From: Candidatus Cloacimonadota bacterium | GTDB taxonomy: Bacteria; Cloacimonadota; Cloacimonadia; Cloacimonadales; Cloacimonadaceae | Assembly: GCA_028695495.1 (NCBI GenBank) | Contig: JAQVIX010000007.1 | Coordinates: 1 to 60,928, forward strand | Length of the DNA: 60,928 nt | Direction: 5' to 3' | Shown here: positions 1 through 60,928 of the stretch, piece by piece | How positions within the stretch are numbered: position 1 is the first letter of the stretch | Layout of the letters: the number at the start of each line of letters is the position of its first letter | Notes under the pieces: model-generated | Database searches by the model: none | What the model saw: the letters and a program-made list of their open reading frames with translations, nothing else | What the model was told of the DNA's origin: nothing | Translations under genes and position numbers: made by a program

Positions 1-921
1 GGTTAATTGCAGGGTGGCAAAAGTATGCCTGGCGCAATGGAAAGTGATGTGTTTTTTTATTCCGGCATCGGATATCCACTGTGCCAGGTATTTTCTGAGA
101 TATTTGTAGGAAGGGAGTTTGAACAACAATCCATCATCATCAATCAGGGCGAGGGCGGCATTTGGGATTAGGATGCGCACAGGGGCGCCTGTTTTGCCTT
201 GGGAGAGGACAATGTAGCCATCGATGATTTGGGAGCTATTTAGAGCGGTGATATCACCTAATCTGAGACCGGTAAAACATGAGAATAAGAAGGCATTTTT
301 GACTGCGGGGTGAAAGCAATCTGTGGCAACCAGGATTTGGATCTCATCAAGGGAGAGAAAGTTGCGAATGCCTCTGTTTTGTTTTACGCGCAAACCATCA
401 AAGGGATTGGATTCCAAGATGCTATCTTTGACGGCGCTTTTGCAAATCAAAGAAAGAGCCTGGATGTAATGATTGATGGTGGCTGGCTTGCGATTTAGCA
501 ATGATCTTTGGAATTGGGCTGCCTGGTAGCGGGTGATATTTCCGATGGTGGCGCCTGGGTATTGTTTTAAGAAAGAGCGCACGGCGCACATATAAACACG
601 TTTATTTTGGAGCAATTTATCCGCCAAGACGATATCCGCGTATTTGTCTAAGGGCAGATTGTAATCGAGGGAATTCCGGGGAGCACCAAAGCGGAAACGA
701 TGCTCATATTGATCGCGTAAGATAGTGATCTTGCGGATCGCCATGGCTTGCTGGCGTTTGTCTGAAGTGTATTTGATGCCGGTGGAGATCCGGGTTCTTT
801 TGCCTTCGCAGTACAAATCAAGCACAAAATAATGGTTTCCCGCACCGGTTTCTTTCAAGCGAATCTTGACCAATTTGTCGGCATTTAATACTTGGATCGC
901 TGACTTGATATCAGACTTCAT
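1..921 (-). CDS. tyrosine recombinase/integrase, C-terminus beyond window edge
   Basis: Continuous 307-codon frame read on the minus strand from ATG at 919-921 and running off the left edge, so the C-terminus is missing. A weak ribosome site (GAGGTG) lies just upstream. Residues 85-175 look like a SAM-like core-binding domain. The catalytic domain follows: the first arginine is in SCFTGLRLGD (R220), a beta-hairpin lysine near K242, and the HxxR box in HCARHTFA (H295, R298). The tyrosine nucleophile would lie just outside the window. Such enzymes cut and rejoin DNA at attachment sites, often in tRNA genes, and a tRNA 3' fragment lies 160 bp away. Phage-like or island integrase; the sub-type is not resolved. 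Confidence 0.93.
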   Translation of the reverse strand, partial: MKSDIKSAIQVLNADKLVKIRLKETGAGNHYFVLDLYCEGKRTRISTGIKYTSDKRQQAMAIRKITILRDQYEHRFRFGAPRNSLDYNLPLDKYADIVLADKLLQNKRVYMCAVRSFLKQYPGATIGNITRYQAAQFQRSLLNRKPATINHYIQALSLICKSAVKDSILESNPFDGLRVKQNRGIRNFLSLDEIQILVATDCFHPAVKNAFLFSCFTGLRLGDITALNSSQIIDGYIVLSQGKTGAPVRILIPNAALALIDDDGLLFKLPSYKYLRKYLAQWISDAGIKKHITFHCARHTFATLQLT

Positions 922-1082
922 ACTCACCTCTATTTTTGATTTTCATGGGACGTTTTGGGTGACAAACATGGGACAAATATAGTCAAATCCTGTCAAGCGA
1001 AATCATGCGGATTTTGTGTAAAGAGTTGTTTAATATATGCGTTATAGCGTAGTGTCAAATACAGTAAAAGCCTCGGTAGGGA

Positions 1083-1127
1083 TTCGCAATCAATAGGTCA
1101 GGGGTTCGAATCCCCTTAGCTCCACCA
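1083..1127 (+). other. tRNA 3'-end fragment, probable attachment site
   Basis: The segment carries a perfect T arm (AGGGG, loop TTCGAAT, CCCCT, 1100-1116), the acceptor 3' strand TAGCTCC, discriminator A and an encoded CCA (1125-1127). Upstream, TTCGCAA at about 1083-1089 would be an anticodon loop with CGC (Ala-like), but no matching 5' half exists: there is no GGAGCTA acceptor strand 76 nt upstream and the anticodon stem does not pair. It is therefore a fragment, as left at one end of an element integrated into a tRNA gene. The stop codon of the antisense brxL-like gene lies inside it. Amino-acid identity is a guess. Confidence 0.8.
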
Positions 1128-2630
1128 GCCTTTTATCTTGGCAATTCGCGGCGGCTTTGGTGCCGCTTTTTCGATAATATCCCTACTTTTAATCTCCGGC
1201 ATAAAGGGGCTGTATTCGCTATCCATTTCGGCAAGTTGACGCCGGATAATGCCGCGGGCCTTCATGGCGGGTTGCAGGATAAATTGTTCAAACTCAGTTT
1301 TGGGAATATCGTCCGGTTTTAAGGCATGAGGGTAAAGCAACTTCAGATAAGCAGTTGCCAGTTTGATTACCGCCTTGGTATCCCGCGTATCGGCAGTTTT
1401 GGGAATATCCAGCCGCGCCTTGATAATCTCCGCATAAGTGGTATCAAAACGCAGGTGGTGCAATATCTCCGCAAAGTATTCACTATTAAGGGCATAGCCT
1501 TTTAGTTTGAGGTCTTCGGTAAAGCGGAAAAGCTGCCAGCCGGGGATGAATCCATGGATTCTATCTATCAGCGCAGAGGATTGAAAGAAGGAGGGCAGGT
1601 CTTTGAAAAAGAGGCGGTGCCGGGGCTGTAAAGCTTTGGTAAGTGCGATATTACCCAGCAGCATCAAGCCGCAATCCGAAATGCTCTGATAATTTCCCAC
1701 CACTATTTTGCCATTTTCCAGATAGTTTTTAAAGGCACCCAAAAGGTCTTCTTCCTGGGCAAATTGCAGGGTTTCAATCTCGTCCAGCGCCAGAAAGTCG
1801 TAATGGTGAATGATGCCCGGGCTGCGGGTAGAGAGATTGTAAAAGATGCTGGCGCGGGTAACGATACCGCCGCTTAAAGTCCAGCCATATTTGGATAAAT
1901 TATTGAAAGTATAGGATTTGCCAGTGCCTTTGGGAGCAAGCTCGATGATATTGAGATTTGGCTCTACATACACCAAAAGACGGGAGAGGTAGCAGAGTTT
2001 TTTACCCAAATTGAAATCGCCACTGCCCTGATAATCCGGATTGATCTCCATGCTGCGGATTAGCAGGTCTATCCATTCGGAGGTGTTAAATTGCTCCCGC
2101 GCTTCTTTGTAAAAATCCAGATTCACGCGGTAAGGCTCGAAGGGTTTGAAATCTGTAAGCTCCACATAGCCTTTGTCGCTGCCTTCCGGCGGCACATAAG
2201 TAAGCTGCAAGATGCCCCATACCTCGCCATCATGCAAGCGGTTCAGCTTTTCTTCTGGCATTTGCAGCGAGATTACTCCTTCCCTTTTGCCAATACCCAA
2301 ATCTGGAATGCTGAAGCTCATTTTGCCGTTCAGAAGGTCGGTGGAAACCAATAAACGTGAGAATACCTGGATGCTGCCCCTGGATTTGAGCAGTTGCCGG
2401 CGGATATTCGTGCCTTTGCGGGGGATTTTGCTTTCGATAAATTGCCAGCAGGCGTCTTTATCAAAATAGCCTTTATCCGAAAAAGCTTTGATGAGCCAAT
2501 CCTTTACAAAGGAAGGCAGATTGCGCCCGCTAAAAACGCTATAGGCAGCGGGATCTTTATAGACGGATTCCAGCGGAAAGAAGCCGGGAATCTTGGCGTC
2601 TAAACCTTGGCTAAGAGCTTTGGGTTCCAT
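1116..2630 (-). CDS. brxL: BrxL-like AAA+ protein (short form)
   Basis: The 504-aa protein has the BrxL signature: Walker A in ELAPKGTGKSY (232-239), then YGWTLSGG and the Walker B FLALDE (279-284), followed by a GxYxS-type segment and a LLGNI strand. BrxL proteins are ring-forming DNA-binding AAA+ factors of BREX phage defence. Long BrxL forms (near 680 aa) carry a C-terminal Lon-like domain; here the protein stops about 170 residues after the ATPase core with no recognisable Ser-Lys protease domain. It may be a natural short form or truncated by integration, since its last residues (GWWS) and stop are read from a tRNA 3' fragment. Last gene of a four-gene operon, 3 bp after its neighbour. 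Confidence 0.85.
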   Translation of the reverse strand: MEPKALSQGLDAKIPGFFPLESVYKDPAAYSVFSGRNLPSFVKDWLIKAFSDKGYFDKDACWQFIESKIPRKGTNIRRQLLKSRGSIQVFSRLLVSTDLLNGKMSFSIPDLGIGKREGVISLQMPEEKLNRLHDGEVWGILQLTYVPPEGSDKGYVELTDFKPFEPYRVNLDFYKEAREQFNTSEWIDLLIRSMEINPDYQGSGDFNLGKKLCYLSRLLVYVEPNLNIIELAPKGTGKSYTFNNLSKYGWTLSGGIVTRASIFYNLSTRSPGIIHHYDFLALDEIETLQFAQEEDLLGAFKNYLENGKIVVGNYQSISDCGLMLLGNIALTKALQPRHRLFFKDLPSFFQSSALIDRIHGFIPGWQLFRFTEDLKLKGYALNSEYFAEILHHLRFDTTYAEIIKARLDIPKTADTRDTKAVIKLATAYLKLLYPHALKPDDIPKTEFEQFILQPAMKARGIIRRQLAEMDSEYSPFMPEIKSRDIIEKAAPKPPRIAKIKGWWS

Positions 2631-2633
2631 TAG

Positions 2634-3893
2634 TTAATCGTCAAAAAGCTCCTGCAAGGGGGTTTCGCTAAGCCCTACGCCATCTTCTTCAAAATCGGCA
2701 AAATCCATCTCCGACATGAGATTATCTTTGTAAGCTCGGGGCAGAGTGCCGCGCATGGCGTAAATATCCATTATCTCGATAAATACTCGTACTATCTGCC
2801 TTAGAGGTTTGCCACGGTAATCGATAAGCTTCAAAGCATCTTCCACGAAGCTGGGGGGAATCTCATATTGCCAGGGCAGAGCCAGATGGTGAATCTCTAA
2901 AAGCTCTTCCATTAGTTGCAGATAGTCGCTCTTTTTGGCGGGGGCGAGCACGATATTGCTATCGGAAGTGGCATAATCGAAAAAGCGGGCAATCTTATGC
3001 GCTTCCTCTTCGCTATGGCGCTGCTCTGCCATGGTGGGCATATCGCGGGCGTCATTCTTTCGGGTGCCGTAAAAGACGTCATCCTGCAAGGTTTTAACCG
3101 AGGCGGCAAGGGTGTAGATGGGCAGTTTATGCTCTTTGCTTAGGTTCATAAGCCAGTTCAGATTTTGGTAGGATTTCAGGCGCGCTACCTTGCCCAATTT
3201 GCCGGTAGTTTCCAATTCATCAATCAGGATTACCCAGCCCTTATATCCCATCGCCTGTAGCAAATAGGGGATGAACTCAAAGAAGCTCATAAAGTGATCC
3301 CTTTGCCGGAAGCGGGGCAATTCTTTCATTTCTGCCTTAAAATACTCGCGGGCAATGCGTTGGGAACGGACGATATTCTCCTTTTTGCCCATCAGCGCAT
3401 TGTATAGGGTAATGGTATGCCGCTCTTCATAAAGGGAAAAGGCTTTGAATATGAGGGTGGGCAGGGGATGCAAAAGTTTCTCGGCGATAAAGGGTAATTT
3501 GGCGATGATCTCATGCGGCGGATTCATCTGCGAAAGCGGATTGAGGAGACCGGGGAGATTGTGACCAGGGATGCGCAGATGCGAGGTAAATGCGGGAAAA
3601 AGCTGTTGCAGATTGTTGAGATTGAGCTGCCGCGAGAGCGAGATGTAGCTAACGGCATAGCCATCGCTTAAGAGGTTCTGCTCCAGTTGCTTCAGGAAGT
3701 GGGTTTTGCCCTGACCGTATTCGCCCCATACCAGCTTGCCTTTGGGTGAGCCGCCGGAGGCGAGTTTCTCCAAATCCGGCTCCAGCTTTTGCATCAGGGA
3801 TTTGCGGATATCCAGGGTGCCCGCCACGGTATCCCGGCTGGGAATGCCGGCGCGGATGGCTTCTAACATCAAGATATAATCGGTATTAGACAT
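2634..3893 (-). CDS. P-loop ATPase, BREX DUF2791 type (BrxD-like)
   Basis: The 419-aa protein has Walker A GEYGQGKT (57-64) and Walker B VILIDELE (221-228), then a TLAASVK strand that fits sensor 1 and a helical C-terminus. The GEYGxGKTHFL / LIDELE combination is typical of the DUF2791 'BREX ATP-binding' family that accompanies BrxL or helicases in defence islands. It overlaps the preceding ATPase gene by 8 nt, so translation is likely coupled, and brxL follows directly. No nuclease or methylase domain is visible. Specific partner and trigger are unknown; its role as an ATP-driven switch with BrxL is inference. Confidence 0.75.
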   Translation of the reverse strand: MSNTDYILMLEAIRAGIPSRDTVAGTLDIRKSLMQKLEPDLEKLASGGSPKGKLVWGEYGQGKTHFLKQLEQNLLSDGYAVSYISLSRQLNLNNLQQLFPAFTSHLRIPGHNLPGLLNPLSQMNPPHEIIAKLPFIAEKLLHPLPTLIFKAFSLYEERHTITLYNALMGKKENIVRSQRIAREYFKAEMKELPRFRQRDHFMSFFEFIPYLLQAMGYKGWVILIDELETTGKLGKVARLKSYQNLNWLMNLSKEHKLPIYTLAASVKTLQDDVFYGTRKNDARDMPTMAEQRHSEEEAHKIARFFDYATSDSNIVLAPAKKSDYLQLMEELLEIHHLALPWQYEIPPSFVEDALKLIDYRGKPLRQIVRVFIEIMDIYAMRGTLPRAYKDNLMSEMDFADFEEDGVGLSETPLQELFDD

Positions 3894-5082
3894 AAGGTAG
3901 CTCCGGCTGGGGTATTAGGTAGTTTTGCAGCGCACTGCGAAAATCGGAATACTGGATTTCGGGAAATACCTCGGTAGCGCTAAATTCCTCCGGATAGGCG
4001 TGGCTTAATTGCCGGTATTTCTGCGCCAAACGCTGTAGCTCCCCGCTTTGAATCGCTTCATAGAGTAATAGGTTAGCGTCGATAAGATCAGAATAAGGAT
4101 TCAGGTAATCCTGCCATACAAAGCCGGGCTGCAGGCGCATCCAGAGAGCATGGTAGCTTTCAAAGCCGTGGCGCTCGTTATTCATCATCTCCTCACCGGC
4201 AGCCACCAGGATGAGGGTATTGGGAAAGAAATCCATATCGTCAATAAGCTGGCGCAGAAGCTCATATACATCGTTGCGGCGCATGGGGGTATAGCGCAGG
4301 CGGCTTTCGGCAAGCGGCAGGATGGCTTCCAACTGGTCGATGGTAATTACCAGCCCCTTGTAGCCGGAAAGCAGCAACAATTTGATCAGCGAATAGAGCC
4401 AAATGCGGGCATTACTACGAGCAAGCACTTCGTAAAGGCTGCTGGCAGTTTTTTGCGCATAAATCAGCTTTTCGCCTTTGAGCCAAAGCGAGGCAATCTC
4501 CAGCGCCTGAGTATCCTGAAAGCTAAGTGCATTGGCAAGGATATACAAGTATTTACGGAAGGCAAAATCTACGTCTATCTCGTTGATAACCGTATTGATG
4601 GCAGCCCTGAGCGTCTTTGTCGCTTCGAGGGGGCTGGCAGCCTCTTTTTGGCAGAGATAATCCACAATATTTGGGGTATCGGCAGGGATATCCGCTTCAG
4701 TGTAGCCCAAAGCACGAATAATAAGCTGCCGCAGGTTTTGCTGTAAACGGCTGCTATCAAAGCAGCGCACCACCTCTTTGTAAAGCTGCACGGGGTCGTT
4801 TAGAAAAAACTCCGCTTCGGCAATATTGATCTGGCAGAGGTAAAAGCCCTGTTCGCAAGCCGCTTCCGCCAAAGAGCGCAGGAAGTGGGATTTCCCCGTT
4901 CCGCTGGCGCCGTGCAATACCTTCAATTTGCTGCCACCGGCGGCGATTAGCTCTTGCAGGGTATAGCTTTTGATGAGTTTCAGCCAGTCGTTTTCAATAC
5001 AGAGATACTTGAGCAAATCTGGGTTATGGGGCGGCTGTCCGCTGCGTAATAGCTGTAAATCTTCGCTGCTGAGGGCTATCAT
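3886..5082 (-). CDS. P-loop ATPase, second DUF2791-like paralogue
   Basis: The 398-aa protein has Walker A GASGTGKS (58-65) followed by HFLRSLAE, and Walker B LVITIDQLE (244-252). A second strand, LILVAAGEE, fits sensor 1. The overall plan matches the next gene in the operon (P-loop, long helical insert, Walker B about 180 residues later), so the two are probably ancient paralogues that form a hetero-complex. The Walker B carries Gln where the partner has Glu (TIDQLE against LIDELE), which hints that this subunit may be the less active one. It starts at ATG 5080-5082, two bases after the upstream coiled-coil gene. Confidence 0.72.
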   Translation of the reverse strand: MIALSSEDLQLLRSGQPPHNPDLLKYLCIENDWLKLIKSYTLQELIAAGGSKLKVLHGASGTGKSHFLRSLAEAACEQGFYLCQINIAEAEFFLNDPVQLYKEVVRCFDSSRLQQNLRQLIIRALGYTEADIPADTPNIVDYLCQKEAASPLEATKTLRAAINTVINEIDVDFAFRKYLYILANALSFQDTQALEIASLWLKGEKLIYAQKTASSLYEVLARSNARIWLYSLIKLLLLSGYKGLVITIDQLEAILPLAESRLRYTPMRRNDVYELLRQLIDDMDFFPNTLILVAAGEEMMNNERHGFESYHALWMRLQPGFVWQDYLNPYSDLIDANLLLYEAIQSGELQRLAQKYRQLSHAYPEEFSATEVFPEIQYSDFRSALQNYLIPQPELPYV

Positions 5083-5084
5083 TT

Positions 5085-5852
5085 TTATTCCTCTTTGTGA
5101 ATGCTAAGGGTGGAGGCTTTCAGGCTGTCGCCATTGGCGGTTTTGATGATATACATGGTGCCGGCATTGCGGCTATTGCCCAGTTCCAGGCGGTGTCCAT
5201 TGTAGGAATCGCTGGCAAAAACCAAACGCCCTAAGTCCCACAGGAAGTTTTCGATTTTGTAATCCTGCGAGCCGGGGGCAATGCTAAATACTTCGTAAAG
5301 CAGTTTCAGGCTTACGGCATTGCCAAAGCGGGTTTCGGTAACGCCATACACGCGGGAATTTACGTATTTGTAGGCAGTTTGCACGCGCCGGAAAAAGGCA
5401 TTGGCGTTGAAGCTGCTATTTAAGCGCTTGAAACTTTGCTCCACCAGCTTTGCTACTTTGTTTATTTCCAAATCGTTAATCCGCTTTTTCTTTTTGCCCA
5501 TGATCAGCAATAGGTGCCTGTCTTCGATATTTACCACCAAATCCAGAGGACCGATAATCAGTGTATTCTCGCTGATATCCGGATTCAAACCCCGCTCTTC
5601 GAGCATGCCCTTAAGCTCTTGCAAATAGGCGTCATTATCCTGATACTGCTGGCTGAGTTCATTTAGCTCCGCATGCGCATCTGCCAGATAAGTTTCCAGA
5701 TTTTGCCAAAAGCTATCCTCTAAAGCTTTGATATTCGTAAGTGCTTTAGCGGCGCCCTCTAAGTTGTGGTTTTTGAAGGAAGCAAGCATACTGTTATATG
5801 CTGATTGTAATTTTTGTATGTCTTTGGATTTCTGCATTATAACTCCATTCAT
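5085..5852 (-). CDS. coiled-coil protein of BrxL/ATPase operon, function unknown
   Basis: First gene of the four-gene operon. The 255-aa product is not recognised. Residues 8-90 are Glu/Lys/Leu-rich and helical, with heptad-like spacing (NELSQQYQDNDAYLQELKG), suggesting a coiled coil. The rest is mixed alpha/beta with a basic patch MGKKKKRI (about 118-125) that could touch nucleic acid. No catalytic motif is seen. A second in-frame Met at residue 6 is an alternative start. By position it is the system's probable adaptor or sensor, analogous in place only to BrxA/BrxB of BREX; sequence similarity to those is not claimed. Confidence 0.6.
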   Translation of the reverse strand: MNGVIMQKSKDIQKLQSAYNSMLASFKNHNLEGAAKALTNIKALEDSFWQNLETYLADAHAELNELSQQYQDNDAYLQELKGMLEERGLNPDISENTLIIGPLDLVVNIEDRHLLLIMGKKKKRINDLEINKVAKLVEQSFKRLNSSFNANAFFRRVQTAYKYVNSRVYGVTETRFGNAVSLKLLYEVFSIAPGSQDYKIENFLWDLGRLVFASDSYNGHRLELGNSRNAGTMYIIKTANGDSLKASTLSIHKEE

Positions 5853-6102
5853 TTTTTAATGTCAAAGAGCTTTTCTGCCAAAATCTGTCAAGCGCTTTTT
5901 GTGGAAAAGTGTTCAATTTAGGATAAATTTCTGTTCAAAGAGCTTGTAAATCCTGTTCTGCGCCTTTAATTCTCGGCTCTGGTAGTAGTTCTGTAATATC
6001 AAAACCAGACCTTGGCAAAGCGTGTGCGCTGCGCTAAACTCTCTAAACTATCTAAGCCCTTTCATCTAAACCTATTTATTTTAAGCATTGCTCATTTTTT
6101 GC

Positions 6103-6130
6103 TTGACAGCTTAAGTATCACTAATATATT
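6103..6130 (+). promoter_or_regulatory. sigma70-type promoter of repressor gene
   Basis: A perfect -35 TTGACA (6103-6108) is followed after 16 bp by -10 TATATT (6125-6130). It points toward the repressor gene, whose AGGAG ribosome site is at 6171-6175 and GTG start at 6183. The 330-bp divergent gap (5853-6182) otherwise holds no gene; the promoter of the leftward BrxL operon must also lie there but I cannot place it. Confidence 0.7.
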
Positions 6131-6137
6131 GGCATTA

Positions 6138-6159
6138 TTAGTTCAGGTTTACTAAACTA
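6138..6159. promoter_or_regulatory. candidate operator, inverted repeat
   Basis: TTAGT (6138-6142) and ACTAA (6151-6155) form an exact inverted repeat across 8 bp, and TAGTT (6139-6143) with AACTA (6155-6159) forms a nested one. A third ACTAA half-site (6120-6124) lies in the promoter spacer. The site sits just downstream of the -10 box of the repressor gene, where autorepression would act. Binding by the neighbouring HTH protein is inference. Confidence 0.45.
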
Positions 6160-6182
6160 CTTATATATAAAGGAGCTTAATC

Positions 6183-6908
6183 GTGCTTTCAGAAAGACTT
6201 AAAGAATTGCGCCAGGAACTGGGGCTGAAGCAAATCGAGCTGGCAAAGGAGTTGAATATCAATCCTTCCGCCATTTCTCAGATGGAAAATGGCAGGATCA
6301 AACCCTCTTTGGAGATTTTGCTTGAGTTTTGGCAAGCTTACAAAGTGGATTTGCATTGGCTGCTTACCGGAGAAGGCAGCATGTTTACCAATGGCAGGCA
6401 AGAGCAGAGCCAGCGCACCCACAAAAGCTGGGAAACCCTGCAAAAAATGCTGAATAACAGCCTGGAAGAAATCGCCCAAGCCAAGATGGAAATGATGGAT
6501 AGCACCGTGATGGACATCCCCGTGGTGGGCGAAATCGCCGCCGGCCCCCCCGAAGAGAGCAATCTCCCCACCGCCGATACCATTTCCATTCGCAAAGGGC
6601 ATATCAAAGGCAATCCCGGCAACTTCATCTCCCTGCGCGTAAATGGACACAGCATGGAACCCTCCCTGCATCACGATGATATCGTAATCATCTACCAATG
6701 CAGCGATTGGGAAAAGCTTTCCGGCAAAATCTGCGCAGTGCGCATCGATGGCGCCATCACCCTCAAAATGATGAGCCTGGATACAAATACCCGCACCGTG
6801 GTGCTACTGCCCATCAACAAAGAATATGCGCCCATCCTGGTGAATCCCGATGACCACAAAGACCTCACATTGATCGGCAATCTGGCTTCGCTGTATAGGA
6901 GGTATTAG
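6183..6908 (+). CDS. CI/LexA-like repressor, HTH_XRE plus S24 autoprotease
   Basis: Residues 1-64 are an XRE-type helix-turn-helix (LGLKQIELAKELNINPSAISQMENG region). Residues 115-241 are a LexA/CI S24 peptidase: cleavage site Ala120-Gly121 in GEIAAGPP, nucleophile Ser157 in NGHSMEPSL and general-base Lys195 in ITLKMM. Such proteins repress transcription until RecA-filament-stimulated self-cleavage after DNA damage. The start is GTG, chosen because AGGAG lies 7 bp upstream and the frame opens directly into the HTH. It is the only clear plus-strand gene and is divergent from the BrxL/ATPase operon, so it may control that operon and the nearby integrase. Confidence 0.9.
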   Translation: MLSERLKELRQELGLKQIELAKELNINPSAISQMENGRIKPSLEILLEFWQAYKVDLHWLLTGEGSMFTNGRQEQSQRTHKSWETLQKMLNNSLEEIAQAKMEMMDSTVMDIPVVGEIAAGPPEESNLPTADTISIRKGHIKGNPGNFISLRVNGHSMEPSLHHDDIVIIYQCSDWEKLSGKICAVRIDGAITLKMMSLDTNTRTVVLLPINKEYAPILVNPDDHKDLTLIGNLASLYRRY

Positions 6909-6937
6909 ATGCTTTTTTTGGGATTTTTTCTGTAGAT

Positions 6938-6979
6938 AAAAAAAGGCAAAGCCATTTGTTGTGCTAAATGACTTTGCCT
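6938..6979 (-). terminator. rho-independent terminator for leftward transcript
   Basis: AGGCAAAGCCATTT (6944-6957) pairs with AAATGACTTTGCCT (6966-6979), 14 bp with one mismatch, 8-nt loop. Read on the minus strand the stem is followed by a run of seven T (6938-6944). It stops transcription coming from the glycan/accessory side and insulates the convergent repressor gene. Confidence 0.85.
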
Positions 6980-7002
6980 AAGGGGATTGTGTGGAAGTAG
7001 CT

Positions 7003-7283
7003 TTATTTACTTCGGATTGTGTTCAATAACTGCTTGATTTTGTTCTTCAAATTTTGCGCTACAAGTTCTTTGAGCCACCACAGATAGTTATCGTCCCAGC
7101 GCTGGGGATGCGTATTGATCATCATCCTATCCGGCGTTTTGCCCGCCTGGATCAGCTCAATAAAGTGCATCGTGCTCTTTACTTCAATCTCAAAAGCGCT
7201 ATTAACCTTGTCCCGAATGCTCACTTCGCTGGCGTTCCAGCTTCTGCCAGTATCCGTAATGTAAAAGATTTCATCTTATTTCT
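7003..7283 (-). pseudogene. polysaccharide deacetylase-like remnant, C-terminal piece
   Basis: Reading from about 7281, the minus strand gives DEIFYITDTGRSWNASE, then a tail containing INTHPQRW and ending at 7003. This aligns by eye with the C-terminal quarter of the intact deacetylase-like protein at 14601-15389 (YLSDTGRRWNG ... FTAHPEQW). An in-frame TAA directly precedes the homologous part, and the NodB catalytic half is absent. It is the stub of a glycan gene whose 5' part was replaced by the neighbouring accessory module; the module's last gene ends inside the stub. A short 73-aa product from an internal ATG is possible but unlikely to be active. Confidence 0.75.
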
Positions 7284-7810
7284 TTTACAGCTATTATCGC
7301 TACCATCGTTCTCGTTGTTCTTTTGATCACATGCCAACATTCTCTTACGGATACACTTAAAGCAAAGAATAAAACAAATTTTGCACAATAGACCAACAAT
7401 CTCATATAGCTAATGATCTTACTTTTTTCAAAAATGCTGGGCAGTAGCCACAATACCAAAGTGACCATGAGCACCAAAATAGCAACCTGATGTCCATATA
7501 TAATCGTCTCTATTCCAGCAGGCTCGTCTTCTGATATTTTTATTAGTTCATCCGATACGACCAAGGAAAGCGCAACGCCCATTATTGAAATAGTAATACC
7601 AACGAAAACACTCAAGATCGGAACAATCATTATCTTTGATAAGTCAAATATACTTACTTTTATCAACAACGAACACAGTGTCGCAAAAACCACATGGAAA
7701 ATAAGCCAATAATCGAGGAAAGAGCTTAACCCGCTCTTTGATTTACCATTTTTATCTTCAAGCCCTGCAAAGAACCATTTCCACATATTGAAACTATCTT
7801 CTGTTATCAT
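7271..7810 (-). CDS. four-helix integral membrane protein, unknown
   Basis: The 179-aa product has four hydrophobic segments at roughly residues 34-53, 60-85, 106-126 and 137-154 and a basic C-terminal tail. No named family is recognised. It overlaps the preceding 273-aa gene by ATGA, so the two are translationally coupled. Its last codons (VKEIR, stop TGA) lie over the start of the deacetylase stub, marking an insertion junction. In accessory modules such small coupled membrane proteins are often membrane-damaging effectors; that role here is inference. Confidence 0.65.
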   Translation of the reverse strand: MITEDSFNMWKWFFAGLEDKNGKSKSGLSSFLDYWLIFHVVFATLCSLLIKVSIFDLSKIMIVPILSVFVGITISIMGVALSLVVSDELIKISEDEPAGIETIIYGHQVAILVLMVTLVLWLLPSIFEKSKIISYMRLLVYCAKFVLFFALSVSVRECWHVIKRTTRTMVAIIAVKEIR

Positions 7811-8628
7811 TGCTTTCTCCGATAGATATCATTATAGAGTTTGTACATATGATCAAGAATCTTTTCATGATTCTCAGTATGCACATCTTCAAGCACTGCA
7901 GAAAGAATTCCTTGTTCATGTATTTTCACAGTTTTCTTTGGTGCATCCTTTTCAGGCAAGTAAGTAAAGCTACCGGTATTATTTGTTACATTTATTTCTT
8001 GGGCTAAGCTTCCGACCACATCGGGATTCAAGCTATCACTAGCAATTGCTACTTTTCCTTTTTCTGAATTGATTTTGTTAGCTAAATTCCCCAACATTCT
8101 TATCCAAGGACCAGAATCATCAGGATTTGATTTATAAAAAGTGAAGTTCATTTTAACTATAGAATATGCGCTATTTATAATCTGCAACACATTATTAACA
8201 TCTCGAATAGGTTCAATTTTTAAATCCATCAAGTTGTCTGAATGAGGAGAGTTTCTCTTTAAATATCTTGCTAAAGATCTTCCTATTGATTCTACCTTAT
8301 TTGATAATAAATAGTTTTCCGCAATAAACACAAGCTCTCTATCTACATCCATGAACACATGTGTTGACTCAGCCTTATCTGTATCAATATCTTGATAGTC
8401 TCCTTCTTGGAATTTTTCCATTTTCACTTCTCTTGTTTTCCAAAATTTGAAATAATAGCAATGTGGTTTAATTATGTCCAGATTACCAATTGCCCACTTT
8501 ATTCCTTTCGTTATAGTTGTAGAGGGCGACTCAATGGCATGTTTTAAAATCTTTTGATGAGGCAAATCAAATAAGCTAATTTGCTCACCTATAACAATAG
8601 TTACGCGAAACAGATAAAAATTATTCAT
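7807..8628 (-). CDS. hypothetical protein coupled to membrane protein
   Basis: The 273-aa soluble protein is not recognised. It opens with a beta-rich stretch (MNNFYLFRVTIVIG) and contains HVFMDVDRELVFIAEN near residue 92, compatible with a compact alpha/beta N-terminal domain, then a more helical C-terminal half. No nucleotide-binding or nuclease motif is seen. Codon use is A+T-rich compared with the glycan genes. It precedes and overlaps the four-helix membrane protein, the arrangement of a cytoplasmic sensor with a membrane effector or of toxin with antidote. Which applies cannot be told from sequence. Confidence 0.6.
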   Translation of the reverse strand: MNNFYLFRVTIVIGEQISLFDLPHQKILKHAIESPSTTITKGIKWAIGNLDIIKPHCYYFKFWKTREVKMEKFQEGDYQDIDTDKAESTHVFMDVDRELVFIAENYLLSNKVESIGRSLARYLKRNSPHSDNLMDLKIEPIRDVNNVLQIINSAYSIVKMNFTFYKSNPDDSGPWIRMLGNLANKINSEKGKVAIASDSLNPDVVGSLAQEINVTNNTGSFTYLPEKDAPKKTVKIHEQGILSAVLEDVHTENHEKILDHMYKLYNDIYRRKQ

Positions 8629-8718
8629 ATATGTTCATCCTTCTCTTTAACAATATACTGTCATAGTAAAAACTGTGCACATAAAAACAATCCACAAAAT
8701 ATCTAAAAACCGTTGATT

Positions 8719-9927
8719 TTAACCACGATTAAGCCACTTCTCAAAAATCGGATCTTCAATGCTTTTTCCTGCCCCAAAACTTACCTCTCTTTCTGTGCGT
8801 GATACTAAAAAATCGTCATGATCATTATAGGGGATTACATCAGTATCATGGTATTCTGTTATGTAATAAGAATACTGAAGATTCATGTTTAGACCTGAAA
8901 ACATATACATCTTCCCAAACTCAATCAGATATAATGGATCGACTTTCTTTCTGTAAAGATCTAATATGAAATTAGTAGCTCTACAAAGCTCTGCAGCATA
9001 ATCCATAATCAAATACTTGTTAAACTTATAAGTCTTGTACAGGTAGTCGTGTGTGGGTGAATTGTAAGGGTGCATATTATAGCTTTTCTCTAATTCGTGA
9101 TATCTGTTTACATTCAAATGACAAGCCTTGCTTATAACAATCAGCATATTACTCAAAATAGCCCTGAATTTCAGGAACGCATTTTCAAACTCCTCATGAC
9201 CACTCCCCCAAGTTCTATCAAGAATCCAAAGCATCAAGCTTTCAAGCGATTCATATTTCTCGCTACTAAGCCTAAATACACCACCGGTAAAAACAGTTAT
9301 CCAATCTTTCATCGATTCAAGCTCGAGCTTCATGCCCCACTGATCAATATTATACTTTAATATTTGGTCATCATGATCTACTGTTAAACGTGATCTTTCT
9401 ACAGATGCCTTCCAGTCGGCTTTATTATATTCTTGCATATGCAAATTGAGTTGATCTCGAAGTATGTTTTTAAAGTCTTCAAGTGAGTCATAATCTTTGA
9501 AGAAGCTTTCCTCCTTAATAGACTCCTTATACTCCTGCACTCTTTGGTATTCATCTTGACTATCAATTTTTTCAGCATCTACATTCTTGAAGAATAAAAG
9601 TGCTTCTTTCCCGTCTTTAGTATGCCGCACTATCTCTTCTATTGTTCCACTTATATAATTCTCTGTGCGTGACCCAACTTTCTTCCCAAATATCGCGATC
9701 AACATATCACAACGAGGTAACAACTCTTCATTCACTCTTTGTTGAGGTGCCACTCCATATCCAGCTCTGAGTTCTTTATCCCAGCCAACGGGCAATAACA
9801 CAATCCCTGTAGCTATAGAAAAGATTGAATTCCAACTATATATTTCTTCTCTTACAATATCTCTTTCTTCTACAACATCATCCGGTGATGAAATAAAAAC
9901 CCTTATTATTCTTGCAATATTTGTCAC
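8719..9927 (-). CDS. DUF4062-domain protein
   Basis: The N-terminal 110 residues match DUF4062: RVFISSPDDVVEERDIV at about 9-25, then a GIVLLPVGWD strand, CDMLIAIFGKKVG and GTIEEI. DUF4062 is a TIR-like Rossmannoid domain found at the N-terminus of STAND and other bacterial conflict proteins. Here it is followed by about 250 helical residues with no P-loop NTPase, so it is not an Avs/STAND protein. The C-terminal part is unfamiliar. It stands alone between small gaps (90 bp and 53 bp) in a module with two membrane proteins. A role as a nucleotide-directed defence effector is inference. Confidence 0.75.
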   Translation of the reverse strand: MTNIARIIRVFISSPDDVVEERDIVREEIYSWNSIFSIATGIVLLPVGWDKELRAGYGVAPQQRVNEELLPRCDMLIAIFGKKVGSRTENYISGTIEEIVRHTKDGKEALLFFKNVDAEKIDSQDEYQRVQEYKESIKEESFFKDYDSLEDFKNILRDQLNLHMQEYNKADWKASVERSRLTVDHDDQILKYNIDQWGMKLELESMKDWITVFTGGVFRLSSEKYESLESLMLWILDRTWGSGHEEFENAFLKFRAILSNMLIVISKACHLNVNRYHELEKSYNMHPYNSPTHDYLYKTYKFNKYLIMDYAAELCRATNFILDLYRKKVDPLYLIEFGKMYMFSGLNMNLQYSYYITEYHDTDVIPYNDHDDFLVSRTEREVSFGAGKSIEDPIFEKWLNRG

Positions 9928-9980
9928 GACCTTCTCCTTTCATTTAATTGACTATCAGATTATGAAAGCACATCCTACCT

Positions 9981-10946
9981 TCACGACTTTTTCGCCGATG
10001 CATTACTTTTACCACCTGTAGAACCCGATATATATATTGCAAACGCCAAAAACACCAGGGTCATACATGTAACAACTTGAGTCAATTGCAACATACTCAG
10101 GGTCGACTGAGAACTTAGGCGTGGACAATTATCCAAAAAACTGTTTGAATAGAATAGACCGCTTTGAAAGCTACACACAAAAGAATACCATAAATCAAGC
10201 TTTTTGACACTATAAAAACTAACCAAATAATAAGCAACAGAATAATTAAGTATGCACTCAATAAGGCTTGTAATTGCGAGCAAAAGTCGTTCGTGTGGCT
10301 GCAGCCTAGAATCCTTACTTCTACCTTCTGAAGCATCTTTCCCAAAAGCATAGGTAATCTCAAAAGATCGTGATAAGGTTCGTGCCATAACGAAAGTTGT
10401 AAAAAGACCGAAGCCCCAATGAGAAATATCGATGTTCCAAGGATACTTGATTATTGATACGGAAGCAGTAACTAAAACAATGATTACTGCTACAAAAACA
10501 TTACAGCCATTGAGCCGCGTGATAAGTCTCGTCAAGCCAATCTTATCTTTCAACTCGCATTTGCTATAAAGGCACGACTTAAACTGCTCTTTAAACATGT
10601 CCGCAAAAAACCAGCATGGAGATGCAAAAAACAAAACATACTTGTATATATGTGGCCATTTAGGAAGGATTTTTGATCGATCAAATGCCGAATCTCGTTT
10701 CCGTGATCTTCTATAATGACAGAACGTAATGAATAATGCAAAAGCAACGAATATAATTACCCCGACCAGCATCCACCATCTGATCTTTTCCCAACTTTCA
10801 CTAATGAAACAATAGCTTGTCACTCCCCACAATACCATCAAGAACAATGTTAAAAAGATATTATGAACATAAAACGAATATGCCTTTCTTTTTGTAAGCT
10901 CGTATATTAATTCTTGCAATATTTTTTTACCATTCTCTTTCATCAT
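9981..10946 (-). CDS. multi-pass membrane protein, channel-like, copy 1
   Basis: The 321-aa product has about six or seven hydrophobic segments (near residues 29-48, 57-77, 102-120, 150-168, 178-192, 230-250 and 285-308). It is a paralogue of the gene at 19010-20005. Shared blocks are ASPCWFFADMFK/ASPSWFFAHLFK, LSRSFEITYAFGKD, HERLLLAITSLIE, NYSV and the C-terminal SFQSGLFYSNS followed by LQLTQVVTCMTLVF. The last block (pore-like turn then a helix starting near a Leu/Gln run) resembles the P-loop/inner-helix end of two-TM ion channels, but no TVGYG filter exists. Function unknown; an accessory-module membrane effector or channel is inference. Confidence 0.7.
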   Translation of the reverse strand: MMKENGKKILQELIYELTKRKAYSFYVHNIFLTLFLMVLWGVTSYCFISESWEKIRWWMLVGVIIFVAFALFITFCHYRRSRKRDSAFDRSKILPKWPHIYKYVLFFASPCWFFADMFKEQFKSCLYSKCELKDKIGLTRLITRLNGCNVFVAVIIVLVTASVSIIKYPWNIDISHWGFGLFTTFVMARTLSRSFEITYAFGKDASEGRSKDSRLQPHERLLLAITSLIECILNYSVAYYLVSFYSVKKLDLWYSFVCSFQSGLFYSNSFLDNCPRLSSQSTLSMLQLTQVVTCMTLVFLAFAIYISGSTGGKSNASAKKS

Positions 10947-11311
10947 ATAATTCTCCAGTTATTATCTATATTGAACTTGTAACCTTAACAACAATCATCA
11001 GCCCGGACGAACTTACATCATTGCAGGAATATCTCAAACTTATCGATGAAACGCAAACGACGTAGTTTACGCTTTAAACTCTCGACACGAGAACGCGTCG
11101 AATCCAACAACTCCCCAGCAACAACAAAGCCACCACTCAACGCTTCCACGCCGCCACAAAACACCCCCAGAACTCCCTAAAAAGCCGCCAGCCGCATTAT
11201 CCCCCAAGAAACGATACCAAACCCCAAATCAACATCAACCGCGCCGTATCCGCCTCTTAACCTTGTTCTTCAAATTCCGCCCCAACAAACCACATCACTC
11301 GTCACAGATAC
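10947..11311. other. 365-bp gap with possible decayed coding sequence
   Basis: No intact gene. The plus strand is strikingly C/A-rich and nearly G-free around 11110-11260. On the minus strand one frame is open for about 50 codons up to a TGA near 11029 (ending LRRLRFIDKFEIFLQ), and stays open further upstream apart from a single TAG near 11180. It may be a decayed gene or simply a product of the strand bias. It also holds a 24-nt block repeated at 20249. Confidence 0.4.
11126..11149. repeat. 24-bp block shared with 20249-20272
   Basis: AAAGC(C/T)ACCACTCAACGCTT with two further bases and AC is identical at 21 of 24 positions to 20249-20272. A second match, GTCGAATCC, lies at 11097 and 20189. 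Both copies lie just upstream, on the minus strand, of the two paralogous channel-like membrane genes and just downstream of glycan genes. Confidence 0.55.
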
Positions 11312-11338
11312 AAAAAAGGAGCCAGTCAAACCAGCCCC
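11312..11338 (-). terminator. terminator ending the left glycan operon
   Basis: Read on the minus strand, GGGGCTGG (11338-11331), loop TTTGA and CTGGCTCC (11325-11318) form an 8-bp stem with G-U pairs, followed by six T (11317-11312). The left arm is the last coding part of the reductase gene, whose TGA (11326-11328) sits in the loop. Confidence 0.65.
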
Positions 11339-12009
11339 CCATTAATACCAACACAACTCCCCGTGACATAATCAGACTTCAAAAGAAAATCCACGGCATT
11401 GAATATATTCCCCGGATCCCCCAACATCTTCATCGGGATCTCCTCAATTATCTTCTCAAGCACATTATCCGGCACATCTTCTATCATTCCGATATCGAAG
11501 TACCCCAGATTCAGTGTATTAATCGTAATCCCAAAACTCGCATTCTCTTTAGCAACCGCTTTCGACAGCCCCCAGAGCGCAGATTTGGAAGCAGCGTAAG
11601 CACTTGTGCCCATAACCCCCATCTGCGGCACCACAGACGAAAACAGGATTATCCGCCCAAACCTTCTCTTGCGCATTAACGGAATGATCTGCCTCAAAAC
11701 CCGCTGAACCCCGAAAAGATTAGCATCAACAACCTCTTCCCATTTATCTGACTCCGCCTTATGCATCATGCAATTATAATTCACACCAACGCAATAGATC
11801 AAAGCCAAATCATCGTCTTCACACGCATTCATAGATATCCATCGCGCCACTTCCTCACCAGATCCGATATCAACCTTATCCATCTGATACTGAATATCCG
11901 CAACAGGCGCACGACTCCGATAGCTCCCAAAAACCTCATGACAAGCCGAGAGTCTATCAGCCAGATATCCGCCAATCCCACCGGACGCACCGGCAATGAA
12001 TACTTTCAC
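11326..12009 (-). CDS. short-chain dehydrogenase/reductase (FabG-like)
   Basis: The 227-aa SDR begins with the NAD(P) site GASGGIGGYLADRL and has the catalytic series Ser (SSVVPQ), Tyr and Lys in YAASKSALWG. Its closest function by context is reduction of a beta-ketoacyl thioester: it directly follows the KAS III-like gene (4 bp gap). Pairing of a KAS III with a ketoreductase in a glycan cluster suggests synthesis of a short 3-hydroxyacyl group used to N-acylate an amino sugar, as in viosamine loci. No carrier protein gene lies beside it; the two acp genes are at 56 kb. Sugar reduction is an alternative. Last gene before a terminator. Confidence 0.85.
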   Translation of the reverse strand: MKVFIAGASGGIGGYLADRLSACHEVFGSYRSRAPVADIQYQMDKVDIGSGEEVARWISMNACEDDDLALIYCVGVNYNCMMHKAESDKWEEVVDANLFGVQRVLRQIIPLMRKRRFGRIILFSSVVPQMGVMGTSAYAASKSALWGLSKAVAKENASFGITINTLNLGYFDIGMIEDVPDNVLEKIIEEIPMKMLGDPGNIFNAVDFLLKSDYVTGSCVGINGGLV

Positions 12010-12013
12010 CCCA

Positions 12014-13006
12014 TCAACTCCATCTCATCAGAGATGCGCCATAGGTCCATCCAGACCCAACAGCAGCAAAGAGCACCAAGGAACCGGGCTTCAATTTACC
12101 AGCTTTATTAACTTCATCCAACAAGATCGGAATAGTTCCACCAGAGGTATTGGCATATCTATCCATATTTGTCATAACTTTCTCAAATGGCATGCCAATG
12201 ATCTTCGCTGTTTCTTGCAAGATACGAATACTGGGCTGATGCGGGATAAGATAGTCCACTTGATCAATATTGATCCCCGTATCCTGCAAAACCCGATTGA
12301 TCGCCTTTGGCAATACCTGCACACCCGTCTCATAAACAGCGCTTCCAACCATCTGGAAATATCTATGTCCTGCATCCACGTTTTCATGGCTCATTGGAAA
12401 TTCAGAACCTCCTCCCGGAATGGTAAAGTTCCATTTCCCTCGCCCATCAGTATAGAGACGAAATGCCAAGAAGCCTTTCTCAGAATCAGTATATGTTAAA
12501 ACAGCTGCACCGGCGCCATCTCCGAAGAACACACAGTCTCTCCGATTCCAATCAATGATCTTGGAGAATGTATCCGCACCGATCACCAACACGTTATTAA
12601 AAATTCCTGTAGCAACATACTGCGCCGCAGTCGAGATCCCAAAAAGAAACCCTGAGCAAACAGCAGCAATATCAAATGCCACCGAATTATATGCTTGAAT
12701 CTTATCTTGCACGATTGCAGCGGTCGATGGCGCAAGCCTATCCGGAGTAGAAGTCGCAACAATGATCAGATCAATGTCATCAGGCGTAAGCCCCGCATCC
12801 TCAATCGCTCTCAAGCCCGCCTTAGCAGCCAAATCGCTGGTAGGCTGATCATCTTCAGCTATCCGCCTCTCTTTGATCCCCAGATTCTTATAAACCCACT
12901 CGGCATTAGTCGGCGCGATTGTCTCAATATACTCGTTTGTATACACCTTTTCCGGCACATAAGACCCAGTGCCAATGATATGAACATTTCTCACTAACTG
13001 TTTCAC
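12014..13006 (-). CDS. 3-oxoacyl-ACP synthase III-like enzyme
   Basis: The 330-aa thiolase-fold protein carries the FabH triad: Cys in DIAAVCSGFLFG (about residue 112), His in YLIPHQPS and Asn in YANTSGGTIP. N-terminal IIGTGSYVPEKVYTNEYIE is typical of KAS III. FabH-type enzymes condense an acyl-CoA with malonyl-ACP. In a glycan gene cluster and next to a ketoreductase it probably makes a dedicated acyl group rather than membrane lipid, although a housekeeping fabH cannot be excluded. It is only about a third identical by eye to the KAS III-like gene at 52645-53706, so the two are not a recent duplication. Confidence 0.88.
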   Translation of the reverse strand: MKQLVRNVHIIGTGSYVPEKVYTNEYIETIAPTNAEWVYKNLGIKERRIAEDDQPTSDLAAKAGLRAIEDAGLTPDDIDLIIVATSTPDRLAPSTAAIVQDKIQAYNSVAFDIAAVCSGFLFGISTAAQYVATGIFNNVLVIGADTFSKIIDWNRRDCVFFGDGAGAAVLTYTDSEKGFLAFRLYTDGRGKWNFTIPGGGSEFPMSHENVDAGHRYFQMVGSAVYETGVQVLPKAINRVLQDTGINIDQVDYLIPHQPSIRILQETAKIIGMPFEKVMTNMDRYANTSGGTIPILLDEVNKAGKLKPGSLVLFAAVGSGWTYGASLMRWS

Positions 13007-13021
13007 AATTATCTCCTTATT

Positions 13022-13654
13022 CTAAAAACCAAATTCTTCTTTTCTTTTTTTCAAAATAGCTTCAAACTCGCGCTCACTATAATTCTTTTTGAGCTTCGGA
13101 GCTATATCCTGTTTGACCTGTGCTGGAATACCCGCTGCAAATACAAAAGGCGGGATAGACTTAGTAACCACACTTCCGGACGCAATGATTGAGCCCTCTC
13201 CAATATCCACTCCTGGCAATATCGTCACATTAATCGCCACCCACACATTTTTCCCAATCGTTACCGGTGCAACGTATGCTTCCGACACCTCACTATGATA
13301 TTTCAATGGTTTAGTATGAGTCAGAATGAAATTATTGCCGGCAATAGAGGTTCCGCGCCCGATGGTCACAAAATATGGATATACATCATCTATCGTCACC
13401 AAAGGTCCTATATGCACATCAGAAGCAATATTCACGCCCCTCATCCTTTGCATTTTCACCCTCACCCCATTAAATGGCATTATTCTCGAAATCACCTGTA
13501 GCCAATGGTCCTTTGTCCTGTCAAAAAGGAACTTAATCCTTGCAAAAGGACCAACATACCTATGTTCTTTTGTCGTATGCTTCAAGGCTGTAAAGAAGCT
13601 TCGCTCCACATGATATGGCAGTTCCTGCTTCTCAGTTTTCAAAAACGCTTTCAT
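13022..13654 (-). CDS. hexapeptide-repeat O-acetyltransferase
   Basis: The 210-aa protein has left-handed beta-helix repeats from about residue 75 (VHIGPLVTIDD, VTIGRGTSIAG, VTIGKNVWVAINVTILPGVDIGEGSIIASGSVV) and ends in the usual loop FVFAAGIPAQVKQ. Family members are trimeric acetyl-CoA transferases acting on sugars. The H of ILTHTKPL and the following extended loop fit the acceptor pocket of the NodL/WbbJ group. It lies between KAS III and deacetylase genes in the same direction with small gaps. Acceptor unknown; O-acetylation of a glycan residue is the likely task. Confidence 0.85.
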   Translation of the reverse strand: MKAFLKTEKQELPYHVERSFFTALKHTTKEHRYVGPFARIKFLFDRTKDHWLQVISRIMPFNGVRVKMQRMRGVNIASDVHIGPLVTIDDVYPYFVTIGRGTSIAGNNFILTHTKPLKYHSEVSEAYVAPVTIGKNVWVAINVTILPGVDIGEGSIIASGSVVTKSIPPFVFAAGIPAQVKQDIAPKLKKNYSEREFEAILKKRKEEFGF

Positions 13655-13684
13655 CTTCCGACCTTGTTCATCAATTCTTTGTAG

Positions 13685-14614
13685 TTAAAACCTAAACTCA
13701 TCTCTCACATAATCTTTCATCTTTAAAAAAGAATATCCCTTTTGCGCATAAAAAGCAATCAGTTTTTCATATATCGGCAGCGCAGAATCACCCAAATTCT
13801 TCACTTTCAGCTTTGCCCGGATGAGGTCGTTCAATAGATATGCAATCGGATTTGACGATCTCCTTGTTATCTTTCTTGATTGTTCGCTTTCATCGATAAA
13901 CTCGTTCGGGTGTATCAAAAATACCGCCGGCTTGGAATTAAAGCCCGACTCATAATGCAAGACTCTTTGCTGTACACTCGTCAGCGAAGGCATCATCCTC
14001 ATCGTTGTCCCCACATAAGGCATCAAAAGTGCAGACAAAGGCAATTCCACCAACTTACTCTGACCTCTTTTATAGATATTGTCTTCTTGAACTCGATATG
14101 GCAATCTCGGTGCATTTAGAAAACTAAGCTTTTGTTTCGAACCAAAAGACAAGAAGAAATCGAAACGTTGTGATGCAATAGAACTATCAATCTCAAAGCC
14201 GGTCTCGATTAATGCCCTAGCTGTTATCGGTGCCACTCTCAAAGCAGGCGCACGGAAAGACACAACTTCTTTGCCGGAGATATCTTCCAAGAGCTTTTTG
14301 GAATATTCCAAATGGCATTTCTGCCTCTCAAAAGGCATAACATCAAATCCATTTTCTTTGATATGAGATTTTCCATGTGAGCCGATCTCATGCCCCGCAT
14401 CAGCTACCATCTTGACTGCTTCCGGAAATAGCTCTGCCATATATGCAGTATAAAAGAAAGTAGAACAAACATCATATTTTGCATACAAGTCCAAAAGCCG
14501 AGGTATCCCCTCGCGCATAACCTTCTCACCCGTCTCATTTCTGAGATCATTGAACCAAATTGATGTAGTTTCCACATCATTGGAAAGCAATGCAATATAC
14601 TTATTCTTTGCCAC
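13685..14614 (-). CDS. polysaccharide deacetylase family protein
   Basis: The 309-aa protein is a NodB-fold carbohydrate esterase 4 homologue: the metal Asp is in ALLSNDVETTS, and the His pair in GHEIGSHGKSH (about residues 94-104). Later RAPALRV matches motif 3. It overlaps the next upstream deacetylase-like gene by 14 nt, so both are co-expressed. CE4 enzymes remove N- or O-acetyl groups with a divalent metal; many cluster-borne ones act on lipid-linked or periplasmic glycans. No signal peptide is present, so action in the cytoplasm is expected. Confidence 0.88.
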   Translation of the reverse strand: MAKNKYIALLSNDVETTSIWFNDLRNETGEKVMREGIPRLLDLYAKYDVCSTFFYTAYMAELFPEAVKMVADAGHEIGSHGKSHIKENGFDVMPFERQKCHLEYSKKLLEDISGKEVVSFRAPALRVAPITARALIETGFEIDSSIASQRFDFFLSFGSKQKLSFLNAPRLPYRVQEDNIYKRGQSKLVELPLSALLMPYVGTTMRMMPSLTSVQQRVLHYESGFNSKPAVFLIHPNEFIDESEQSRKITRRSSNPIAYLLNDLIRAKLKVKNLGDSALPIYEKLIAFYAQKGYSFLKMKDYVRDEFRF

Positions 14615-15389
14615 TATTATTCATTTCCTTTTTTATCTTCCTATTCCTATAATAAACCTTATACAGGCTATGCAAAATAGAAAATCCTTTAACATACAAC
14701 CATTCAGGGAAATCATCAACCCACTGTTCAGGATGTGCAGTAAATAATATCTGATCAGGAAGCTTATCGACGGCATCGACTATCTCCCAAGTTCTCGTGA
14801 AATTGAAGTCATATTTAGTCTTCACATTATCCCTAAGAGACATCTTAAACCCATTCCAACGCCTGCCGGTGTCAGATAGATACAATACCTTGTCATAATC
14901 TATGCTAAGATAAGGCTCACAAATTATCCCATAGTCTTGCATATCATATTTTTTCCAAAGATCTCTGTTGTCATAAGGAGAACCGCTACTGCCATGCATA
15001 CAGATAGTTTTAACAGGATAAAATTCACGAAACAGCTCTAAGTTTTTCTGAAAAGACTGAATTGCCGCTTGATAATCTCCGGCACAAACAGCTAAATCTT
15101 CATAGTGATAACCGATTTCATGCCCCATCGTTACGATTTTATGGATAATCATCGGATCATAACTTTGCTTTACTATCCTGAAATAATATGTAGATTGTAT
15201 CCCTTTGCTGGCTTCAAATTTAGCCAAGCGAAGAGCAGCATAGCTTCTTAAATCAACATCATGACGCAGCATTACCACTTTTTCAAGCGGGTCTTGCATA
15301 TAATCTTCAACTCTCTGAAAACTATATCCAGCGTTAATCAGTGTATCCAACAGCTCTTCATAAATCTTTAAAGTAAAGTCTCGCTCCAT
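14601..15389 (-). CDS. polysaccharide deacetylase-like protein
   Basis: The 262-aa NodB-fold protein has MLRHDVDLR (motif 1 with Asp pair, about residues 36-44) and GHEIGYHYED (motif 2; second His conserved), then CMHGSSGSPYDN. Its C-terminal third (LSDTGRRWNG, FTAHPEQW) is the part that survives in the stub at 7003-7283. It resembles the deacetylase-like proteins found in O-antigen clusters whose substrates are mostly unassigned. A 69-bp gap separates it from the methyltransferase upstream. Confidence 0.85.
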   Translation of the reverse strand: MERDFTLKIYEELLDTLINAGYSFQRVEDYMQDPLEKVVMLRHDVDLRSYAALRLAKFEASKGIQSTYYFRIVKQSYDPMIIHKIVTMGHEIGYHYEDLAVCAGDYQAAIQSFQKNLELFREFYPVKTICMHGSSGSPYDNRDLWKKYDMQDYGIICEPYLSIDYDKVLYLSDTGRRWNGFKMSLRDNVKTKYDFNFTRTWEIVDAVDKLPDQILFTAHPEQWVDDFPEWLYVKGFSILHSLYKVYYRNRKIKKEMNNSGKE

Positions 15390-15458
15390 TTTTATAGTTT
15401 AATCTCCTTCTCTTATATGGCGAATGCACTCAGTCTTATGGTATTGTAATAATCCGAT

Positions 15459-16178
15459 TCAAGTTTTGTTCATTACTTTCTGTGCTACGATACTCAACGA
15501 ATCTTGCACATCATCCGGCATCAAATCCGCATGCAGCATCCGAAAGCCGGCAGTTTCTATCTCGCGGATAATATCATCTTGCTCGCCGATGTAACGAATC
15601 GCTACATCATTACGGATATAGCATCGGGAAGCCGCATCAAAATGCTTCAATACTTCAGGGGCTTTGGGGGCATTGCACATTGTGTTGCAAATGTATATCC
15701 CGCCAGCTTTTAGATTGTTTATGATGTTGCTGAGATACCTTCTTCTGTCTTGACCGATAATGCAATGCATTACGTGGTTATCCAGCACTATATCAAAGGG
15801 TTCAGCGGCAATATATCTATCCTTTGCCGCATCAAACACCGCAAAACTCAGCTTTGATTTCCGCAATTTAGCTTCTTCGATAGCCCAATCAATCGCCACC
15901 TGAGATACATCGATGCCCACTACACTATATCCCCTCTTTTCCAACCAAAAAGAGATATTGCCAGCCCCACAACCAATATCCAATACCCGCCCCGCTTTCG
16001 GGATATCTGCATGCGAAAATACCTGCGTCAATAGCGAAATACTTTCATTAAGCCCCTCAGCATCGTCCCAGCCCGGCAAGCCAGCCGCTTTGTTTCGCTG
16101 GTAGGCAAGGTCGTGGGAGGGGTAGGAGGTTTGGGTAGTTTTGGCGATTATGGATGACATATATTTGAAGGTTATCAT
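15459..16178 (-). CDS. SAM-dependent class I methyltransferase
   Basis: The 239-aa protein has SAM motif I VLDIGCGAGNISFWLEKRG (about residues 64-83), acidic GIDVSQ at the end of strand 2 and motif IV FDIVLDNHVMHC. The start overlaps the stop of the TOPRIM gene (ATGA), so it is translationally linked to that pair; a later Met (MSSIIAK, residue 7) is an alternative start. Sequence alone does not reveal the acceptor. Position between a defence-type pair and glycan genes leaves two readings: glycan O-methyltransferase reached by the inserted pair, or a third member of the ATPase/TOPRIM module. Confidence 0.85.
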   Translation of the reverse strand: MITFKYMSSIIAKTTQTSYPSHDLAYQRNKAAGLPGWDDAEGLNESISLLTQVFSHADIPKAGRVLDIGCGAGNISFWLEKRGYSVVGIDVSQVAIDWAIEEAKLRKSKLSFAVFDAAKDRYIAAEPFDIVLDNHVMHCIIGQDRRRYLSNIINNLKAGGIYICNTMCNAPKAPEVLKHFDAASRCYIRNDVAIRYIGEQDDIIREIETAGFRMLHADLMPDDVQDSLSIVAQKVMNKT

Positions 16179-16771
16179 TTAACAATATCGTCCATCTTCT
16201 CGAAAAAACAGTGCATCATGGAATATGAAAGCTTATGCTCCAAGCTCAATTGGTGAGCGCTTTTCTTTGCATTATTTATGGCAGTATCCGTTTTATCTCT
16301 TAGTTTTGGGTACAATTGCGCTTGATATTTTTTGTTTTTTGTATATCCCGCCAATCTATCCGCTTTATCGAGCTCAGCTATAGCGTCTTTGCAATTCACC
16401 ATATATTTATTCTTATAAATAAAGTGCAAAAGAAACCAAAACTCTAAGCATGGCATGGATTCAATAAAAGTGAGTTTTTCCGATTTATCGCAAAGCTTAG
16501 TTTTGATATCATTATATTTTGTCATCAAGCCCTGCTGATGCAAGGTATCCATATCGAGGATACAAAAATGATAAACTGGCAGTTCTGGTTCCTGTTCGGA
16601 TACATCCTGCTCAATGTCTTCCATCAACTTTTGCAAAGTTCCTCGCAATTTGGGTTTAAACTTTGGTTTTATCCCGTTGTACTTATCGTTGATTACGGCG
16701 TTAATATAGATTCTTTCTGTATCGCCTTCACAATGGACGTTTACTACCTTTTTTAACGGGATTTTATTCAT
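16175..16771 (-). CDS. RloB/AbiLii-like TOPRIM-type protein
   Basis: About 198 aa. Conserved TOPRIM-like points are Glu in VHCEGDTERIYI, the DxD of ILDMDT (about D73 and D75) and the SMPCLEFWFLLHF block that marks RloB. The C-terminus is Lys-rich and helical. I start at ATG 16769-16771, overlapping the end of the ATPase gene by 8 nt; an upstream in-frame TTG is less likely. RloB-type proteins partner an AAA-15 ATPase and in lactococcal AbiL confer abortive infection. The nuclease activity is family inference. Confidence 0.82.
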   Translation of the reverse strand: MNKIPLKKVVNVHCEGDTERIYINAVINDKYNGIKPKFKPKLRGTLQKLMEDIEQDVSEQEPELPVYHFCILDMDTLHQQGLMTKYNDIKTKLCDKSEKLTFIESMPCLEFWFLLHFIYKNKYMVNCKDAIAELDKADRLAGYTKNKKYQAQLYPKLRDKTDTAINNAKKSAHQLSLEHKLSYSMMHCFFEKMDDIVK

Positions 16772-18053
16772 CACCAATAGAGCCCTTCAAGACCAAACCA
16801 AGGTTAAGGGTTCCGCCCACGGCCCCGCTTCGGTACAGTTTCCGCAAGGATTTTATATTATCAATCTCGTAGTCTGATATTTTGGTTAAGAGCGTGGCGC
16901 CATTATCTCCTCTATCTGTAATCCAAATTGCATCTCTGCTTATCACTTCGTGCATATCCAAAATGGAGGTATTTTGAGAAGTAAAAAGAAACTGACATTC
17001 ACGGGCATTACTAAGATAGCTTGCGATAAAATGCTCAATCAAATATTCGTGCATAGAACGCTCAATTTCGTCTATCATTATGATTTTATTCTTTTCTTGT
17101 GCCCAGCATAAAAAACCGCAAAGTTCAAAGAAGCGAATTGTGCCGTCGGATTGTTCAGTAAGATTCAACTTAAACGAGCCATCCGAAACCTCGTGATGCA
17201 GATATATTTCTGTATCCGATAAGGTGTCAGGCAGTTCTTGACCGCTTTCCTGTGCCATTTGTTTTAGAATCTTAGCTATAGGAATCGAATCAAAGGGAAC
17301 TTCTTTGCTCTGAACCTCGATGTCCTGAACAATGAAGTCTGCATTTTGCAACTGCTTTACATAAAAAGCTTTATAATCTTTGCCTTCGTTTTTGCCCAAA
17401 AACTTATCAATGCTCCAGCTTCGTAAATCCGTTTTCGGTAAAACTACCTGAGCCAGGCTGTTTTTGAACCAATCGTAAGCACTTTGCATAGGTCCGGAAT
17501 ATTGATAATCTTTGAGACGCGTTAGGATGGATTGAGTGTGCGTAGTAAGTTCCAAATTGCCTATCAGGCTCTCATTTGCGCCACTTCCAGACCAATCATA
17601 GGCATATTCTATCGTCCCATTTTCCGCTTTTAACGTTCGTTCAAATATTAATTGAAACTTATTATTAGTTGCTTCGCTCAAGCTCTCGCGGATTATCTTA
17701 TGTGTATTCAAACAAAGAGAATACTTGTAAACAACGTCTTTATAAACATATTCAAGGTCAAAACAACTGTCCTTATCACGATCAAGCTCAAAAGGCGTAA
17801 TCCCCGTCGGCTTGTCTTTATCCGCACTTTTATTGAGGATAAAATACCTTAAAAACTCTATCGCCAGCAGGATATTCGTCTTACCGGAGGCATTTTTACC
17901 AATAAACATGGCCAGCTTCAATAAACGCAAACCCAAAGCAGGATATTCCTGGATGTAATATTCGCTAAAATCATCGGGGCTTGTTGCCCGAAAATCAAGG
18001 CTTATCTCATCCCGCAAAGAGCGGAAGTTCTTTACTGTGAATCTAATTATCAC
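16764..18053 (-). CDS. AAA-15/AAA-21 ATPase, RloA/AbiLi-like
   Basis: The 429-aa ABC-type ATPase opens with IIRFTVKNFRSLRDEI and Walker A FIGKNASGKTN (52-59), a signature-like SDGTIRFFEL region and Walker B KIIMIDEIERSMH, with the switch region LFTSQN. The start is GTG (18051-18053) with AGGAG 7 bp before it. This family is the ATP-hydrolysing half of two-gene defence modules in which the partner is a TOPRIM or HNH nuclease; the RloB-like partner follows immediately. ATPase state probably holds the nuclease inactive until infection. Confidence 0.87.
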   Translation of the reverse strand: MIIRFTVKNFRSLRDEISLDFRATSPDDFSEYYIQEYPALGLRLLKLAMFIGKNASGKTNILLAIEFLRYFILNKSADKDKPTGITPFELDRDKDSCFDLEYVYKDVVYKYSLCLNTHKIIRESLSEATNNKFQLIFERTLKAENGTIEYAYDWSGSGANESLIGNLELTTHTQSILTRLKDYQYSGPMQSAYDWFKNSLAQVVLPKTDLRSWSIDKFLGKNEGKDYKAFYVKQLQNADFIVQDIEVQSKEVPFDSIPIAKILKQMAQESGQELPDTLSDTEIYLHHEVSDGSFKLNLTEQSDGTIRFFELCGFLCWAQEKNKIIMIDEIERSMHEYLIEHFIASYLSNARECQFLFTSQNTSILDMHEVISRDAIWITDRGDNGATLLTKISDYEIDNIKSLRKLYRSGAVGGTLNLGLVLKGSIGDE

Positions 18054-19009
18054 TTGTTATCTCCTGGAATTGTGGGGGTGTGAACTTGATTGCTGGCACC
18101 GTAAATGCGGGAATAATGTGTGAATGATTGTTTAAGCTATCCAGACGGGATTGTTCTTTATTCTGACTCAAATAAACGCCAAACTAAAGTCCCGTCAGGA
18201 AAGCTTGTAGATGTTAATTGTCCGACCCTGAGGCTGGGGTTTCTTTGTTTATAGTAGAAACCCCATTAAAACTGAAATCAATATGCTCAGAGGTTTTTCC
18301 AACCAAGGCAACTGAGATTTCAGATAATACCTTACAGTCTTAGCAAAGCTATACTGAATCAGCTACTAAACGATATATAGAAGCATCGCAAACAAAGCTA
18401 ATGGCGTAAAGCCATACACAGCCAAGATGATGAGTAGCTTAATCAGGAATCTTACAATGATTTTGCTATTGCCTTCGAAATGGCTAAAAATTAGCATTTC
18501 AAGAAGCTATTCGACTGCATAGGCATTGAAAAGCAACTAAATGAATGATTTATTATTCATTAATACTCCTTCGTCCCTATTGATATAAGAACTATTTTTT
18601 TTATTCTTTGGGATATCTGCCCCAACGTATACGCCAGTTTTCATTATAAGCATTCTGTTAAAAAAACGAAAAAGTATCTCTTCCTATTTTGCACTACAAC
18701 TGGATCATGTGGAACCTTAAATACTACTTATTACATTATGTACAAACCATGCATTTAAGGATTTAACCATGATTGCTACACTGTAATTACTGCCAATTAA
18801 ACAAAAAGACTCATTAAAAAATGCTCTTGTTCAAGCTTAGTGAGTAAAGATATATATAAATAATGCTCTCAATATGAGTCCCAACCCCGCCAGACAAAAA
18901 AAATTGAAAAATGTAGTTCCCACAATAATCATAAGTGCTTGCAGGGCAGGTGTGTAAGTGCTCAATGTGGTAAGGTTTGGTTAATAACCTGAGAATCGGA
19001 AAAACATCT
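18054..19009. other. 956-bp gap without recognised gene
   Basis: No frame has credible coding character. It contains the ribosome site of the GTG-started ATPase gene (18060s), a hairpin at 18236-18264 and A+T-rich sequence to 19009. Promoter elements for the AbiL-like pair should lie at about 18070-18200 but no strong -35/-10 pair stands out. It could be eroded remnants of inserted DNA. Confidence 0.5.
18236..18264. repeat. perfect 8-bp hairpin
   Basis: GGGGTTTC (18236-18243) and GAAACCCC (18257-18264) are exact inverted repeats with a 13-nt loop. No T-run follows on either strand, so it is not a clear terminator. Confidence 0.4.
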
Positions 19010-20005
19010 TCAACCACTCGTAGAATTCGATATATAAATAGCAAATGCCACAAACACCAAGGTCATACAAGTTATAACCTGAGTCAGTTGCAACATAGCC
19101 AAAGCTGAGGGAGAACTTAGGCATGAGCATTGATCCAGATAACTATTTGAATAAAATAGTCCACTTTGAAAACTGCTTACAAAACCTCGCCAAATATGGT
19201 GTTTCATTCCATCATCAGCATTGAGCAACCAATAAACAACAGAATAATTTAGTACGCTCTCGAAAAGGCTTGTAAACGCAAGCAGAAGCCGTTCATGTGA
19301 CTTCAATTTTGACGACTTATTCTTTTCCAGAGTATCTTTTCCAAAAGCTATTGTAATCTCAAATGATCGTGACAAGGTTCGTAGCACAACGAAAGAAATA
19401 ATAAAACCAAACCAAAATACAGAACCAGTGCGATATATCATAACTGCAACGATTGCTAAGACAAACGACGCTATCAGATTAGCCCTATTCAGATAAGCTA
19501 TAAATTGAGTCTTTCCGCATCTTTTAGTTTTCCCCACATCGTCACTATTTATTTTCATTAACTTGCTCTTAAACAAATGTGCAAAAAACCAGCTCGGTGA
19601 CGCAATGAACAAAAATAACTGACAGCACCCATTTAGTTTAGTCTTTGGAGTACTATTTATTAAATCATCATTTTGACATATTGAATATATAATACACGCA
19701 ATAGCATACGTGATAACTACAAAAGTGACCGCGGATACTGTTATCACCTCAATCCCAATCCGGCAATGGCTCTCCCCCAAGAAACACCCAATTGCCAATC
19801 CCCATAAGAGCATCAATAAAAACACGATCAATCCTTGATGGAATTTAAACGAATAGAGGTCATACCCATCACTTGTAGACTCTCTCAGGGGCACACTGCC
19901 TTTGATGAATTTGGTATTATTCGACACTTTGTTAGCAATTATAAAATTAAAAAGATTAATACTTAGTAAACGTTTCTCTTGCTTTTGCATAAGATTGTAC
20001 TCCAA
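19010..20005 (-). CDS. multi-pass membrane protein, channel-like, copy 2
   Basis: The 331-aa paralogue of the gene at 9981-10946. Alignment by eye is strongest from LRTLSRSFEITIAFGKD through HERLLLAFTSLFE, VLNYSVVYWLL, FQSGLFYSNSYLDQC and LAMLQLTQVITCMTLVFVAFAIYIS, where more than half the residues match. The N-terminal 30 residues and the hydrophilic loop after TM2 differ freely. Six or seven hydrophobic segments are predicted. It stands alone, flanked by a long empty gap and a glycan pseudogene, so it appears able to work (or persist) without the DUF4062 neighbour. Not assignable to a named family. Confidence 0.7.
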   Translation of the reverse strand: MEYNLMQKQEKRLLSINLFNFIIANKVSNNTKFIKGSVPLRESTSDGYDLYSFKFHQGLIVFLLMLLWGLAIGCFLGESHCRIGIEVITVSAVTFVVITYAIACIIYSICQNDDLINSTPKTKLNGCCQLFLFIASPSWFFAHLFKSKLMKINSDDVGKTKRCGKTQFIAYLNRANLIASFVLAIVAVMIYRTGSVFWFGFIISFVVLRTLSRSFEITIAFGKDTLEKNKSSKLKSHERLLLAFTSLFESVLNYSVVYWLLNADDGMKHHIWRGFVSSFQSGLFYSNSYLDQCSCLSSPSALAMLQLTQVITCMTLVFVAFAIYISNSTSG

Positions 20006-20248
20006 AATTCGTTCAACAGAACAGATTGCTTACATATGACCAATCATTAATTCAGATGGAAGTAGATTTATGTTTTAATATCTAAAATCGATCCAGTTTA
20101 GATGGCATAAAAATGCACAAAACCAGCAGTGTAATCAGTGGAATGTAAACATGCATGTTTTAGTTTTAACTTCGTTATATGGAGACCTGTCGAATCCTAC
20201 AGCCTTTCACCTCATGTGGCAAAACCAACAAATCGACAACAGATAAGC

Positions 20249-20272
20249 AAAGCTACCACTCAACGCTTTTAC
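20249..20272. repeat. 24-bp block shared with 11126-11149
   Basis: Second copy of the block described at 11126, with three C/T differences. It lies 244 bp upstream (minus sense) of membrane protein copy 2. In this copy 52 bp separate it from the GTCGAATCC match, against 20 bp at the first copy, so the surrounding DNA has diverged. Confidence 0.55.
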
Positions 20273-20287
20273 ACTCCACTTACTCTT

Positions 20288-20979
20288 TCAGCGCCAAAAC
20301 CCATCTATCACCTTCACCACCCGCTCCGCCGTCTTCCCATCCCAATACATGGGAATAGTCCCTTTTTTCACCTTGCCATCCAATATCTCATAACAATAGC
20401 GAATAATGCTTTTTGTATCCAAAGGCACCAATTGATTTGTGCCTTCGCTAATGGTGATGGGGCGCTCGGTATTCTCTCTCAGAGTAAGGCAGGGAACCCC
20501 AAAAAAGGTGGATTCTTCCTGGATGCCGCCGGAATCCGTAAGAATGAACTTTGCGTGCATTTGCAGCCACATAAAGTCCAGATACCCGATGGGCTCGCTG
20601 ATAATGAGATTGGGGACCGATTCCAGCAGGGGATTAAGCCCCAAACGCTCGATATTCTTGCGCGTTCTGGGGTGCATGGGAAAGACTAAGCTTATCTTTT
20701 TGCCTATCTCGGCAAAGGCATTTAAGAGCGTTTTGAGACCAGAAACTTCATCCACATTGGAGGGGCGATGCAGGGTGATAAGCGCAAAATCCAAATCCCG
20801 TTTAAAGCCCAAAACTTCATGTAAATTGGAGCCTTCCGCCTTTGCTTTGTGCTCGATCAGCGAATCAATCATGATATTGCCCACCAGATGTATCTTCTCT
20901 GGCGCCACACCCTCTTTGAGCAGGTTTTCATCGCCATCTGCCGAAGGAGTGAGCAAGATAGCATACTTATTTTAGATAA
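20288..20979 (-). pseudogene. wecB: truncated UDP-GlcNAc 2-epimerase (wecB) remnant
   Basis: About 222 aa from a TTG at 20954-20956; homology begins slightly earlier (AILLTPSADGDENLLKEG) and matches the intact WecB at 37360-38496 from its residue 150 onward. The N-terminal Rossmann lobe is missing, together with the active-site residues it carries. The C-terminal lobe, with TDSGGIQEES, the CLTLRENTERPIT block and the UDP-site region, is intact. Missing half the active-site cleft, it should not be catalytic. An in-frame TAA just upstream and overlap with the end of the neighbouring gene show the break point at about 20979. Confidence 0.85.
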
Positions 20980-22007
20980 TGCAAGACTCTTTCTACCATG
21001 AAGTCCGTAATCTCAATATATATATCATTAACCTTGTCTCTCATGGTCTCTTGATATGCTATGGGGTCGGACATCATGGCTATTTTTTCTAATTCTTCAG
21101 GCACACTATTCACATCTACCTTTTTCAACGCACCCAGCTTTATCAATTCCTGATTTACAAGCATATCCCTTATCCCACAATACAGGCTGGGAACGCCCAA
21201 AACAGCTCCTTCCCTTGCCACGCTATCTCCCGAAGAAACTAAAGCCGCACTATAATACATTAAAGAATTAATGTCAGAAACGGGCTCTTGAAGTACTATC
21301 CAATTTTCTGGATATAGGTGTCTTACAGATTTGTCTTCCAATGACATAACAACCTGATAATCCTTAGGAAAACTCTTCGATATCGTGCTGATCAATAACT
21401 CCTTTTGATTTCGGTAATTTGCACTTTTTGTGGTCACTTCCCGGACAAAAATATAGCCCTTCTCTTTCAAGTTGTATTCATCTAAAACTCTCTTCGATGG
21501 GCTAAAATATTTTTTTGATAAGTATGCACCTTGTTTGGTATATGGCTTGTAAATCATATTTTTCTTGCGTTTACTCCAATCTGCTGGTACATATTTTTCT
21601 GTTGCCACAAAGCTCTCTATGAATAAAGAAAACGACAACTCTATATCATCGGAAAACTGCAAAACTTTCGCTCCAGTGATTAGAGCTGATAGATCATTGG
21701 GGAAATTACCTGGGCTCATTGATACCTTGGGTTTGTGTTTCATTGCATAAAAAAGGGTTGTTATAAAAGAAAGCAAATGAGTGCCAAATATCTTTCCTAT
21801 CATCGTATGTTTCCACGTAGATATAGGAATTATATGAATCCTGTTATCCATTTCTTTTTTTGCAATTTTTGGCAAGCGACCTCTTCGCAATACAAAGAGA
21901 AAAATCTCAATATTGTGTTTTAAAAGCTCATGTGTTGCATTTCTAAAGAGATTAAAGTCTGTAATATGATGACTGAAAACAAAAATAACACTTTTCATTA
22001 TTCTCAC
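20967..22007 (-). CDS. DUF354-like glycosyltransferase-fold protein
   Basis: The 346-aa protein has a GT-B-like arrangement: N-terminal VIFVFSHHITDFNLFRNATHEL, a mid-protein SMSPGNFPND, and a C-terminal SSGDSVAREGAVLGVPSLY motif that resembles the donor-binding loop of MurG/WecB-like enzymes and is typical of DUF354. Such proteins occur beside WecB and ATP-grasp genes in archaeal and bacterial surface-glycan loci. Exact reaction unknown. Its last codons run into the truncated wecB stub, so its natural C-terminus may have been altered. Confidence 0.72.
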   Translation of the reverse strand: MRIMKSVIFVFSHHITDFNLFRNATHELLKHNIEIFLFVLRRGRLPKIAKKEMDNRIHIIPISTWKHTMIGKIFGTHLLSFITTLFYAMKHKPKVSMSPGNFPNDLSALITGAKVLQFSDDIELSFSLFIESFVATEKYVPADWSKRKKNMIYKPYTKQGAYLSKKYFSPSKRVLDEYNLKEKGYIFVREVTTKSANYRNQKELLISTISKSFPKDYQVVMSLEDKSVRHLYPENWIVLQEPVSDINSLMYYSAALVSSGDSVAREGAVLGVPSLYCGIRDMLVNQELIKLGALKKVDVNSVPEELEKIAMMSDPIAYQETMRDKVNDIYIEITDFMVERVLHYLK

Positions 22008-22017
22008 CTTTAGTTTT

Positions 22018-23253
22018 TTATCTATTCTTCACAAACCTGCCCAAAAGCATCGCATACTTAAAGAAAGGCACCGGGTCTTTGATATCCCAGGTAGCCTCAT
22101 GAAATGACTTATAGCTGCGTAAAATCTCTTTCGGGGATTCCATTCTTTTGATTACGCGTTTCAGGGAATACACCAGATCTGTATAAACATTTAGCCAGAT
22201 AGTATCCAATTTATAGTCAATATGCTGTGGCAATACGCCTTCGTGCACATAGTGATAGATCATATTGGGATAATCTATACCGCAATGGCCTGCCAACCCA
22301 ACCCAAAGCCAGGTGCGCGCGTTGATTTCAATTAGCTTGGGAATACCATCCCGGCTATCTCGTAGCCATTCAATTTCACAAACGCCGGTAAAGCCCAATT
22401 TCTGTATCAAATTCTTGCTTAAATCCAGCATATCGGCTTCAAACATACTTTTGCAGCAGGTGGCGGTGCCAAAAGTGATGGGATGTTCGCGCAGTTTTAC
22501 CCCCATCCAATAGGCATGAATCTCGCCTTTCTGGGCAAATACCGTCACCGACACTGTTTTATGTTCGTAAGGAATCACTTCCTGGATAAAGTATTCATCC
22601 GGCAAAGCTCCCTTCAATTCCGTATCCCATACCCTGGATAAATCTTGTGGTGTTTTTAGCATCAAGGCTTTATGTTTGAATCGCTTATAAAAGCTAAGCC
22701 CTTGATTTCCTTTGATGAGAATCGGATAACGCAAATCCACTTCTGTGGGGTTTTCAGCCACCGGCATTACGGTTTCGGGGATGGGGATATCCGCCGCCTG
22801 GGCAAGCAAGAGCAATTCTTTTTTATTATAGATTTTCTCGATCATATCCAGGTCTTCGGTTATTACCTTATAACGCTCTGCTAAACGCTTTTTATGGCGC
22901 GCAATGGTGTGGACTGCGTGGTCATTAGAAGGGAGTAGCAACCAATCTTTTAGCCCAAATGCCTGCTCCAGCCTCAATAAGAAATCAGCAAAATCATCAC
23001 TTAGATAATCCGGGCATTTGTAGTAAGCTTGGCAATAGCGGGAATAACGCGCCACGCAATCGTCTTTATCCACCACTATTACGGGGATACCTTTTTTGCC
23101 TAAGAGGCGGGTATTGGCGAGACCCTGGACGTGCCCCTCGATGATGATGACGCCCTTTTTTGAAGTTGTCAGTTTACAGTTGTCAGACTTAGGGTTGAAA
23201 CGACTATAGGACTTTATGACTTTAGGACTATAGGACTCGCGCGGATTGTTCAT
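22018..23253 (-). CDS. ATP-grasp carboxylate-amine ligase-like protein
   Basis: The 411-aa protein has an N-terminal preATP-grasp domain (GVIIIEGHVQGLANTRLLGKKG), central lysine-containing strands (YPILIKGNQGLSFYKRF) and the metal-binding EIEWLRD and LIEINARTWLW. Family members join a carboxylate to an amine via acyl phosphate. The first 35 residues (SYSPKVIKSYSRF and following) are translated from a low-complexity repeat array, so the ancestral protein probably began near the KKGVIIIEG segment; the present ATG (23251-23253) overlaps the end of the four-helix gene by 4 nt. In context it may add an amino acid or amine to a glycan precursor. Confidence 0.82.
   Translation of the reverse strand: MNNPRESYSPKVIKSYSRFNPKSDNCKLTTSKKGVIIIEGHVQGLANTRLLGKKGIPVIVVDKDDCVARYSRYCQAYYKCPDYLSDDFADFLLRLEQAFGLKDWLLLPSNDHAVHTIARHKKRLAERYKVITEDLDMIEKIYNKKELLLLAQAADIPIPETVMPVAENPTEVDLRYPILIKGNQGLSFYKRFKHKALMLKTPQDLSRVWDTELKGALPDEYFIQEVIPYEHKTVSVTVFAQKGEIHAYWMGVKLREHPITFGTATCCKSMFEADMLDLSKNLIQKLGFTGVCEIEWLRDSRDGIPKLIEINARTWLWVGLAGHCGIDYPNMIYHYVHEGVLPQHIDYKLDTIWLNVYTDLVYSLKRVIKRMESPKEILRSYKSFHEATWDIKDPVPFFKYAMLLGRFVKNR
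23202..23237 (+). repeat. array A-left, degenerate 16-mer word
   Basis: Two degenerate copies of TTAGGACTATAGGACT (23222-23237 and the related 23206-23221). It is the reverse complement word of the array at 23632-23687 on the other side of the four-helix gene, so the gene sits between inverted arrays. The array is inside the reading frame of the ATP-grasp gene. Another word, TTGTCAGTTTACAGTTGTCAG-like, precedes it at 23166-23187. Confidence 0.8.
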
Positions 23254-23621
23254 ATCGTCCAGTTCTCCGGATTTTTGCCCATTGTTACCAGTTTGCCCAA
23301 CACAATGCTATAAAGATTGTATAACTCTTCGCATTTCTCCCGATCAATATAATCACACTTATAAGCGAATTGTAGCCATACTTGTGTTTCCGCTGTTTCA
23401 CCTTCACAATCAGCCAGTTTTGATACAAAGTTCTTTGGGTATCTTCTTTTTCGGAATGCTTCTGCTAAATTCGCACAGATTGATCTGGATGATCTTCTTA
23501 TTTGATCAGTAAGTGAGTATCTTTCATCCTTTGGAAAACCTTTGGTAAGTTCATAAACATCCATTGCTGCTTCAAATGCGATTTTGTAAACTTCCAGATC
23601 AGTATGATTTCGTATCTTCAT
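23250..23621 (-). CDS. four helix bundle protein (23S rRNA IVS type), copy A
   Basis: The 123-aa protein shows the family hallmarks: DLEVYKIAFEAAMDVYELT helix 1, then SLTDQIRRSSRSICANLAEAFRKR, LADCEGETAETQVWLQFA and the final DREKCEELYNLY helix. The family (Pfam 23S_rRNA_IVP, TIGR02436) was first seen in ORF-bearing intervening sequences of spirochaete 23S rRNA; biochemical role is not settled. It lies between an epimerase and an ATP-grasp gene, unrelated to it, and is bracketed by inverted 16-mer arrays. It appears to be the cargo of an insertion unit. Confidence 0.9.
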   Translation of the reverse strand: MKIRNHTDLEVYKIAFEAAMDVYELTKGFPKDERYSLTDQIRRSSRSICANLAEAFRKRRYPKNFVSKLADCEGETAETQVWLQFAYKCDYIDREKCEELYNLYSIVLGKLVTMGKNPENWTI

Positions 23622-23631
23622 AAAGCCATCC

Positions 23632-23687
23632 AGTCATATAGTCCTAAAGTCATATAGTCCTAAAGTCATATAGTCCTAAAGTCATAT
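23632..23687 (+). repeat. array A-right, 3.5 tandem copies of a 16-mer
   Basis: Exact tandem repeat of AGTCATATAGTCCTAA at 23632, 23648 and 23664 plus a half unit at 23680-23687. It starts 11 bp from the four-helix gene start and ends 2 bp from the stop codon of the epimerase. No variation between units indicates recent expansion. Confidence 0.95.
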
Positions 23688-23689
23688 CG

Positions 23690-24616
23690 TCACAAACTCT
23701 CAATCGTCCTCTCCAGTCCCTCTTTAAAGTCCACTCTCACCTTATAGCCCAGCAACTCCTGCGCTTTTGCAATTCCCGCCAAAGAGTGCTTTACATCGCC
23801 GGTCCTATCCGATTCAAACTTAGGTTCTACACTTGTGCCTAAGATTTCATTTATCATATTTACCAGGTCGATTAGGGTATAGCGTTCGCCACAGGCGATA
23901 TTGATCACTTCTCCGGCGGCTTTGGGGGCGGTGCAGGCTTGGATATTTGCCCACACATTGTTTTCTACAAAGGTAAAATCGCGAGACTGGCTGCCATCAC
24001 CATAAATCACCGGTTCTATCCCATTTTTGATCAGGCGGATGAACTTGGGTATCACGGCTGAATACTGACTATTAGGGTCTTGATTGGGACCAAACACATT
24101 AAAATAGCGCAAAGAAACCGTCTCTAAGCCATATATTTGCGAGAATATCTGGCAATAGCGCTCTTGGGCATATTTGGTTAAAGCATAAGGCGAAAGCGGG
24201 TTTACGGGCATATTTTCCACTTTGGGCAGAGTCTCGCTATTTCCATAGATCGAGGAGGAAGACGCCACCACTACACGCTTAACCGCAAACTCCTTTGCCG
24301 CTTCCAGGATGTTCAGCATACCTAAGATATTCACATCATTGGTGGTAATGGGATCATTGATCGAGCGTGGTACCGAAGGCAAAGCTCCCTGATGCAGGAT
24401 ATAATCCACGCCTTTTACCGCAGAGCGCACAATATGAAAGCTACGTAAATCGCCTTCTATCATAGTAAAGCCAGAAGTTTTCATAAAAGGCAGGATGTTT
24501 TCCCGCTTACCAGTAGAGAAATTATCTAAAACCACTACTTCTTGCCCTTGCTGGAGCAATTCCTTTACGATATTTGAGCCGATAAAGCCGGCGCCACCTG
24601 TTACTAAATATTTCAT
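23690..24616 (-). CDS. NAD-dependent nucleotide-sugar epimerase (WbpP/GalE-like)
   Basis: The 308-aa extended SDR has GGAGFIGSNIV for NAD, the catalytic Ser-Tyr-Lys in SSSIYGN and YALTKYAQERY, and RYFNVFGPNQDPNSQYSAVIP typical of UDP-GlcNAc/GalNAc (WbpP) C4-epimerases. It could convert UDP-GlcNAc to UDP-GalNAc or the uronic-acid equivalents. The TGA is at 23690-23692, directly against the repeat array. A 153-bp gap with a long hairpin separates it from the glycosyltransferase upstream. Confidence 0.88.
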   Translation of the reverse strand: MKYLVTGGAGFIGSNIVKELLQQGQEVVVLDNFSTGKRENILPFMKTSGFTMIEGDLRSFHIVRSAVKGVDYILHQGALPSVPRSINDPITTNDVNILGMLNILEAAKEFAVKRVVVASSSSIYGNSETLPKVENMPVNPLSPYALTKYAQERYCQIFSQIYGLETVSLRYFNVFGPNQDPNSQYSAVIPKFIRLIKNGIEPVIYGDGSQSRDFTFVENNVWANIQACTAPKAAGEVINIACGERYTLIDLVNMINEILGTSVEPKFESDRTGDVKHSLAGIAKAQELLGYKVRVDFKEGLERTIESL

Positions 24617-24697
24617 ATGAATTCCTTTGTTTTACAATTCATTTAGGCAGTTTATACAAGTTAATATCTAAAAAATGCCTTTTCTGAATATATTCTC

Positions 24698-24756
24698 CCT
24701 ATATCCTCTTGAACGCCTCTTGAATGGGTGTTCAGGAGGCGTTCAAGAGGTTATAG
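24698..24756. repeat. long near-perfect hairpin between glycan genes
   Basis: CCTCTTGAACGCCTCTTGAA (24705-24724) pairs with 24731-24750 at 19 of 20 positions plus one G-U, loop TGGGTG; flanking CTATA/TATAG can extend it by 5 bp after one mismatch. No T-run follows on either strand. The two arms also contain internal direct near-repeats of CTTGAA. An RNA-processing or REP-like role is possible. Confidence 0.7.
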
Positions 24757-24769
24757 AGGAAAGTAAGGT

Positions 24770-25846
24770 TTATTGAGTTGAGTCAAGCTCACTTAACAAG
24801 ACATCCCATTTCTTGGTTGCAGACAAGAATGAGTGGTTTAGGATAATATGCGCTCTGGCAGATTGTCTCACGCTCTCTAATTCATCGTATTTATCCAATA
24901 GTTCAGATACTTGATTCGCCATATCTTGGGGAGAAAGGGAAGTATAAAAGAATCCTGTTTCGCCATGAGTTATAGCATCTGATATATTGCCTACATTTGT
25001 GGAAATACATAGTCTTTCACATGCCATAGCTTCTAATAAGGCGCAGGGAAGACCTTCACTGCGAGATGCCATCGTAAATATCCGAGATTTGCATAAAAGC
25101 TGGTTATCCACTATTTGCTTGCCCAAAAAAGAAACATTTTGCTCCAGGCCAAGTTGTATTACAAGGTTTTTTAGCGTGTTTTCTAAGGGACCGTAGCCCA
25201 CGATGGCAAATTTATAGTCTCTACCAGCTTTTTGTGTCAAATGCCAGAACATCTCAATCATTAAACCCACTCGCTTTAGTTCCGTTAATACTCCCACATA
25301 CATCAGATCATAGCGTTGCTCACAGGAAACTGGATGGAATACATTGGTATCAATGGTACTATGCAATGCATTTATCTTTTTGGTAGGAAACACCTTGCGC
25401 CAGTAATTCAAGGAACGCATACCGGGTGTATTGATCTGCAATGCGGAGCTCATAATGTACTCTACAAATAGCTTACCTACGAGGTTCTGATGCAAGGTAA
25501 CCACATCTTCATCTATTTGAGAATAAATAAAAGGTTTTTTGAGAAGCCTGGAGACCACCCAAGTGTAATATGTATGAGGAATAAAACGATATGTAAGCAG
25601 GAGATCAATATCATGTTTGCGCAGCTTGTATGAGATATAAAAAGGGGTTAATGTCCAATAAAATGGCTTGTAACTCATAAAAGCAGGCAATACATACTGA
25701 ATAAGCTTAGGGTCGCTGGATTGATACTTATTTTTTCGGAATAAAATCACCGCTTCTGCTGCGCCTGAACGAAGCAGGGGGGTAATTTTGTATTTAACCT
25801 GCGAGGGTTTTAGTAGTGCGATGACGGCGATTTTCATAGGTTTCAC
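24770..25846 (-). CDS. glycosyltransferase family 4-like
   Basis: The 358-aa GT-B enzyme has a basic N-terminal lobe and the group-1 C-terminal pattern: VGVLTELKRVGLMIEMF, AIVGYGPLE, VSFLGKQ and the nucleotide-sugar loop ASRSEGLPCALLEAMACE (Glu pair). It transfers an activated sugar onto a lipid-linked acceptor on the cytoplasmic face. Donor and acceptor cannot be read from sequence. It is the first gene left of the Septu-like insertion, about 230 bp away. Confidence 0.9.
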   Translation of the reverse strand: MKPMKIAVIALLKPSQVKYKITPLLRSGAAEAVILFRKNKYQSSDPKLIQYVLPAFMSYKPFYWTLTPFYISYKLRKHDIDLLLTYRFIPHTYYTWVVSRLLKKPFIYSQIDEDVVTLHQNLVGKLFVEYIMSSALQINTPGMRSLNYWRKVFPTKKINALHSTIDTNVFHPVSCEQRYDLMYVGVLTELKRVGLMIEMFWHLTQKAGRDYKFAIVGYGPLENTLKNLVIQLGLEQNVSFLGKQIVDNQLLCKSRIFTMASRSEGLPCALLEAMACERLCISTNVGNISDAITHGETGFFYTSLSPQDMANQVSELLDKYDELESVRQSARAHIILNHSFLSATKKWDVLLSELDSTQ

Positions 25847-26079
25847 TAGTACTCATTTATAAAATTAGTGAAGAGTCGAGATTTAATGTATCATCCATTT
25901 CTATGTTTCAATAATTCGCTTAATAGCAATTGGTTCGGATGCTGATGAAGAAGGCTATTATTATAAACCCCGCGAACATGACAATTTTTTAATCAACTTG
26001 AACATTTATTCTAAACGCTTTTATCAAGGTAAAAAAATAACGCAAACAAAAAGATGATTAATATACATTTTCAGTTTGT

Positions 26080-26700
26080 TTAAAACAAATAGCCTGTGTT
26101 ATAAAAATATCTAATCATGCTGACAAATGGAGGTAATTTTCCATTCATAGGCTTCATGTCTTCTTCCATAATCGTCTTTATGTTATTATCACTCTCTAGT
26201 ATTTCTATATAAATGGCTATGGTCTCAGACCTAAGGTCCTTTAATTTAGGGATGTTAAGTTTTAAAACCTCTATCGTTCTTTTTGCATCCTCATCACCAT
26301 CTTTAGCGACAATTGTTCCATCTGCTACATAGACAAATTTGGCTTCACAATCCGTGTTAAAAGGTGTAACATTTATGATACTATCATTTTTAGCATGACC
26401 GCAATGAATTGGCATCCTGCGCTTTGTTTGTCCAATACATGAGCACGCTAAATTTGAATAGTCTAAATCGCATACATTTTCTAAATGCCGTGGCATTACA
26501 TGCTCTATGTGATAATCATCGTCTCTAAGCTCAGACTCACAGTAGCAACAAATGTGATACTGCTCATTCAGAAGCGAATCACATATTGCTCTTTTTACAT
26601 CTTTATCAAGATTACAATATGTTGGCTTCCAATTGTCATTGGCAAGCGCTTTATGGTTAATCAACTCCTGTGGTTCTGCTCCTTTTTTAATGTATCTCAC
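26080..26700 (-). CDS. ptuB: PtuB-like HNH endonuclease of a Septu system
   Basis: The 206-aa protein has a Cys cluster HICCYCESEL (51-54), the HNH core HIEHVMPR (H64, H67) and YSNLACSC (N83), then IHCGHAK, i.e. a zinc-stabilised HNH nuclease of the TIGR02646/PtuB type. In Septu and Septu-bearing retrons PtuB degrades nucleic acid when released by PtuA. It follows the ATPase gene by 2 bp. Length is normal and all key residues are present. Confidence 0.88.
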   Translation of the reverse strand: MRYIKKGAEPQELINHKALANDNWKPTYCNLDKDVKRAICDSLLNEQYHICCYCESELRDDDYHIEHVMPRHLENVCDLDYSNLACSCIGQTKRRMPIHCGHAKNDSIINVTPFNTDCEAKFVYVADGTIVAKDGDEDAKRTIEVLKLNIPKLKDLRSETIAIYIEILESDNNIKTIMEEDMKPMNGKLPPFVSMIRYFYNTGYLF

Positions 26701-26702
26701 AA

Positions 26703-28535
26703 TTATTTATTCCTTTCTAATCTCCTTATCAACATGTTGGCCTTAACAAGCTCTGGATCATCTCCAATCATTGATTTCAAGTTGTTATAAAGAGCACATG
26801 CCTCGCGCAGGTTTTCTTGTGCGATTAAATGATAAAGCCTATCTATTAACTGTTTAATCTCTCTTGGTCTTGCATCAGTATCCATAATATCTTCTAATAT
26901 CCGATTTGAAGTTCGCCCATAATACGATTCAGCTTTAGACACCTCGCCATCTTTAAGAACTTTTATGCAACCTGACTTTACATTGCTTATTACTTGAGGG
27001 GAATGAGTAGTTCCAATTAGCTGGCAATTAGGAAACACATTGTTGAATCTTTCAATCAAAAACCTCTGCCATTGTGGGTGTAGGTGTAGCTCAAGCTCAT
27101 CTATTAACACGACGCCTGCACCCATAAGTGGATTTTTAGCCGAGGGATTTGCAATTGTAAGTCTTCTTGCAATATCACCAATTAATGCAATAAGACAGCG
27201 TTCCCCATCTGACAATTGGTCAATCGAAAACTCCACACCGTTCTTTTCTATCATTAACTGGGGAAGCGGTCTTCGAGATATTCTTATATTTGTGAATTCT
27301 GGAACAAATGCTTCAATAGCTTTCTGAATAGTCCAGACCTCCCTACCATCATTCTTTTTTGCTCTCATCGCCCTGTCCTGATCTTGTGTAATTAAGCTCG
27401 ATAAATCAGATGTAAACTCGACACCATAATCCACGATGTTTCTTCTTGTTGAATCATAGCGATATTTATTTAACAGTTGTTGAAGATCTTTTTGTCCTTT
27501 GCTACTAAGCCACCACAAACCTATAGTGATGGAAAACTCAAACAAATCCAAGGCTAATTGATATATCTTACTATCCGAACTATTACCGTCATGGTAAAAC
27601 ATCTTGTTATGATTTCGACTTAAAAGATTGTTGATTGTTTTGGAAAGTCGATAGTCTGCGTCAAAATAATCGGAAGAATCTGCCAGTCTCACTGCGAGAT
27701 ACTCCAGTTCATGAATATACTCGATCAAATTCAATTCAGACCGTAAAACATCACCACACTCATGAATCATATCAGTGAGCATAAAAAAGTATCTTTGTGG
27801 ATTATTCCATAAATACTCTTCCATATTGTTCATGCTATTTTTGATATTTTCTTTCATGCGTGGTGATGGCTTTTTTCGATATACTATAATATCAATCAAT
27901 GCAGCCATGTTGATGATTCTGTTTTGAATCTCTTTGTTATTTCTTCGCATCCATTCTTCTTGAGATAGTCTTTTTTCATTTAAAATGTCATCTTGCAATC
28001 TAAACCAATCAAAAAACGATTGAAACCCTGTACGTTCACGTAATGCATTTTCGTACAAATCCCACCCAGAATCAATGGTTGATCTTGATATTGGCGCAAT
28101 TCTCCCTGTCGTGGCTCGATTTACAGAATAATAGGCTATCATTGGATCATTTCGGGAAAAAGAAACATCATGGGCATTTCTTATCACAGAAACAAGTTGG
28201 TCCAGCTCGATGGTATTCTCAGATACAGACGCAAGTTGAGGATCAGCTTCTCTATGTAGTTGCCATTTATACAATTTTCGTTCATGTTCAACAACTACTT
28301 CAATACTTACTTTTTTCTCACCATAAGATACAGCTTTGCTACTTAACAACTGTCCATTGCTGTTTGGCTTTTGAATACGATTTACCAGCCAGGACAGAGA
28401 TATAACTAATGCCTCTAAAACAGTGGATTTGCCTGCACCATTAATACCTGCAAATACACATTGATCGCCCTTGAATTCTATCTCACAGTTTTTAAAAAGT
28501 TTATAGTTTTGTAATTTAAGTTTATGAATTTTCAT
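26703..28535 (-). CDS. ptuA: PtuA-like ABC ATPase of a Septu system
   Basis: About 610 aa. It has KIHKLKLQNYKLFKNCEIEF, Walker A AGINGAGKST, the signature LSDGERCLIALIGDIA, Walker B VVLIDELELHLHPQWQ and switch GTTHSPQ, with a long helical insert containing tyrosine/arginine-rich stretches. I choose ATG 28533-28535, preceded by AGAGG at 8 bp; two GTG codons just upstream are less likely. Septu PtuA forms a horseshoe-like oligomer holding PtuB. No reverse transcriptase is nearby, so this is Septu rather than a retron. Confidence 0.88.
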   Translation of the reverse strand: MKIHKLKLQNYKLFKNCEIEFKGDQCVFAGINGAGKSTVLEALVISLSWLVNRIQKPNSNGQLLSSKAVSYGEKKVSIEVVVEHERKLYKWQLHREADPQLASVSENTIELDQLVSVIRNAHDVSFSRNDPMIAYYSVNRATTGRIAPISRSTIDSGWDLYENALRERTGFQSFFDWFRLQDDILNEKRLSQEEWMRRNNKEIQNRIINMAALIDIIVYRKKPSPRMKENIKNSMNNMEEYLWNNPQRYFFMLTDMIHECGDVLRSELNLIEYIHELEYLAVRLADSSDYFDADYRLSKTINNLLSRNHNKMFYHDGNSSDSKIYQLALDLFEFSITIGLWWLSSKGQKDLQQLLNKYRYDSTRRNIVDYGVEFTSDLSSLITQDQDRAMRAKKNDGREVWTIQKAIEAFVPEFTNIRISRRPLPQLMIEKNGVEFSIDQLSDGERCLIALIGDIARRLTIANPSAKNPLMGAGVVLIDELELHLHPQWQRFLIERFNNVFPNCQLIGTTHSPQVISNVKSGCIKVLKDGEVSKAESYYGRTSNRILEDIMDTDARPREIKQLIDRLYHLIAQENLREACALYNNLKSMIGDDPELVKANMLIRRLERNK

Positions 28536-28595
28536 AATCACCACCTCTTAACTCAGGTTACCTGTTCATTTCCCACAATAAGTTTCAAAGTCTTT

Positions 28596-28684
28596 CCTTG
28601 CTATACTCCTTCAGTGCAGTCTCAAATCATAAGACCCACTTATTATCTTGGCATAGATTCTTGCCGGGTTTACCATCAAAATCC
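28596..28684 (-). pseudogene. C-terminal remnant of ATP-grasp gene
   Basis: The minus strand reads DGKPGKNLCQDNKWV, then, after a gap and a stop, FETALKEYSK. This mirrors the end of the intact ATP-grasp protein at 31311-32357 (DGKPGRYLYQDNKWV ... LRLETALELFEQ). Nucleotide identity is obvious (ACCCACTTATTATCTTGG shared exactly). It is the stub of a second, paralogous ATP-grasp gene, cut off by the inserted DNA to its right. Confidence 0.85.
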
Positions 28685-28902
28685 TCAAATTATCTCGCAA
28701 CACAAAACGTTCCCATAATAAGGATTTTTCGCCCCTTCACTCTCATTTTGAAGGATATCGTGCAAGTTTTATTATTTTCAGACATCCTCGCTAATTCCAT
28801 ATATTTCAATGTATTGGTTGTTTGTGCGCTTCTCTCCCGCTCCTTCCCCGCCCACTCAGCGAGTAAGCAGCGAGTTATTAACGGGTTACGAGTTCTTTTA
28901 CC

Positions 28903-29334
28903 AGGCATTCCAAGATAAAATTTGGAAACAGTATTTGTAATAGGCTGTTAGTAATGCAATAATGTTACTGTAATGTAGTGCTATTTTGTTTTTAGAATTG
29001 CTTTTTTTCTACAGAACCATTCATCCTTACAAAACAATGTCTCTAAATGCTAGTGAGACCCTTTGTTTATGCTATTTAGAGCATGCCCACCGGACATAGG
29101 ACTAAGATTTGCAGGTATTCCAAGTTGATAACGAAAGGCGGATAAGCGCCATTAAACCAAGACCTTGCCCGTGTGTTGCCGTGGTGATGCCGTGGTGCCT
29201 CCTCGCAATTTGCCGAGAGGCACCACGGCATCACGAGGGCGAGACACGAGTATCGCAGGCGTTGCAATGAAAGATGAATGATGACGGCTGCGCAAGCGCA
29301 ATATCTGCTTCTGAAAAAAAATCTTGGAATGCCT
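28903..29334. mobile_element. 432-bp transposase-less element with TIRs and target duplication
   Basis: The ends are a perfect 14-bp inverted repeat, AGGCATTCCAAGAT (28903-28916) and ATCTTGGAATGCCT (29321-29334). Outside them the same 11 bp, AGTTCTTTTAC, occurs in direct orientation at 28891-28901 and 29336-29346, one base away on each side. This is the layout of a transposed unit with target-site duplication. No gene fits inside, so it is MITE-like. A third imperfect copy of the end sequence (AGGTATTCCAAG) lies at 29113-29124. It sits in the 1.1-kb gap between ptuA and the ATPase/nuclease pair. Confidence 0.7.
29163..29252. repeat. long hairpin inside the MITE-like element
   Basis: GTGATGCCGTGGTGCCTC (29184-29201) and its exact complement (29217-29234) form an 18-bp stem with a 15-nt loop. 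Pairing continues outward for about 20 bp with mismatches (CCCGTGTGTTGCC against GGGCGAGACACGAG). G+C is far above the surroundings. A structured RNA or a recombination signal are both possible. Confidence 0.75.
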
Positions 29335-29346
29335 AAGTTCTTTTAC

Positions 29347-29644
29347 GGATTGACCACCAAACTTGCATCGCTATAATCCAATCGAATTAGATGAGATAGG
29401 GCGCCTACCTGTCAATACTCAATATACTTATCTATGTTTTAAAGTTGTGGAGTTTTCAAAGCAAAAAATAAAGAGTACGTAGAAAAAAATGGCTCAACTA
29501 AAGACAAAGAAAAACAACGCGATAACTCGGTGGAACTTAGATAGAATGTAAAATGAAATAAAAGAAAAATGTCCTCAAAGAACCGAATCAACAGTGAATT
29601 GGATTTTTTACCAATATTGAAACTCAATTCAATGTTCCATCAAT
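29347..29644. other. A+T-rich gap, no gene seen
   Basis: About 300 bp between the MITE-like element and the nuclease gene. Short frames here lack ribosome sites and family resemblance. No terminator or promoter is convincing. Confidence 0.4.
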
Positions 29645-30160
29645 TTATAGTCGCCTTATACTCCATTTTGGAAACTCGCTATTGAACATTGATTCATTGA
29701 TTACGATACAACTATCAGCTAATGAGACTTTCCATCTCGAACCCGCAAGCCCCACCGGCAATTCTTTTGACAATAATTTTTCAAGTCCATATAAAAGAGA
29801 TGGACTTAAGTTTAGAATACAAATATAATGTGTGGGCTTATCAGTCTTAGACTCGGCATAACGATATAGAAAGCTATCCCTATACTTATACTTTAGCTCT
29901 TCTTTAAGGCTATTTAAAGCCCTATTTTTCATCCTACGACCTGCTGGGTTGATTGCTGTATTTTCATCATATCTTTCAACATTCTCGAAATTCTTGATCT
30001 CAATGAAAACGTACGCGTTCGCAAACTCTGCAATGACATCCACGGCTTTCATTGGCGCACCGTGATAATCTGAATCATTTTTGTCTTTTGAATCAAATTT
30101 AAAAGCAGCTATGGCGTCGGAGAATATAAATTGATATCCATCGCTATCAACTGGTTTCAT
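29645..30160 (-). CDS. probable PD-(D/E)XK nuclease coupled to ATPase
   Basis: The 171-aa protein contains KAVDVIAEFANAYVFIEIKNFE: Asp41, then E54-x-K56, the D-(E)xK spacing of PD-(D/E)XK nucleases, with the strand order expected for that fold. The remainder (helical, basic KEELKYKYRDSFLYRYAE, then YICILNLSP) fits a substrate-binding half. It overlaps the ATPase gene by ATGA. No named family is recognised. It is the likely effector of a two-gene ATPase/nuclease module. Confidence 0.68.
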   Translation of the reverse strand: MKPVDSDGYQFIFSDAIAAFKFDSKDKNDSDYHGAPMKAVDVIAEFANAYVFIEIKNFENVERYDENTAINPAGRRMKNRALNSLKEELKYKYRDSFLYRYAESKTDKPTHYICILNLSPSLLYGLEKLLSKELPVGLAGSRWKVSLADSCIVINESMFNSEFPKWSIRRL

Positions 30161-31203
30161 CGTCCCAACCCGCCCATTTTACTTTCTATGGCTTTATTTA
30201 TTACTTTCACATAAGCTTCTTCAAGCGGATTTGGACTTACATCATCATATCGATCAAAACTATTAATCCTAATTCTTCTGTTATTTTCCTCGTCTCTATA
30301 CAATACATGGTATTTGATTTGTTTTTTATCTTCCGGATTAGAGAGTAAATCAATCCATTTAGCGACTAATTCATTGTGTGTTGATAAAAAGATCTGCACG
30401 CCAGAGCGTTGTAATTCAAGCAGAACCTCAATAAGGGTTGCGGTGAGCTTGGGATTGAGATTCGCCTCTGGTTCATCCCAAAAAAGCACAGACCCATTTG
30501 CAAGAACTCCATTCTGAACTAAAGTCCAGAGTAATCCCAGCTTCCTAAATCCTTCAGCTAATAAAGTAAATTCCAAATTCCCATTTTCATTCTTTAGATA
30601 AAATTGTTCATTTTCGACAGTAACGCTTCCGTCAATAGCTTTTCTTAAGATTCTTGCTATCTTTCTTCTGAAACCATCCGCTGGACCCAGTGGAGGAGGT
30701 AATAGTGCCTTGCTAATGATGTCCGCGTATACCTCCTCAAAGTGTATCATGCGAGATTCATAAAGAGATTTAAAGCCAGGTGCGTTAGCAAGCATTTCTT
30801 TTACGGGAATAAACACAGAGGTTAGAGGATTTTCAAGCCACACTTGCATATATTTGGGCTTATCAACATTATCAGCAGACTCTTTTCTTGTGGTTAGATT
30901 TTGTCTGAGGCTCATTTCCTTGCCACTGGCGAATCGAGATACTTCAACGTAGCCAGACCGAGCTCCTACACCGCGTTTGACCAGGCGCCCAATCCTCTCA
31001 TTTGCCGGCAAAAATACGCGCACCATTTTATGTGCCCAGCTCATACTTCTTGCCACCGTTATATCCGCAGACGAATATAATACCTTCAAAATATGAGTCT
31101 TTCCTGTTCCGTTTTCTCCAATAAATACATTAATTCCCGGAGAAAACTGAATATCTAAGGAATCAAAAGCCGTAAAGTTTTTAAATATGACTTTTGTAAA
31201 CAT
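30157..31203 (-). CDS. AAA-15-type ATPase of a two-gene module
   Basis: The 348-aa ABC ATPase has Walker A IGENGTGKTHILK (29-36), LLAEGFRKLGLL in the place of the signature, Walker B VLFWDEPEANLNP and switch LSTHNE. Its small size and lack of a long coiled coil separate it from RecF/SMC housekeeping proteins. It lies directly upstream of, and overlaps, the PD-(D/E)XK gene. ATPase-plus-nuclease pairs of this kind (Septu, AbiL, PARIS) sense phage activity; this pairing with a small PD-(D/E)XK protein does not match a system I can name. Confidence 0.82.
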   Translation of the reverse strand: MFTKVIFKNFTAFDSLDIQFSPGINVFIGENGTGKTHILKVLYSSADITVARSMSWAHKMVRVFLPANERIGRLVKRGVGARSGYVEVSRFASGKEMSLRQNLTTRKESADNVDKPKYMQVWLENPLTSVFIPVKEMLANAPGFKSLYESRMIHFEEVYADIISKALLPPPLGPADGFRRKIARILRKAIDGSVTVENEQFYLKNENGNLEFTLLAEGFRKLGLLWTLVQNGVLANGSVLFWDEPEANLNPKLTATLIEVLLELQRSGVQIFLSTHNELVAKWIDLLSNPEDKKQIKYHVLYRDEENNRRIRINSFDRYDDVSPNPLEEAYVKVINKAIESKMGGLGR

Positions 31204-31310
31204 GTTTTCCTCTCTTTGCCAGTTGTTTTACTATAACATAGTTGGTCTGTGTTTATAACCCAAATTTTACTTATTGATTAACTTGCAGCCTCAATCCCAA
31301 ATTTATACAT

Positions 31311-32357
31311 TTATAATCTACCTTGCTCAAAAAGTTCAAGTGCGGTTTCCAGCCTCAGGTCATAAGATTCATTACTATTGAACATTCCCTCTTCAAAGAC
31401 CCACTTATTATCTTGGTATAGATATCTGCCGGGCTTGCCATCTACTTCCAGGATGTGATCTCTTACATGGCCAAAGATGGTTTGGATTTCGTTCATATAA
31501 TAACCATTTTTGCCAACTAAAACGTCAAATGCGGCAGTATGGATATGATACTTATTTGCGATATCGTAAATCCAGTTCATAAGATCCAAAGGTGGATTTC
31601 CATAACCCAGGTTTTTGGCGCCACTGGCTTTGTCGCCTACTTTGAACTTCTTGTAGGCAAAATATGATTCACCGATCTTAACCAGACGCCACTCAAAATC
31701 GTGCTCGATGTATTCTTGGAAAATCACGAAATTCTTTTGGGTATCGCCATAGGTCCGGAAGTATTTCTTGAGCTTCATTTTGAGGTATTCGGGGTCTGAC
31801 AAAGCTTTTTTTAGCCAACTTTTAGGTGTGCCGACTTGTTTATTAGGTCCTACGCGCTTGCGAATCCCTTTGCCCTTAAAAGCCTGGTGTATATATTTTG
31901 CGGCTTGAGATGGCTCGCGAATTACGCTTACTCCGGAACCGGTTGCGCCTATTGAAGTCTTTACCACAATGGGATAAGCCGTAGATGAGATGAAAGCTTT
32001 TACCTCGGAATAATGGCTTATTATCCAAGTCTTAGGGTGTTTGATATCCGAAAGCTCAAGAAAGGCTGCCAGACTCTTTTTATTTTCATAAATGAAGCAC
32101 TCAAAAAAGCTGGGGAAACACGGAATATTTAGTGAATTGACAACGTGATAAAGCCGTTCATCATATATTGATTTATATACTTCATGAGTGCCGGGAGGGC
32201 GGAGCAAGCAGAGCTTGTAATTGCCAGCTTTAATCTTCTCCAGGGCATCAATCGCGCACAAATCAATCACATCAGCCGGAATGCCCTGTTTTTGGCAAGC
32301 AACAAGCCATTTATTCCCGCTATCGGGGTCTTCGTTTCTTAGGATACAGATTTTCAT
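31311..32357 (-). CDS. ATP-grasp protein of glycan locus
   Basis: The 348-aa protein has the RimK-like ATP-grasp pattern: YPIVVKTSIGATGSGVSVI for the lysine/flexible loop, FVIFQEYIEHDFEWRLVKIG, and the metal-binding FDVLVGKNGYYMNEIQTIFGH. It probably activates a carboxylate by phosphorylation and joins it to an amine. Next upstream lie an asparagine-synthetase-like protein and a deacetylase in the same direction. A damaged paralogue is at 28596-28684. Confidence 0.82.
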   Translation of the reverse strand: MKICILRNEDPDSGNKWLVACQKQGIPADVIDLCAIDALEKIKAGNYKLCLLRPPGTHEVYKSIYDERLYHVVNSLNIPCFPSFFECFIYENKKSLAAFLELSDIKHPKTWIISHYSEVKAFISSTAYPIVVKTSIGATGSGVSVIREPSQAAKYIHQAFKGKGIRKRVGPNKQVGTPKSWLKKALSDPEYLKMKLKKYFRTYGDTQKNFVIFQEYIEHDFEWRLVKIGESYFAYKKFKVGDKASGAKNLGYGNPPLDLMNWIYDIANKYHIHTAAFDVLVGKNGYYMNEIQTIFGHVRDHILEVDGKPGRYLYQDNKWVFEEGMFNSNESYDLRLETALELFEQGRL

Positions 32358-32386
32358 TTTATACTCGATTTACCCAATCATGGTCA

Positions 32387-34195
32387 TCAGTAAGAAGGCA
32401 TTAGCCGTGTCCAATACAATAATGAATATAAGCTTTCCCGATACTTATCATCAATCGAGATATTAGGTATATCAGGTTCCAATAGTTCTTTAAACATCCC
32501 ATCCGTCTTTTTTGTATTAAAAGCATCAGGAAAGTGTTTTCCCTTTTGTTTTTTTAACAAAATACCAAGATAATTAAAGTAGCTCAAAGCCTGCCTCATA
32601 TTATAGCCTCTGCTGCTGGGATAATCCAAAAGCGCAGGATATTGGCATTGCACGAGTTTGGCATACAAATGGGTAGAATTGAGTTTTGCAAAAATATTTG
32701 ATGCGCTAAAGGGATGTCTGTGTGCGGAATATGAGCTTTTTAAATAGTCAAAAAAGAAATGATTATCGGTAAAGGGGGAGTAGCAATTCACATAGTCATT
32801 ATAGCTGGCGGCTTCGGCTCCAAAGTATTTCCTGAGGTTTATATCAAAGCGAAATAGAAGGTGTTGCCAGTTGCTCTCTCCCATTGCGCAATATTGGGTT
32901 CCAAGGTTTTGGATTCTGGTTATCAAACCTTGATAAAGTGCCTCTACATCCACAGACCAAAAGCTTGCAATCAGTGTGCATACATCCTTTATCTCATTTT
33001 TTAGCTCTATATCTATCGCAAAGCCATTTTGCAGAAGCCTTACAATGTTTTTTGAGATAACCGCACCACCTTGAGGCCTTCCCACTTTGATTACTTCATC
33101 ACCAAAAATGCCGGTAATCAAATCAAGGGAGTTTTCTGCCACCTTTTGAATGGCATACAAGTAGTGTGTTCTCTTGTAATTCCGGCTACCTTCTGATAGC
33201 ATTACCGTATCGTGAGCGGCTGTTTTGAAATGGCTTTGGAGATAGTGATCGTCCAATATATAGGGAGTATAATCCAAAGATTCTGAAGAAGAGATATGCT
33301 GGGGGACGGTGATATCTGGAGCTTGAGCCGCGCCAAAAGAATAGAGCTTCAGGCGATCTTTATGATTCTTGATAAGGTATGATAATACTAAGCGACTATC
33401 CCAGCCGCCCGTGAGGCTCATATTTACCGTGGTATCGGTGTATGCCATTATCCTATTACAAGCTTTTTCCAGAGATGAATTCAATCGATGGAAGCTTTCC
33501 TTCTTGTTCAAAGCTGCTTCCGCCATCAAGGCTAAATAGCTTTGATATTTGCGCTGGTCTATCTTCCCTGCATGAATCAATATCTCTTGGGCGGCAGGCA
33601 AGCTGGAAATGCCTTCAATGAAGCTATTGTTGCTTATGGTATAATTAAATAATAGGTGTTCAGCAAAGCTTGTATAATCAAATCTGGGCTGCTTGATGAG
33701 ACCTGTAGCCAAAATGGAACTCTGCTTGGAAGCAAAGACAATAGCTCTATCGGAGCGGTATGAATATAGAGGATAAAAACCAAATAAATCATTTGCTATC
33801 CAAAGCCTGTCTCGCTTCGAATCGTAAACAGCGATATTGAAACTACCTTCCAGCATTTTTGCCCAATCATTGGTGTCCTTGGATATTAGGTAAGCAATCC
33901 CATTAAGATGATCTCTTTGGGACGCTGGATTAAGTTTTTTGTAGATTAGGTTTAAATAATCATCTGAAATTCGGCAAAATCCATCTAAGACAATGCAAAT
34001 GCCTAATTCACTATCTTCATAAACGATGTCATCAATTGGCTGGGAGATTTTGGGCACAGCCCCCAATATCAGCTTTTTATGCTGAATAGCTTTGTGTGTC
34101 TGCGTGGATTGCGCTTTTAGGGCGCTAAGAGCTGCCTCAGAGCCCTGAAAGCTATCTGCCTCAGTTAATAGATAGTGGACAAATATCCCTGCCAT
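32387..34195 (-). CDS. asparagine synthetase-like protein without glutaminase Cys
   Basis: The 602-aa protein has a class II amidotransferase-like N-terminal domain and a C-terminal PP-loop synthetase (SLTGGWDSRLVLSYL near residue 260; the SGGxDS variant TGGxDSR). The glutaminase nucleophile is missing: the protein starts MAGIFVHY instead of MCGI. It should therefore form an AMP-activated carboxyl and use an amine other than glutamine-derived ammonia, as in beta-lactam synthetase-type enzymes. It overlaps the deacetylase gene by one base. Amide formation on a glycan or small molecule is inferred from its ATP-grasp neighbours. Confidence 0.82.
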   Translation of the reverse strand: MAGIFVHYLLTEADSFQGSEAALSALKAQSTQTHKAIQHKKLILGAVPKISQPIDDIVYEDSELGICIVLDGFCRISDDYLNLIYKKLNPASQRDHLNGIAYLISKDTNDWAKMLEGSFNIAVYDSKRDRLWIANDLFGFYPLYSYRSDRAIVFASKQSSILATGLIKQPRFDYTSFAEHLLFNYTISNNSFIEGISSLPAAQEILIHAGKIDQRKYQSYLALMAEAALNKKESFHRLNSSLEKACNRIMAYTDTTVNMSLTGGWDSRLVLSYLIKNHKDRLKLYSFGAAQAPDITVPQHISSSESLDYTPYILDDHYLQSHFKTAAHDTVMLSEGSRNYKRTHYLYAIQKVAENSLDLITGIFGDEVIKVGRPQGGAVISKNIVRLLQNGFAIDIELKNEIKDVCTLIASFWSVDVEALYQGLITRIQNLGTQYCAMGESNWQHLLFRFDINLRKYFGAEAASYNDYVNCYSPFTDNHFFFDYLKSSYSAHRHPFSASNIFAKLNSTHLYAKLVQCQYPALLDYPSSRGYNMRQALSYFNYLGILLKKQKGKHFPDAFNTKKTDGMFKELLEPDIPNISIDDKYRESLYSLLYWTRLMPSY

Positions 34196-35211
34196 CAGGC
34201 GTCCTTTGCGTTAATATATTCTGCTATCTCGTTCATAGTCCCTATCCAAAGCTTGCCTGCTTCTCTTTGAGCGGCTGCATATTTTAACAGCTCTGGGATT
34301 ACATTTTCCAAAGTCCATTCATCTACCGAGGGGTGTAGCCAAAGATGGGCGATTGTGCCTGTTTTCATCGCTTTATCGATGATTTTCTTGTAGCGGTGAA
34401 TGTAATAATCTGCACTCCAATTCTTGGTTTTGGCAAAAGAACCCGAAGAAGTAGTAACCAGCATGCCAAAATTATCCCGATAAGGATAGGATAGGTCATA
34501 ATCGGTATTTTTGCGATAGATTTTGAACCCATGTTTTGCTAAAACACCGTAATTACCGTGAGTACCGCCGGGAAAAACCAAAGATTTAAGCTCAATATTC
34601 CAGGCTTTAGCAGCTTTTTTGCAAGCCATTAGCTCATCGTCAAGCACCTGCGGCGGGCAATTTTTGTAAGTGCAATCTATATGTGAAAAAGTGTGGCAGC
34701 CAATTTCGTGCTGAACAGATGATTTGAGTATCAGTTCAATCAAGTCTGGAGCATACCAGGCGCTATCCTTTTTATAATCTGTATAAGGATCGTGATCATA
34801 CCAATCGCCCTCGGTAAAACGCCAATGATCGTCAAAATGAGGGATGCGCGTCATCCAGTCATGATCGCCCTTTTGACAAGATTCCAAGAATAGATGCCCC
34901 ACCGTAGCCCAAATGATCGGAATCTGGTACTCTTCAAAAAGCTGAACCAAGATGGGTGTATGCTTTCTTTCACGAGCAGCAGCGGCTAAATAGTCTTTAG
35001 TTCGTTTGGAATATCGAAATGCCCATGCCATTTCAAAATCGGCAGAGATAATGAGACCACCTTTTTCGGCGGCAGGGAAGCTGCCGTTTTTGGAGTCGGG
35101 CTTAACCGTGGGCTTCATACCCATGTCAAAGATCAGCTTGCTAAGCGCGGCTTGATACTTATCACCTGCGATATTGCGTATGGCGGTATAAATCTTTCTG
35201 GTTGTCTTCAT
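34195..35211 (-). CDS. polysaccharide deacetylase family protein
   Basis: The 338-aa CE4/NodB-fold protein has GLIISADFEMAWAFR (metal Asp), HEIGCHTFSHIDC (His pair) and SLVFPGGTHGNY (motif 3). No signal peptide is present. A free amine produced by deacetylation would be the natural acceptor for the amide-forming enzymes encoded beside it (602-aa synthetase-like and 348-aa ATP-grasp), an attractive but unproven logic. It is only distantly similar to the two deacetylases at 13.7-15.4 kb. Confidence 0.87.
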   Translation of the reverse strand: MKTTRKIYTAIRNIAGDKYQAALSKLIFDMGMKPTVKPDSKNGSFPAAEKGGLIISADFEMAWAFRYSKRTKDYLAAAARERKHTPILVQLFEEYQIPIIWATVGHLFLESCQKGDHDWMTRIPHFDDHWRFTEGDWYDHDPYTDYKKDSAWYAPDLIELILKSSVQHEIGCHTFSHIDCTYKNCPPQVLDDELMACKKAAKAWNIELKSLVFPGGTHGNYGVLAKHGFKIYRKNTDYDLSYPYRDNFGMLVTTSSGSFAKTKNWSADYYIHRYKKIIDKAMKTGTIAHLWLHPSVDEWTLENVIPELLKYAAAQREAGKLWIGTMNEIAEYINAKDA

Positions 35212-35213
35212 GA

Positions 35214-36281
35214 CTACTTCTTTAATATTTGAGTAAGGATTTTGTGATAATCTGTGAGCATCCGCTCCAAGGAAAAGCGTTCAGTGCAGATGCTTTTTGA
35301 GCTTTGCCCCATCTTCTGGCGCAGATCTGAATTTGTTAGTAGCTTCCTAAGTTCCTGTTGTAAAGCCTGTGCGTCTTTATACGGGAAAAGAAGGGCATTA
35401 TCTTCCACTATTTCCGCGGTACCGCCGGTATCTGAGGTAACTATTGGCAAGCCCATATACATGGCTTCCAGGATGGCATTTGAGCAACCTTCGCCCTTGG
35501 AAGAATGGATGAATACATCTGCATGAGCCAGAAAGGCGTGTGGGTGAACTATCCTGCCAAGCAGAAATACGCAATCATCAAGCTGATGTCTTTTAAGATA
35601 ACGCTCATAATCTGCGCGTAAAGGACCTTCGCCAATAATATAATAGCGGAAGGGAAATCCTTCTTTTTTGAGGGTATTAAGCGCTGCAAATACTGTGTAA
35701 TAGTCCTTGTATGGCACCAGATTGGCGACGGATATCAAGATAGCAGCAGGATCATCTGTCGGGATCGACATAGCTTCTTTGGCTGCCAGGCTGTGTTCGG
35801 GTTGTATTTCAATAGCTTCAATGCCGTTGTACAATACGTATCCGCGCTTAAGGTTATTTGCTTTTAATCCGGCATGGGAGTTCGCTACGATGTATTTACT
35901 GAGGTGCAAAATAAGAGTTCTAAAATAATGGGAAAACTGCTTGCTGCGAATACCATGGCGAATGGAGAAATTGACGAACGGAATGCCGGTAATAACGCTT
36001 ACAAACATGGCGATAACGCTTTCCATGTTGCCCCAGGATACGATTACGTCTGCATTCATTTCTTTAGCGCGTTTGGCTGTAGCGAGAATTCTCTTTTTAA
36101 GGCTACGCTCGGCACAGTGATAGGCTTTGCTTTGTAAGCCATACTGTTCTATGTATCCGCCAGGACTTTCATTGTAATAAAGTATCCTATTTTCCATGCC
36201 AATACAATGCTTGGCAATTACAGCAAGCTGGCGTTCACGCCCGCCACGGCGCATGGAGGAGATGATGTGGAGGATGGTCAT
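35214..36281 (-). CDS. glycosyltransferase family 4
   Basis: The 355-aa GT-B enzyme opens with ILHIISSMRRGGRERQLAVIA and has the donor-side pattern SVANLVPYKDYYTVFAAL, IIGEGPLR, VFLLGR and HSSKGEGCSNAILEAMYMGLPIVTSDTGG, with the E-x7-E pair. It lies 2 bp after the deacetylase gene on the other side of the operon order. Substrates unknown. Confidence 0.92.
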   Translation of the reverse strand: MTILHIISSMRRGGRERQLAVIAKHCIGMENRILYYNESPGGYIEQYGLQSKAYHCAERSLKKRILATAKRAKEMNADVIVSWGNMESVIAMFVSVITGIPFVNFSIRHGIRSKQFSHYFRTLILHLSKYIVANSHAGLKANNLKRGYVLYNGIEAIEIQPEHSLAAKEAMSIPTDDPAAILISVANLVPYKDYYTVFAALNTLKKEGFPFRYYIIGEGPLRADYERYLKRHQLDDCVFLLGRIVHPHAFLAHADVFIHSSKGEGCSNAILEAMYMGLPIVTSDTGGTAEIVEDNALLFPYKDAQALQQELRKLLTNSDLRQKMGQSSKSICTERFSLERMLTDYHKILTQILKK

Positions 36282-36291
36282 TTATGTGTTT

Positions 36292-37329
36292 TTAACTATG
36301 CCCTTTAGGATGCTTAAGATCAATTCTCAGCAAGTCTTTTAGAATAAAGTATTGAGGTAAATGGTGCCCTTCATGCCAGTTCAGCTCTCTATCCCAATAA
36401 CCAGGGCAATTGTAAATGGCGTCATGTGCATAGGTATAACTAATCTCGCAAATAACAGGAGTTTCATTATCATATAAAAAATCATAAGCCATGGATTGAA
36501 AACCGCATTTATCTGAAGTATCCAAAGCTATTTTAAGCATCCTTTTATCGATGACTTCTGTGTCATAGTTCAATTTTCCACTTCCGGATGCACGGAAATC
36601 ATTTGCCCTGTTATATCTTCTAAACGCAAAAGCCCTGCCACCTATTACAGTAACTCTCGTATCATAATCGTTATTGGGCAAGAATTTTTGGAAATAAGCG
36701 TAGTTTTTGTTGTTTTGCCAATACAAAGAAACATCTTCGCGAATTAAGGTTCTTTTCAGTTTAATTAGTTCGGTTCGCACAAATCTTTTAAAAGGGAAAA
36801 AACGGACTTTCCAGCTTGCAGGCAAAGATGAATCAGCAACACCTTTTGAAAAAAGTCTTTTGATAATTCTTTTGGTCATTTGCGGACTTTCCAGCTTGAT
36901 AACATTTGTAGAGCCCGCACCGCCTCTAAGTTTTAAAACAACGGGGTATTCGCAAGTATCAGCCCATGAAAGCGCTGTTTTCTTGGTCCAAAACACCCAG
37001 GTTTTTGCAAATGGCAAATCCAAAGCTTCAGCCAAATAGTGTTGTTTAATCTTATCATCAAAATGCCATAGGGTATTGTAATTTGGAAACAATGGAAGAC
37101 TTGACATATTCTGCAAAATGGGCATGAAAGAAGCAGATTTTTGCAGCATATCTGAGGTATGCCCCACATGATAGATAAATGCATCAATGCTTTTTAACTG
37201 ATCCCAAAATTTGGGATTTTCCCCGTCGATGATTGCGTAATTAACGTCGTTGAACTCAAGAATTTTGATGTATTCTTGAGTGAAAGGCATTAGGCTGCCT
37301 TTCATGTTGGTATGGATTCCTACGATCAT
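36292..37329 (-). CDS. ATP-grasp protein of glycan locus
   Basis: The 345-aa protein has YPVVLKLRGGAGSTNVIKL (lysine and Gly-rich loop), AYFQKFLPNNDYDTRVTVIGG and the metal ligands in MAYDFLYDNETPVICEISYTY. It belongs to the RimK/carboxylate-amine ligase group like the gene at 31311 but is clearly divergent. It is one of three ATP-grasp genes in the locus and lies between wecB and a glycosyltransferase. The C-terminus (DREL...GHHLPQ) resembles that of ATP-grasps found in other capsule clusters. Confidence 0.82.
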   Translation of the reverse strand: MIVGIHTNMKGSLMPFTQEYIKILEFNDVNYAIIDGENPKFWDQLKSIDAFIYHVGHTSDMLQKSASFMPILQNMSSLPLFPNYNTLWHFDDKIKQHYLAEALDLPFAKTWVFWTKKTALSWADTCEYPVVLKLRGGAGSTNVIKLESPQMTKRIIKRLFSKGVADSSLPASWKVRFFPFKRFVRTELIKLKRTLIREDVSLYWQNNKNYAYFQKFLPNNDYDTRVTVIGGRAFAFRRYNRANDFRASGSGKLNYDTEVIDKRMLKIALDTSDKCGFQSMAYDFLYDNETPVICEISYTYAHDAIYNCPGYWDRELNWHEGHHLPQYFILKDLLRIDLKHPKGHS

Positions 37330-37359
37330 TTTATCCTAATAAATATGTCTTTTTCATAC

Positions 37360-38496
37360 TCATACGTCCGATTCAGCTTCAAACCAATCTCGGATCAATG
37401 CCGTAATCCTTTGGGCAGTATTCCCATCCCAATATTGTGGGATTTTACCTTTGGCTACTTCGCCCTGTAAAACCAAGTACACCTGCTCAACGATGCTTTT
37501 AGAATCCAAGGACACCAATTTGTTTGTGCCTTCCCAAATCGTGATTGGTCTTTCCGTATTTTTCCTCAAGGTAAGACAGGGCACTCCAAAATAAGTGGAT
37601 TCTTCCTGGATGCCGCCGGAATCTGTCAGAATGAGCTTTGCATCCATTTGAAGCTTCATAAAATCCAGGTATCCGATAGGTTCTGAAATATGCAGGTTTG
37701 GAATTTGTTTCAGTTTATCGGATAATAAATAGCGCTGAATATTATTTTTGGTTCTAGGATGCATGGGGAAAATGAGTTTGTTCTGCTTTCCGATCTCGGC
37801 AAAGGCGTCCAATAGCATGATCAATCCCTCTTTTTCATCAACGTTTGAGGGTCTGTGCAGGGTTACCAGTGCATAAGGTTCGGCTTCTTTAATATCAAAC
37901 CTGGTAAGTATTTGTGATTCTTTAGCTTTTTCCTTGTGTTCGATCAGGGAATCTATCATGATATTGCCCACGAAATGAATTTTTTGGGGGTCAACGCCTT
38001 CTTTAAGGAGGTTTTCATCTGCATCCCGGGAAGGGGTCAGTAAAAGATCCGAAATCCGGTCTGTAAGAACCCGATTGATCTCCTCCGGCATTTTTTCGTC
38101 AAAACTCCGCAGACCTGCCTCCAGATGAGCTACCGGAATGTGCAACTTTTTGGCAACCAAGGCACAAGCAATGGTAGAATTCACATCTCCGGCAACGATT
38201 ACCAGGTGTGGCTTTATGCGGGATAATATGTGCTCCTCATACCGTTGTATTATTCTGGCAGTTTGAGCCCCGTGCGTTCCAGAACCTACATCCAGATACG
38301 CCGAAGGCTCCGGCATGCCTAAATCCACAAAAAAGAGCTTTGACATTCTTTCGTCATAATGCTGCCCGGTGTGGATCAAAACAGGTTCAAAGATCTCGTT
38401 TTCTTTTTTCAACTGTTTGTATAAGGGAGCCATTTTCATGAAGTTGGGACGAGCACCCACAATAAGATGAATTAGTTTTTTTCTTGTTTTTGTCAT
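37360..38496 (-). CDS. wecB: UDP-GlcNAc 2-epimerase (non-hydrolysing)
   Basis: The 378-aa protein is a full-length WecB: GARPNFMKMAPLY, HTGQHYDERMS, VAHLEAGLRS, PEEINR, NIMIDSL and TDSGGIQEES are all in place. It interconverts UDP-GlcNAc and UDP-ManNAc for surface glycan. The truncated copy at 20288-20979 is closely similar over its C-terminal lobe. Confidence 0.95.
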   Translation of the reverse strand: MTKTRKKLIHLIVGARPNFMKMAPLYKQLKKENEIFEPVLIHTGQHYDERMSKLFFVDLGMPEPSAYLDVGSGTHGAQTARIIQRYEEHILSRIKPHLVIVAGDVNSTIACALVAKKLHIPVAHLEAGLRSFDEKMPEEINRVLTDRISDLLLTPSRDADENLLKEGVDPQKIHFVGNIMIDSLIEHKEKAKESQILTRFDIKEAEPYALVTLHRPSNVDEKEGLIMLLDAFAEIGKQNKLIFPMHPRTKNNIQRYLLSDKLKQIPNLHISEPIGYLDFMKLQMDAKLILTDSGGIQEESTYFGVPCLTLRKNTERPITIWEGTNKLVSLDSKSIVEQVYLVLQGEVAKGKIPQYWDGNTAQRITALIRDWFEAESDV

Positions 38497-38555
38497 AAAT
38501 CTTTATTTTAAGGAACTACTATGTGCCTTTTCAGGTGAAAGCACTTTTGTGATTA

Positions 38556-39764
38556 TTAAGCTTTTGAAAGCAGCTTCTTAAAAGCTTTTTCGATGGTGGG
38601 GATATAAGCCTGTTTTGAAAGCATCTTTTTTCCTAAGCTTGCTATTCTACGCCTTTCAGTGTCATTGCTTACACGCAAATCTGCATAGGTAATATTTACA
38701 ACACCTTGGCTAAGTTTACCCACCTTGCCACAATCGTTATCTATTACAAATTGCGAATAATCTCCCACGCCTTCGGAAATAAGCACGCGTAAACCGGAAA
38801 GTATGTATTCGCTAAATTTCGTAGGTGAAGCGTGATTATTAATTGCTTGGTCTTCCCTAATCAAAACACCATAATCAGCCGCATTCAGAAAAGAATTTAG
38901 CCCTTTAAGCTCTGAATATGTGATCAGATAAGCACTACCTGATATGCCATGCTTTTTAAAAAACTCAAGAGCTATACTCTCATCTGGAGTCAATATCAAA
39001 AAGAAAGCATTATCAATTTCTTGTGCAATCTTGAAAAAGGTTTTAAACACTACATCTGGCTGTTGCCAGGCTCTGTATAGCCTTCCAGTATATAATATTA
39101 CAGTTTTGTTTTTGAGCCTCAGCTCTTCACGCATTCTGGTTCTTAAATCTTCGTCATAATAAAACAGCTTTTCATCTGCCAAGCCGGGTATGACCAATAA
39201 CTTTTCTTTTTTGAGCATGTTATATTCTTTTAAATAGAAATCTTTTTGAGTTTGAGAAACACAGATGCTCAAATGCGCGTTCCTTAGGGTCGATTTTTCT
39301 CGAAAACGAATTCGTTTGTCTCTCCCCGCTTTATTTATTCCTTTTTGAACCCCATAAAGATACTCGGATATGGCAGTTCCTCTGGCCTCAAATACAAGAA
39401 TCAGCCCCGGCAACCACTTAAATAAAGGCGCCAGTAGTGAAAATATGTTCATTCGGGATTGAATAAAAACCTTCCCAAACCGGACGTTCTCAACATAAAG
39501 TTTTAGAATAACAAATATAATCTGGAATTCACGAAAAGCAGCCAATCTAAAGAGAATGAGCTCTATATACCTTCCTCCAATTCGTTGCTCTATTTCCAAA
39601 GCCTTGCGTTTTTCTACTTTTCTTTCTTTGGATTCCACAAAGCTGACAATATGGTTTTTATCAAATATGCTTTTGGTTTGTTCAATCCAGTTTATTACCT
39701 GAGATTCTATTACAGTAGGATAGTATTCCCTCATCACCATAAAGCGAGTTGCTTTAGCCACCAA
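38556..39764 (-). CDS. glycosyltransferase family 4-like
   Basis: The 402-aa GT-B enzyme shows IFSLLAPLFKWLPGLILVFEARG in the N-lobe, ILYTGRLYRAWQQPDVVF at the donor lobe start, and ADYGVLIREDQAINNHASPTKFSEYILSG where the E-x7-E motif normally sits (Pro-Thr-Lys-Phe-x-Glu form, frequent in family 4). It overlaps the downstream end of the dehydrogenase fusion gene by 11 nt. Substrates unknown. Confidence 0.85.
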   Translation of the reverse strand: MVAKATRFMVMREYYPTVIESQVINWIEQTKSIFDKNHIVSFVESKERKVEKRKALEIEQRIGGRYIELILFRLAAFREFQIIFVILKLYVENVRFGKVFIQSRMNIFSLLAPLFKWLPGLILVFEARGTAISEYLYGVQKGINKAGRDKRIRFREKSTLRNAHLSICVSQTQKDFYLKEYNMLKKEKLLVIPGLADEKLFYYDEDLRTRMREELRLKNKTVILYTGRLYRAWQQPDVVFKTFFKIAQEIDNAFFLILTPDESIALEFFKKHGISGSAYLITYSELKGLNSFLNAADYGVLIREDQAINNHASPTKFSEYILSGLRVLISEGVGDYSQFVIDNDCGKVGKLSQGVVNITYADLRVSNDTERRRIASLGKKMLSKQAYIPTIEKAFKKLLSKA

Positions 39765-41913
39765 TCTCCTCCTGCATCTCTATCGTCATTCTTGTAGTGT
39801 CAAATATGCTTTGCAAATCTATTAAAGCTTGTCCTTTTCTAATCGCCTGGGCAAATAGCAGCATTTCCTCAATAAATCCCTTTTGAACTGATTTAAGCTT
39901 GATTTTTTTTCTATTGTATCCATAGAAATACAAGTTTTTGAAATCATCCAGTACCATGGACTTGCCAGCTTGATGAATCTCAATCAATTCCTTGGGAAGC
40001 TTGGGATTCCCCACAGTGGCATAATGTACTATCCCCAAAGAACCGTCTGCAAACTTACAGGTGATAGATACATTGTCTGCGCTTTCAATATCGCCAATGC
40101 CGCTGGGTATAAAAGAAAAGTCGTAAGACATCAGCGGAGCATCTATATAGAACTTAATGAGATCAATAAAATGGCAGCATTCGCCAATAATTCTCCCCCC
40201 ACCGATGGATAAATCCTGTATCCAGCCATTAGGGGATTGATATCCAGCATTAACCCGATAAACTATATATTTTGGAGAATCAAGTTTTGAGATGTTCTCC
40301 TTTGCCAGTTTTGATAAGGGAGAAAAACGGCGATTGAAGCCAACCATTAGTTGCAGTTTACTATCGCGGCAAAGCTCTTCTATTTTATTCAGCTCTTCTT
40401 TTTTGATGCATAAAGGTTTTTCCACAAAAACGTGCTTGCCCGCTTCAAGTGCTTCTATCACAAGCGGGCCATGGCTATCATGGCGGGTTCCGATTACCAC
40501 CAAATCGACATCGGAGTCTGCAAGTACGGCTTTATAATCAGAAGTGATTTTTTTGCTGTGATACTTTTTACCTAATACTTTGCTCAGCCCTGCCCTTCTA
40601 TTGCAAATGGTGTCAATCAGATAGTGTTCCTTCAGCTTATGTATGTTTGGCAGATGAATCTTTTGAGTAAAATTTCCCGTGCCAATGAAAGCTGTTCTTA
40701 TAATCCCTTTTACAGCGTCCGTTTTATTCAGAAAAAACACTTTTTCAGCCATCGGCGTTTCACTTCCAGCCTGCTCGGGATCTTGATATTTTAAGAGCGC
40801 ACCGATCGCTGTACGCGCGTCCTTGCTTAATAGCTCAAAAGCTTCTTTGGCTTTTTCCACTGGCATTATCGCAGATATCAATGCGTCAACTTTTACTGAA
40901 CCATTTTCCAGCATACTCAAAAAGCTGTGCATGTTTCTGTTTTCAGTCCATTTTACATAGGCTATGGGATAATCAATACCTTCCATCTCGTAGCTGTCAT
41001 CATATCTGCCTGGTCCGTATGAGGTGGACATCAATAAATCCAGTTCTTTTTCATACATGCTTTCACGTTTAAAATCAAGCGGTACATCACCCACGATTAT
41101 CACTTTACCTTTACGGCGGCAAAAAGCCATGGCTTGATCAATGATATCGCCACTTTTGGAAGCAGCATACACTATTACTGCATCCGCCCCTACCCTTTCT
41201 GTAGCAAGCCGAATTTTGTTTGATAGTTTGGCATCCAATGCATCAAACACAAAATCAGCGCCTAAGCTTTTAGCAAGATCCATCTTTTCTTTTACCAGAT
41301 CAATCCCGATTACCTTCAGCCCATTGGCTTTGCTGATTTGCACGCCCAATAAACCCAGAAGCCCTAAGCCAATGATTACCACCGTATCCCCAATCTGCAA
41401 TTCCGCCCGGCGGATGCCCTGCAAAGCGATGCAGCCGAGAGTGGTAAAAGCTGCTGCGTCAAAACCTACGCTATCAGGTAATTTCTGAACCAAATTAACT
41501 GGCACTGAAACGTACTCAGCATGAGCAGCGAAACCACTTCCCGAACATGCCACCCGGTCTCCAATTTTGTACTCGCTTACAGCCTTCCCCACTTCTGATA
41601 CAATTCCGGAAACACTGTATCCGGTTTCCTGCAGCTTTTCAATCTCTTTGGATGGTTTTATTTTGCTTTTAAACTTTTCGCGGGCTGCGCTATAACCATT
41701 TTCCAACAAATACTCTTTTAGCTTGATCAGGTTTTGTCCGCCTACTACAATCTTTTGCCCAAGGCTCTGCGCTCTCTTTCGCATGAACGAAGTTTCCGTT
41801 CCCGTGCTAATCAGGCTAAAAACAGTTTTTACCAAAACTTGTTTGTTTCCGCAAACTGGGATGGGTACGTCATCTACCACAATGCCTAAATTGCTTTTGA
41901 ATACTTGTTTCAT
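39754..41913 (-). CDS. bi-domain oxidoreductase: Zn-type alcohol dehydrogenase fused to Gfo/Idh/MocA
   Basis: The 719-aa fusion has an MDR dehydrogenase at 1-370 (VACSGSGFAAHAEYV, VIIGLGLLGLLGVQ for NAD) and a Gfo/Idh/MocA domain at about 410-719 (RTAFIGTGNF, then HVFVEKPLC with the usual EKP, and IGECCHFIDL). Such fusions accompany heparinase-fold proteins in capsule loci and are thought to oxidise and rework a sugar, but the substrate is unknown. It overlaps the heparinase-like gene by ATGA. The catalytic Zn ligand set of the first domain looks incomplete, so that domain may act without Zn. Confidence 0.9.
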   Translation of the reverse strand: MKQVFKSNLGIVVDDVPIPVCGNKQVLVKTVFSLISTGTETSFMRKRAQSLGQKIVVGGQNLIKLKEYLLENGYSAAREKFKSKIKPSKEIEKLQETGYSVSGIVSEVGKAVSEYKIGDRVACSGSGFAAHAEYVSVPVNLVQKLPDSVGFDAAAFTTLGCIALQGIRRAELQIGDTVVIIGLGLLGLLGVQISKANGLKVIGIDLVKEKMDLAKSLGADFVFDALDAKLSNKIRLATERVGADAVIVYAASKSGDIIDQAMAFCRRKGKVIIVGDVPLDFKRESMYEKELDLLMSTSYGPGRYDDSYEMEGIDYPIAYVKWTENRNMHSFLSMLENGSVKVDALISAIMPVEKAKEAFELLSKDARTAIGALLKYQDPEQAGSETPMAEKVFFLNKTDAVKGIIRTAFIGTGNFTQKIHLPNIHKLKEHYLIDTICNRRAGLSKVLGKKYHSKKITSDYKAVLADSDVDLVVIGTRHDSHGPLVIEALEAGKHVFVEKPLCIKKEELNKIEELCRDSKLQLMVGFNRRFSPLSKLAKENISKLDSPKYIVYRVNAGYQSPNGWIQDLSIGGGRIIGECCHFIDLIKFYIDAPLMSYDFSFIPSGIGDIESADNVSITCKFADGSLGIVHYATVGNPKLPKELIEIHQAGKSMVLDDFKNLYFYGYNRKKIKLKSVQKGFIEEMLLFAQAIRKGQALIDLQSIFDTTRMTIEMQEEIGG

Positions 41914-43862
41914 CCGCTACTCTTGGAAATTTTGGTTTCGATTTTTAAAGGAAGCTGTGCGTTTAATATCAGTTTAAAAGCAAGCGCTTTTTCTTTCTTA
42001 GAATAAGCTTTCGAGACCCAGGATTCATAGATTTCACCTCGATATTCCGCTTCTGCCTGAAAATGTAACTCAATATTGTTTCCAGTTTCGCAAGTAGTGC
42101 TAAGAACACCATTTTCATATTTCAGAGGGATATCTGCATCAAAATGAAAATAGATTTCCACTTGATGCTGGTTTTTGCCTATCAGAAAATCTGTAATCAA
42201 CCATTCTCTGCTTTTTTTATTATATTCAATCCTGCGTTTATGAATGGCAGGAGATTTTAGGCGCATATATCCGCTATGCTCTCCTTCAAATAACACCATC
42301 TCATCATTATCAATCCAATTCAGGGTTTTGGGAATCGCATTTCTGCTAAAACCCCAAAGGTATTCCCGCGAAAGCTCACTCTGATCCTTTCCGTCTATCA
42401 CCACTGTATTATGCATTTTTGTGCTTCTGAAAAGGGTTCTGGCATTCGGATCCGCAGAATAGATATAAGACCCCGGATCCACGATGAAGCTTTTATCTTC
42501 CATAAAAAGCTCAAAAGACAAAAGATCGCTATGCGTGTGGGTGCCTTGTCCTAATTCCGGATACTTGCTCTGACCGCTGTTATTGATGAACATATAATCC
42601 TTATCTTGCCGGATGATATAAAAACCCGCATCAGGGAATGCCTTTGATCTAAGACTTATCGGATTTACTTCAATATTATGGAAGCTTTCCAAAGAGCCGC
42701 CCCCCAATAGCATGATCCCGTCCACCGGGTAAAAGCCCGCCGCCGCCTTAAAATCCGACCTATTGAAAACAACCGCACCCATTGCCAAAAGCTCCCTGTA
42801 TTCCAGATTTGAAGCAACTGAAAAAGGATGCAGGCGGGCATCATCCTGATCTCCGATCACCGGCGGAAATCCATTGGGTTTCAGATAATACATGATGAAT
42901 TCAAGCATTTTTTCCAAACGGTACCAAATATCCTGCGGAATCTCGTAGCCTGCTTTATGAAGCTGGATTACGGATGAAAAACATAGATCTGCCACTAAAC
43001 GGTGATAGTTTGTACTACGCTCATAAGATGATCCGGAAGGTAGTATCTGTGTCCGCATTTCACGAAATAATTCCTTAGTTCCCCAACCCAACCATGCCTT
43101 TCCTGCTTTCGTTTTTGAAAATAAAAGTCCCAAATAAATCTGCCCGGCAAGGTCGCCCAGATAATGATTGTGATTATTAAACATTTGTTTTTCCGGGCGG
43201 TAGTACACATGTACGCCGTGTTGGTATAAAGAGTGGATGATTTTTTTGTAAAATGTTGTGTCTTTTTTTATCGGATATTGGAACAGATGCAAAGCCCAAA
43301 TCCAATTCACTGCGCGGATAGCTATATCCTGGGTACAGCCCCAGTTTATGCTGTGCATAAAGGGGTTTTCTTCTATCCAATCCAGAATCAAAGTTCGGAA
43401 TCTCTGGTAATACTTTTCATCTTGTGTATATCTATATGCAATACCCAGAAGTAACCCAAAATGGAAGCGGCTGATTTCACGCGGGATTTTTACATCTGCA
43501 TCGTTATCCAAATCCACTTGAACGTATTTTCTAAAATATTGACCCTTTTCCCACACAAAACCGGAACGGTAATCTTTTGCCCAATCTACCTTATCTCCGG
43601 TTTCAAATACATTATTCAAGGCATAGATTCTGCCTGCGCAGATCTCATTTGCTCTTTGCAAAAAGTCCTGCTTTTTTTCCTCGGGCAAAGCGCCGATATC
43701 GATAAAAAAACTTGCTCGCCGGTCTTTTTTTGAGGCCAATAGCTTGCAGATAAAACCTTTGTTTAGGTCGGTCAGTTTTCTTGCGGCTACATATACTTTC
43801 TTTACGATGTATTCTTGAAGCTCGTAATAATTTGAAAAACGTCTTTTATTCTTTTTTATCAT
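41910..43862 (-). CDS. heparinase II/III-like protein
   Basis: The 650-aa protein has the alpha-helical toroid (NWGCTQDIAIRAVNWIWAL, QMFNNHNHYLGDLAGQIYLG, SSYERSTNYHRLVADL with the Tyr-His pair) and the C-terminal beta domain beginning near QGTHTHSDLLSFEL and DPGSYIYSADPNARTLFRSTKMHNTVVIDG. Polysaccharide lyases of this fold cleave uronic-acid glycans. No signal peptide is present, so it may act in the cytoplasm as an epimerase-like or editing enzyme rather than a secreted lyase, as DsbE-like capsule proteins do. Role in assembly is inferred from operon position. Confidence 0.87.
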   Translation of the reverse strand: MIKKNKRRFSNYYELQEYIVKKVYVAARKLTDLNKGFICKLLASKKDRRASFFIDIGALPEEKKQDFLQRANEICAGRIYALNNVFETGDKVDWAKDYRSGFVWEKGQYFRKYVQVDLDNDADVKIPREISRFHFGLLLGIAYRYTQDEKYYQRFRTLILDWIEENPFMHSINWGCTQDIAIRAVNWIWALHLFQYPIKKDTTFYKKIIHSLYQHGVHVYYRPEKQMFNNHNHYLGDLAGQIYLGLLFSKTKAGKAWLGWGTKELFREMRTQILPSGSSYERSTNYHRLVADLCFSSVIQLHKAGYEIPQDIWYRLEKMLEFIMYYLKPNGFPPVIGDQDDARLHPFSVASNLEYRELLAMGAVVFNRSDFKAAAGFYPVDGIMLLGGGSLESFHNIEVNPISLRSKAFPDAGFYIIRQDKDYMFINNSGQSKYPELGQGTHTHSDLLSFELFMEDKSFIVDPGSYIYSADPNARTLFRSTKMHNTVVIDGKDQSELSREYLWGFSRNAIPKTLNWIDNDEMVLFEGEHSGYMRLKSPAIHKRRIEYNKKSREWLITDFLIGKNQHQVEIYFHFDADIPLKYENGVLSTTCETGNNIELHFQAEAEYRGEIYESWVSKAYSKKEKALAFKLILNAQLPLKIETKISKSSG

Positions 43863-43881
43863 AATTAATTACAATTTCTAT

Positions 43882-45225
43882 TTAGGTTCTGTTTGATACA
43901 TTAAGAAAAGACAGCTTGCCCATTTCGGTGCGCGGAATGCTATCAACGATCTCAATCGTTATAAGCATATTTTCACCTAATTCTTTTCTAAGTTCGTCTT
44001 TAATCTTTTGCATATGGTGCTCTTCAAAATGATCTGACACTTTCATTATAAATATTGTTTTCCCCACCTCTTTCTGCTTAAACTGATACTGAATCACTTC
44101 ATCAAAAAGACTGATCAGCTCATAGGGAAGCAGGACATTTGCTGGAATGATAAGCCCCTTGGCATCAATCAAGTATTCGTTGCTACGACCATGGACTTTT
44201 TTTATCAGTCTATGTCCTCTGCCGCAAGAACATATATCGTTTGACATTGTGACTATATCTTCGGTATTAAAGCGGATTAAAGGCATTGCTTTATTCAAAA
44301 AGCTGGTTACTATAAGCTTGCCTTCTTTTTCTGAGTTTTCGTTATACTCACCTGCAAGCTCTGCATAGCCATAATCTGGAAAGATATGATAGTGTGTGCT
44401 TTGTTCACATTCACCTGCAAGGCATCTTCTTTCAGTATGCCCGTACCACGAAAATATTCTTGTTTTAAAGGCTAATTCGATATCTGCTCTCTGAAAATCA
44501 AAAAGGTTCTCCGAACCCAAAAAAATGGCTGATAGCTTTGTTAGTGAAAGTTCTATATTATTTTTAAGTAAATGCTTTGCCCATAGGTATATAATTGATG
44601 GATAGGCATGAATAAAATCTGGATTGAACTTTTCAAGAACATCTAAGTATTCATCGAAGATAGAGTCATCGGCTATGTAGGATGAAAATATTAACCTGCC
44701 ATTTGATATTTCATAATTCCCTTTAGTTGGTTTTATGCCCCTTAAAAGAGCCATGCTTTGCCTTTTTTTGTGGTCAAAACCTACTCTGTTCCATTGCAAA
44801 TGCATAAAAGCACGCTCAATAGCCCCATCGTTTTTTTGACGTTTGTATTCCGCTGGCACACCCGTGGAGCCTCCCGAATATATCGTACCTATTTGTTTAC
44901 GTGGAATTGCCGTTGAAACAAATTTGTCTCGATTCAGTTGAACTGTTCTTTTATTTAGGATAGGTAAATCTTGTAGTTGCTCAAAATCGCAAAATTGAAA
45001 AGGATCAAATTGGATCTTTTTAAACAGCTCGTGATAATAAGGAACATATTTGTAGGAATATTCCAAGATAGTCTTCAATCTTTTTAATTGTATTCTATCA
45101 AATTCATCCCGGCTAATAAACTCGTTGCTTTGGGCAATTTTATAGTATTCCCTATATTGCTTCTTGGCTGTAAAGTAATATGGCAAGTAGTTATAAATAG
45201 TTTTTGCTGCTTTTTTAATAAGCAT
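43882..45225 (-). CDS. CapK/PaaK-like AMP-forming ligase
   Basis: The 447-aa adenylating enzyme has IGTIYSGGSTGVPAEYKRQ (P-loop-like motif), FLGSENLFD, YGHTERRCLAGEC and MPLIRFNTEDIVTM with CSCGRGHRLIKKVHGRSNEYL, the phenylacetate-CoA ligase pattern including its Cys-rich turn. CapK homologues occur widely in capsule loci and are thought to activate an acid for transfer to the glycan; biochemistry is largely open. It could activate the acid used by the ATP-grasp/amide genes nearby. Confidence 0.88.
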   Translation of the reverse strand: MLIKKAAKTIYNYLPYYFTAKKQYREYYKIAQSNEFISRDEFDRIQLKRLKTILEYSYKYVPYYHELFKKIQFDPFQFCDFEQLQDLPILNKRTVQLNRDKFVSTAIPRKQIGTIYSGGSTGVPAEYKRQKNDGAIERAFMHLQWNRVGFDHKKRQSMALLRGIKPTKGNYEISNGRLIFSSYIADDSIFDEYLDVLEKFNPDFIHAYPSIIYLWAKHLLKNNIELSLTKLSAIFLGSENLFDFQRADIELAFKTRIFSWYGHTERRCLAGECEQSTHYHIFPDYGYAELAGEYNENSEKEGKLIVTSFLNKAMPLIRFNTEDIVTMSNDICSCGRGHRLIKKVHGRSNEYLIDAKGLIIPANVLLPYELISLFDEVIQYQFKQKEVGKTIFIMKVSDHFEEHHMQKIKDELRKELGENMLITIEIVDSIPRTEMGKLSFLNVSNRT

Positions 45226-45585
45226 ATTGCTTGACCTCTTTTTTGAGCATCATAAAACCCATACGCACTAATAATATGTTGCTTTATTTGTACTTAACTT
45301 CCAAAAAGCAGTTCCGGTCAAATTCGGCTTTCGCTTCGGCAGCTTCATTGAAAATATGTGCAAAATCACGGCAAACATCTTTCTTGTTAGTGCCCTGAAT
45401 TGAGTAATGCACTAACATAAGTTATTCTCAATTGATTTGTTATGTTTAATTTTGCATGAAACGCAGGTGATTCTTCGGATTAGAGTCCAATGCGCAACCC
45501 TGCACATACGAATAATCATTGGATTATAACAGTTATTTACCTATGTCATGCAAAAAATCAAGAGGTATTATTCATGCTTTCCAAT
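45226..45585. other. 360-bp gap with one small frame
   Basis: No established gene. It contains the small reading frame at 45284-45418 and otherwise A+T-rich DNA with no convincing terminator. The gap interrupts the otherwise tight minus-strand operon between the flippase and CapK-like genes. Confidence 0.4.
45284..45418 (-). CDS. possible small protein, 44 aa, or gene remnant
   Basis: ATG at 45416-45418, TAA at 45284-45286. The peptide starts MLVHYSIQGTNKK and has an amphipathic helix FAHIFNEAAEAKAEFDRN; composition looks protein-like. No strong ribosome site (GAGAA only) and no family match, so a decayed fragment is equally likely. Confidence 0.25.
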   Translation of the reverse strand: MLVHYSIQGTNKKDVCRDFAHIFNEAAEAKAEFDRNCFLEVKYK

Positions 45586-47043
45586 TTATGGTTTTTTCCC
45601 TATATGATAAACAAACTGATCATAAGCTAACTTTTTAATCTCAAAATATTCTTTTATTTTAAACAACTCCCCTGATACTATTATGTAGATAAAACAAGTT
45701 AAGCATTTGATGATCAGAGATATGAATAGATTTTTTGACAATATAGAACCTGCTGCAAGGGCAACAAGCGTCATGATTAGAGTATTTATAAAAACTGGTG
45801 AAAGTTGAATAACTTGTTTAAAGATAGAGTAATTTATCATTTTCCCAGAAAACATTGAGTTTGCAATATATGTGACTATTGAGTTAAATACGACTCCCCA
45901 CACAAGAGCATTCATACCATAGATTACACCCAAGACAATCGCGGGGATAGAAAATATTTTTTCTAATATTTCGATAAACAAGTATAAATCCGATCTTCCT
46001 TTTGCTTTAATCACATTTAAATTGATTAATTGCAATGGGTATAAAACCCCACCAAAACATAGTATTTGAAGATAAACAATTGATGGTGCCCATTTTTCGC
46101 CTACCAATAAAAGAACCACTTCTTTGGCGTTAACAAAGAGCATCCCAAGCAAGGTAGCTGTTATAAAAAAAACTAGTTTTAATAATTTAACGTAAGCATC
46201 TTTGAGTTTATGATTGTCTTCGTTTATTGATGCCAATACCGGATAAGTAACCCGCTGTGTGCTTGATTCTATCGAGCCAGTAATGTAGGATTTAAATTGA
46301 TTTGCCCGGCTGTAATAACCTAACTGTTCAGCCGAGTAATACTTACCTATTACTAAACTGTAAATATTCTTATATATTGAATGAATAATAGAGGATAGAA
46401 GCATTTTTGAACCGAAACCAAATAGCTCTCTAAAGGATTCCCAGCTATACATCAGTTTAGGTTTCCAAGTGGAACTAAGATGTAGCAAGACCACTCTACT
46501 GAGATTTTGCCACAGGGTTTTGATAGCCAGACTCCAAAAACCAAAACCCATATAGGCAAATATTACCCCAATGATACCGGAACTAATACTGGAGAGAAAG
46601 TTTATCCTTGTTTGTCTTTTGAAGTCAATTGACCTGGTTAGCATTGCTGTTTCGACCATTCCAAAAGAATTAAAAACCAGATTTAAAGACATCACCTTTA
46701 CTAAAAGAATTAGTTCTTGCTTTTTGTAGAATGCAGCAATAGCTTCTGAAGAAAAAAATAATAATAAAAAAAGCACTGCCCCTATAACAATATTAGTATA
46801 AAACATAGTATTATAATCTTGTTCGGTGCATTCTTTCTTTCGAACGAGTGCAGACATTAGCCCACCCTCAGCCAGGACTTCCAAGAGTGTAACAAAAACC
46901 ATGCTCATGCCTACAATGCCATATTCAGAAGGACTAAGCAGGCGCGCCAAAACAATCCCAAACACAAAATGAACCACTTGGTTCATAATGCTATCAGTAA
47001 AGCTCCATTTAAGCCCGGATACTGTTTTTTGTTTTAGGTTCAT
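45586..47043 (-). CDS. Wzx-like polysaccharide flippase
   Basis: The 485-aa membrane protein has about 12-14 hydrophobic segments and the opening MNLKQKTVSGLKWSFTDS...ARLLSPSEYGIVGM, typical of the lipopolysaccharide biosynthesis (WzxC/TuaB-like) branch of the MOP superfamily; RANQFKSYITGSIESSTQRVTYPVLA is a further hallmark. It carries undecaprenyl-linked repeat units across the inner membrane. Next to the polymerase gene upstream (100 bp), as expected for a Wzx/Wzy locus. Confidence 0.92.
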   Translation of the reverse strand: MNLKQKTVSGLKWSFTDSIMNQVVHFVFGIVLARLLSPSEYGIVGMSMVFVTLLEVLAEGGLMSALVRKKECTEQDYNTMFYTNIVIGAVLFLLLFFSSEAIAAFYKKQELILLVKVMSLNLVFNSFGMVETAMLTRSIDFKRQTRINFLSSISSGIIGVIFAYMGFGFWSLAIKTLWQNLSRVVLLHLSSTWKPKLMYSWESFRELFGFGSKMLLSSIIHSIYKNIYSLVIGKYYSAEQLGYYSRANQFKSYITGSIESSTQRVTYPVLASINEDNHKLKDAYVKLLKLVFFITATLLGMLFVNAKEVVLLLVGEKWAPSIVYLQILCFGGVLYPLQLINLNVIKAKGRSDLYLFIEILEKIFSIPAIVLGVIYGMNALVWGVVFNSIVTYIANSMFSGKMINYSIFKQVIQLSPVFINTLIMTLVALAAGSILSKNLFISLIIKCLTCFIYIIVSGELFKIKEYFEIKKLAYDQFVYHIGKKP

Positions 47044-47143
47044 TTTATTCTTAATGTCAGTGTGATTATAGCTGTTTTACGAATTGTTTAATGTGTTAAT
47101 TATGATGCAAGTTTAACAACACATAGTGGACTTATCATTATTG

Positions 47144-48472
47144 TTACACATTCCCAATAATGGATACTTGATTTTGGTTTTTAAATGTTTGTTTAAACTT
47201 GTTGTTTAATTCTTTTGACTCGCTCCAATATAAGGATAGCGCAATCATTAAACCGAAATCGGCTAAAGAAAAATTTCCCATCGACATGGCGCTCACAATA
47301 AAACCTAATACAATTAAAAAATATGTTATATTTCCAGACAACCTGTAAAAAACATATAGTTTATACAACAAAACCATATAAAACAGATAAAGTGGCCATG
47401 ACCCAAGTATTCCATACCGACTAATAGGATGGAAAACCCCTATTAAGTCAGCATCAATTCGTCTATCCAAATCATCAAAGTAATCTTGACTTACCCCTGA
47501 TAAATAAATACCTCCCCAAAAAGTCCTTGAGAAGTGTTTAAAAAAAACATCGTAATTGTGCTGTCGCGCTCCAAAAGAGCCTTCAGTAATTCCACCTTTA
47601 TCTTCGTCCAATATTCGATTCTTAATCACATCCTCTACAGGGAAAGATAAAAACAACAACAATCCTAATACAAGCACGAGTGTTATTACAAAATAAATAA
47701 TATATTGAATTTTTAGCCTTGAAAATGAAATGATTATTGGAGATGATACTATTAAAAAGTAAATCATAATCCAGCGTGTTTTAGTAAGAAAAACAAACAG
47801 AGCTCCAAGACCAAATACAATAAAAGAAATAATTTGTTTTCTTGTTTTAACCAAGTGACCTAATATAATTCCATATAAAGAAACAAAGGTAAATCCGTTC
47901 GCTTCCAACCCTAACAAACCAAAGTAAGAATGATTTCGCCATTGGTCTCTGCCTACAATGCCTTCGCGCTTGATTAGCCTATCCATATGTCCTGATGCAA
48001 ACATAGGATCTATAAATTCTTGGTATAATATTACAAGAATCGCCAGAATGAACATTACCCAAATTAGGTTGAAGATATTTTTATGGAATAAATCATTCAT
48101 CGACCTTGCGTTATCCAAGAAAATCAACAACAATAATATTAAGAAATCATTACCATATAACATTCCTTTTAGAAAACCAATATTTCCGGTTATTAGGATG
48201 TTTAGAATTATAGTGTTAAGCAGGTAAAGACCGTATAGAAAAGAAACAACGGAAAATTTTATATTTCCACTCATCGCTTGGGGTACAAGCATTATTGCCA
48301 ATATTCCGGTGGCGATCATCTTTACTATGCCGTACCCACTATAGAATGGATACATTTCGAAAAAAATATAACTAATCACCGGAGAAAAACACAAAAACAA
48401 AACAAATATATATAGTTGCATTCCCCTCTTTTTGTTCTGCTGTGATTTATTTAAATGAGTCGTTTCACCCAT
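47144..48472 (-). CDS. Wzy-like O-antigen polymerase/ligase-family membrane protein
   Basis: The 442-aa membrane protein has about 11-12 hydrophobic segments and a large hydrophilic periplasmic loop (residues near 270-345: EDVIKNRILDEDKGGITEGSFGARQHNYDVFFKHF and following), with the Arg/His residues typical of the polymerase loop. Wzy family sequences are too variable for a named match. Joins lipid-linked repeat units in the periplasm; ligase is the alternative. It overlaps the GT-C gene by 8 nt. Confidence 0.8.
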   Translation of the reverse strand: MGETTHLNKSQQNKKRGMQLYIFVLFLCFSPVISYIFFEMYPFYSGYGIVKMIATGILAIMLVPQAMSGNIKFSVVSFLYGLYLLNTIILNILITGNIGFLKGMLYGNDFLILLLLIFLDNARSMNDLFHKNIFNLIWVMFILAILVILYQEFIDPMFASGHMDRLIKREGIVGRDQWRNHSYFGLLGLEANGFTFVSLYGIILGHLVKTRKQIISFIVFGLGALFVFLTKTRWIMIYFLIVSSPIIISFSRLKIQYIIYFVITLVLVLGLLLFLSFPVEDVIKNRILDEDKGGITEGSFGARQHNYDVFFKHFSRTFWGGIYLSGVSQDYFDDLDRRIDADLIGVFHPISRYGILGSWPLYLFYMVLLYKLYVFYRLSGNITYFLIVLGFIVSAMSMGNFSLADFGLMIALSLYWSESKELNNKFKQTFKNQNQVSIIGNV

Positions 48473-49865
48473 TATTCTTATATTTCCTTATTAGATTTAC
48501 AGAGCAGAACAACATAAAAGGGATAATGGGGACAAAGCGTCTTGATTCGCTGCCAATAATCATAAATAGAGCTCCATAAAGTATATATGGCATAAAAAAC
48601 ACTATTTGTTGTTTGCTAAGCTTAATTATTCCCAAGGGGAATAATATTGCCAATAAAGCGCTTATACCATACAAAATGAACTTAAGCAAAGTGTTGTTTC
48701 TTGGATCCCAAAACTTATATTTGAGAACAGGCCACCAATTTTTGTGAAAAAGCAAGTTTTTTAATCTTGTAGTCATACGGTATGCCACAAACTTATAATG
48801 CATTAGATTGGTCGATCCAATTTCTGCTCTTATCGAATCAGCAATATTGTTGTACCATCCATTAAAAGACCTGTCAAACACTTCTCTTGAGCTTAAAGGA
48901 TAATACTCGGTGTGCTCAAAATTACTAATGTCTTCGGAACTCATTCTTCCATAATATTTGGCTTCATAAATAGCTGAATTTGTGGTCATCACCTCGTGGG
49001 TAAGACTTGTTCCACCAGATTTTAAAATGCGTATATCCGGATAGTAGGCATAAACTTTTAAAAGCCAGGGCATCATAATTGCAATAAATAAAACTCCATA
49101 AAAAACACTACATACAATTGCTTTTAAGAATGTTTCTTTCCTTAAGAGCATCGCAATAAACACTAAAATTGTAAAAACAATCATTACCTGCCAGGTTAAA
49201 CTTGCCAAAGCAATAAGCAAAACTGCGCACCATAAATATAGATGATCCCCCTTTTTTAGGTATAAAGCTAACAAATAAGCAAATAAAGCTAACAAAAAAG
49301 TGATCAGAGGTTCTCGCAGAATATTAATACTCATCTGAATGAAGGGCACAAATAACAACGAGGCTACTGATACAATCTTGTTAACTGCACTTATATGAAT
49401 TGCTTGGAGTGTTTGGTAAAAAAACAGCACGGACATGACCATCAAAAAAAACTGAATATATTGTACGGCTCTAACTTCTCTTTTTTCATCCAATAGTTTT
49501 TTTGCATTTAAATCATACCCGTCCGATGAAATATGACTTACATCTCCCACCATCGAACAAACTCCATAAACGCCAGCCAAAAAAAGCGGATATCCCGGTT
49601 CTCGAATAAAGTGAGGTTCATAATCAATATTGTCTTTGGTGTTGATAGAAGAATTATACACCCCATATTTTAGAATGTTTACAGCAAGTGCATGATATCC
49701 GGTTGAGTCTGGAGCAAAATGATCCGGTTTATTGAATATAAACAAACCATAAAACTGTAATATGCTGATCAAAACAAAAATAATGGGAAATAAGAATTTA
49801 TTTTTGAGGTGACTCCTTTCATGAATGCTTTCCATTCGTGTTATATTCTGATCATTCTTATTCAT
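48465..49865 (-). CDS. GT-C family membrane glycosyltransferase (PMT/ArnT-like)
   Basis: The 466-aa protein has about 10-11 hydrophobic segments. After TM1 comes a loop with PDHFAPDSTGYHALAVNIL and the acidic DxE-like residues expected at the GT-C active site, then FIREPGYPLFLAG, a hallmark of the PMT-like group. It uses a polyprenyl-phosphate sugar in the periplasm. Together with the adjacent GtrA and GtrB genes it forms a Gtr-type glycan modification trio, adding a side branch after export. Confidence 0.85.
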   Translation of the reverse strand: MNKNDQNITRMESIHERSHLKNKFLFPIIFVLISILQFYGLFIFNKPDHFAPDSTGYHALAVNILKYGVYNSSINTKDNIDYEPHFIREPGYPLFLAGVYGVCSMVGDVSHISSDGYDLNAKKLLDEKREVRAVQYIQFFLMVMSVLFFYQTLQAIHISAVNKIVSVASLLFVPFIQMSINILREPLITFLLALFAYLLALYLKKGDHLYLWCAVLLIALASLTWQVMIVFTILVFIAMLLRKETFLKAIVCSVFYGVLFIAIMMPWLLKVYAYYPDIRILKSGGTSLTHEVMTTNSAIYEAKYYGRMSSEDISNFEHTEYYPLSSREVFDRSFNGWYNNIADSIRAEIGSTNLMHYKFVAYRMTTRLKNLLFHKNWWPVLKYKFWDPRNNTLLKFILYGISALLAILFPLGIIKLSKQQIVFFMPYILYGALFMIIGSESRRFVPIIPFMLFCSVNLIRKYKNNG

Positions 49866-50261
49866 TTAATTATCCTTTTTAAGTGCCCAATAATTTATAC
49901 CGAAAAAGTTAATAAGTACGATTAGGGGTAAAATAAACAACTGCGACCAAAAAGGGTCCCCATTCCAGGATTCAACCACTATTTTCAGTAAAATCACATT
50001 CAGGCCATAAGAAGAAACGTAAATTATCAAATACCTGCAGAATCTTGCATCAAAAGCGAAAGAAGATTCTTGTTTGAAAGCCCAAACGTAATTAACGACA
50101 TAGCTATAGAGCACCCCAGAAACCCATGATATGGAAAAAGATAGGATATAGTGCACATGTAACCATTGAAGAAATGCGTAATATACAAGTGTTGTAAGTA
50201 GCGCATTGCTTAGCCCTACCACAAAATATTTTATGAATCGCTCAATCAAGTATTTCATCAA
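49866..50261 (-). CDS. GtrA family membrane protein
   Basis: The 131-aa protein has four hydrophobic segments and the GtrA pattern FIKYFVVGLSNALLTTLVYYAFL near the N-terminus and YVVNYVWAFKQE. GtrA proteins are thought to move polyprenyl-phosphate sugars to the periplasm. It overlaps the GtrB-like gene by 20 nt and is directly followed by the GT-C gene. Confidence 0.9.
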   Translation of the reverse strand: MMKYLIERFIKYFVVGLSNALLTTLVYYAFLQWLHVHYILSFSISWVSGVLYSYVVNYVWAFKQESSFAFDARFCRYLIIYVSSYGLNVILLKIVVESWNGDPFWSQLFILPLIVLINFFGINYWALKKDN

Positions 50262-51219
50262 TCACATACATGGGTCTTTTTCTTACTTGGTCCAAAGTGC
50301 GCCATAAGTATTCTCCAATAATTCCTAACATCATCATTTGGATTCCTGACAGTACCAAAATTAAAATCATGATGGGCGCCCAGCCCTTAAAAGGTGTCCT
50401 CATAAAAAAGTATGAAAACACAATGGATATTGCATATATAAAACCAAAAACTGAAATTATCATTCCAACAACAGTCATTATTCTTATGGGCAAATATGAA
50501 AAGGACATCACTCCATCAATAAGCATTTTTATTTTTTTTGAGAAAGTCCATTTTGATTTCCCATCTACCCTCTTACTGCGCGTGTAGGGGATAAACGTAA
50601 CGGGATATCCGGTGTATAAAACGCTGCCTTGCAAAAAAGAATTCCTTTCCGGATGTTGCATAATTTGGTCTATCACTCGCCTTGTCATCAAAAAATAATC
50701 AAAACCACCTATGGGCATATTGTCAAATGTAAGCTTTCGCATTAACCAATAAAAAAGCCTTGAAGTATAAACTCTATAAAAAGATTCATCTCTGTCCTTT
50801 CTGGTGGCGATGACAATATCAACCGGATTGTTTAACACCTGTGTAAGCATTTCATTTATTAGTTCAGGAGGGTCCTGAATATCAGCGCTCATGGTTACAA
50901 CATAGTCTGAACTGGCTCTTTTTAGTCCAGCCATCACGGCATTTAGTTGCCCGAAGTTTCGTGAAAATTTTATCAATGTGACGCGTTCTGGGTCATTTTC
51001 TTTGATATTTTGAAGAACCCCATAAGAATTATCTTTAGATCCGTCATCTACAAAAATCATCCTGAAGTCAATTGCTGGATTTCGACTAACTACATTATTA
51101 ACCAAACTATTATAAAGCTGTTCGACAGATCCGGCATTAAAATATACTGGTACGACTATTGTCAGGCTTTTTTTTGTTGTCTGTGAAAGATTTATTTCCA
51201 TTTTTGTTTGTTTTTTCAT
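50242..51219 (-). CDS. GtrB-like polyprenyl-phosphate glycosyltransferase (GT2)
   Basis: The 325-aa protein has a GT-A domain (VVPVYFNAGSVEQLYNSL, FVDDGSKDNSY, FSRNFGQLNAVMAGL, MSADIQDPPELI with DxQD catalytic Asp) and two C-terminal TM helices (about 235-265 and 275-300), as in GtrB/DPM1. It makes a polyprenyl-phosphate sugar on the cytoplasmic face, feeding the GtrA and GT-C proteins downstream. A second Met at residue 8 is an alternative start. Confidence 0.92.
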   Translation of the reverse strand: MKKQTKMEINLSQTTKKSLTIVVPVYFNAGSVEQLYNSLVNNVVSRNPAIDFRMIFVDDGSKDNSYGVLQNIKENDPERVTLIKFSRNFGQLNAVMAGLKRASSDYVVTMSADIQDPPELINEMLTQVLNNPVDIVIATRKDRDESFYRVYTSRLFYWLMRKLTFDNMPIGGFDYFLMTRRVIDQIMQHPERNSFLQGSVLYTGYPVTFIPYTRSKRVDGKSKWTFSKKIKMLIDGVMSFSYLPIRIMTVVGMIISVFGFIYAISIVFSYFFMRTPFKGWAPIMILILVLSGIQMMMLGIIGEYLWRTLDQVRKRPMYVIDEILD

Positions 51220-51242
51220 GCTACAGATCTCTTTATACTAAA

Positions 51243-51905
51243 TTAATTTGGTATTTCAATTGCCGGATTACCAAAATAGCGTTTACCGGCTTTTATATTG
51301 CTAATAATCACCGATCCTGCTCCGACAAAAGCATCATCCCCAATGTGTCTTTGAGGAATTATGTTTGCATGAGATCCAATAAAAACTCTTTCTCCCACAT
51401 TGCAGTGTCCCCCTATCTCTACTTGGCTCATGATTGATGTAAAACTTCCTATCCTACAGTCATGCCCGATCTGAGTCCCCACGTTGATTGTTACACATTT
51501 ACCAATCCTAACATCGGTTGATATGGCAACAAAAGGACAAATAACTGAACCTTCACCAATCTCTGAAAATTTCCCGACGAGAGCACGACTATCTATGTAT
51601 GTTAAAATCTTTACTTTACCCAATAAAGAATTGTATATTTCTTTTTTCCATTTCCAATCACTTATAGCTATTAAACAGTAATCATCACTATCAAACTGAT
51701 AATCGTAAAATGACCCTAAAACTCTATAATCTGTTTGGTAATTTTCGAGCGGATTTTTCCCCTTAAAATCATGCAAATAACCTTTAATAATCCATTTATG
51801 CTTTTTTTGAGGGTCGCTTTCAATCCAGGACTCAAGTTCTCTGCCGAATCCACCCGCACCAACAATTATGATATTTTTTTTATCTGACACTATAACCACC
51901 ATCAA
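51243..51905 (-). CDS. NeuD/PglD-type acyltransferase
   Basis: The 220-aa protein has an N-terminal nucleotide-sugar domain (NIIIVGAGGFGRELESWIE) and a C-terminal left-handed beta-helix (VICPFVAISTDVRIGKCVTINVGTQIGHDCRIGSF, catalytic His after GTQIG). PglD relatives N-acylate UDP-4-amino sugars. The called start overlaps the SDR gene by 26 nt; the GTG at the SDKKN segment, near 51890, is more likely real. With the ACP, KAS III and reductase genes just upstream it probably installs their acyl product on the 4-amino sugar. Confidence 0.87.
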   Translation of the reverse strand: MMVVIVSDKKNIIIVGAGGFGRELESWIESDPQKKHKWIIKGYLHDFKGKNPLENYQTDYRVLGSFYDYQFDSDDYCLIAISDWKWKKEIYNSLLGKVKILTYIDSRALVGKFSEIGEGSVICPFVAISTDVRIGKCVTINVGTQIGHDCRIGSFTSIMSQVEIGGHCNVGERVFIGSHANIIPQRHIGDDAFVGAGSVIISNIKAGKRYFGNPAIEIPN

Positions 51906-52635
51906 TTACAATGTTTTGTCCCGTCATCCAGCGCGAAGCATCAGATAACAAATACACACAGAGGTTTGCCACATCCCTACTCTTCCCAAAACCCAAAGGA
52001 TAGCCTGATTCTATCTTAGACAGTTGTTCTACACCGACAGCGTCTGATAATCCAATAGTCATCTTGGTATCTGAGATAATACCGGGTGATACAAGATTTA
52101 CCCTGATATTCTTATTTGCATATTCCAGTGCCAAAGCTCTGGCACCGCCCACCAAGGCCGCCTTTGAAGCCGCATAAGATATCATACCCGCCGAAGCCAC
52201 TTCACTCGTTACAGAAGAGATAAATACAATGCTCAAATCGTCTTTAACATGGTTTGAATTTTTTCCCAAATGCTTTGAAATCTCAAAGGCTGAAATCACG
52301 TTTAAATCAAAACTTTTTTGAAAATGAACCGGTTTCAGGGTCTGGATCGGAGATAAAATCTGCATCCCAGCCGAATGGATAAATCCGGATATTTTACCAT
52401 GTTCACTTACAATCTTGTTTACTAAACCTGAAATAGCTTCAAAATCTGTAATATCCTGCGTATAAAAAGCGTGATCCCCTTTTTTCAAAAGCGCCAAGGT
52501 CTCTCTCAGAGCTTTTTCATTTCTGCCAATTAATTGCAAATTGGCCCCTTCTTTACTGCATAAAATGGCGCAGGCACGACCAATTCCGGATGACGCACCC
52601 GTTATGATTATGTTCTTGCCGGATAGTTTCTTCAT
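51880..52635 (-). CDS. short-chain dehydrogenase/reductase (FabG-like)
   Basis: The 251-aa SDR has IIITGASSGIGRACAIL, the NNAG-equivalent HSAGMQ, catalytic SSVTSE and YAASKAALVGG, and the C-terminal GQNIVIDGGYSV. FabG-like; probably a beta-ketoacyl thioester reductase of the acyl branch, second of two such genes in this operon. It ends within the start region of the acyltransferase gene. Confidence 0.88.
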   Translation of the reverse strand: MKKLSGKNIIITGASSGIGRACAILCSKEGANLQLIGRNEKALRETLALLKKGDHAFYTQDITDFEAISGLVNKIVSEHGKISGFIHSAGMQILSPIQTLKPVHFQKSFDLNVISAFEISKHLGKNSNHVKDDLSIVFISSVTSEVASAGMISYAASKAALVGGARALALEYANKNIRVNLVSPGIISDTKMTIGLSDAVGVEQLSKIESGYPLGFGKSRDVANLCVYLLSDASRWMTGQNIVIDGGYSVR

Positions 52636-52644
52636 TTAATTGTT

Positions 52645-53706
52645 TTACATCTCAACTATATCTGGTACAATAATATGATCTGTTTTCATAAAAGCACTAC
52701 CCCAGGATAGGCCACCGCCAAAACCACTCAATACAAGATTTAAGTTTTTATTTTGCAAATCATTTTGAAGCTCGGACACCATGGTAAGCGGAATCGACAC
52801 AGCGCTGGTATTGCCATAGTTGTACAAACTATAGGGCGCTTTCTCTTTGGGAAATTTTAGTTTCTTTAGGAAAAAATCTGTCATGAGTTTGTTAGCTTGA
52901 TGTAAGACCATATAATCTATCCCGTTTTCATCAATACCGGCAAATTGCATCAGATTTTTTATGTCTTTGGGCACCTCACGCATTGTAAAATTAAACACTT
53001 CAAGCCCGTCCATATAAAGCTGTTCTTTGTTTCTGACACTTCCGTCCGGAAACTTATCTGCTTTCAGGGTCTCACCCGAGCTGGGCATTCTGTATGCCCC
53101 ACCTTCAATCCACAATACTTCAAAAGAACCACCATCTGAATTAAGCGAAAAGTAAGACCGGGGAAAGCCCGGAGTCTTTTCAATCAAAGTGGCAGTGGCT
53201 CCATCTCCAAATAAAAGAGAAGTCGCCCGATCTTCAAAAGAAATGATTTTTGTTAAAGTTTCGCCTACAAGCAATAAAACCCGGTTTATCCCTTCTTGAC
53301 TGCAGTAGGCAAAAGCGGTAGAAAGACCATATACATAGCCGGAACAGGCCAGATTGATATCAAAGGCAGCACAAGATTTACTGAGCCCCAGGCGATTTTG
53401 CAAAATGGGCGCAGTAGCCGGTTGTAGATAATCCGGAGTTTGGCTCATGAATATCAATAAGTCTATTGAGGAGCGATCAATACTCATATCATCCAACAAT
53501 TTTTCTGCCGCATGGAAACATAAATCTGATGAGCATTGATCCGGCTCAGCCATCCTGCGGAACCTGATGCCCGTTGTCTTGATGGCGTTTTCAATCTCCT
53601 GTACGCTAAACAGCTCTCCCTGCATATCCTGATTATCGATAATCCGCTTGGGAACAGCCGCCGAGATCCCTTTGATTGCTACATCTTTGTAAGTAATTAA
53701 GCTCAT
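52645..53706 (-). CDS. 3-oxoacyl-ACP synthase III-like enzyme
   Basis: The 353-aa thiolase-fold protein has the triad Cys in INLACSGYVYGLS, His in MVLHQANKLM and Asn in YGNTSAVSIP. The N-terminus ISAAVPKRIIDNQDM matches the KAS III branch seen in glycan loci rather than housekeeping FabH. It overlaps the AMP-ligase gene by 4 nt. It would extend a starter acyl group on one of the two acyl carrier proteins. Confidence 0.88.
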   Translation of the reverse strand: MSLITYKDVAIKGISAAVPKRIIDNQDMQGELFSVQEIENAIKTTGIRFRRMAEPDQCSSDLCFHAAEKLLDDMSIDRSSIDLLIFMSQTPDYLQPATAPILQNRLGLSKSCAAFDINLACSGYVYGLSTAFAYCSQEGINRVLLLVGETLTKIISFEDRATSLLFGDGATATLIEKTPGFPRSYFSLNSDGGSFEVLWIEGGAYRMPSSGETLKADKFPDGSVRNKEQLYMDGLEVFNFTMREVPKDIKNLMQFAGIDENGIDYMVLHQANKLMTDFFLKKLKFPKEKAPYSLYNYGNTSAVSIPLTMVSELQNDLQNKNLNLVLSGFGGGLSWGSAFMKTDHIIVPDIVEM

Positions 53707-55040
53707 ATTCTTACCTTTTTAAAGCGCTCACTTATCCCTACTCCATCAACAATTTCAACGAATGCAGGAATTTTATAAGACTCTAATCTGTTTTTGCAGA
53801 ATTCTCTTATTCTGCGTTTAAGATCATTTAACGATTCATCTTCGATCAGGCTAACTCGGGCAGCCACGATAGACCCCATAAAAGGATTAGTTTTTGAAAA
53901 GACCGCAACATCCGCAACATTTTCCATTTGTTGTAACACCGCTTCCACCTCTGCCGGATATACTTTTTGCCCTCCCACATTTATTATGTCCGTTACCCTA
54001 CCGAGTATTTTGATCCACTCTCCATCGATTTCCACCTTATCCTGAGTATTAAACCATCCTTCAGAATCAAATGGACTATCGGCGTTCAGATAACCCAACA
54101 TGGCTGACTTTGCTTTGATGAAAAGAATATCATCAATAATCTTAGTTTCAAATCCTTCGCCACCCACTTTGATCCATAATGAATCATCAGATTTGGACTT
54201 AGACCTCATAATCCCCAACTCTGACAAGCCGTAGGTTTGTTTAAAACGAACATTAGGCAGAGCTTGGTTTATTCTCTTTAGGACGCTTTCGGACATAGCC
54301 TCTGTCCCGTATGTGATCAGCTTCAGAGATGATAAGTCATATTTTTGAATAACACCAGATATAATCATAAGGTTTAAAAAGGATGGTGTTGTTGGCAACA
54401 ACTCAACCCTGTGCTCCTCTATCAGGGAGCAAATGGCTTCTGGAGTCCTTACTTGGGGAATCACTATGGTTCCGCTATTTGATAGGACATGAAATAATGT
54501 ATTAAACCCACCAATGTGATCGAACAACAAAAAGGAAATTGTTCTCAGTGAATCTCGTTGTAGCTTATATTTTTCTAACATGGGAACTAGGTCATGTAAT
54601 GCTGCCTTACTTTTCCCAGTTGACCCAGAAGAAAAAAGTATTAGCCCTGGATTCCCCGTATCTTTTATCTTACTCAGCAAATTGTGTTTAGTCTCATCAA
54701 AATACTTTGCTTTTAGTATCTTAGGAGTATTCTCCGCCAAATCTATCTCATAATCGATTTGGGCAATTTGATAAAACTCATCTATGTTGGTTACGGCATG
54801 GCTTATAGGCACAAGAATACAGTCCCTCTGAATCAGTCCAATCATAAAAGAAATTGATTCAACAGAAAAATCAGCTTTGATTGCAACAATACTTCCGGGA
54901 ATGACATTGTCACTTATATGAGCATTTGCTTTGCTAATTTCTCTTAAAAGAGTAGCATAAGTAAACGAACTATCTTCTGAAATAATCGCCAGCATATCCA
55001 AATTGGACTGAAAGCGCTCAAGCATAAAATCCAAGTTCAT
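53703..55040 (-). CDS. acyl-AMP ligase (ANL superfamily)
   Basis: The 445-aa adenylating enzyme has the P-loop-like GLILFSSGSTGKSKAALHD (about 134-152), KQTYGLSELGIM, and the hinge/C-terminal GRVTDIINVGGQKVYPAEVE with the catalytic-Lys region near ESYKIPAFVEI. It activates an acid as acyl-AMP for loading on an acyl carrier protein. Slightly short for the family but complete. It is between KAS III and reductase genes and joined to both by 1-4 nt overlaps. Confidence 0.88.
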   Translation of the reverse strand: MNLDFMLERFQSNLDMLAIISEDSSFTYATLLREISKANAHISDNVIPGSIVAIKADFSVESISFMIGLIQRDCILVPISHAVTNIDEFYQIAQIDYEIDLAENTPKILKAKYFDETKHNLLSKIKDTGNPGLILFSSGSTGKSKAALHDLVPMLEKYKLQRDSLRTISFLLFDHIGGFNTLFHVLSNSGTIVIPQVRTPEAICSLIEEHRVELLPTTPSFLNLMIISGVIQKYDLSSLKLITYGTEAMSESVLKRINQALPNVRFKQTYGLSELGIMRSKSKSDDSLWIKVGGEGFETKIIDDILFIKAKSAMLGYLNADSPFDSEGWFNTQDKVEIDGEWIKILGRVTDIINVGGQKVYPAEVEAVLQQMENVADVAVFSKTNPFMGSIVAARVSLIEDESLNDLKRRIREFCKNRLESYKIPAFVEIVDGVGISERFKKVRI

Positions 55041-55744
55041 TAAAAAATACCTCCTAAATATATTATCTGTCCAGTTATTGATGATGATAAGTCAGAAATA
55101 AAGAAATCAATTACGTTTGACACATCTTCCATTGTTGCAATATTCTTTAGCGCTTGTCTTTTGATTAAGTCATCAATTTTATCTTTGCCCACATTTTTAA
55201 TAAGGTCTGTATATATGGGGGAAGGGCCTATAGCATTGCATGTAATCCCGTAGGTAGCAAATTCTTTGGCAAATATTTTAGTTAACTGCTCTACTGACGC
55301 TTTTGAGGCTGCATAGGCTGATTCCCCCTCCAGATTCAAAGGCGCTGCAACGGATGAAAAGTTAACAATTCTGCCTCTTTTATTTTTAGCCATGAATTTT
55401 GCCACTTCTCTGCTCATTGAGAATGTGCCAAACACATTTGTTTTAAACACTTTTTCAACCGTAACCTGAGGTGTAAGCAAACTATGGTTCATTGAAGCCA
55501 CACCTGCATTGTTTAGAAGATAATCAATACGTCTATGTTTTTTTAAAACGTTAGATACCATCTTAATTACGGATTTTTCATCTGTCACATCCACCTCAAA
55601 ATGATAATAGTTTGGATGTTTCAAATCACTTTCACTTCGGGAACAGCCACACACTATCATGTTTTTGTCTAAATAATACTCTGACAAATAACGACCTATC
55701 CCTTTTCTTGTTCCGGTAATAAATATGACACGTTGATCAATCAT
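55040..55744 (-). CDS. short-chain dehydrogenase/reductase (FabG-like)
   Basis: The 234-aa SDR has IFITGTRKGIGRYLSEYY, LLNNAGVASM, SSVAAPLN and YAASKASVEQLTK, ending SITGQIIYLGGIF. Likely ketoacyl reductase of the acyl branch; sits between the ligase and two acyl carrier protein genes with 1-4 nt overlaps. Confidence 0.88.
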   Translation of the reverse strand: MIDQRVIFITGTRKGIGRYLSEYYLDKNMIVCGCSRSESDLKHPNYYHFEVDVTDEKSVIKMVSNVLKKHRRIDYLLNNAGVASMNHSLLTPQVTVEKVFKTNVFGTFSMSREVAKFMAKNKRGRIVNFSSVAAPLNLEGESAYAASKASVEQLTKIFAKEFATYGITCNAIGPSPIYTDLIKNVGKDKIDDLIKRQALKNIATMEDVSNVIDFFISDLSSSITGQIIYLGGIF

Positions 55745-56022
55745 TTTATTTGCTCGTTAATAAATTCTGCTAATGTGGCAATCGTACGGAAGGGGCTTTG
55801 TTTGCGGGACATTGCAGATTCAGAGGTCAAAGATATTTCGATATCGTTATCCAAAAAATGAGATTCTAAATCAATTACAATGTTTACCAAGCCCATTGAA
55901 TCTAGAACAGCATTTTTCCCGAAAAGGACAGTTTTTACATCAATATCAGATCCTGTACCTTGAGACTCAAGGTACTCAGAAACTATTGATATTATTGACT
56001 TTGTAATTTCGTTTATTGTCAT
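55741..56022 (-). CDS. acyl carrier protein
   Basis: The 93-aa acidic helical protein has the phosphopantetheine motif AVLDSMGLVNIVIDLE with Ser at about residue 42. Overlaps both neighbouring genes by 4 nt. A dedicated carrier for the glycan acyl group. The C-terminal part (SRKQSPFRTIATLAEFI) is typical of ACPs in such specialised operons. Confidence 0.9.
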   Translation of the reverse strand: MTINEITKSIISIVSEYLESQGTGSDIDVKTVLFGKNAVLDSMGLVNIVIDLESHFLDNDIEISLTSESAMSRKQSPFRTIATLAEFINEQIK

Positions 56023-56240
56023 TTTTGAAGCTCCATAATTTTATTGTAAAGATCTTCAATAGTATTTAGAGCATCAAAATCCACTCTTGGAATCGTTATA
56101 TCATATTTATCATTTATCATCGCCAATAACGCAAGAGCTGCTAATGAATCCCATTCTTCATAGTTTCTGAAACTATCTTCAGGCACTATAGAATCTTCTT
56201 TCTCGATAGCTTCAGCTAAAAGGTCAATGAATTTTTCCAT
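56019..56240 (-). CDS. acyl carrier protein
   Basis: The 73-aa acidic four-helix protein has EEWDSLAALALLAMI, the attachment Ser in WDSL at about residue 31. It is the first gene of the tight acyl operon (56240 to 51880). Two different ACPs in succession suggest that priming and elongation, or loading and transfer, are handled by separate carriers. A ribosome site AGGAG lies just upstream (plus-strand CTCCT near 56246). Confidence 0.9.
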   Translation of the reverse strand: MEKFIDLLAEAIEKEDSIVPEDSFRNYEEWDSLAALALLAMINDKYDITIPRVDFDALNTIEDLYNKIMELQK

Positions 56241-56278
56241 GATGTACTCCTAATTGTTTTAATTTAGCATTTTAATAG

Positions 56279-57811
56279 TTAAAATCTTATTCCCGCATTC
56301 ATAATTCTCGAGTTTTTTACCGGATTATAGAGCACCCTAAACCTTACCTTGTCACTATCTTCTGAATCATAGACCAGCTCTTCAACGTTGGAAGAAAGCC
56401 AGTAATTATGTTTTGCGTTTAGATCCTTATCAACACCTACTTTTGAAGATCCATAATAGCCAGGATGAGAATCAGGGAGCAAACTTATGATTATTTTGTC
56501 TTTACTCAAAAAATTATTGAAATTTACAACTGGATTGCCATAATCAAAATACACCTGAACATAATTTGCTTGTGTCTGGACACAATACCTTGTGCTTCCA
56601 TGAAAAAGGTTGTAGTCAATCAAAGGAGAGGAGGCCAGAGTTGAAATAGCGTATGTGTTTTGTACAAAATCGTTATTATGAATATGAGCATTACCATAAA
56701 CCGGACGTATGCCAACCCAGTTTAGTGCAATATAATTATCGTGAATATCATAAACATGGTCATTGATTAGCAGGTTGTCATGGTTGCGAATCATGATATT
56801 TTTAGAAATTTCTGCATCTCCGGTAAAATAACATGCTCTATTTTTAAAATCCCGCACAATATTATTTTCAAACCTTGCATGAGATCCAGTAAATACAAAA
56901 GCAGTTTCACCCTGTTTAAACACCATATCGTTGACTGAAATTGCCCCAACGGGTCTGTTTAGTCCGTCAATACATGAGCTTATAACGCCATTTCTAAATT
57001 CAATCTCATCGGCTCCGTTAAGCGTAATTTTCTGAAAACGTTTCAACTCTTCTCGCGTTGCTTTATTTGAATCAAAAAACCTATCTGACACATCTATTTT
57101 CCATCTATCGCCTTGAACAGGTGTGCTTACTTCATTATGGAAATCTAGTCTTACACCTTCATCTATCAAAATAAAACACCTATTTTCAATTTGAGCTCTA
57201 CCCATTAAGATAGTATCATTTTTGATAATATAAGTGTGATCTTCTTTAAATATAAAATCTTCTAATTGAGTCTGCGGCAAATGAGTTTCGGGATATAGCT
57301 CTATGTTCAAAACTTCTTCACTTTGAATAGCAGATTTTGAATCATCTATTTTGATATTATATATGTATCGAACACCCCAGCCTTCTTGGTATATTACTAA
57401 ATTATAAGTCCCAACCTTTTGTTTTTCAATAGAAAAATTTCCATCGGCTGACGTTTGTGTAATATACAGTGCTTTTTGTGTTCTATGATCAAATTCTGTT
57501 TGTTGGTTTATCTGTAAACCAATGTTAGAATACTGGTAATTAAGCCTGATAAGAGTCGTATCCAAGTCTGCTAATTCATAAAGAGCTACAGTAATACCTG
57601 AAAAATCAATGGGGTCGAAGGAAGGATTATCAGTGTCGTTGACGAGGATTACTCGCCCGCTGAGAGAGCCGGTTTTTGGTTTAGTCGTACTATTGCAGGA
57701 GGTCAAAGTGAAAAGGGAAAGGTGAAGGGTGATGAGAAGTAGAGTGAAAAGTGAAGAGGGAAGGGTGAAGGGTGAAAGGTGAAGGGTGAAGAGTGGTTTA
57801 ATGTTTTTCAT
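56279..57811 (-). CDS. lipoprotein with beta-helix repeat region
   Basis: The 510-aa protein has a hydrophobic N-terminus ending in a lipobox LTSC (Cys about residue 39), then a carboxypeptidase-regulatory-like beta sandwich (GSLSGRVILVND, SADGNFSIEKQKVGTYNLVIY) and a right-handed parallel beta-helix (about 190-510; ARFENNIVRDFKNRACYF, AHIHNNDFVQNTYAI). Unusual: the signal peptide (HLSPFTLPSSLFTLLL and similar) is translated from a low-complexity repeat array. Probable cell-surface or periplasmic carbohydrate-related protein. Starts at ATG 57809-57811, overlapping the four-helix gene by 14 nt. Confidence 0.78.
   Translation of the reverse strand: MKNIKPLFTLHLSPFTLPSSLFTLLLITLHLSLFTLTSCNSTTKPKTGSLSGRVILVNDTDNPSFDPIDFSGITVALYELADLDTTLIRLNYQYSNIGLQINQQTEFDHRTQKALYITQTSADGNFSIEKQKVGTYNLVIYQEGWGVRYIYNIKIDDSKSAIQSEEVLNIELYPETHLPQTQLEDFIFKEDHTYIIKNDTILMGRAQIENRCFILIDEGVRLDFHNEVSTPVQGDRWKIDVSDRFFDSNKATREELKRFQKITLNGADEIEFRNGVISSCIDGLNRPVGAISVNDMVFKQGETAFVFTGSHARFENNIVRDFKNRACYFTGDAEISKNIMIRNHDNLLINDHVYDIHDNYIALNWVGIRPVYGNAHIHNNDFVQNTYAISTLASSPLIDYNLFHGSTRYCVQTQANYVQVYFDYGNPVVNFNNFLSKDKIIISLLPDSHPGYYGSSKVGVDKDLNAKHNYWLSSNVEELVYDSEDSDKVRFRVLYNPVKNSRIMNAGIRF
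57706..57796 (+). repeat. array B-left, GTGAAGGG-type word
   Basis: About 90 bp of degenerate GGTGAAGGGTGAAAG words, without C on the plus strand. It is inverted relative to the array at 58157-58210 on the other side of four-helix gene B. It encodes residues 6-35 of the lipoprotein on the minus strand. Confidence 0.9.
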
Positions 57812-58160
57812 TGAGGTTTGCCTTTGCCTTCTTGATAATAGCTGTTAAGATATTTTGGATGGATATAGCCTCTTGTTTCAGTTTATTGTCATTCTGGATA
57901 TATCCGCTTCTCTCTAATAATTCAAGCCAATATTCGGTTTCACCTGCTTCTTTCAAGGAAATCTGTACTTTGGCGATAAACTCTCTTTTTGAAATAGATA
58001 ATTCTGCTTCCTTCAGATTAGCACCTATAGAAGTAGCGGATCTCAAAAGTTGCTTTGACATCACATATTCTTTCTTGCTATCAACCAAATATTTGTGAAG
58101 TTCAATTATGTCCAAAGCAAACTCCACGGATCTATCGAAAATCGGATTCTCTTTCTTCAC
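57798..58160 (-). CDS. four helix bundle protein (23S rRNA IVS type), copy B
   Basis: The 120-aa protein has FDRSVEFALDIIELHKYL, then QLLRSATSIGANLKEAELS, LKEAGETEYWLELLERSGYI and KAIIKKAK-like helix 4. It is divergent from copies A and C (roughly a quarter identical by eye). Its start is GTG (58158-58160) and lies inside the repeat array, so the array provides the start codon. It is between rfbA and the lipoprotein gene, with no functional link to either. Confidence 0.9.
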   Translation of the reverse strand: MKKENPIFDRSVEFALDIIELHKYLVDSKKEYVMSKQLLRSATSIGANLKEAELSISKREFIAKVQISLKEAGETEYWLELLERSGYIQNDNKLKQEAISIQNILTAIIKKAKANLNEKH

Positions 58161-58210
58161 TTTTCACCCTTCACTTTTCTTTTCACTTTTCCCTCTTCAC
58201 CTTTCACTTG
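58157..58210 (+). repeat. array B-right, CACTTTTC-type word
   Basis: About 54 bp of CACTTTTCACCCTTCAC-like words, the reverse complement of array B-left. It supplies the GTG start of the four-helix gene and the last codons and TGA (58197-58199) of rfbA (SER, stop). Confidence 0.9.
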
Positions 58211-59069
58211 TTTCCGCAAGTTTGAGAAGATATTCTCCATATCCGCTTTTACGAATAGGTTCAGCGAGCCTAAAAAGCTGCTCTTTATTAATGAATCCTT
58301 TGCGGTAGGCGATTTCTTCGATGCAAGAGATCTTGAGCCCCTGACGGCTTTGAATGACTTCTACAAATTGGGAGGCTTGCAAAAGGGAATCAAAGGTTCC
58401 GGTATCGAGCCAGGCAGTGCCACGCCCAAATTCCATGACTTTGAGGTTGCCTTGTTCCAAATATACTCTATTGACATCGGTAATCTCATATTCGCCGCGT
58501 GCAGAAGGTTTAATCTCATGCGCAATCATAATAACACTATTGTCGTAATAGTAGAGTCCGGGGACGGCATAGTGTGATTTGGGTTGTTTGGGCTTTTCCT
58601 CTATGCTGAGCGCTTTTTTATTCTTGTCAAATTCTACTACGCCATAGCGTTCAGGATCATGCACTGGATAAGCAGTGATGATGGCGCCATCGGGGTTGGT
58701 GCAAGCTTCCAGCCTTCTGGGTAAATCGGCGCCGTAGAAGATGTTGTCGCCAAGGATAAGGCAGACATTGTCATCGCCTACAAAGTCTGCGCCGATTACA
58801 AAAGCCTGTGCCAAGCCATTGGGCACTTCCTGCACCTTGTACTCAAAGTGCATACCGAGTTGGCTACCATCGCCTAAAAGTCGCATAAAACCAGCTTGGT
58901 CTTCCGGAGTTGTGATAATCAGAACTTCCCGTATGCCAGAAAGCATCAAAGTAGAAAGCGGGTAATAGATCATCGGTTTATCATAAACCGGCATAAGCTG
59001 TTTACTAACTGAAATGGTAAGGGGGTGAAGACGGGTACCGGCGCCGCCGGCGAGAATGATGCCTTTCAT
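58197..59069 (-). CDS. rfbA: glucose-1-phosphate thymidylyltransferase
   Basis: The 290-aa nucleotidyltransferase begins [18 protein letters not shown] and has [42 protein letters not shown] and [10 protein letters not shown], all diagnostic for RmlA/RfbA. It makes dTDP-glucose, the substrate of the rfbB product encoded at the right edge. The last three residues are repeat-derived, so a short natural C-terminal extension may have been replaced. Confidence 0.95.
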
Positions 59070-59085
59070 GAAGATAGTCCTTGGT

Positions 59086-59143
59086 GATTAGTTCTTAGTG
59101 CGTGGTGCTTTGTTCTTAGTTCTTAGTTCTTAGTTCGTGGTTA
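59086..59143 (+). repeat. array C-left, TTCTTAGTT-type word
   Basis: About 55 bp of AGTTCTTAGTTCTTAGTT words with G-T-G variants. It is inverted to the array at 59544-59599. It lies upstream of rfbA and includes the TAA (59141-59143) of four-helix gene C. Confidence 0.9.
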
Positions 59144-59524
59144 GGTAGTTTTGGGCTTGTGGGAGTTGTTCTTTAGGTATTTTATGAATCCACCAATGAG
59201 CTTTTTGGTAACTTGGGTTTTTGAGATTAGTTCTTCGAATTGGGGTTTGTCCATGTATCCTGCGTCTAAGGCGACATATAAAAGAGATTCTATTTCGGAT
59301 GCGGAGCGATAAGAATAATTCAGAAATTGAATGAAGGAATTGGGCGAGCCACTATCAAATCCTTCGGCGATATTGGACATAATCGATACGGAAGCTCGTC
59401 TGATTTGATCAACAAAACCATAGTCTTTTTTTACGCTGTCGTGCAAGCATAGTCTATAAATATCAGCCACAAGTAGCCTTGCTTGCTGCCATGCTTTTAT
59501 TTCGGTAAAACTAATAATAGCCAC
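59141..59524 (-). CDS. four helix bundle protein (23S rRNA IVS type), copy C
   Basis: The 127-aa protein has FTEIKAWQQARLLVADIY, VDQIRRASVSIMSNIAEGF, FLNYSYRSASEIESLLYVALDAGYM and KKLIGGFIKYLKN. It is the closest of the three to the classic IVS-protein consensus. Start GTG (59522-59524) with no clear ribosome site, which suggests coupling to the preceding gene's translation. Flanked by inverted copies of its own repeat word. Confidence 0.92.
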   Translation of the reverse strand: MAIISFTEIKAWQQARLLVADIYRLCLHDSVKKDYGFVDQIRRASVSIMSNIAEGFDSGSPNSFIQFLNYSYRSASEIESLLYVALDAGYMDKPQFEELISKTQVTKKLIGGFIKYLKNNSHKPKTT

Positions 59525-59543
59525 TATCTAACCCATAAGTATC

Positions 59544-59599
59544 AGAACAAAGAACTAAGCACTACGAACTACGAACCAATAACTAAGCACTAAGAACTT
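59544..59599 (+). repeat. array C-right, AGAACTAAGCAC-type word
   Basis: About 55 bp of GAACTAAGCACTACGAACT words, reverse complement of array C-left. It encodes the last residues and TAG stop of the aminotransferase (KVLSA, stop). Confidence 0.9.
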
Positions 59600-60680
59600 T
59601 GCAAATCCGCTCTACATCTTTCTCCGTCAAATCCGGATACAAGGGCAAGCAAAGAACTGAATCTGCCACTCTGCGCGCATTGGGTATTTTATGCTTTGAG
59701 AGGATACTGTAATTTTTATAAAGAGAAAAGTCGGTAATCAAAGGATAGAAGTATTTGCGGGGAAAAATGTTTTGTTCTGTGAACTTGTCGTAGAGTTGGT
59801 CTCTGGTTAAAGGATATGGCTTATTTATCAATATGGGAAAATAAGCATAGTTATGCTCAAGATTAGGGGGAATGTTAAGCAACGTAATGCCTTCTATACC
59901 CCTAAGTAGCTCAATATAAAGCTCATGCCATTTCTTTCTGAGACCAATGATATTATCCAAATGCCTAAGAAGCACTAAACCCATAGCGGCTTGAGCTTCG
60001 TTCATTTTAGCGTTGGTGCCCAAAGCAACCACATCTTCATCTTCAAAACCAAAACTGCGCAAGCTGTCAATTGACTTTTTTAGTTCTGAATGGGGCGATA
60101 CAATAGCTCCACCCTCAAAAGTGTGAAAAACTTTGGTGGCATGAAAGCTAAGCGTAGATACATCTCCCCAATTTAGAATGGACTCACCATTTTCTTTTAT
60201 ACCAAAAGCATGCGCTGCGTCGTAGATGATTTGCAATCCTTTTCTATCAGCAATCTCTTGTATTGTCTTGTTTTGACAAGGTAAGCCATATACATGAACC
60301 GGCATTATCGCTGATGTTTGTGCGTCACATGCGTCTTCTATTAGCTCTGGTTCTAAATTGAACCCATTGTCTTCAATGTCTATGAATACGGGTTCCAGAC
60401 CCTTCAAAAGAATAGAATTAGCCGTGGCGACAAAGCTGTAGGGAGTGGTAATCACCTTTCCTTTTAATCCCATGGCCTGTATAGCAATTTCGAGGGCTAT
60501 AGTGCCATTATTAACTAAGGATACACTATCAGCTACGAATAAAGATTTGAGTTCATCCTCAAGCTTCTGGTGATAAACTCCAGCGTTTGTTAAATGCCTT
60601 GAATCCCATAAATTCGGGAGAAGAGCTTGGTATTCTTCCTGTGGAGGGAGATAGGGCTTGGTGACGAAGATGTTATTCAT
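59583..60680 (-). CDS. DegT/DnrJ/EryC1 sugar aminotransferase (VioA/FdtB-like)
   Basis: The 365-aa PLP enzyme has TIALEIAIQAMGLKG, TTPYSFVATANSI, IIYDAAHAFG (PLP Asp), FHATKVFHTFEGGA (PLP Lys in the SFHATK segment) and NAKMNEAQAAMGL. Between rfbB/rfbA it most likely aminates dTDP-4-keto-6-deoxyglucose (C4 for viosamine or C3 otherwise). Its start ATG overlaps repeat D-left and its stop is inside array C-right, so both ends border insertion repeats. Confidence 0.9.
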   Translation of the reverse strand: MNNIFVTKPYLPPQEEYQALLPNLWDSRHLTNAGVYHQKLEDELKSLFVADSVSLVNNGTIALEIAIQAMGLKGKVITTPYSFVATANSILLKGLEPVFIDIEDNGFNLEPELIEDACDAQTSAIMPVHVYGLPCQNKTIQEIADRKGLQIIYDAAHAFGIKENGESILNWGDVSTLSFHATKVFHTFEGGAIVSPHSELKKSIDSLRSFGFEDEDVVALGTNAKMNEAQAAMGLVLLRHLDNIIGLRKKWHELYIELLRGIEGITLLNIPPNLEHNYAYFPILINKPYPLTRDQLYDKFTEQNIFPRKYFYPLITDFSLYKNYSILSKHKIPNARRVADSVLCLPLYPDLTEKDVERICKVLSA

Positions 60681-60848
60681 TAGTTATTGGTGCTTAGTTC
60701 TTTGTTCGTGGTGCTTGGTTTGCAATTCAATCGTTTGTGATTATTATGTTTTTGTGCAATGGGGACTCATGTAGTTCGTTTCTGTAGGCAAAACACATAG
60801 CAGCAGATGCACTACTAAGAACTCCGAACAAAGAACAAAGTACTAAAC
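60678..60848 (+). repeat. array pair D, gene-less inverted pair of the C word
   Basis: TTATTGGTGCTTAGTTC-like array (60678-60718) and the inverted ACTAAGAACTCCGAACAAAG-like array (60811-60848) flank 92 bp with no reading frame. The words match arrays C. It looks like a unit that lost or never had the four-helix gene. It supplies the TAG of rfbB and the start of the aminotransferase. Confidence 0.85.
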
Positions 60849-60928
60849 CACCCCCAGCCTCTGCTGCTGATACTTCTTACTCTGAATATTCTTCCACCAC
60901 TCTGGATTATCCAGATACCAGCGGAGGG
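60843..60928 (-). CDS. rfbB: dTDP-glucose 4,6-dehydratase, C-terminal 27 residues only
   Basis: Reading from the right edge: RWYLDNPEWWKNIQSKKYQQQ then TAG at 60843-60845. The WYLxNxEWWxxIQS ending is diagnostic of RfbB. The rest is outside the window. RfbB converts dTDP-glucose to dTDP-4-keto-6-deoxyglucose, consistent with rfbA and the aminotransferase downstream. The last residues (GVV, stop) derive from the repeat array. Confidence 0.88.
   Translation of the reverse strand, partial: LRWYLDNPEWWKNIQSKKYQQQRLGVV

What the first reader, a model, noticed from the sequence alone, without database searches (positions are those of the whole stretch)
1116..6908. Compact BrxL + two DUF2791 ATPases + coiled-coil operon with CI/LexA-type control
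The operon has BREX-type ATPases and a short BrxL but no PglX methylase, PglZ, BrxC or helicase nearby. A divergent S24 autoprotease repressor with cleavage site and Ser/Lys dyad intact is next door, suggesting induction on DNA damage. This could be a reduced, methylation-independent defence system or a mobile-element maintenance system.
Basis: partly seen in the sequence, partly recalled or inferred. Interest (0 to 1): 0.72.

Follow-up and report, generated by a model that had tools for sequence, protein, structure and literature searches.

The report
ORC-like ATPase pair with BrxL motor
A four-gene bacterial operon pairs a coiled-coil protein and two replication-initiator-like ATPases with the phage-resistance motor BrxL, and in other bacteria the same first three genes sit beside unrelated DNA helicases or inside CRISPR operons, which points to an undescribed helicase-handling module in antiviral defence.

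Summary
The operon is real: coiled-coil protein (CC) – BrxD-like ATPase D1 – BrxD-like ATPase D2 – short BrxL, four tightly packed genes in a Cloacimonadota contig. No pglX, pglZ, brxC or brxP was found nearby; a separate type 1 BREX lies on another contig of the same genome.

The conserved unit is CC–D1–D2. I found 50 complete copies in order across several phyla; 31 of 51 loci have a DNA motor in the same gene run. The motor differs by clade: short BrxL (4), long BrxL (2), UPF1/DNA2-like SF1 helicase (13), XPB-like SF2 (5), SNF2 (3), or Cas3 inside type I-A, I-B and I-D CRISPR operons (4). D1 has almost always lost the Walker-B glutamate; D2 usually keeps it.

Best explanation (inferred): an ORC/Cdc6-type loader that places or controls an exchangeable motor on invading DNA, the BrxL probably captured from type 4 BREX. 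DNA-damage control by the neighbouring S24 repressor is not supported: it is absent from the other copies and its operator-like repeats overlap its own promoter. I found no description of the module in PADLOC or the papers searched.

The parts
1..927 (-). tyrosine recombinase (integrase), cut by the contig end
   Evidence: Pfam Phage_integrase 5e-7; the window starts at base 1 of contig C134
1083..1127 (+). 45-bp exact copy of the 3' half of tRNA-Ala(CGC), an att-type site; it contains the BrxL stop codon (1116-1118)
   Evidence: full tRNA-Ala on contig C72; 45-bp identity; no complete tRNA in the window
1116..2630 (-). short BrxL (504 aa): BrxL_N plus MCM-like AAA+ domain, no C-terminal Lon-like domain; about 20 extra residues run into the tRNA copy
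   Evidence: alignment to 8emc/8emh over residues 66-466; Walker A GTGKS at 235-239, DE at 283-284; C-terminal extension seen
2634..3893 (-). D2: BrxD-like ORC/Cdc6-type AAA+ ATPase, 419 aa, Walker A GEYGQGKT and Walker B LIDE intact
   Evidence: PF10923 2e-21; alignment A11; AlphaFold model pLDDT 82, matches include archaeal Orc1, ORC/Cdc6 and BrxC chains, none with E below 0.001
3886..5082 (-). D1: BrxD-like AAA+ ATPase, 398 aa, Walker A intact but Walker-B glutamate replaced (IDQ)
   Evidence: PF10923 2e-29; alignment A10
5085..5852 (-). CC: coiled-coil plus alpha/beta protein, 255 aa, no known family; homologues suggest the start is the ATG at 5837
   Evidence: no family hit; AlphaFold model pLDDT 86 with long N-terminal helices and a C-terminal alpha/beta part, no PDB match with E below 0.001; conserved in A12
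5836..5865 (-). consensus sigma70-like site (TTGACA-18-TATAAT, 12/12) whose -10 overlaps the CC start codon; role unclear
   Evidence: the only perfect match in the window
6103..6130 (+). probable promoter of the repressor (11/12 match)
6120..6155 (.). operator-like half-sites ACTAA/TTAGT at 6120, 6138 and 6151, overlapping the repressor's own promoter
6183..6908 (+). CI/LexA-type S24 autoprotease repressor, not conserved with the operon
   Evidence: absent beside the other Cloacimonadota copies

Best explanation
The operon encodes an anti-invader machine in which CC, D1 and D2 form an ORC/Cdc6-like complex and BrxL is the motor it places or controls on DNA. D1 binds nucleotide but is probably poor at hydrolysing it, D2 is the active ATPase, and CC is the adaptor. 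BrxL, an MCM-like AAA+ ring, would be loaded on incoming or replicating phage DNA and block or dismantle replication without any methylation mark. The module is general: in other lineages CC-D1-D2 works with other motors (UPF1/DNA2-like, XPB-like, SNF2, Cas3). In Cloacimonadota the motor is a BrxL probably taken from type 4 BREX. Shown: gene order, conservation, clade-wise motor exchange, the D1/D2 motif asymmetry, CRISPR context in one clade. Inferred: complex formation, loading, target choice, anti-phage effect.
For: CC-D1-D2 in the same order in 50 complete loci. A helicase or translocase lies in the same gene run in 31 of 51; no motor hit in a 41-kb stretch of the window used as a small null. 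On the D2 tree the motor type needs only 6 changes over the labelled rows with 6 states. Tight spacing D2-BrxL: gaps of 28 bp or less in all four Cloacimonadota loci. Operon BrxLs form one clade (100/100) nested among short BrxLs of BrxP-PglZ loci. Long BrxL follows the triad in two other genomes. D1 and D2 are separate clades. Walker-B glutamate absent in 9/9 D1 and present in 11/11 D2 of the reference alignments. dN/dS about 0.08-0.34 for the three genes in the comparable pairs. Triad inside I-A, I-B and I-D cas operons. Literature: BrxL is structurally MCM-like, showed no helicase activity alone and was suggested to need loaders (PMC10164562); BrxD was proposed as loader of BrxHI (PMC12839542).
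Against: About a dozen loci with adequate flanks, in the clade nearest to the Cloacimonadota branch, show no motor gene of the types searched within about 7 kb. Some sit among housekeeping genes with shared synteny (L099/L100), so a helicase partner is not obligatory in cis. Fold matches for D2 are weak (best E 1e-3). In L140 and L141 the Walker-A pattern is missing in D2 instead of D1, so the active/inactive assignment is not universal. No interaction or phage assay exists.
Confidence: 0.5

Rival explanations
1. A chromosomal DNA-maintenance module (repair, replication restart or segregation) that acquired different helicases; defence is incidental.
For: Copies without a detected motor among housekeeping genes with shared synteny in related genomes; purifying selection; none found in phage records.
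Against: Patchy presence: 15 of 386 and 17 of 398 sampled genomes at the cut-offs used, 26 of 113 in one class. Position inside cas operons of three subtypes and beside Cas4, Cas6 and a type II methylase. Motors include BrxL and Cas3.
Confidence: 0.25
2. A decayed type 4 BREX locus: BrxL plus leftover ATPases, after loss of BrxP, BrxC and PglZ.
For: The BrxL clade nests among type 4 BREX BrxLs; D1/D2 share PF10923 with BrxC/D.
Against: D1, D2 and CC have their own two-clade history across phyla, mostly without BrxL. The four type 4-like loci examined (L051, L053, L054, L055) have no CC, D1 or D2 hit. All four genes are intact in independent species although synonymous sites are saturated (dN 0.2-0.5).
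Confidence: 0.05
3. An SOS-inducible maintenance or exclusion system of an integrative element, controlled by the S24 repressor.
For: Divergent intact S24 repressor; integrase and tRNA-Ala att-type copy at the operon's edge.
Against: No repressor next to the other Cloacimonadota copies; operator-like repeats overlap the repressor's own promoter; the tRNA core orientation puts the integrase element on the other side of the core from BrxL; no relatives found in IMG/VR or phage records.
Confidence: 0.1

Closest known systems
BREX types 1 and 4 (BrxL)
   Same: BrxL with BrxL_N plus MCM-like AAA+; like type 4 BrxL it lacks a C-terminal extension domain, and it nests with type 4 BrxLs (PMC12839542)
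   Different: no PglZ, BrxC, PglX or BrxP found; partnered with CC-D1-D2
BrxD-BrxHI pair of type 2/6 BREX
   Same: PF10923 ORC/Cdc6-type ATPase next to a helicase; a loader role was proposed in PMC12839542
   Different: two ATPases of distinct clades, one usually with a degenerate Walker B, plus CC; the motor is BrxL or another helicase family; scores far below the BrxD equivalog cut-off
Shango (SngA TerB, SngB ATPase, SngC helicase; PMC10250203)
   Same: compact, methylation-free ATPase-plus-helicase logic; D1/D2 match SngB weakly
   Different: no TerB protein, a second ATPase, a different motor
Deeper Cloacimonadota operon CC'-D1'-D2'-SF2 helicase (L011, L012, L060, L061, L062)
   Same: homologous triad with a BrxHI/SngC-like helicase in place of BrxL
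   Different: distant (about 20% identity in CC), both ATPases keep the DE motif; also not described in the sources searched
Type I CRISPR-Cas operons with an embedded triad (L136-L139, L168, L170)
   Same: homologous CC-D1-D2
   Different: Cas3/Cascade genes instead of BrxL; D1 lacks the Walker-A pattern in L136-L139

Membership tests
BREX | PglZ phosphatase | tested here: not met
   no phmmer hit to session PglZ references in the window or in L009, L010, L050, L141, L186 (limited sensitivity); genes at 1-11 kb carry no PglZ model. A type 1 PglZ exists on contig C6
BREX | BrxC ATPase | tested here: not met
   only 398- and 419-aa PF10923 proteins; no BrxC relative
BREX | PglX methylase (or BrxP in type 4) | tested here: not met
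BREX | BrxL | tested here: met
Shango | TerB-domain SngA | tested here: not met
   no TerB or SngA hit for the upstream protein
Shango | SngC DEAD helicase | tested here: not met
   no SF2 helicase in the operon
PF10923 BrxC/BrxD ATPases | match above the curated cut-off, P-loop present | tested here: met
   103 and 77 bits against 22.2; Walker A in both
BrxD equivalog | NCBIfam NF033438 cut-off of 350 bits | tested here: not met
   86 and 50 bits
CC-D1-D2 module (defined here) | CC, D1, D2 adjacent in that order on one strand | tested here: met
   window plus 49 further complete loci
CC-D1-D2 module (defined here) | D1 Walker-B glutamate replaced, D2 intact | tested here: met
   window IDQ and IDE; 9/9 and 11/11 in A10 and A11; exceptions L068, L140, L141
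Anti-phage defence system | protects against phage | not testable with these tools
   needs expression and plaque assays
SOS-regulated element | operon promoter bound by the S24 repressor | tested here: inconclusive
   half-sites found only at the repressor's own promoter; binding not assayed

The most novel reading that the evidence does not exclude
CC-D1-D2 is a general helicase-loading or helicase-control module of prokaryotic immunity, analogous to ORC/Cdc6 plus MCM. It plugs into unrelated DNA motors: BrxL, UPF1/DNA2-like SF1, XPB-like SF2, SNF2 and Cas3 inside type I-A, I-B and I-D CRISPR operons. The window operon would be its BrxL-type member.
Probability: 0.4. Interest if true: 0.9.

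Novelty: new variant of a known kind. Interest (0 to 1): 0.75.

Why it matters
How BREX restricts phage is still open, and BrxL showed no helicase activity on its own; loading factors were suggested but not identified (PMC10164562). This operon isolates BrxL with three candidate loader or adaptor proteins and none of the methylation machinery, so the question becomes testable with four genes. If the module also serves UPF1-like, XPB-like, SNF2 and Cas3 motors, it would be a shared, so far unnamed part of several defence systems, including a candidate accessory of type I CRISPR.

Tried and rejected
Viral and mobile origin: no relatives of D1 in IMG/VR, of D2 in phages or of window D1 in plasmids; a Firmicutes D2 found only two remote plasmid hits, one beside a DEAD helicase in Deinococcus. 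Fold of CC: no useful match in PDB or BFVD. Profile searches of the PDB with D1 and D2 gave only weak hits to DnaA and DnaI around the P-loop; not used as proof. PADLOC PbeC and Cas8e hits to CC are coiled-coil noise. CI/LexA control of the operon: rejected for lack of conservation and operator position. tRNA-bounded island: C72 carries the full tRNA-Ala and the window only its 3' half, so the integrase element lies left of the core and BrxL outside it; whether BrxL entered as an earlier tandem island could not be decided, since the genome is in 155 contigs. Papers: no hit linked BrxD or PF10923 with this arrangement; PF10923 occurs in one unrelated paper. The library holds only open-licence papers and no bioRxiv collection.
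Full report
WHAT IS THERE. The window is the start of contig C134 of a genome in the Cloacimonadota (phylum known from the titles of close relatives). On the minus strand four genes follow each other with gaps of -8 to +3 bp: CC (5085-5852), D1 (3886-5082), D2 (2634-3893) and a short BrxL (1116-2630). BrxL carries BrxL_N and the BrxL ATPase domain, matches PADLOC's 482-residue BrxL model end to end and aligns with the solved BrxL 8emc/8emh up to the end of the AAA+ domain; the Lon-like part is missing. D1 and D2 are PF10923 (BrxC/BrxD) ATPases that fall far below the BrxD equivalog cut-off. CC has no family. The divergent S24 repressor is intact.

IS IT MORE THAN CHANCE. Among 125 genomes of the phylum, CC relatives at high score occur only in G042 and G032, and D1 also in G007, where the contig starts inside D1. 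In all of them the next gene after D2 is BrxL, with D2-BrxL gaps of 28 bp or less, and these are the closest relatives of the window BrxL (64-76% identity). The window-G042 dN is 0.2-0.5 with dS saturated. The other refuter, a complete BREX within a few genes, is not met within the contig. The genome does have a type 1 BREX with PglX, PglZ and long BrxL on contig C6 (L059), with a different BrxL.

THE CONSERVED UNIT IS THE TRIAD. A profile scan of GTDB contigs brought CC-D1-D2 from Atribacteria (L068, with the CC/D1 junction damaged), Firmicutes UBA3570 (L069) and two unnamed MAGs (L070, L071), none with BrxL adjacent. Sampling the phyla of those genomes gave D1 matches in 15 of 386 (E up to 1e-10), 17 of 398 and 5 of 50 genomes (E up to 1e-20), and D2 matches in 26 of 113 genomes of one class. 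I read the neighbourhoods of the strong hits: 50 loci carry CC, D1 and D2 complete and in order, L050 lacks CC because its contig ends, and L172 is D2 only. Comparable pairs show dN/dS of about 0.08-0.34 for the three genes. D1 and D2 form separate supported clades, each with the Cloacimonadota members as one sub-clade.

EXCHANGEABLE MOTORS. In 31 of these 51 loci a helicase or translocase lies in the same gene run: short BrxL (window, L009, L010, L050), long BrxL (L141, L186), an 861-898-aa helicase directly downstream in L173-L185 (13 loci), a divergent helicase in L132-L135 and L169, a SNF2 helicase in L142, L143 and (convergent) L171, and Cas3 in L137, L138, L139 and L170. The 861-898-aa protein matches UPF1, SMUBP-2 and DNA2 (E 1e-21 to 1e-10). 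The divergent one has ResIII, Helicase_C and ERCC3 domains and matches PbeA. The SNF2 one matches ZorD and DpdE. A 41-kb stretch of the window searched the same way gave no hit, a small null only. On a D2 tree of 43 rows motor type follows the clades: 6 changes for 6 states among labelled rows. Of the loci without a motor hit, most fall in the core clade (100/100) that also holds the Cloacimonadota BrxL branch; several others are cut short by contig ends. A more distant Cloacimonadota operon, CC'-D1'-D2' plus a BrxHI/SngC-like SF2 helicase, repeats the theme.

CRISPR CONTEXT. In one related set of loci the triad is co-directional inside type I cas operons, between effector and adaptation genes. 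L137: cas8b-cas7b-cas5b-cas3-CC-D1-D2-cas1-cas4. L138: cas3-cas8a-cas7-cas5a-DUF4282-CC-D1-D2-cas4 fragment (subtype I-A genes). L139: cas10d-cas7d-cas5d-cas3d-CC-D1-D2-DUF4282-cas1-cas4 with a repeat array (I-D). L170: I-B again; L168: triad-cas1-cas4; L136: triad-cas6. The same placement in three subtypes argues against accidental proximity, although the hosts are related.

WHERE BRXL CAME FROM. The operon BrxLs form a 100/100 clade nested among short BrxLs, of which L051, L053 and L055 lie in loci with BrxP, PglZ or BrxC confirmed by PADLOC, and L054 has the same layout. The long BrxLs of L141 and L186 score much higher against each other (7e-125) than against the short operon BrxLs (about 1e-50), and their D2 proteins lie far from the Cloacimonadota clade, so BrxL was probably recruited at least twice.

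MECHANISM. In the reference alignments D1 lacks the Walker-B glutamate (Q, N or D) in 9/9 and D2 keeps DE in 11/11. L068 D1 has DE, and the Walker-A pattern is lost in D1 of the CRISPR-linked L136-L139 and the SNF2-linked L142-L143, but in D2 of L140-L141. The D2 model (pLDDT 82) has archaeal Orc1, ORC/Cdc6 and BrxC chains among its matches, none with E below 0.001. Published work places BrxD and BrxC in the ORC/Cdc6 clade and BrxL close to MCM, reports no demonstrated helicase activity for BrxL alone, and suggests loaders (PMC10164562; PMC12839542). The simplest model is a CC-D1-D2 loader or controller with one active ATPase and a swappable motor. Shown: genes, order, conservation, motif asymmetry, motor exchange, CRISPR context. 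Inferred: the complex, loading, target discrimination and anti-phage effect.

REGULATION AND MOBILITY. The repressor is absent beside the other Cloacimonadota copies. Its ACTAA half-sites (6120, 6138, 6151) overlap its own promoter, which suggests autoregulation. The BrxL stop codon sits in a 45-bp copy of the tRNA-Ala 3' half whose full gene is on contig C72, and BrxL has about 20 residues more than its relatives, read into that copy. The orientation of the core places the integrase element to its left, so BrxL is at the flank of that element, not inside it.

NOVELTY. PADLOC 2.0.0 has no model for CC and labels D1 and D2 only as weak BrxD/SngB. The 2026 BREX survey describes BrxL as specific to types 1 and 4 and does not mention Shango (PMC12839542). 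Term searches in the FLSHclust paper and the 2025 CRISPR classification found no BREX or BrxD. The library lacks most subscription papers, so absence there is not proof of novelty. I file the window operon as a new variant of the known ORC-type-ATPase-plus-motor kind. The module as a whole may deserve more.

Noticed in passing
L137, L138, L139, L170, L168, L136: CC-D1-D2 embedded in type I-A, I-B and I-D cas operons between effector and adaptation genes; not listed as a CRISPR accessory in the sources searched.
   Followed up: partly
L173-L185, directly downstream of D2: An 861-898-aa UPF1/SMUBP2/DNA2-like SF1 helicase (zinc-ribbon-like cysteines near the C-terminus in L176) follows the triad in 13 loci of one bacterial class.
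   Followed up: partly
L138:9780-10148, L139:6390-6749, L139:10013-10357, L168:10773-11180: Small DUF4282 protein next to the triad in CRISPR-linked loci.
   Followed up: no
window 16175-18053: AbiLi/AbiLii-like pair (OLD-type AAA ATPase plus partner) on the same contig.
   Followed up: no
window 8719-9927: DUF4062 protein matching the N-terminus of candidate defence model PDC-S60.
   Followed up: no
L059 (G000:C6) 930-13803: Type 1 BREX genes (PglX, PglZ, long BrxL) in the same genome, followed by a 1092-aa SMC/LmuB-like protein.
   Followed up: no
window 5836-5865: The window's only perfect TTGACA-18-TATAAT site has its -10 on the CC start codon, so a transcript from it would start inside CC.
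   Followed up: partly
L009 12995-14723: DUF488-DUF488-DuOB genes directly after the G042 operon.
   Followed up: no
L131 3901-10509: The triad (D2 frameshifted) is followed by a 437-aa protein and an apparent Hsp70-like protein on the same strand.
   Followed up: no
L061 942-3845: 967-aa protein with MADS mad3/mad8-like ATPase parts downstream of a CC'-D1'-D2'-helicase operon.
   Followed up: no
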